Shown here one piece after another: positions 1-19,535 of a stretch of DNA of 19,535 nucleotides. The first letter of the stretch is position 1, and each line of letters begins with the position of its first letter. The stretch comes from Prevotellaceae bacterium (lineage in GTDB: Bacteria; Bacteroidota; Bacteroidia; Bacteroidales; UBA932): the NCBI GenBank assembly GCA_031268055.1, contig JAIRXY010000060.1, positions 1 to 19,535 of the forward strand, given 5' to 3'. The position numbers and the translations under genes were made by a program. The notes below the pieces were generated by a model. That model ran no database searches, was not told where the DNA came from, and was given only the letters and a program-made list of their open reading frames with translations.

Positions 1-595
1 TGGGGTAATCGCCGGACATGCCCATAGAGATTTGGGCGAAGTGCCCGGGCTGAGGCGCGAGGGCTTTTGCCTGCTCATGCAGACACTTTATGAGCCGAAA
101 TTCCTTGCGCACCTGCTCCACGTTGCAGGTGTTGGAGGCCATGCCCATTAGCCCGCATATCAGAACGTTGCGGAGCATGCCCAGCTCGCCTGAGCACAGG
201 TACGCAAGCAGCTCATCGGGCAGGAAGCCAAATTTTGTCTCCTCCTGCGCAACGTGCACCTGCAAAAGGCAGCGAGCGGTGGCGCCCGTTTTTTCACAAG
301 CTCTATTTACCTCCTTTAGAAGCTTTACGCTGTCGATGGAGTGGATAAGGTGCGCGTGAGGTATCACCATTTTAACCTTGTTGGTTTGCAGGTGGCCTAT
401 GAAGTGCCAGCGGATATCGCGGGGTAGCGCCGCCGCCTTTTGCAGGAGCTCCTGCGGGCGGCTCTCCCCAAAATCGCGCTGCCCTGCGCTATACGCAGCC
501 GCAATATCATCTGCGCTGTACGTCTTTGATACGGCTACCAAGGTCACGTGCGAAGGCAAGCGCTGCTTTATGCTATGTATATTTTCTGCTACCAT
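1..595 (-). CDS. PLP homeostasis protein, YggS/PLPBP family (partial, 3' end outside window)
   Basis: A small cytoplasmic pyridoxal-phosphate carrier protein of the alanine-racemase-like fold III type. The family has no established catalytic role and buffers PLP supply. About 198 residues are visible; the family is usually 220-235, so roughly the last 25-35 are missing beyond the left edge. Seen in order: VTLVAVSKT with the PLP-binding lysine at residue 24, FGESRPQE at about 43-50 (the usual form is FGENxxQE), WHFIGHLQTNK at about 66-76, SIDS near 91, and the phosphate-binding MGMSGDY near the end. The ATG at 595 fits the family's N-terminus and lies 8 bp after the stop of the LysM gene at 604, so the two are probably cotranscribed. 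No Shine-Dalgarno sequence is evident. The family assignment is secure; any regulatory link to the LysM gene is not. Confidence 0.93.
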   Translation of the reverse strand, partial: MVAENIHSIKQRLPSHVTLVAVSKTYSADDIAAAYSAGQRDFGESRPQELLQKAAALPRDIRWHFIGHLQTNKVKMVIPHAHLIHSIDSVKLLKEVNRACEKTGATARCLLQVHVAQEETKFGFLPDELLAYLCSGELGMLRNVLICGLMGMASNTCNVEQVRKEFRLIKCLHEQAKALAPQPGHFAQISMGMSGDYP

Positions 596-603
596 AAGGA
601 TTT

Positions 604-2505
604 TTACCGATACCGCACTATCTCCATCCAAGGGGTATAGCGCAAAAGAAAAACGCCTTTGTTTTCGTATGCTCCGTTGGGTACTACGGGGACAAAGCTG
701 TAGGTGGATTGCAGCAGGTCTTCGTGGTGAGACGGCAGGCAATTTTCAAAATCCTTGCCGTAGCGGTATATGGCAGAGGCAAAGTAGAGCATAACGTCGT
801 AGCCCTGAAAGGCAAACTGCGAGGGCTCTGTTTTGTAGCGGTTGCGGTAGGCCTGCACAAACCTTTTTACGGTCTCCGATTTGTAGTCAATAAAGTAGGG
901 TGCGGCAAGGTGCAGCTTTAGGTCGTAAAAAAGCTTGCGCTCTACCTTTTCGTACTTTTGCCAGTCGTTCGATCCGTAAACGGTGATGCTGCACTTGTAG
1001 CGGTCGGCAAAGGCTTTCAGGTTGGCCAGCAGCTCCGACACAAAAGGCTCGTCTTGCGAGGCAACTACCACCTTGTTATCAATGTGGGGCTGAAATATCT
1101 TCAAGAATGTTTCCTGATTTTCGCGCGGCTGTACCCCTATTCTGTACGACAGATTTTTCACGGTATGCCTGTGCTCGCGGGTTTCGTAAGCATATCGCAG
1201 CTGCTCCAGCTCCAAGGAGTCGATCCGCATGGCCGAATTATGGTACACAATGCTGTCTCTTTTGGGCAGATACTGCCGATAGTAGGTGCGAAGCCTTTGG
1301 CTGTCCTCCTCGTCGCGCTGCGATATCAGAATAATGTTGCTCTGCGCAGGGTCGAGATGCTCGTGGGTAAGCGCACTTTGCACCTGAGTGTTGAAGGTGG
1401 CCGGCGTTTGAAACACGTTGGGGTAGCTGTACAGGAGCGTATCAATAGGCGTTAGCGGCGACACTATCTTTATGTTCCTTTGCCTTGCAAACTTTGCGAC
1501 GGGAATAAATCTTTCCTGATACACCGGCCCAATAATAAGGTCGGCTTTATCGAGCGCCACGCCGGGCGCCCAGGCGCTCTCGTCGACGCTTTTGGAATCG
1601 AGCACGCTAAGGTTGACCGATACGCCCTGTCCGCTCAGGGTTTCGAGCGCCAGCAGCGCGCCTTCGTACATCTCCACAAAGCGAAATGACTTGTAGAGGG
1701 TTTCCTCGTCGTCCTGATTTTTTGCGTCAAACGGAAAAAGGATAGCCACGTTGATGGGCGCGTTGTAGCTTGCGCTGCTATCGCACAGGGAGGCGGCAGC
1801 TGCGCTCTGCTGCCGGCTATTCTTCAGCCCCGACAGCACAATGGGGATGTAAACAATTTGCCCAACCTTGATTTTATTTGTTTTACCGCCGAATATTTGC
1901 GGGTTGTACTGCTTGATGTAGTCCATATCTACCTCGTAAAGGTTAGAAATAGAAAAGAGCGTTTCTCTGCGCTGCGCAACGTGCTCAATAAGCGCAGCTC
2001 TGTCCTCGTTGCTGCTGCTGCTGCCAACCAAGTTCTGCTCCAAGGTCGATGGCTCGGGGTTGGCGCTCTGGCTTGGCGCGGGAATTTGCAGCACAGCGCC
2101 CACCGGAAGCGTTTGAGAAACATGGGGGTTGGCGGCAAGAATGGCGCTAACGCTCGAGCCGTACATGCGCGCTATGGAGTAAAGAGTTTCCTTTGCCCTA
2201 ACAACGTGCTTGGTAAGCTGCACCGCGTCGCTGCCGGGCGTAACCATAATTTTGAGCCACTGCCCTACCTTGAGGCCACCGCTCAGCGCAGGGTTGTCGC
2301 GCATGAGCTCCTCCTGCTCAACAGCGTATGCTCGGCAGATGGAGTATATCGTTTCGCCCGGCTTTACAGCATGCAGGTAGTAGCGGTTGCTGCTGCCGTC
2401 GGTAAGAATCTCTGTTGAGCGGGTAACGGCGGGCGTCTGCTGCCGCTGAGCCAATAGCGCCGCGTGGCAGAGTAGCAGCAAGAGAATGGTAAACATGCAC
2501 CTCAT
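604..2505 (-). CDS. LysM-repeat protein with C-terminal type 1 periplasmic-binding-protein-like domain
   Basis: A 633-residue exported protein. It starts with a signal peptide (residues 1-20, hydrophobic core FTILLLLLCHAALL, cleavage probably after LLAQ). Three LysM repeats follow at about 43-86, 99-142 and 174-221, each with the ETxYSI/ETLFSI core and a closing LKVGQ/LPVGA/IKVGQ segment; LysM modules bind peptidoglycan glycan chains. A low-complexity Ser/Ala linker (about 143-172) separates repeats 2 and 3. From INVAILFPF (residue 251) to the end the sequence resembles type 1 periplasmic binding proteins (ABC amino-acid receptor fold), with DLIIGPVY near 330 and FQGYDVMLYFASAIYRYG close to the C-terminus. 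There is no lipobox, so it is probably periplasmic and held on the cell wall. The ligand is unknown. It is divergent from thrA and is followed after 8 bp by the PLPBP gene. The domain assignment is firm; the role in wall sensing or maintenance is a guess. Confidence 0.85.
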   Translation of the reverse strand: MRCMFTILLLLLCHAALLAQRQQTPAVTRSTEILTDGSSNRYYLHAVKPGETIYSICRAYAVEQEELMRDNPALSGGLKVGQWLKIMVTPGSDAVQLTKHVVRAKETLYSIARMYGSSVSAILAANPHVSQTLPVGAVLQIPAPSQSANPEPSTLEQNLVGSSSSNEDRAALIEHVAQRRETLFSISNLYEVDMDYIKQYNPQIFGGKTNKIKVGQIVYIPIVLSGLKNSRQQSAAAASLCDSSASYNAPINVAILFPFDAKNQDDEETLYKSFRFVEMYEGALLALETLSGQGVSVNLSVLDSKSVDESAWAPGVALDKADLIIGPVYQERFIPVAKFARQRNIKIVSPLTPIDTLLYSYPNVFQTPATFNTQVQSALTHEHLDPAQSNIILISQRDEEDSQRLRTYYRQYLPKRDSIVYHNSAMRIDSLELEQLRYAYETREHRHTVKNLSYRIGVQPRENQETFLKIFQPHIDNKVVVASQDEPFVSELLANLKAFADRYKCSITVYGSNDWQKYEKVERKLFYDLKLHLAAPYFIDYKSETVKRFVQAYRNRYKTEPSQFAFQGYDVMLYFASAIYRYGKDFENCLPSHHEDLLQSTYSFVPVVPNGAYENKGVFLLRYTPWMEIVRYR

Positions 2506-2533
2506 AGTACGATTTTTGCATAATGGTAAGCCG

Positions 2534-2541
2534 CAAATTTA
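2534..2541 (-). promoter_or_regulatory. Probable -7 box (TAAATTTG) for the LysM-PLPBP operon
   Basis: On the minus strand TAAATTTG matches the Bacteroidota -7 consensus TAnnTTTG, 28 bp upstream of the LysM start codon. I see no convincing TTG at the -33 position, so only the -7 element is supported. The transcript leader would be about 20 nt. Confidence 0.4.
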
Positions 2542-2564
2542 CGCATTTTTATTGGAAAAAGATA

Positions 2565-2595
2565 TTGCTAATACCATAAAATTGTGCTACCTTTG
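2565..2595 (+). promoter_or_regulatory. Promoter for thrAB (TTG-N20-TACCTTTG)
   Basis: TTG at 2565-2567 and TACCTTTG at 2588-2595 are separated by 20 bp, the spacing and sequence expected of the primary sigma factor of Bacteroidota (-33 TTG, -7 TAnnTTTG). It points towards thrA and leaves a 5' leader of about 125-130 nt, long enough to carry regulation. A weaker -7-like box, GACCTTTG, lies at 2681-2688 without a -33 partner. Confidence 0.65.
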
Positions 2596-2605
2596 CCAAA
2601 TTTGC

Positions 2606-2644
2606 ATGTTATTGCTCATCTTCTTGATAATTGCGCTGTTGTGA
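2606..2644 (+). CDS. Possible leader peptide of thrAB (12 codons, Leu/Ile-rich)
   Basis: The frame ATG...TGA encodes MLLLIFLIIALL: six Leu and three Ile in 12 residues. It begins about 10 nt after the -7 box, so it would be nearly leaderless if translated. In enterobacteria thr operons are attenuated through a leader peptide rich in Thr and Ile; here Ile is present but Thr is absent, so the parallel is only partial. The frame overlaps the left arm and loop of a hairpin (2619-2657). Short hydrophobic frames arise by chance in AT-rich DNA, hence the low confidence. Confidence 0.22.
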   Translation: MLLLIFLIIALL

Positions 2645-2657
2645 TGTATCAAGAGGA
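2619..2657 (+). promoter_or_regulatory. Hairpin in the thrA 5' leader
   Basis: TCTTCTTGATA (2619-2629) pairs with TATCAAGAGGA (2647-2657): 11 base pairs, ten Watson-Crick plus one G-U, closing a 17-nt loop. It sits between the promoter and thrA and overlaps the possible leader peptide. No U-run follows directly (the next bases are AGTTAACAGGAAAAAA), so it is not a simple terminator. It could act as a translation-coupled or RNA-stability element. The pairing is seen directly; the function is inferred. Confidence 0.4.
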
Positions 2658-2731
2658 AGTTAACAGGAAAAAATATTTTCGACCTTTGATTCGCATTAGT
2701 AGTAGAAAATTGTAAAAATTGACGATTATAG

Positions 2732-5167
2732 ATGGCAAAAGTACTAAAATTTGGCGGTTCTTCGGTTGCTACGTCCGAAAGCATTACGAAAGTGAAAGCA
2801 ATCGTAGAGCAAAGCGCCGACAATAAATTTGTGGTAGTATCGGCGCTTGGAGGCGTAACCGACCAGCTGGTGAAGGCAAGCGCAATGGCTGCGCTGGGTG
2901 ATGAAAATTTCAAAAAAGAGCTGAACGAAGTAGAGCAACGCCACCTGAACGTGGCAAAATCGCTGATAAAACCCCAGCAGCAGGGGCACGTGCTGAGCGA
3001 GCTAAAGGTAATGCTCAACGAGCTCGAAGATTACCTGCAAAGCATTGCACGCCTGCGCGAGCTCACGCCCAAGCTGCAAGACTACGCGCTAAGCTTTGGC
3101 GAGCGCATGAGCGCTTTCCTGCTCAGCGAAACAATAGCGGACGCCGTGCTGGTTGATTCGCGCAGCATCATAAAAACCGACAGCACGTTTGGCAAGGCCA
3201 ACGTGAACTTTGAAAAAACCAACGCGCTCTCCAGCGCTACGCTGCGCGAGGTCAAAGGGCGCGCGGTGCTGCCGGGGTTTATTGCATCGGACGAAAACGG
3301 CAACACCACCACGCTCGGCAGAGGCGGGAGCGACTACACCGCAGCTATCCTTGCAGCAGCCATAGGCGCTTCGTCGGTGGAAATATGGACGGACGTGAGC
3401 GGCTTCATGACCGCCGACCCGCGCAAGGTCGAGAAGGCCTACCCCATTAAGCACCTCAGCTACTCCGAGGTTTTTGAGCTGTCCAACTTTGGCGCCAAGG
3501 TCATCTACCCGCCCACGGTGCACCCGCTGCTGGCCGACAACATTGCAATGCTCATAAAAAACACGTTCAACCCCACCGCCGACGGGACGCTGGTAAATGC
3601 CAACGCCGACGACACGCCGGGCAGCCAAGCCATCAAGGGTATATCGTCCATTGACGAAATTGCGCTGCTCACGCTGCATGGCGTTGGGATGACCGGCATT
3701 TCGGGCATTTCGCAACGCCTGTTCGGTGCGCTGGCCGAGGCAAAAGTCAACGTGATACTCATTTCGCAGGCCTCGTCGGAGCAGTCCATCACCTTTGCCA
3801 TTGTGCCGGAGCACGTGGAGCAGGCCAAGCAAGCCATAGAGCACGAATTTGAGGTGGAAATTCACCACCAAACCATCGGGCTGAAAATAGAGACCGAAAT
3901 GTCCATCATCGCCATTGTAGGCGAAAACATGAAGCGCATGCCGGGCATATCGGGCAAGCTGTTCAACGCGCTGGGCAAAAACGGCGTGAACGTGGTGGCC
4001 ATTGCGCAAGGCTCGTCGGAGCTCAACATATCTACGGTAGTGCACAGGCTAAACTTGCGCAAGGCGCTCAACGTAATTCATGAAGCTTTTTTTCTGTCAG
4101 GCTATAGAGAGGTCCACCTGTATATAGCCGGTATTGGGACTGTTGGTGGCAACCTTGTGCAGCAAATACGGCAGCAGCGCAAAAATTTGATGAAGAATCA
4201 CCACCTCAAAATAAACGTGGTAGGCGTGATGAACTCCAAGAAAATGCTGTTCGACGTGCAGGGCATAAACCTCGACGAAGTGAGAGATGAGCTCGAGCGC
4301 AAGGGCGCTCCGCTCAACCTGAGCAGCTTTGTGCAGCGCATCGCCTCGGTCAACCTTCGCAACAGCATTTTTGTAGACTGCACCGCCAGCGCAGAGGTAG
4401 CAGACATCTACGAAAAGGCGCTGCAATCGTTTGTCTCGGTAGTGACGGCCAACAAAATAGCCTGCTCAAGCAGCTACGAGCGCTACCAAACGCTGCAAAG
4501 CGCATCGCGCACGCGGGGCGTAAAGTTCCTGTACGAGACCAACGTTGGCGCAGGGCTGCCCGTGATTAAAACAATAAACGAGCTGGTGCTGAGCGGCGAT
4601 AAGGTGACAAAGCTGGAGGCCGTGCTTTCCGGCACGCTCAACTTTATTTTCAACACCATCAGCGAGGAAATTTCGATGAGCCAAGCCATACGCATGGCCA
4701 AAGAAAAAGGCTACTCGGAGCCAGACCCTCGCGTTGACCTGAGCGGCGCAGATGTGCTCCGCAAAATATTGATTTTGTCCCGCGAGTGCGGCTACCCCCT
4801 GGAAAAATCCGACGTGGAGGTAAGCACGTTCTTGCCCGCCCGCTGCTTTGATACGCCCACGGTAGAAATGTTTTTTGACGAAGTGCAGCAGCTCGACGCC
4901 GACTTTGAGGCGCGCCGCAGGGCGCTGTACGCCGCAGGCAGGCGCTGGCGGTTTGTGGCTTCGCTCAGCGAGGGAAAAGCAAAAATCGGGCTACAGGAGG
5001 TAGACGCTATGCACCCGTTCTTCAACCTGCAAGGTAGCGACAACATCATTACGCTGCACACCGAGCGGTACAGCGCGCTGCCTATGGTAATAAAAGGCGC
5101 AGGAGCAGGCGCGGCGGTCACGGCAGCCGGCGTGTTTGGCGACATCATCAGGGTAGCCAATATTTAG
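2732..5167 (+). CDS. thrA: Bifunctional aspartate kinase / homoserine dehydrogenase I
   Basis: An 811-residue cytoplasmic enzyme catalysing the first and third steps of the aspartate pathway: ATP-dependent phosphorylation of aspartate and NAD(P)H reduction of aspartate semialdehyde to homoserine. Kinase domain: about 1-290, opening with KFGGSS at 6-11 and containing GRGGSDYTAA near 200. Two ACT regulatory domains follow at about 311-380 and 388-455 (GMTGISGISQRLF and KRMPGISGKLF), as expected of threonine-feedback ThrA. Homoserine dehydrogenase: about 460-811, with the nucleotide-binding GIGTVGG near 466, VTANK, the substrate region NVGAGLPVI, SGTLNF, and the catalytic-region DLSGADVLRK. Its length matches the E. 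coli enzyme (about 820). All expected motifs are present. It leads the thrAB unit; its leader carries a promoter and a hairpin. Confidence 0.97.
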   Translation: MAKVLKFGGSSVATSESITKVKAIVEQSADNKFVVVSALGGVTDQLVKASAMAALGDENFKKELNEVEQRHLNVAKSLIKPQQQGHVLSELKVMLNELEDYLQSIARLRELTPKLQDYALSFGERMSAFLLSETIADAVLVDSRSIIKTDSTFGKANVNFEKTNALSSATLREVKGRAVLPGFIASDENGNTTTLGRGGSDYTAAILAAAIGASSVEIWTDVSGFMTADPRKVEKAYPIKHLSYSEVFELSNFGAKVIYPPTVHPLLADNIAMLIKNTFNPTADGTLVNANADDTPGSQAIKGISSIDEIALLTLHGVGMTGISGISQRLFGALAEAKVNVILISQASSEQSITFAIVPEHVEQAKQAIEHEFEVEIHHQTIGLKIETEMSIIAIVGENMKRMPGISGKLFNALGKNGVNVVAIAQGSSELNISTVVHRLNLRKALNVIHEAFFLSGYREVHLYIAGIGTVGGNLVQQIRQQRKNLMKNHHLKINVVGVMNSKKMLFDVQGINLDEVRDELERKGAPLNLSSFVQRIASVNLRNSIFVDCTASAEVADIYEKALQSFVSVVTANKIACSSSYERYQTLQSASRTRGVKFLYETNVGAGLPVIKTINELVLSGDKVTKLEAVLSGTLNFIFNTISEEISMSQAIRMAKEKGYSEPDPRVDLSGADVLRKILILSRECGYPLEKSDVEVSTFLPARCFDTPTVEMFFDEVQQLDADFEARRRALYAAGRRWRFVASLSEGKAKIGLQEVDAMHPFFNLQGSDNIITLHTERYSALPMVIKGAGAGAAVTAAGVFGDIIRVANI

Positions 5168-5239
5168 CAGGACGCCCCTATGCGCGCGCCCTGCAAAAAA
5201 AATGTAAACAGTAAAAAAATAGCCAATTGCACCATCACC

Positions 5240-6160
5240 ATGCCACCATCCATCAAAATATTTTCGCCTGCAACGGTTGCCAACGTCGCCTGCGGCTTCG
5301 ACGTGCTGGGCTTTGCGCTCAACAGCCCCGGCGACGAAATCAGCATAGCGCTCAACGATAGCGGCAGCCTTGAGCTGCACGACGCAACGCCCTACAAGCT
5401 GCCGCTTTCTCCCGAAAAGAATGTAGCCGCCGTAGCGCTGCAATCCATGCTCAATGCGCTGCAAAGCCATCAGGGTTTCACCATTACTTTTCTGTCGAAA
5501 ATCATGCCCGGCAGCGGCGTTGGCTCAAGCGCGGCCAGCTCTGCAGCCGGCGTGTTTGGCGCCAACGAGCTGCTTGGCCGCCCGTTCACGCGGCGGCAGC
5601 TGGTGGAGTTTGCCATGCAGGGCGAGAAGGTAGCCAGCGGCTCGGCGCACGCCGACAACGTATCGCCGGCGCTCATGGGCGGCTTCACGCTGGTGCGCAG
5701 CTACGCGCCGCTCGACGTTATCCCCATCCCCAGCCCCCCGATATTTGCCGCCGTGGTGCACCCGCAAATAGAGGTGCGCACGAGCGATAGCCGGAAAATC
5801 TTGCGCCAGGAGGTGTCCATCAAAAAGGCGGTAGAGCAGTGGGGCAACGTCGCCGGACTTGTTGCAGGGCTCTTCACCAGCGACTACGACCTCATCAGCC
5901 GCTCGCTGCACGACGTGATTGTAGAGCCTGTACGGGCGCTGCTCATCCCCGAATTTTACGCCATCAAGCAAGCCGCCATCGACGCCGGTGCGCTGGGGTG
6001 CAGCATTTCGGGAAGCGGCCCATCCATGTTTGCCTTGAGCCGGGACGAAGCTACTGCGCACAAGGTGGCGCAGGCAATGCGCTACGGATTCGACCGCGCC
6101 GGCATAGAAAGCCATACCTTTGTATCTCCCATCAACAAGGAAGGTGTGAGGGTGGTGTAA
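5240..6160 (+). CDS. thrB: Homoserine kinase (GHMP kinase family)
   Basis: Phosphorylates homoserine to O-phosphohomoserine, the substrate of threonine synthase. The frame is open from an ATG at 5180, but I place the start at 5240: the protein then begins MPPSIKIFSPATVANVACGF, which fits the family's N-terminus and gives a usual length (306 residues). The 20 extra upstream residues (MRAPCKKNVNSKK...) look like untranslated leader. GHMP motifs: the ATP-binding loop PGSGVGSSAAS near residue 90, an N-terminal FSPATVANVACGFDVLGFAL, and the C-terminal SGSGPSMFAL. It follows thrA by 72 bp and should be cotranscribed. No thrC follows; instead the HTCS gene converges on it 6 bp past the stop. The identification is firm; only the start is uncertain. 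Confidence 0.95.
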   Translation: MPPSIKIFSPATVANVACGFDVLGFALNSPGDEISIALNDSGSLELHDATPYKLPLSPEKNVAAVALQSMLNALQSHQGFTITFLSKIMPGSGVGSSAASSAAGVFGANELLGRPFTRRQLVEFAMQGEKVASGSAHADNVSPALMGGFTLVRSYAPLDVIPIPSPPIFAAVVHPQIEVRTSDSRKILRQEVSIKKAVEQWGNVAGLVAGLFTSDYDLISRSLHDVIVEPVRALLIPEFYAIKQAAIDAGALGCSISGSGPSMFALSRDEATAHKVAQAMRYGFDRAGIESHTFVSPINKEGVRVV

Positions 6161-6166
6161 GGACAA

Positions 6167-9100
6167 CTACGAGCTCTTCACGCTAACGGCTTTATTCCTG
6201 TACTCCTTGGGCGTAAGCTGATATTTCTTTGAAAATTCGCGATAGAAGTAGGCCTTGTTGTTAAACCCGCAGCAGTACATTATCTCCTGCACCGTTTTAT
6301 TCGTTGTCTTTAGCAGCCGCTCGGCATGCTCCAAGCGTATTGCGCGAATAAACTCGGTTGGCGTTTGGTCTGTGAGTTCCTTTATTTTTCGGTATAGCTG
6401 CATTTTGCTAATGGCAGTTTCGCTTGCGACGTACTCCAGCGACAGGCTTTCTTCGGCTATATTCTTTTTTACAATCAGGCTGATTCGGGTCAGCAAATCT
6501 TTATCTTCCTTGCGTATCAGCTTTCCCTGAAATTGCTCCAATCCGGCATAGTGCGATTTGCTGTAGTCTGTTACCGCTTTATTTCGGTGCGTCAGGCTTT
6601 CGACCAGCGCTTTCAGGTGTCGAGGATGAAATGGCTTTGGCAGGTAAGCGTCGGCGCCCGTTTCTATCCCTTCTATCTGGCTTTCGATAGAGCCTTTGCT
6701 CGACAACAGTATGACCGGAATGTGCCGCGCTTGCTCTTGGCTCTTCATCACCTGAACAAATTCTACCCCATTCATATTGGGCATGATAACATCGCAAACA
6801 ACAATTGCCGGCGTTCGATTTTTTAGGATTTCCAAGCCTTCTTTTCCGTCGCTGGCTTCTACCACTTCAAAATTCTTTGACAAAATGCCATGTAGCAGCG
6901 CGCGTATTTCCTTATCGTCGTCAATAACCAGAATGAGGCCATTTTTTTGCGCTTTCTCTCCCTGCCTTTCGTCCGAGTTAGGCATCGTGCGCTCCTCTAC
7001 GCCAACGGGTGGCGGGGCAAGCGGCAGGGCAATGCTCTGCCTTGCCGGATGCTGCTCTACCGATTTTTGGGGCAGGGTGACTACAAAGGTTGTATAGGTT
7101 TCGCCATCGCTCAGCACCTCAATGGTACCGCTCAGCATTTCAACAATGCTCTTGCATAGCGCCAACCCAATTCCGCTCCTTGTTTCAAAGCGCTCCGATA
7201 TTTGCATTTCAAAATGCTCCAGCACCTTAAAGCGGTCAAAGATGGCCTTTCTGTCGGCATTTTGTATGCCAACGCCGGTGTTGGTTATTTCAAAGAGCAG
7301 GTTGCCATTCTTTTCTTCTACCTTGATAGTGAGCATCTCCTCTCGCGGCGTATACTTTACGGCATTTGAAATAAGATTGAAAGCAAGCTTTTCGAATCCG
7401 TCGCGGTCTGTATTCCACGTAAGCGGTTGCGATGGGAAGCAACAGCGCAGCGTAATTTTTCGCTGCTCAAGTATCTCAATAAAGTGGTCTATAACAAAGC
7501 GTATCAGCTCTAAAATATCCACCGGCTCTATGCTTAAGGTTAGAAATCCCGTTTCGGCCTTTCGAAATTCAATAAGCTGCTGAATAAGGGATTGCATCCG
7601 CTGAGAGTTTGTTCGAATGGTGTTGAGGTGTTTTCTCGTGGCGTCACCGCTGCCAATCATCTGCATAAGCTGCTCGCAGGGAGCATAAATAAGCGTTAGA
7701 GAGTTGGAGAACTCGTGGGCAATATTGGTAAAAAAGCGCAGCTTTGCCTGATGAATTTCCTCCGTTTTTTGGCGTTCAAACTCTTTGGCTTTAATGCTAT
7801 TCTTAATGGCCATTCGATACTTCAGCTGCTTTCGAATCAGAACGATTAGCCCGATGCACAGCGCAGCGTAGCCCATGTATGCCCAAATGCTTGCCCACCA
7901 CGGAGGCAGTATTGTTACGGGCAAGGAGAAGCATGTTTCGCTCCATATCTTATCGGAGTTGCTTCCGCGCACCCTCAGCGTGTAGCTTCCCGGAGGCACA
8001 TTGCTGAGCACTATTGCCGACGAGGTGCCCAGCTGTATCCATCCCTTGTCGTAGTTTTCCAGACGGTAGGCAATTTCGCACTTTACCCCCGAAAGGTAGT
8101 CGAGCGAGACAAACTTAAAGCTGACCGGCTTGTAGCTGCTCTTTAGCAGCAGCGTTTCTTTATGTCCTCGGGTTTTGATGTAGTCGTACAGGTGTGTTTC
8201 AACATTTTGTATGTAAAAAGCGTCCAAAATCATTGGCGGCATGTAGGAGTTATCGGCTACTGCCGGCGGGTCAAAAACGTTGAAGCCGCTAATCCCGCCG
8301 AAGTAGAGGTCTGAGGAGAAAGGACTTTTGTAGTAAGCGCCATCCGAAAACTCGTTGTTCTGAAGCCCATCCTTCTGAAAGTAGGAAATAATCCGGTAGC
8401 GCTGCTCTTTGAGCAGCAGCCGCGCAACGCCGCGGTTGGTGCTCACCCAGAGGCTGTGCTCCACGTCCTCCAAGATACCGTGAATGGTGTTGTTGGGTAT
8501 CCCCTCTTTTTCGGTAAAGCGCGTAAAAACAGGAATGTCGCCGTCGAAACGCTCCAGCTTGTTAAGCCCCATGCTTGTTCCTATCCAAAGCGCCCCCGCG
8601 GCATCTTTTTTGAGGCACAGGATATCGTCGCTGCTTATGCTCTGTGGCTGGCTGCTTGAGAATCGGTATGCCTGAAACGTTTCGGTTTGCGTATTAAAGC
8701 GGTTAAGCCCGCCTCCTCGCGTGCCAATCCAGAGGTACGCGCTATCGTCGGCAACGATGGCGTAAACAATGTTGCTGCTCAACGAGCCATGCCTTCCGCC
8801 GTCAAACATGTATCGCTTGTACGATTGCACCGAAAGCGGTTGCGTGCGGCGGTTAATGCACAGCTTGTACATTCCGTATCCGCTTGTTCCCACCCACAGC
8901 GTATTGCTGTCGGTGGGCAGTATGGCGTATACCGATGAAAGGTTTATGCCTCGCCTCTGCTCTTGCGATATTGAGAGGGCGCTTAGCTGGTTTGCCTTTA
9001 CGTCAAAATAGTTCAACCCGTACCCGTCTGTGCCAATCCAGTACTCGCCGCCCTGCCCTTGGGCAATGGTGAAAACGGAGCTGTTAATCAATCCCTCGCT

Positions 9101-10255
9101 GGTTGTTATGCGCTGCTTGCAGCGGATGCTCGCGCTGGAGGTCTTGTCAAAAATAAATATACCGCCACCCTTAGTTCCCACCCACAGCTCATTGCGGTCG
9201 TTTTCGAGGAAGCACCGAACGGCGTCTTTCCCAAAACCCAGCGCGCTTCCGGCGGTGTAAGCGTAGAAGGTGCTGCGCGGCTGCGAGAGCATATAAATAC
9301 CCTGCATATCGGTGCCTACCCAAATAATTTGCTGCGTCCCCTTGCAGAGGGATAGCAGCTGAATAGCAGGTAGGACGCGAGTAACCTCTCGCTTTTCAAT
9401 ATCATAATAGTACAAGCCGTTGCTTGTTCCCCACACCTGATGGGTATCAAAAAAGAGTACCGCTTTGAGCGCTCCGTTGCCGGCGGCAGCAACGGGGTAG
9501 TGCCTCAACCTGCCGTCCGCTATCCTGTAGGAGGTTAGGTTGCCAGAGGAATCCTGCATCAGAATTTCGTTGGCTGCGGGGTCGAAAAAAACGGCCTCAG
9601 GGGTAGTATTCGACAAATTCATACCGCAGACGGAAATTACGCTCGGCATATCCCAGCTGCTTTTGTCCAGCACAACCTTGTACAGGCGCTTATCGGTGGT
9701 ATGAATCCACAAATTGTCGTCGAGGTCAAAAAATATTTTTTCGGCTTGCAGCTTATCTTGCTCGTACAACCGAACAAAGCGCCTGCTGCTGCTGCTAAAG
9801 TAAAAAATACCCTGCCCGTATATTTGCGCAAAAATACGGTTAGCGCTGCTCTTGGCCAGCAGGAAAGAGCGTTCAACCACAGAGCTTTGCGTTCCATCGT
9901 TGGCAAAGAAATGCTCAAACTTTCCGTTTTTTCTATTCAGCCTGTCGACGCCCCTGTCGGTGGCAATCCAAAGCGTATGGCTGTTTTCCTCTACAATATC
10001 CCGAATAATGTTGTTGCTAATGGCAAAAGGATTGTTAACGTCCGGCTTGTACACCTTAAACTCTCTGCCGTTGTACATGTTTAGCCCGTCCCATGTGCCA
10101 AACCACATCACGCCGCTCGAATCTTGCAGCATAGTATTGATAGAGCTGTTTGAAAGTCCATCGTTATTGGTCAGGTTTACAACGCTATACCTATCATTTG
10201 CGGAGACAGCAAAAGAAATACAAAAAATCGGCAGCAGGAGAATATTTTTTTGCAT
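6167..10255 (-). CDS. Hybrid two-component system sensor kinase/response regulator (HTCS) of the PUL
   Basis: A one-protein periplasmic sensor, kinase and DNA-binding regulator, typical of Bacteroidota glycan loci; it should activate the divergent operon. The frame is open to an ATG at 10480, but ATG 10255 (1362 residues) gives a signal peptide MQKNILLLPIFCISFAVSA directly before the first propeller motif and leaves the divergent promoter region free. Order: two-bladed beta-propeller sensor at about 25-710 with at least ten LWxGT-type motifs (MWFGT, LWIAT, LWVGT, YWIGT, LWIGT); Y_Y_Y domain at about 715-775; membrane segment at about 785-808; HisKA with phospho-His 847; HATPase with N-box LISNAVKYT near 962 and GIGLAL; receiver with phospho-Asp 1155 (VVCDVIMPNMNG) and switch Lys in LPKPF; AraC-type HTH at about 1260-1355. 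Odd points: the H-box reads HEFSNSL, where HExRTPL is usual, and the ATP-binding Asp of the DxG motif is Asn (ITNTGVGI). Confidence 0.96.
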   Translation of the reverse strand: MQKNILLLPIFCISFAVSANDRYSVVNLTNNDGLSNSSINTMLQDSSGVMWFGTWDGLNMYNGREFKVYKPDVNNPFAISNNIIRDIVEENSHTLWIATDRGVDRLNRKNGKFEHFFANDGTQSSVVERSFLLAKSSANRIFAQIYGQGIFYFSSSSRRFVRLYEQDKLQAEKIFFDLDDNLWIHTTDKRLYKVVLDKSSWDMPSVISVCGMNLSNTTPEAVFFDPAANEILMQDSSGNLTSYRIADGRLRHYPVAAAGNGALKAVLFFDTHQVWGTSNGLYYYDIEKREVTRVLPAIQLLSLCKGTQQIIWVGTDMQGIYMLSQPRSTFYAYTAGSALGFGKDAVRCFLENDRNELWVGTKGGGIFIFDKTSSASIRCKQRITTSEGLINSSVFTIAQGQGGEYWIGTDGYGLNYFDVKANQLSALSISQEQRRGINLSSVYAILPTDSNTLWVGTSGYGMYKLCINRRTQPLSVQSYKRYMFDGGRHGSLSSNIVYAIVADDSAYLWIGTRGGGLNRFNTQTETFQAYRFSSSQPQSISSDDILCLKKDAAGALWIGTSMGLNKLERFDGDIPVFTRFTEKEGIPNNTIHGILEDVEHSLWVSTNRGVARLLLKEQRYRIISYFQKDGLQNNEFSDGAYYKSPFSSDLYFGGISGFNVFDPPAVADNSYMPPMILDAFYIQNVETHLYDYIKTRGHKETLLLKSSYKPVSFKFVSLDYLSGVKCEIAYRLENYDKGWIQLGTSSAIVLSNVPPGSYTLRVRGSNSDKIWSETCFSLPVTILPPWWASIWAYMGYAALCIGLIVLIRKQLKYRMAIKNSIKAKEFERQKTEEIHQAKLRFFTNIAHEFSNSLTLIYAPCEQLMQMIGSGDATRKHLNTIRTNSQRMQSLIQQLIEFRKAETGFLTLSIEPVDILELIRFVIDHFIEILEQRKITLRCCFPSQPLTWNTDRDGFEKLAFNLISNAVKYTPREEMLTIKVEEKNGNLLFEITNTGVGIQNADRKAIFDRFKVLEHFEMQISERFETRSGIGLALCKSIVEMLSGTIEVLSDGETYTTFVVTLPQKSVEQHPARQSIALPLAPPPVGVEERTMPNSDERQGEKAQKNGLILVIDDDKEIRALLHGILSKNFEVVEASDGKEGLEILKNRTPAIVVCDVIMPNMNGVEFVQVMKSQEQARHIPVILLSSKGSIESQIEGIETGADAYLPKPFHPRHLKALVESLTHRNKAVTDYSKSHYAGLEQFQGKLIRKEDKDLLTRISLIVKKNIAEESLSLEYVASETAISKMQLYRKIKELTDQTPTEFIRAIRLEHAERLLKTTNKTVQEIMYCCGFNNKAYFYREFSKKYQLTPKEYRNKAVSVKSS

Positions 10256-10273
10256 AGCACTTACATTTTTGCA

Positions 10274-10281
10274 CAAATGTA
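10274..10281 (-). promoter_or_regulatory. Probable -7 box (TACATTTG) for the HTCS gene
   Basis: On the minus strand TACATTTG fits TAnnTTTG and lies 18 bp upstream of the chosen HTCS start at 10255. It supports that start over the upstream ATG at 10480, which would place this promoter inside the gene. No clear -33 TTG is seen. The leader would be very short, about 10-15 nt. Confidence 0.45.
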
Positions 10282-10329
10282 CAGAAAATAGGAGTGAGAG
10301 AAGTGCGAAGCCCCCCATTTTAACGCCTC

Positions 10330-10363
10330 GTGTAAAATAAGTACACCTATTTGAAATAATAGG
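10330..10363. promoter_or_regulatory. Paired inverted repeats between the HTCS gene and the PUL operon (candidate operator)
   Basis: Two perfect inverted repeats abut: GTGTA-N7-TACAC (10330-10346) and CCTATT-N6-AATAGG (10346-10363), sharing one base. Together they span 34 bp roughly midway in the 200-bp region between the divergent start codons at 10255 and 10456. That is where an HTCS or another regulator of both directions would bind. An imperfect direct repeat (TGTAAAATAAG at 10331, TGAAATAATAG at 10352; 7 of 11 identical, 21 bp apart) overlaps them, which would suit an AraC-type domain binding the same face of DNA. Short AT-rich repeats can occur by chance. Confidence 0.35.
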
Positions 10364-10370
10364 ATACCCT

Positions 10371-10397
10371 TTGTTCTGCATATACCTGCCATCTTTG
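10371..10397 (+). promoter_or_regulatory. Weak promoter-like elements for the PUL operon
   Basis: CATCTTTG (10390-10397) matches seven of eight positions of the -7 pattern TAnnTTTG, with TTG at 10371-10373. The spacer is 16 bp, shorter than the usual 19-21. A poor core promoter would suit an operon that depends on activation by the HTCS. It lies 27 bp downstream of the paired inverted repeats and leaves a leader of about 50 nt. Confidence 0.25.
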
Positions 10398-10455
10398 CAG
10401 GCAGATACGGAAAACAAAAAAACGGCCACACTAAAAAAAATAATCAAGCATACAC

Positions 10456-11499
10456 ATGGATATTGCAAAACGCTCGCCACACAACCCTCTGCTACGCCCC
10501 TCCGACCTGCAACCGGGCATAGAAGGAATGGAAATTACCTGCCTGCTCAACCCCGGCGTATTCCGCATGGACGGAAAAACATGGCTGGCGCTACGGGTAG
10601 CCGAACGCCCAAAGCAGGTGGAAGGGAAAATCAGCTTTCCTGTTTACGCCCCCAGCGGAGCAATCAAAGTGCTCAGCTTTGATAAGGACGACCCGCAGCT
10701 CGACCTTTCCGATCCGAGGGTTATTGCGTATGAAGGGAAAAACTACCTCACCACCATGTCCTACCTACGGCTGGTGTATAGCGACGATGATATTCATTTT
10801 CAAGAAGATGAACATTACCCGCCTATTTTTGGCAGAGGAGAGCTGGAAAGTTTTGGCATAGAAGACTGTAGAGTTTCTACCACGCCGGACGGGTTTTACC
10901 TGACTTTCACCGAGGTTTCGCCGGTGGCTGTTGGCGTAGGGCTTATCACAACAAAAGATTTTAGAAGCTTTGAGCGAAAGGGCATGATTTTTCCGCCCCA
11001 TAACAAGGATTGCGCCATTTTTGAAGAAAAAATCAACGGAGCGTTTTACGCCTTTCACCGCCCAAGCAGCCCCGAGCTGGGCGGCAACTACATTTGGCTG
11101 GCCGAATCGCCCGATGGCGTTCACTGGGGCAAGCACCAATGCGTGGCCGTTACCCGCGCCGGCAAGTGGGACAGCGCGCGCGTGGGGGCAGGCGCGGCCC
11201 CCATAAGAACCAAGGACGGATGGCTGGAGATTTACCACGGCGCTGATAGCCAAAATCGCTACTGCCTGGGGGCGCTGCTGCTCGACCTAAATGACCCATC
11301 GAAGGTGCTGGCTCGCTCCGAGGAGCCAATTATGGAGCCAACGGCTAAGTACGAGCAAGCAGGTTTTTTTGGCAACGTGATATTTACCAACGGCTGCTAC
11401 CTCAACGGCGATACTGTCAGGCTGTTTTACGGCGCAAGCGACGAGGTGATTTGTAGCGCCGATATGTCAATCAACGAGATTCTAACCACCCTAAAGTAG
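10456..11499 (+). CDS. GH130 family glycoside phosphorylase (probable beta-mannoside phosphorylase)
   Basis: A 347-residue protein without a signal peptide, so cytoplasmic. GH130 enzymes form a five-bladed propeller; most cleave beta-mannosides with phosphate to give mannose 1-phosphate, while a few are hydrolases that have lost the phosphate-binding residues. Seen: the catalytic-acid motif GIEDCR (Asp 137; EDPR is commoner), HNKD with Lys 184, HRP with His 201/Arg 202, GAGAAPI near 244-250, GWLEIYHGAD with His 261, and the conserved tail LLDLNDPSKVLAR ... FFGNVIF ... LFYGASDE. The retained Arg, Lys and His residues favour a phosphorylase over a hydrolase. The linkage (beta-1,2, 1,3 or 1,4) and acceptor cannot be read from sequence. 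First gene of the PUL operon, 5 bp before the MFS gene, which suggests that the transporter supplies its substrate. The start region is A-rich without a Shine-Dalgarno sequence. Confidence 0.92.
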   Translation: MDIAKRSPHNPLLRPSDLQPGIEGMEITCLLNPGVFRMDGKTWLALRVAERPKQVEGKISFPVYAPSGAIKVLSFDKDDPQLDLSDPRVIAYEGKNYLTTMSYLRLVYSDDDIHFQEDEHYPPIFGRGELESFGIEDCRVSTTPDGFYLTFTEVSPVAVGVGLITTKDFRSFERKGMIFPPHNKDCAIFEEKINGAFYAFHRPSSPELGGNYIWLAESPDGVHWGKHQCVAVTRAGKWDSARVGAGAAPIRTKDGWLEIYHGADSQNRYCLGALLLDLNDPSKVLARSEEPIMEPTAKYEQAGFFGNVIFTNGCYLNGDTVRLFYGASDEVICSADMSINEILTTLK

Positions 11500-11504
11500 C
11501 ATAG

Positions 11505-12767
11505 ATGTTAAAAAAAATTGCAGGAGAATACGCTTTCTTCAAGTCGCAACCCCATAATATACGCACGCTGTTGGTCACCAACATGCTGTATGCCATTATT
11601 TTGCCCGTTATAGAAATCTTTGTTGGAGCTTACATCATGCGCAATACCGGCAGCTCTTCATACGTAGCCATTTACCAGCTCTGCATGTACTTTGGCATTG
11701 TGGTGACCTCCATGCTGAACGGAGCGCTGCTAAACGTGTTCAAGGCAAGCGGGTTGTACGGTTTTGGCATTATCGTATCGGCAGGCGCGCTAATGGCAAT
11801 GATGTTTGTGAACAACCTGAACATGGCAGGGTTAGGTATTTCAGGCTTTACGTTAGGGGCCGCTACCGGATTTTTCTGGACTAACCGCTACCTGCTCACC
11901 CTAAACGCCACCAACGACAGCAACCGCAACTATTTTTTTGGCATTGAGTCATTTTTCTTTTCGCTATGGAGCATTGCAGTTCCCTTGGCGGTGGGCGCTT
12001 TTTTGGGAACCATCGAAAGCATTGAGGTATTCGGGTACAGGCCTAACGTACGCACCGGCTACCAAGTCATTACGGTCATCATGCTGGTGGCCGCGGCGGG
12101 CGCCTGCGTTGCCTTATCAAAGGGCAAGTTTGAAAACCCTAAGCAAAGGAGATTTTTTTACCTGCGCTTTCACCAGCTATGGAACAAGCTGCTTGCGCTG
12201 GCCGGGCTGAAGGGCATGGTGCAGGGATTTCTGGTCACAGCTCCTGCTATCTTGGTGATGAAGCTGGTGGGCAGCGAAGGCTCGCTTGGGCTAATGCAGG
12301 GCATTGCCGGCGGCATAACGGCCGTTCTTGTGTACCTGCTGGGGCGCGTGGCAAAGCCAGAGCACCGGATGAAAATTTTTGGATTTGGGCTGCTGGTATT
12401 TTTTGCAGGAACGCTGTTCAACGGAGCGCTGTTTTCTGCCATCGGCGTTGTCATTTTTGTGCTCTGCAAGGTGCTGTTTCAGCCGCTGCACGACTTGGCC
12501 TACTTCCCTACCATGATGAAAGCTATTGACGCTGTATCGGCCATCGAAAAGCGCAGCGAGTACGCCTACATTTTGAGCCACGAGATGGGGCTTTTTGCCG
12601 GACGAGCAGCAGGAATGTTGCTGTTTATCTGGCTGGCGTACTTTGTTTCCGAAACATTTGCGCTCAAGTATGCGCTCATCATCGTGGCCGGCATACAGCT
12701 GCTATCGCTGCCGCTGGCAAAGCACATTATTAAAGAAATAGATACAAAACACTCGAATTTGTCGTAG
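11505..12767 (+). CDS. MFS-type inner-membrane transporter, probable glycoside importer
   Basis: A 420-residue polytopic membrane protein with about 11-12 hydrophobic segments, including about 22-45, 52-72, 84-101, 105-122, 142-165, 183-203, 225-250, 300-330, 360-378 and 385-405. A cytoplasmic, basic central stretch (KGKFENPKQRRFFYLRFHQ, about 205-223) divides two halves, as in the major facilitator superfamily. The second half carries GRVAKPEHRMKIFGFG, an MFS-like loop. The gene lies 5 bp after GH130 and 4 bp before the lipoprotein gene, so translation is probably coupled. The pairing of an MFS importer with a cytoplasmic GH130 suggests uptake of a di- or oligosaccharide from the periplasm. 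The substrate is inferred from context only. There is no sign of damage. Confidence 0.82.
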   Translation: MLKKIAGEYAFFKSQPHNIRTLLVTNMLYAIILPVIEIFVGAYIMRNTGSSSYVAIYQLCMYFGIVVTSMLNGALLNVFKASGLYGFGIIVSAGALMAMMFVNNLNMAGLGISGFTLGAATGFFWTNRYLLTLNATNDSNRNYFFGIESFFFSLWSIAVPLAVGAFLGTIESIEVFGYRPNVRTGYQVITVIMLVAAAGACVALSKGKFENPKQRRFFYLRFHQLWNKLLALAGLKGMVQGFLVTAPAILVMKLVGSEGSLGLMQGIAGGITAVLVYLLGRVAKPEHRMKIFGFGLLVFFAGTLFNGALFSAIGVVIFVLCKVLFQPLHDLAYFPTMMKAIDAVSAIEKRSEYAYILSHEMGLFAGRAAGMLLFIWLAYFVSETFALKYALIIVAGIQLLSLPLAKHIIKEIDTKHSNLS

Positions 12768-12771
12768 ACAC

Positions 12772-14499
12772 ATGAAAACCGGAAAAATTACGTTGGCAAT
12801 GCTTGCTGTAACCGTCTGCGCTTGCGCGGCGTGTGGCGGAAAGGAGGATTACGGAAGCGCCGTTCCGCAAACGGCCATTCCGCGCGTAGAGCTAATGCCG
12901 AATAATCCTCAGCCCTACAAAATTATCGGCTGGCGGCAAAAAGCCGTTGACTACGACAGCTACGTGTTTGACTTCGGCGCACGCTACCCCGCCGGAGCAG
13001 TGATATGGTTAGACAGCAGCCGGCGCAACCTGCCGCAGGTGACCTTTGGGCTTTACACTGCCATAAACGACTCGCGCCAAGGCCCTACAAACAACGGCGG
13101 AGAGTTTCACGAAAGCCTCAACAGCATGGCCGCCGTGCTGGGCGCAGGCTTGGTAGGCATTGACAAAACCAACCAGCACGGATTCAACTTTGTAAAAATG
13201 CTGCAAAGCTACTTCAACTCGGCCACCGGCTGGAACATCATGATGAACAACACTACCCCACAAGTAGCCTTGCTGGGCGGCGGATACGGCCGCGACTGGT
13301 GGTACGATGTGCTGCCTAACGTGCTGTTTTACGCTATTTGCGACGTATTCCCCAACGTCGACAACGCCGATAACATCCAGCGCTCCATCGCCGAGCAATT
13401 CTACAAAGCCGACTCCACCCTGAGCGGCTGCTACGACTACTCGTACTTTGACTACGCTCAAATGAAGGGTATGGTTAACCAAATAGCGCTTCAGCAGGAC
13501 GCCGCCGGAGGGCATGGGTACGTGCTGTACGCTGCCTACCAAAAATACGGCGACGCGCGCTACCTGTCCGGCGCAAAATCGGCTATCGAGGCGCTGGACA
13601 AGCAGCAGGAAAGCCGCTTTTACGAAATACTGCTGCCTATGGGCGTCTACACCGCCGCACGCCTCAACGCAGAGCACAGCGCCAGCTACGACGTTGAGAA
13701 AATGCTTAGCTGGGTTTTTGACGGGTGCAAAAGCGTAAGCGGGCGCTACGGCTGGGGCGTTATCGCAGGAAAATGGGGGCGCTACGACGTTAGCGGGCTA
13801 CAGGGCAGCACGACGGACGGCGGCGGGTATGCCTTCCTGATGAACAGCATGAAAATGGCATGGCCGCTTGTGCCTATGGTAAAGTATCAGCCGGAATTTG
13901 CGCGCGCCATCGGAAAGTGGATGCTGAACAACACGAACGCGGCGCGCCTGTTTTTTCCCAACGAAATAGAAGACAGCCTGCAGTGGCTGCCGGAGCTAAA
14001 GGAGCATACCGGCGCGCTGGTTGCCTACGAAGGGCTACGGTACGAGGATGCCTACTCTAAGCCGGAGCTGAAGGGCGCGCACCCCGTGGCGCTGGGCGAC
14101 GGCCCCAGGTGGACGAGCAGCAACCCAAAGGAGAGCATGTTCAGCCTTTACAGCACCTCGCCGATAGGCATTATGGGCGCTATGGTTGACACAACAAGCG
14201 TAAAAATGATACTCCGGTTGGACTGCAACGTAACCGACTTTTACGCGCCGCGAAAGTTCCCTACCTACCTCTACTACAATCCGTATCCTGTAGATACATC
14301 CATTGCTTATCAGGCCAAAGGGAGCAGCGATATTTTTGACATTGTTGCCAGAAAGTACGTGGCAAAGAATGTGCACGCCGAAGCCAGCATCAAGCTCGGC
14401 GCAGATCAGGCCGCTATCCTTGTAGAGCTGCCTGCCGGAGCAAAAATCAAGCGGGAAGGCCGTACGCTGAAAGTAGGTCGCGAAATTATTTCATTCTGA
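12772..14499 (+). CDS. Unrecognised 575-residue PUL lipoprotein, candidate glycan-processing enzyme
   Basis: I do not recognise the family. The N-terminus is a lipoprotein signal ending at Cys 21 (ACAAC-GGKEDYG). The lipobox is unusual (Cys at -3), but KED just after the cysteine resembles the Bacteroidota surface-export signal. The centre (about 90-430) is helical and rich in Trp, Tyr, Gly and acidic residues, with segments such as GGGYGRDWWYDVLPN (near 165-180), FDYAQMKGM, GWGVIAGKWGRYDVSG and STTDGGGYAF; this looks like an (alpha/alpha)-barrel sugar-acting protein. The last 120 residues look like beta-strands (TYLYYNPYPVDTS, FDIVARKYV, DQAAILVELPAGAK), as in the accessory beta-sandwich of many such enzymes. 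It lies 4 bp after the MFS gene and 23 bp before SusC, inside the operon. No other degradative enzyme is visible in the PUL, so a glycosidase, lyase or epimerase role is possible. Catalytic residues cannot be assigned. Confidence 0.7.
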   Translation: MKTGKITLAMLAVTVCACAACGGKEDYGSAVPQTAIPRVELMPNNPQPYKIIGWRQKAVDYDSYVFDFGARYPAGAVIWLDSSRRNLPQVTFGLYTAINDSRQGPTNNGGEFHESLNSMAAVLGAGLVGIDKTNQHGFNFVKMLQSYFNSATGWNIMMNNTTPQVALLGGGYGRDWWYDVLPNVLFYAICDVFPNVDNADNIQRSIAEQFYKADSTLSGCYDYSYFDYAQMKGMVNQIALQQDAAGGHGYVLYAAYQKYGDARYLSGAKSAIEALDKQQESRFYEILLPMGVYTAARLNAEHSASYDVEKMLSWVFDGCKSVSGRYGWGVIAGKWGRYDVSGLQGSTTDGGGYAFLMNSMKMAWPLVPMVKYQPEFARAIGKWMLNNTNAARLFFPNEIEDSLQWLPELKEHTGALVAYEGLRYEDAYSKPELKGAHPVALGDGPRWTSSNPKESMFSLYSTSPIGIMGAMVDTTSVKMILRLDCNVTDFYAPRKFPTYLYYNPYPVDTSIAYQAKGSSDIFDIVARKYVAKNVHAEASIKLGADQAAILVELPAGAKIKREGRTLKVGREIISF

Positions 14500-14522
14500 A
14501 AACTTAAAAAAATTACGGACAA

Positions 14523-17500
14523 ATGAAAAAATTACTTTTACTATTATTCTTCATGGGCTGGATTTTTGCCGCGCAAGCGCAGCAGCCACTTCAGATTAGC
14601 GGCAGAGTGACCGACGAGGAAACGGGCGAAGCAATGGCAGGGGTTAGCGTTGTAGAAGCCGGCGCTACCAACGGAGCAATAAGCGACGTTGATGGCAGCT
14701 TTAGCCTAACGGCACATCAAGGCGCTACGCTGGTTTTTTCGTATATGGGGTACCAAACCCAGCGCATTGCGGTAAGCAGCGCATCTCCGCTGGCTATTCG
14801 CCTGAGCACAGACAGCAAAGCCATTGACGAGGTTGTGGTAGTGGGGTATAGCGTGCAAAAAAAGCGCGACATAACGGGCGCTGTGAGCAAGGTCGAAGGT
14901 AAAGATTTGCACAAAATCCCCACGCCGTCGACGCAGCTGGCGCTTCAAGGACGCATAGCAGGCGTACACGTGAGCAACCAAACAGGCTCGCCCGGCGCGC
15001 CTGTTGCCATACGTATTCGCGGCGTTGGCTCTATCAGCTCAAGCAACGAGCCGCTGTACATCGTAGATGGTATTCCGGTAGAGAGCGGGCTAAGCAACAT
15101 CGCGCCAAGCGAAATCGAAAGCATTTCGGTGCTAAAGGACGCTTCGTCTGCCGCCATTTACGGGTCGCGCGCCAACAACGGCGTGGTGCTGATTACAACT
15201 ACCGGCGGAAAAGCCGGAGAGCACAGGGTAACCTACAACGCTCAGGCCGGCGTTCAGCGGCACGGGCGGCTGACCCCAATGGCCACTACCAGCCAGTACA
15301 TTGAGCTGTACAACGAGGCGGCCTCCGTAGATAACGTGGGCGCGCCTACTACAAGACCGCTGATAGAAGGCAGCTACATGAAAGATTTTCCGAACGTAAA
15401 CCACGTGGAAGAAATTTTTCAGGTAGCCCCGCTACAGTCGCACGAGGTATCAATAAGCGGCGGGTCGGAGAAAACGCAGTACCTGCTCGCCCTCTCCTAC
15501 TTCGACCAGACAGGCATCATAAAGCACACGGATTACAACCGCCTTGGCGTGCGCACAAACATCAGCTCAAACGTAAAAGACTGGCTACAGGTGGGGCTAA
15601 ACATGAACGTTGGCAGCTCTTTGCAGCAGAGGGTTTCGAGCTCCGGCGACGGGTATGCCGGCGAGGGAGGTAGCGTGGTGCGATACGCATTCTTTCGCAA
15701 CCCTGCCATACCTGTACGCGATGATAACAACGCGCTTGTGGACAAACCCTCCGAATACTACGGCAACGCCGTGTACGATTCGTTCTTTGGCGATGGCTAC
15801 AACCCTGTGGGCTTGGCAGAGAACACAGATATGACCGCCAACCTCAAATCGCTGCTGATTTCCGGAAATGTGCTGGTAAAGCTCCCCTTCAACTTTTCAA
15901 TCAAAGGCGTGGCCGGCGTTGACTACGGCAAAACGCTATCCCGCACGTTTAACCAGACATGGGGCACCGGCAACCGAATCAATGCTGTCAACAGCTTAGA
16001 CGTAAGCAACACCGAGAATATGACCATAACGGCCAACGCTACCTTAAACCATAGCTTCCGGATAGCCGACGAGCATTCGGTCAGCTGGTTTGCAGGGATG
16101 GAGGCCATCCGCGAAAATGGGCAAGCGCTGGGAGGCAGCGAGGGTACTTTTACCAACCTGCTCTACCTCGGAAAAGGCCAAACTCAAAAAAGACCCTACC
16201 AAAGCGAGTGGGATGCAAGCTTGCTATCATTTTTTGGCTCCCTGAGCTACAGCTACAGCCAAAAATACTACGTAACGCTGCTGCTACGCGAAGACGGCTC
16301 ATCGCGCTTTACGGCTGGCAACCGCTGGGGAACATTCTACTCGGTGTCGGGAGGATGGAACATAGAAAGCGAAGAGTTTATGCAGGCGCTAACCGCCATC
16401 AGCAAGCTCAAGCTGCGCGCCGGATACGGGGCTATCGGCAACCAGAACATCGGGCTGTACGCCAACTTGGGCAGGTACTCCGACCAGCGCTACTACTCCT
16501 TTGGCGGCGCGGCCTACAACGGGTACGTCCTGTCAAAGCTGGGAAACTCCGAGCTGAAGTGGGAAACCAGCAAGCAGGTCAACGTCGGCGTTGACCTTGA
16601 GCTCTGGAAAGGAAGCGTGGGCGTGACCGTAGACTACTATTACAAAATAACCGACAACATGCTGGCGCAAGCCTCCTACCCTCCTTCGGTAGGAAGCGTT
16701 GAGCTGCCTTGGGTAAACAACGGCAGCGTGCTCAACGCGGGGGTGGACGCCGAGATATTCTACCGCAAGAGCTACGCTCACGGTGGATTCAACGTAGCGC
16801 TCAACGGTGGATTTCTGCACAACGAGGTAATCTCGCTGGCGGCCCCCATTGAGTCCGGACGAATAGACGGAGGCGTTTACGCCACTCGGACGGAGGTGGG
16901 GCACCCCATAGGGTCATTCTACCTGTACGAAATGGAGGGGATTTTCCAAAACGAGCTGGAGGTGCTCACGTCTGCCTACCAAGGCAGGGGCATTCAGCCC
17001 GGCGACGTGAAGTACAAGGACAGCAATAAAGACGGGAGAATTGACGCCAAAGACCGCACATTTGTCGGCAGCGCCATCCCTACGTTTACGGCGGGGCTTA
17101 ACCTGTCGGGCAGCTACAGGAGCTGGGATGTTAGCCTGTTTTTTCAGGGGGCTTTCGGGCAAAAAATCTACTCGCAAATCAACCAAGACATCGAAGGTTT
17201 CTACCGCGGGTTTAACGTAACCAAGCGCTTCTACGACGAGCGGTGGACCGGCGAAGGAAGCTCCAGCACGCAGCCCAGAGCCTCGTGGTCGGGCAAGCAA
17301 AACAACGCCAGAGCAGGAACTACCCGCTTTCTGGAGGACGGCTCTTACGTGCGCCTTAAAAATATTCAGGTGGGATACACCATTCCCAATACGCAAAAAA
17401 TTCATATAGAAGCTTTCAGGGTATATGCAGCAGCCACCAACTTGCTAACGCTCACCGGATACTCGGGGTTAGACCCGGAAATGACGGTAAGTACCAACTC

Positions 17501-17591
17501 CCTTAGCGAGGGCGACCGCGCCAACGGCATCGACTGGGGGACGTACCCCGTGGCTATGTGCTTTACCCTTGGGCTGAACGTAACATTTTAA
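14523..17591 (+). CDS. SusC/RagA family TonB-dependent outer-membrane glycan transporter
   Basis: A 1022-residue outer-membrane channel that imports bound oligosaccharides using TonB energy, working with the SusD-like lipoprotein next to it. Signal peptide: 1-20, cleaved after AQA. Then a carboxypeptidase-regulatory-like domain at about 24-95 (ISGRVTDEETGEAMAGVSV, GYQTQRIAV), a TonB-box region with EVVVVGYSVQKKRDITGAV near 103-122, and a plug domain with the family signature LKDASSAAIYGSRANNGVV near 204-222. The beta-barrel fills the rest, including the periplasm-side insertion DVKYKDSNKDGRID, and the protein ends in the aromatic LGLNVTF expected for outer-membrane insertion. There is no N-terminal FecR-interaction (STN) domain, consistent with HTCS rather than sigma/anti-sigma control. 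It starts after an A-rich stretch and is followed 15 bp later by susD. Confidence 0.96.
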   Translation: MKKLLLLLFFMGWIFAAQAQQPLQISGRVTDEETGEAMAGVSVVEAGATNGAISDVDGSFSLTAHQGATLVFSYMGYQTQRIAVSSASPLAIRLSTDSKAIDEVVVVGYSVQKKRDITGAVSKVEGKDLHKIPTPSTQLALQGRIAGVHVSNQTGSPGAPVAIRIRGVGSISSSNEPLYIVDGIPVESGLSNIAPSEIESISVLKDASSAAIYGSRANNGVVLITTTGGKAGEHRVTYNAQAGVQRHGRLTPMATTSQYIELYNEAASVDNVGAPTTRPLIEGSYMKDFPNVNHVEEIFQVAPLQSHEVSISGGSEKTQYLLALSYFDQTGIIKHTDYNRLGVRTNISSNVKDWLQVGLNMNVGSSLQQRVSSSGDGYAGEGGSVVRYAFFRNPAIPVRDDNNALVDKPSEYYGNAVYDSFFGDGYNPVGLAENTDMTANLKSLLISGNVLVKLPFNFSIKGVAGVDYGKTLSRTFNQTWGTGNRINAVNSLDVSNTENMTITANATLNHSFRIADEHSVSWFAGMEAIRENGQALGGSEGTFTNLLYLGKGQTQKRPYQSEWDASLLSFFGSLSYSYSQKYYVTLLLREDGSSRFTAGNRWGTFYSVSGGWNIESEEFMQALTAISKLKLRAGYGAIGNQNIGLYANLGRYSDQRYYSFGGAAYNGYVLSKLGNSELKWETSKQVNVGVDLELWKGSVGVTVDYYYKITDNMLAQASYPPSVGSVELPWVNNGSVLNAGVDAEIFYRKSYAHGGFNVALNGGFLHNEVISLAAPIESGRIDGGVYATRTEVGHPIGSFYLYEMEGIFQNELEVLTSAYQGRGIQPGDVKYKDSNKDGRIDAKDRTFVGSAIPTFTAGLNLSGSYRSWDVSLFFQGAFGQKIYSQINQDIEGFYRGFNVTKRFYDERWTGEGSSSTQPRASWSGKQNNARAGTTRFLEDGSYVRLKNIQVGYTIPNTQKIHIEAFRVYAAATNLLTLTGYSGLDPEMTVSTNSLSEGDRANGIDWGTYPVAMCFTLGLNVTF

Positions 17592-17606
17592 TTCTGCTAC
17601 TCTACA

Positions 17607-19028
17607 ATGAAGAAGAAGCTACTACATCTATCTATGGCGTCCGTTGCCCTGCTAATGGGCGGATGCAGCGATTTTTTGGACTTATCCATGAAATCCGACT
17701 ATTCCCCCGAAAACTACTTTACCTCGGAGGAGGCTGCTGTAATGGCAGTCACAGGTGTTTACAATTCGCTCTACGGAGCCCGATGGTGGATTTTTGGCGA
17801 CGTTGCCTCCGACGACGCCGTCAAAGGTGGAAACCCCGGCGATCAGGCCGACATCATCGCTATTGACAACTTTTCCGCCGCCTCCGACAACGGCGCTATT
17901 AGCGAGTTCTGGACAAAAACATACACCACCATTGCGCAGGCAAACAACGTAATAGAATACCTTGCTCCAATGGATATACAGCTCCGCGAAAGGCTGATTG
18001 GAGAAGCCAAGTTCATCCGCGCATTTTCGTACTTCAACCTGGTAAATATTTTCGGAAAAGTACCCTACAAGGCCATGCCACAGGTTACGGCTGATGCTAT
18101 CCACGTGGGGCTAAGCGAGGTTGACTACATCTACGGCAAAATAGAGGACGACCTGCGGGCTGCCGTCAGCGCCCTGCCACCCTCGTACACCGCCACCGAC
18201 AAAGGGCGCGTAACCAAAGGAGCCGCCCATGCTATGCTGGCCAAGGTACTCCTGTACCAAGAAAAATACGCCGAGTGCCTGTACGAAATTGGGCAGCTGG
18301 ACTCGCTAAAGCTGTACAGGCTGGTGAGCAGCTACGCCGACTTGTTCCATTCGGGCGCAGAGGACAGCGCAGAAGTCATCTTTGGGCTGCGCTTTGTCAA
18401 CACCACCGAGGTTGCGCTTGGCAACGCCTTTAGCGTATGGATGGCGCCATCAATTGACGGCGGCTACTACTTTAACGCGCCAACGCAAGCGTTTGTTGAT
18501 TGCTTCAACGAAAAAACCGTTGACATGGAAGACGACCCGCGCCTCGACGCCTCCATCGGGAGGGAGGGAAAGCCGTGGTTTGACGGCAAGACCTTTGATG
18601 CTTCATGGTCGGAAACGGGCTTTTTGGTCAGGAAGTACAGCGAAGAAAATCCGCTAAAGCTGCCCATAGCGCAATCAACCGTCCCGTACCACTACCTGCG
18701 CTACGCCGACGTGCTGCTCATGAAGGCCGAGGCCGTTAGCGAGCTGGGCGGCGCCAGCGCAGTAGCCGAGGCTGCCACGGCGCTGAACAGGGTACGCAGC
18801 CGCGCGCGGCTGAGCAGCACAACCGCGGCAACGCCCAGCGACATGCAGCGGGCAATTCGTACCGAACGTAGACGGGAGCTGGGCTTTGAGTTCCACCGCT
18901 TTTTTGACCTGATGCGCTGGGGCGAGACCGGCGTGCTGGGCAGCGACTTCACGTGGCAAGGAAAGCGCAGCTTCTACTTCCCCATTCCGCAAATGGAGGT
19001 AGATGCAAACAAGGCGCTAAGCGAGTAG
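17607..19028 (+). CDS. SusD/RagB family surface glycan-binding lipoprotein
   Basis: A 473-residue lipoprotein that caps the SusC channel and binds the glycan. The signal peptide ends in the lipobox LMGGC (Cys 20), followed by SDFLDLSMKSDYSPENYF, the usual SusD opening. The TPR-rich scaffold is seen in KFIRAFSYFNLVNIFG, VTKGAAHAMLAKVLLYQ and YLRYADVLLMKAEA. The C-terminal RTERRRELGFEFHRFFDLMRWG and FPIPQMEVDANKAL are family signatures. The protein stops at ANKALSE, a few residues short of the usual NPGY-type ending, at two consecutive TAG codons. The C-terminal tail is therefore slightly short, without a frameshift. It is 15 bp after SusC. A hairpin lies in the 105 bp that follow. Confidence 0.95.
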   Translation: MKKKLLHLSMASVALLMGGCSDFLDLSMKSDYSPENYFTSEEAAVMAVTGVYNSLYGARWWIFGDVASDDAVKGGNPGDQADIIAIDNFSAASDNGAISEFWTKTYTTIAQANNVIEYLAPMDIQLRERLIGEAKFIRAFSYFNLVNIFGKVPYKAMPQVTADAIHVGLSEVDYIYGKIEDDLRAAVSALPPSYTATDKGRVTKGAAHAMLAKVLLYQEKYAECLYEIGQLDSLKLYRLVSSYADLFHSGAEDSAEVIFGLRFVNTTEVALGNAFSVWMAPSIDGGYYFNAPTQAFVDCFNEKTVDMEDDPRLDASIGREGKPWFDGKTFDASWSETGFLVRKYSEENPLKLPIAQSTVPYHYLRYADVLLMKAEAVSELGGASAVAEAATALNRVRSRARLSSTTAATPSDMQRAIRTERRRELGFEFHRFFDLMRWGETGVLGSDFTWQGKRSFYFPIPQMEVDANKALSE

Positions 19029-19061
19029 TAGCCGTCGCGCCGTTGACGAGAATCACAAAAT

Positions 19062-19084
19062 ACCTTGCTCCATGCAGGCAAGGT
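19062..19084 (+). promoter_or_regulatory. Intercistronic hairpin between SusD and the next lipoprotein gene
   Basis: ACCTTGC (19062-19068) and GCAAGGT (19078-19084) form a perfect 7-bp stem with a 9-nt loop. A T-run (CTTTTTTATT) begins about 20 nt later, too far for a classic intrinsic terminator. The hairpin may lower or tune expression of the downstream gene, or stabilise the end of the susCD transcript, as is seen in other Sus-type operons. Confidence 0.45.
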
Positions 19085-19133
19085 GTACATAGCTCCATTC
19101 ATCTTTTTTATTAACGTTTTAATTTTTATTGCA

Positions 19134-19535
19134 ATGAAAAAAAATCTTTTCAGAAATGCTTTTACAGCATTAGCAGCAGTAGCCCTGATGGCTACCACAT
19201 TCGTTGCTTGCAGCAGCGACGACGACCAAACCGAGGCAGCCGACAAGACCGCCTTGCAAGCGCTTGTTACCGAGAGCGAAACCCTCGCCAACAGCGCCAC
19301 CACAGCCGAGTATCCCCAAGCGGCTATTGACGCTTTTAAAAGCGTGATTACCGCCGCCAAAGCAATTCTGGCAAATGAAAGCGCCACGCAAACAGCAGTG
19401 GACAACATTGTGACGCAGCTTACCGAGGCAAAGGTTACGTTTGAAGGGAATAAGTACGAAGCTATTCCAGCATCAAACCTTTTGATTGGCCTAAGCTTTG
19501 ACGAAGGAGCTGAAGCTACCACACAGCTAACAGCT
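19134..19535 (+). CDS. Surface lipoprotein with FIVAR-like domain, probable glycan-binding protein (partial, 3' end outside window)
   Basis: The gene begins at ATG 19134 after an AT-rich leader and runs off the right edge with 134 codons visible. The signal peptide ends in FVAC (Cys 26). It is followed by SSDDDQ, an acidic stretch of the kind that sends Bacteroides lipoproteins to the cell surface. Residues about 38-104 are a helical, Ala/Thr-rich module (ALQALVTESETLANSA, AIDAFKSVITAAKAILA, AVDNIVTQLTEAK) resembling FIVAR three-helix domains, which often accompany glycan-binding modules. LLIGLSFDEGAEATTQL at the end looks like the first strand of a LamG/concanavalin-like beta-sandwich. The place after SusD is where surface glycan-binding proteins sit. 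It lies 105 bp after SusD, with a hairpin between them, so its level may differ from SusCD. An enzyme in the missing part cannot be excluded. Confidence 0.75.
   Translation, partial: MKKNLFRNAFTALAAVALMATTFVACSSDDDQTEAADKTALQALVTESETLANSATTAEYPQAAIDAFKSVITAAKAILANESATQTAVDNIVTQLTEAKVTFEGNKYEAIPASNLLIGLSFDEGAEATTQLTA

What the first reader, a model, noticed from the sequence alone, without database searches (positions are those of the whole stretch)
12772..14499. Unrecognised PUL lipoprotein that may be a new carbohydrate-active enzyme family
Seen: a 575-residue lipoprotein with a KED surface-export-like signal, an aromatic- and Gly-rich helical core, and a beta-strand-rich C-terminal segment, embedded between an MFS importer and SusC. 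Known: PULs normally encode at least one enzyme that cuts the imported glycan before the cytoplasmic step. Inference: no other degradative enzyme is visible here, so this protein is the likely source of the GH130 substrate. I could not assign it to any glycoside hydrolase or lyase family I know.
Basis: partly seen in the sequence, partly recalled or inferred. Interest (0 to 1): 0.7.

Follow-up and report, generated by a model that had tools for sequence, protein, structure and literature searches.

The report
Unnamed mannan-locus enzyme family candidate
A bacterial surface protein with no named family sits beside genes that break down an unusual mannose sugar chain, has thousands of relatives with an unchanging set of acidic residues, and is probably an unrecognised sugar-cutting enzyme.

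Summary
The 575-aa ORF at 12772-14499 (X) is real and lies in the run GH130-MFS-X-SusC-SusD. It matches no Pfam or NCBIfam family and no PDB sequence beyond chance, yet has thousands of homologues, in Planctomycetota and Acidobacteriota too. In 386 aligned sequences E114, E285, E420 and D443 never vary where present. Of 395 genomes drawn evenly from the window's phylum, 18 others carry an X-family gene; 16 of them have GH130 within 9 kb (about 0.24 expected). The neighbouring GH130 is closest to Uhgb_MS and Lin0857, linked to beta-1,2-mannobiose, so beta-1,2-mannosides are the likelier substrate. Best reading: X is an exported glycan-cutting enzyme of an unclassified family that feeds SusCD, MFS and GH130. 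This is inference; no activity or structure is shown. CAZy could not be searched.

The parts
12772..14499 (+). X: 575-aa exported, probably lipid-anchored protein of an unnamed family, candidate glycan-cutting enzyme
   Evidence: ORF and translation; no Pfam/NCBIfam match, PDB hit only at chance level; E114, E285, E420, D443 unvaried in 386 aligned sequences where present
10456..11499 (+). GH130 mannoside phosphorylase, nearest to Uhgb_MS and the beta-1,2-mannobiose phosphorylase Lin0857
   Evidence: PF04041 5.8e-43; PDB 9eqq 3e-179, 5b0p 1.1e-93; below the cut-off of every NCBIfam equivalog it matched
11505..12767 (+). MFS transporter, probable inner-membrane oligosaccharide importer
   Evidence: PF07690 3.5e-09; role inferred
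14523..17591 (+). SusC-like TonB-dependent outer-membrane importer
   Evidence: PF13715, PF07715, PF00593
17607..19028 (+). SusD-like glycan-binding protein
   Evidence: PF07980, PF14322
19134..19535 (+). start of a LamG-type lipoprotein, cut by the end of the contig; its remainder and the X2 paralogue lie on overlapping contig C297 (L002)
   Evidence: 119-nt exact overlap; PF13385 on the remainder, Por_Secre_tail on X2
6167..10480 (-). hybrid two-component regulator (HTCS) beside the locus, probable glycan sensor
   Evidence: Reg_prop, Y_Y_Y, HisKA, HATPase_c, Response_reg, HTH_18

Best explanation
X is an exported, probably lipid-anchored and surface-exposed, glycan-depolymerising enzyme of an unclassified family, most likely a glycoside hydrolase. 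It cuts a beta-mannosidic glycan, most likely one with beta-1,2-mannosyl links, outside the cytoplasm. The oligosaccharides enter through SusC/SusD and the MFS porter and are phosphorolysed in the cytoplasm by the GH130 next door to mannose-1-phosphate. The downstream paralogue X2, with a type IX secretion tail, would do a similar job outside the cell. Shown: the gene, the conserved locus, the invariant acidic residues, the GH130 neighbourhood. Inferred: catalysis, linkage, endo or exo mode, fold, surface exposure, and which acids are catalytic.
For: A GH130 gene over the Pfam cut-off lies within 9 kb of the X-family gene in 16 of 18 other genomes from an even draw of 395, and GH130 by BLAST in 72 of the 80 nearest GTDB loci, with GH130-MFS-X in that order in 52 and SusC directly downstream in 72. 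The link outlasts the transport genes: in the nine most distant genomes GH130 stays in seven, with GH2 genes (Pfam-checked in two, L218 and L221, one with mannosidase Ig domains) and ABC-type transport genes recognised from translations. The window's GH130 is closest to Uhgb_MS (9eqq, 3e-179) and Lin0857; a review lists both with beta-1,2-mannobiose (PMC8950772, passages). E285, E420 and D443 unchanged in 386 of 386, E114 in 380 of 380 with a residue there, D489 in 385 of 386, D62 in 377 of 379. Family members carry LamG, T9SS tails or, in 3 of the 120 rows, CBM9-like domains.
Against: No activity data, no structure, no detectable homology to a hydrolase. Profile comparison with GH76, GH88, GH127, GH144 and AGE gave nothing significant. 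Conserved acids alone do not prove hydrolysis. GH13, GH2 or the 820-aa protein of relatives could be the main cutting enzymes, and GH13 suggests alpha-glucose in some substrates, which a pure beta-1,2-mannan lacks. The linkage rests on one neighbour's relatives: Uhgb_MS is called a mixed-linkage synthase, its cellular role was not seen, and the window's GH130 stays under the NCBIfam cut-off for beta-1,2-mannobiose phosphorylase (194.5 of 450 bits). Co-occurrence cannot tell a depolymerase from an accessory enzyme.
Confidence: 0.45

Rival explanations
1. X is an accessory hydrolase that removes a side chain or cuts another linkage in a mannose-containing heteropolysaccharide, and another enzyme makes the GH130 substrate.
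For: Of 80 related loci 12 hold a GH13 (alpha-glucosidase-like) gene and 13 an unknown 820-aa gene, none both, and distant loci hold GH2, so substrates may have more than one linkage. Second X-family copies are frequent (29 of 80 loci labelled X2, others labelled X twice), as different specificities would be.
Against: GH130 is the partner that persists in 16 of 18 sampled genomes, while GH13 and the 820-aa gene come and go; many of the 80 loci are truncated, so those counts are lower bounds.
Confidence: 0.25
2. X is an alpha-toroid enzyme that is not a hydrolase: a lyase, an epimerase or a dehydratase acting on the same glycan.
For: The only Pfam family matched weakly by many members is D-glucuronyl C5-epimerase C-terminus, 19 of 40, best 2.9e-5, and it gave the best profile-comparison P (0.0006 and 0.003). 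One relative, P0214, bears a truncated UniRef label 'Linalool dehydratas'.
Against: The C5-epimerase match is one short helical hairpin (38 and 26 columns) that also draws LanC-like chains, and the scores printed for members (17.7 and 21.7 bits) are under the cut-off of 23.3. The linalool label has no support in Pfam or PDB.
Confidence: 0.2
3. X is a non-catalytic surface glycan-binding protein.
For: Probable lipoprotein in a Sus locus; SusD- and SusE-position proteins are binders by established knowledge.
Against: The SusE-like position is already taken by the LamG lipoprotein; binders usually diverge fast (recalled), whereas X keeps E285, E420, D443, W177, Y178, Y284, Y372 and Y460 without change in the 386-sequence alignment.
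Confidence: 0.1

Closest known systems
GH130 beta-1,2-mannoside phosphorylases (Uhgb_MS, Lin0857, Teth514_1788/1789)
   Same: The gene two upstream of X is nearest to these by sequence; same inferred pathway
   Different: X itself is unrelated in sequence and carries an export signal; GH130 phosphorylases are cytoplasmic (PMC4599007, passages)
Secreted GH130 beta-1,2-mannosidases of yeast-mannan PULs (BT3780, BACOVA_03624)
   Same: Would play the same outer role of attacking beta-1,2-mannosides outside the cytoplasm
   Different: Different protein family; those target beta-1,2 links in Candida mannan (PMC4599007: title, start of abstract in listings, passages)
Alpha/alpha-toroid families: C5-epimerase, GH88, GH76, GH127, GH144, AGE, LanC-like
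   Same: C5-epimerase and LanC-like proteins share one weak hairpin motif near residues 245-280 of X
   Different: No significant profile match; not members on this evidence
Linalool dehydratase-isomerase (Ldi, PF18566)
   Same: One relative, P0214, carries a truncated label of this kind in UniRef
   Different: No Pfam match for P0214, no PDB match; Ldi hits in only 2 of 148 genomes, both weak, so no usable profile (P 0.74)

Membership tests
Polysaccharide utilisation locus (SusC/D type) | adjacent SusC and SusD genes | tested here: met
Polysaccharide utilisation locus (SusC/D type) | carbohydrate-active enzyme and glycan sensor in the locus | tested here: met
   GH130, HTCS-type regulator
Known glycoside hydrolase or lyase family | match to a curated profile of such a family | tested here: not met
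   Pfam and NCBIfam for X, Pfam for 40 members and 10 distant relatives; CAZy's own profiles not available
Known glycoside hydrolase or lyase family | entry in CAZy | not testable with these tools
(alpha/alpha)6-barrel enzymes | predicted or solved barrel fold | not tested
   structure prediction switched off
(alpha/alpha)6-barrel enzymes | profile similarity to GH76, GH88, GH127, GH144, AGE | tested here: inconclusive
   P 0.021-0.17 over two runs, against 0.15-0.44 for three unrelated controls; GH144 (0.17, 0.10) overlaps the controls
Glycoside hydrolase (mechanistic kind) | invariant carboxylates | tested here: met
   E285, E420, D443 in 386 of 386, E114 in 380 of 380 with a residue; their role is not shown
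D-glucuronyl C5-epimerase (PF06662) | score above Pfam cut-off over the domain | tested here: not met
   17.7 and 21.7 bits where printed, cut-off 23.3, short stretches only; bits of the best of the 19 hits (2.9e-5) not shown
Linalool dehydratase-isomerase (PF18566) | profile match | tested here: not met
   not among the 12 families listed for 40 members at E<=10; none for P0214; HMMER filters may hide very weak matches
Bacterial lipoprotein | lipobox cysteine after a signal peptide | tested here: inconclusive
   window copy has Cys at -3; 58 of 74 orthologues fit by pattern and 16 by inspection, but L004, L006 and L008 lack it

The most novel reading that the evidence does not exclude
X founds a new glycoside hydrolase family whose members, from Bacteroidota to Planctomycetota and Acidobacteriota, are depolymerases dedicated to beta-1,2-mannan, the missing outer step of the pathway whose inner step is GH130 beta-1,2-mannoside phosphorylase.
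Probability: 0.28. Interest if true: 0.75.

Novelty: new variant of a known kind. Interest (0 to 1): 0.55.

Why it matters
Beta-1,2-mannan occurs in Candida, Leishmania and a mushroom (PMC4599007, passages). GH130 phosphorylases and secreted GH130 mannosidases for it are known, but the listings I saw named no dedicated depolymerase of another family. A large, deeply conserved family that travels with those phosphorylases is a direct candidate, and its locus offers a sensor, a substrate guess and isolates to test. If the linkage guess is wrong, it would still give a role to a protein family of thousands of members that the listings call only hypothetical or uncharacterized, apart from one doubtful label.

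Tried and rejected
Structure prediction: switched off, so no fold search. PDB by sequence and by two profiles: only chance hits. Pfam on 40 members: C5-epimerase (19 of 40), carrageenase C-terminus (6) and LanC-like (3) hits are weak; not accepted as homology. Linalool dehydratase label of P0214: not supported. hhalign against seven alpha-toroid sets with SusD, MFS and GH130 as controls: C5-epimerase P 0.0006, then 0.003 when the alignment was cut to the columns of X; GH88 0.021/0.024, GH127 0.025, AGE 0.028, GH76 0.039/0.067, GH144 0.17/0.10, Ldi 0.74; controls 0.15-0.44 and 0.28-0.41. GH144 and Ldi are no better than controls or nearly so; set sizes were 7 (C5-epimerase), 5 (GH76), 2 (Ldi) and 19-20 (others). 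Secondary-structure propensities: no contrast. Promoter and terminator scan: counts as in shuffles. Beta-1,4-mannan or N-glycan substrate: not excluded, but second choice, because TM1225, UhgbMP and 4-O-beta-mannosyl-glucose phosphorylases score 144 bits or less against 599 and 317 for Uhgb_MS and Lin0857. Literature: nine answered searches showed, by titles and abstract beginnings of capped lists (at most 40 rows of up to 88 papers), no paper on a beta-1,2-mannanase or on this family; hits for '2-mannanase' were not opened. Preprints and most subscription papers are not in that library, and a paper on GH130 diversity in gut microbiomes, PMC7660257, is not held.

Full report
What is there. The ORF at 12772-14499 encodes 575 aa, called X here. 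Four bases separate it from the MFS stop and 23 from SusC. On the same strand lie GH130 (10456-11499), MFS (11505-12767), X, SusC (14523-17591), SusD (17607-19028) and the start of a lipoprotein at 19134 that runs off the window. An HTCS-type regulator lies on the other side, on the minus strand (6167-10480). Two reverse-strand ORFs of 222 and 113 aa overlap X; I did not search them.

The window ends inside the locus. The window is contig C129 of a draft genome of 2.07 Mb in 313 contigs, 74.5% complete. Contig C297 of the same genome, reversed, begins with the last 119 nt of the window, letter for letter. It carries the rest of the lipoprotein, with a LamG domain, and then a second X-like gene (X2, 37% identical to X, 747-aa frame) with a type IX secretion tail. 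A 119-nt overlap is what neighbouring contigs of one assembly graph can show, so the link is very likely but not proved by reads. The locus is thus probably GH130-MFS-X-SusC-SusD-LamG-X2.

No known family. X has no match in Pfam or NCBIfam, and only chance-level matches in PDB sequences (profiles A1 and A2). Scanning 40 members one by one gave weak matches to 12 families; the commonest was C5-epim_C in 19 of 40, best E 2.9e-5. Where bits are printed for members they are 17.7 and 21.7 (inside the X gene of G103), under the cut-off of 23.3. The aligned part is one helical hairpin, and the same part of the profile drew LanC-like chains in PDB. Profile comparison gave P 0.0006 and 0.003 for C5-epimerase, 0.021-0.028 for GH88, GH127 and AGE, 0.039 and 0.067 for GH76, 0.17 and 0.10 for GH144 and 0.74 for Ldi, against 0.15-0.44 for SusD, MFS and GH130 controls. 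The order hints at an alpha-toroid but shows no family membership.

A large, old family. Three protein searches found 3709, 1807 and 1579 relatives at E<=1e-3, each among 8000 scored candidates; the sets overlap and each count is a lower bound. The precomputed Pfam column is empty in all but 3 of the 360 rows listed (those 3 carry PF06452, CBM9-like), and the names printed are hypothetical or uncharacterized apart from one truncated linalool label, which Pfam and PDB do not support. Organisms named include Bacteroidota, Planctomycetota, Pyrinomonadaceae (Acidobacteriota, recalled), Aerophobetes, Riflebacteria and Nealsonbacteria. Some members carry LamG, PKD or Ig and T9SS modules.

Conserved residues. 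All 349 proteins held plus the 40 rows of A1 gave 389 rows, 386 distinct. E285, E420 and D443 are present in 386 of 386, E114 in 380 of 380 rows with a residue there, D489 in 385 of 386, D62 in 377 of 379, D131 in 367 of 383. Y284, Y372, Y460 and N503 are present in 386 of 386, W177 and Y178 in 385 of 385, K132 in 383 of 383. Members down to 32% identity to X are included. All rows were found by homology to X or its relatives, so some conservation is built in; full invariance of several acids over that range still points to chemistry rather than binding. Which acids are catalytic is unknown.

The GH130 link. In an even draw of 395 genomes of the window's phylum (Bacteroidota, judged by its named relatives), 19 have an X-family gene, the window's own among them. 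Of the 18 others, 16 have a GH130 over the Pfam cut-off within 9 kb. The two misses, G361 and G148, have the gene on a short contig or near a contig end and have GH130 pairs on other contigs. From the GH130 numbers and genome sizes, about 0.24 of 18 would be expected by chance (my hand arithmetic). Among the 80 nearest GTDB loci (the best 80 of 193 confirmed), 72 have GH130 within 9 kb, 57 have MFS directly upstream, 52 have GH130-MFS-X, and 72 have SusC directly downstream. Of the 8 without GH130, seven have 2.4 kb or less upstream of X and one, L052, has 6 kb.

The link outlasts the transporters. In the nine genomes marked only 'same phylum', neither MFS nor a SusC/SusD pair was recognised near the gene (one SusC-like ORF at 25% in L225), but seven of nine have GH130 within 9 kb. 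Beside it stand GH2 genes (Pfam-checked in L218 and L221; mannosidase Ig domains in L221) and ABC-type transport genes that I recognised from translations only.

Which sugar. The window's GH130 matches the solved Uhgb_MS best (9eqq, 599 bits over residues 1-346), then Lin0857 (317 bits), then 1,2-beta-oligomannan and beta-1,2-mannobiose phosphorylases (168 and 152 bits); TM1225, placed in GH130_2 by PMC4264767 (passages), has 144 bits, UhgbMP 100, and 4-O-beta-mannosyl-glucose phosphorylases 63 or less. In NCBIfam it reaches no cut-off: 401.9 of 550 bits for NF050092 and 194.5 of 450 for beta-1,2-mannobiose phosphorylase. A review lists Uhgb_MS as a mixed-linkage mannoside synthase, with beta-1,2-mannobiose and a beta-1,2-mannosyl cap on alpha-1,2-manno-oligosaccharide among its products, and Lin0857 as beta-1,2-mannobiose phosphorylase (PMC8950772, passages). 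Beta-1,2-mannans are reported from Candida, Leishmania and Hericium, and GH130 phosphorylases are cytoplasmic while GH130 hydrolases are secreted (PMC4599007, passages). I infer that the locus feeds on beta-1,2-mannosides, perhaps within a mixed glycan or as caps on alpha-mannan.

How it most likely works. Shown: an exported-type, deeply conserved protein in a SusC/D locus with a GH130 nearest to beta-1,2 enzymes. Inferred: HTCS senses the glycan; X (and X2, secreted) cuts it outside the cytoplasm; SusC/D and MFS import the pieces; GH130 yields mannose-1-phosphate. In the 80 related loci a GH13 (12) or an unknown 820-aa protein (13) is present, never both (many loci are truncated), which suggests alternative enzymes for one further linkage, possibly alpha-glucosyl. 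That is the main reason for keeping the accessory-enzyme rival.

Limits. No structure could be predicted, CAZy could not be searched, gene contexts outside the phylum were not obtained, and the substrate is read from one neighbour's relatives. I would put about one chance in four on the family having been described in a source not held here.

Noticed in passing
L077:2481-4952, L096:16638-19094, L048:17817-20291: A secreted-looking protein of about 820 aa in relatives of this locus has no Pfam match over cut-off (three tested), no NCBIfam match (two tested) and no PDB match beyond chance (one tested). It occurs in 13 of 80 loci, never with GH13, and may be another unnamed carbohydrate enzyme.
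   Followed up: partly
L227:3918-6443: An 842-aa protein next to GH130, a GH2-like gene and X2 has a sub-threshold match to the GH94 catalytic domain (1.8e-4, 20.8 bits against 27).
   Followed up: no
L100:13075-15636: A GH116-type gene (PF04685, PF12215) lies downstream of X in this Bacteroidales locus, where SusC and SusD lie upstream of GH130 instead.
   Followed up: no
L100:2-2602: An 867-aa frame seems to begin with a GH130-like N-terminus and run on into the 820-aa family (translation start), perhaps a gene remnant or fusion.
   Followed up: no
window 2732-5167 and 5180-6160: ORFs that look like fused aspartokinase-homoserine dehydrogenase and homoserine kinase (recognised from the translation, not from a search) lie upstream of the sugar locus.
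   Followed up: no
L217:701-1870 and L071: A distant GH130 (25% identical to the window's) stands near SusC/D and an X-family gene; in L217 it seems to start with a signal peptide, so it may be a secreted, hydrolase-type GH130 (a guess).
   Followed up: no
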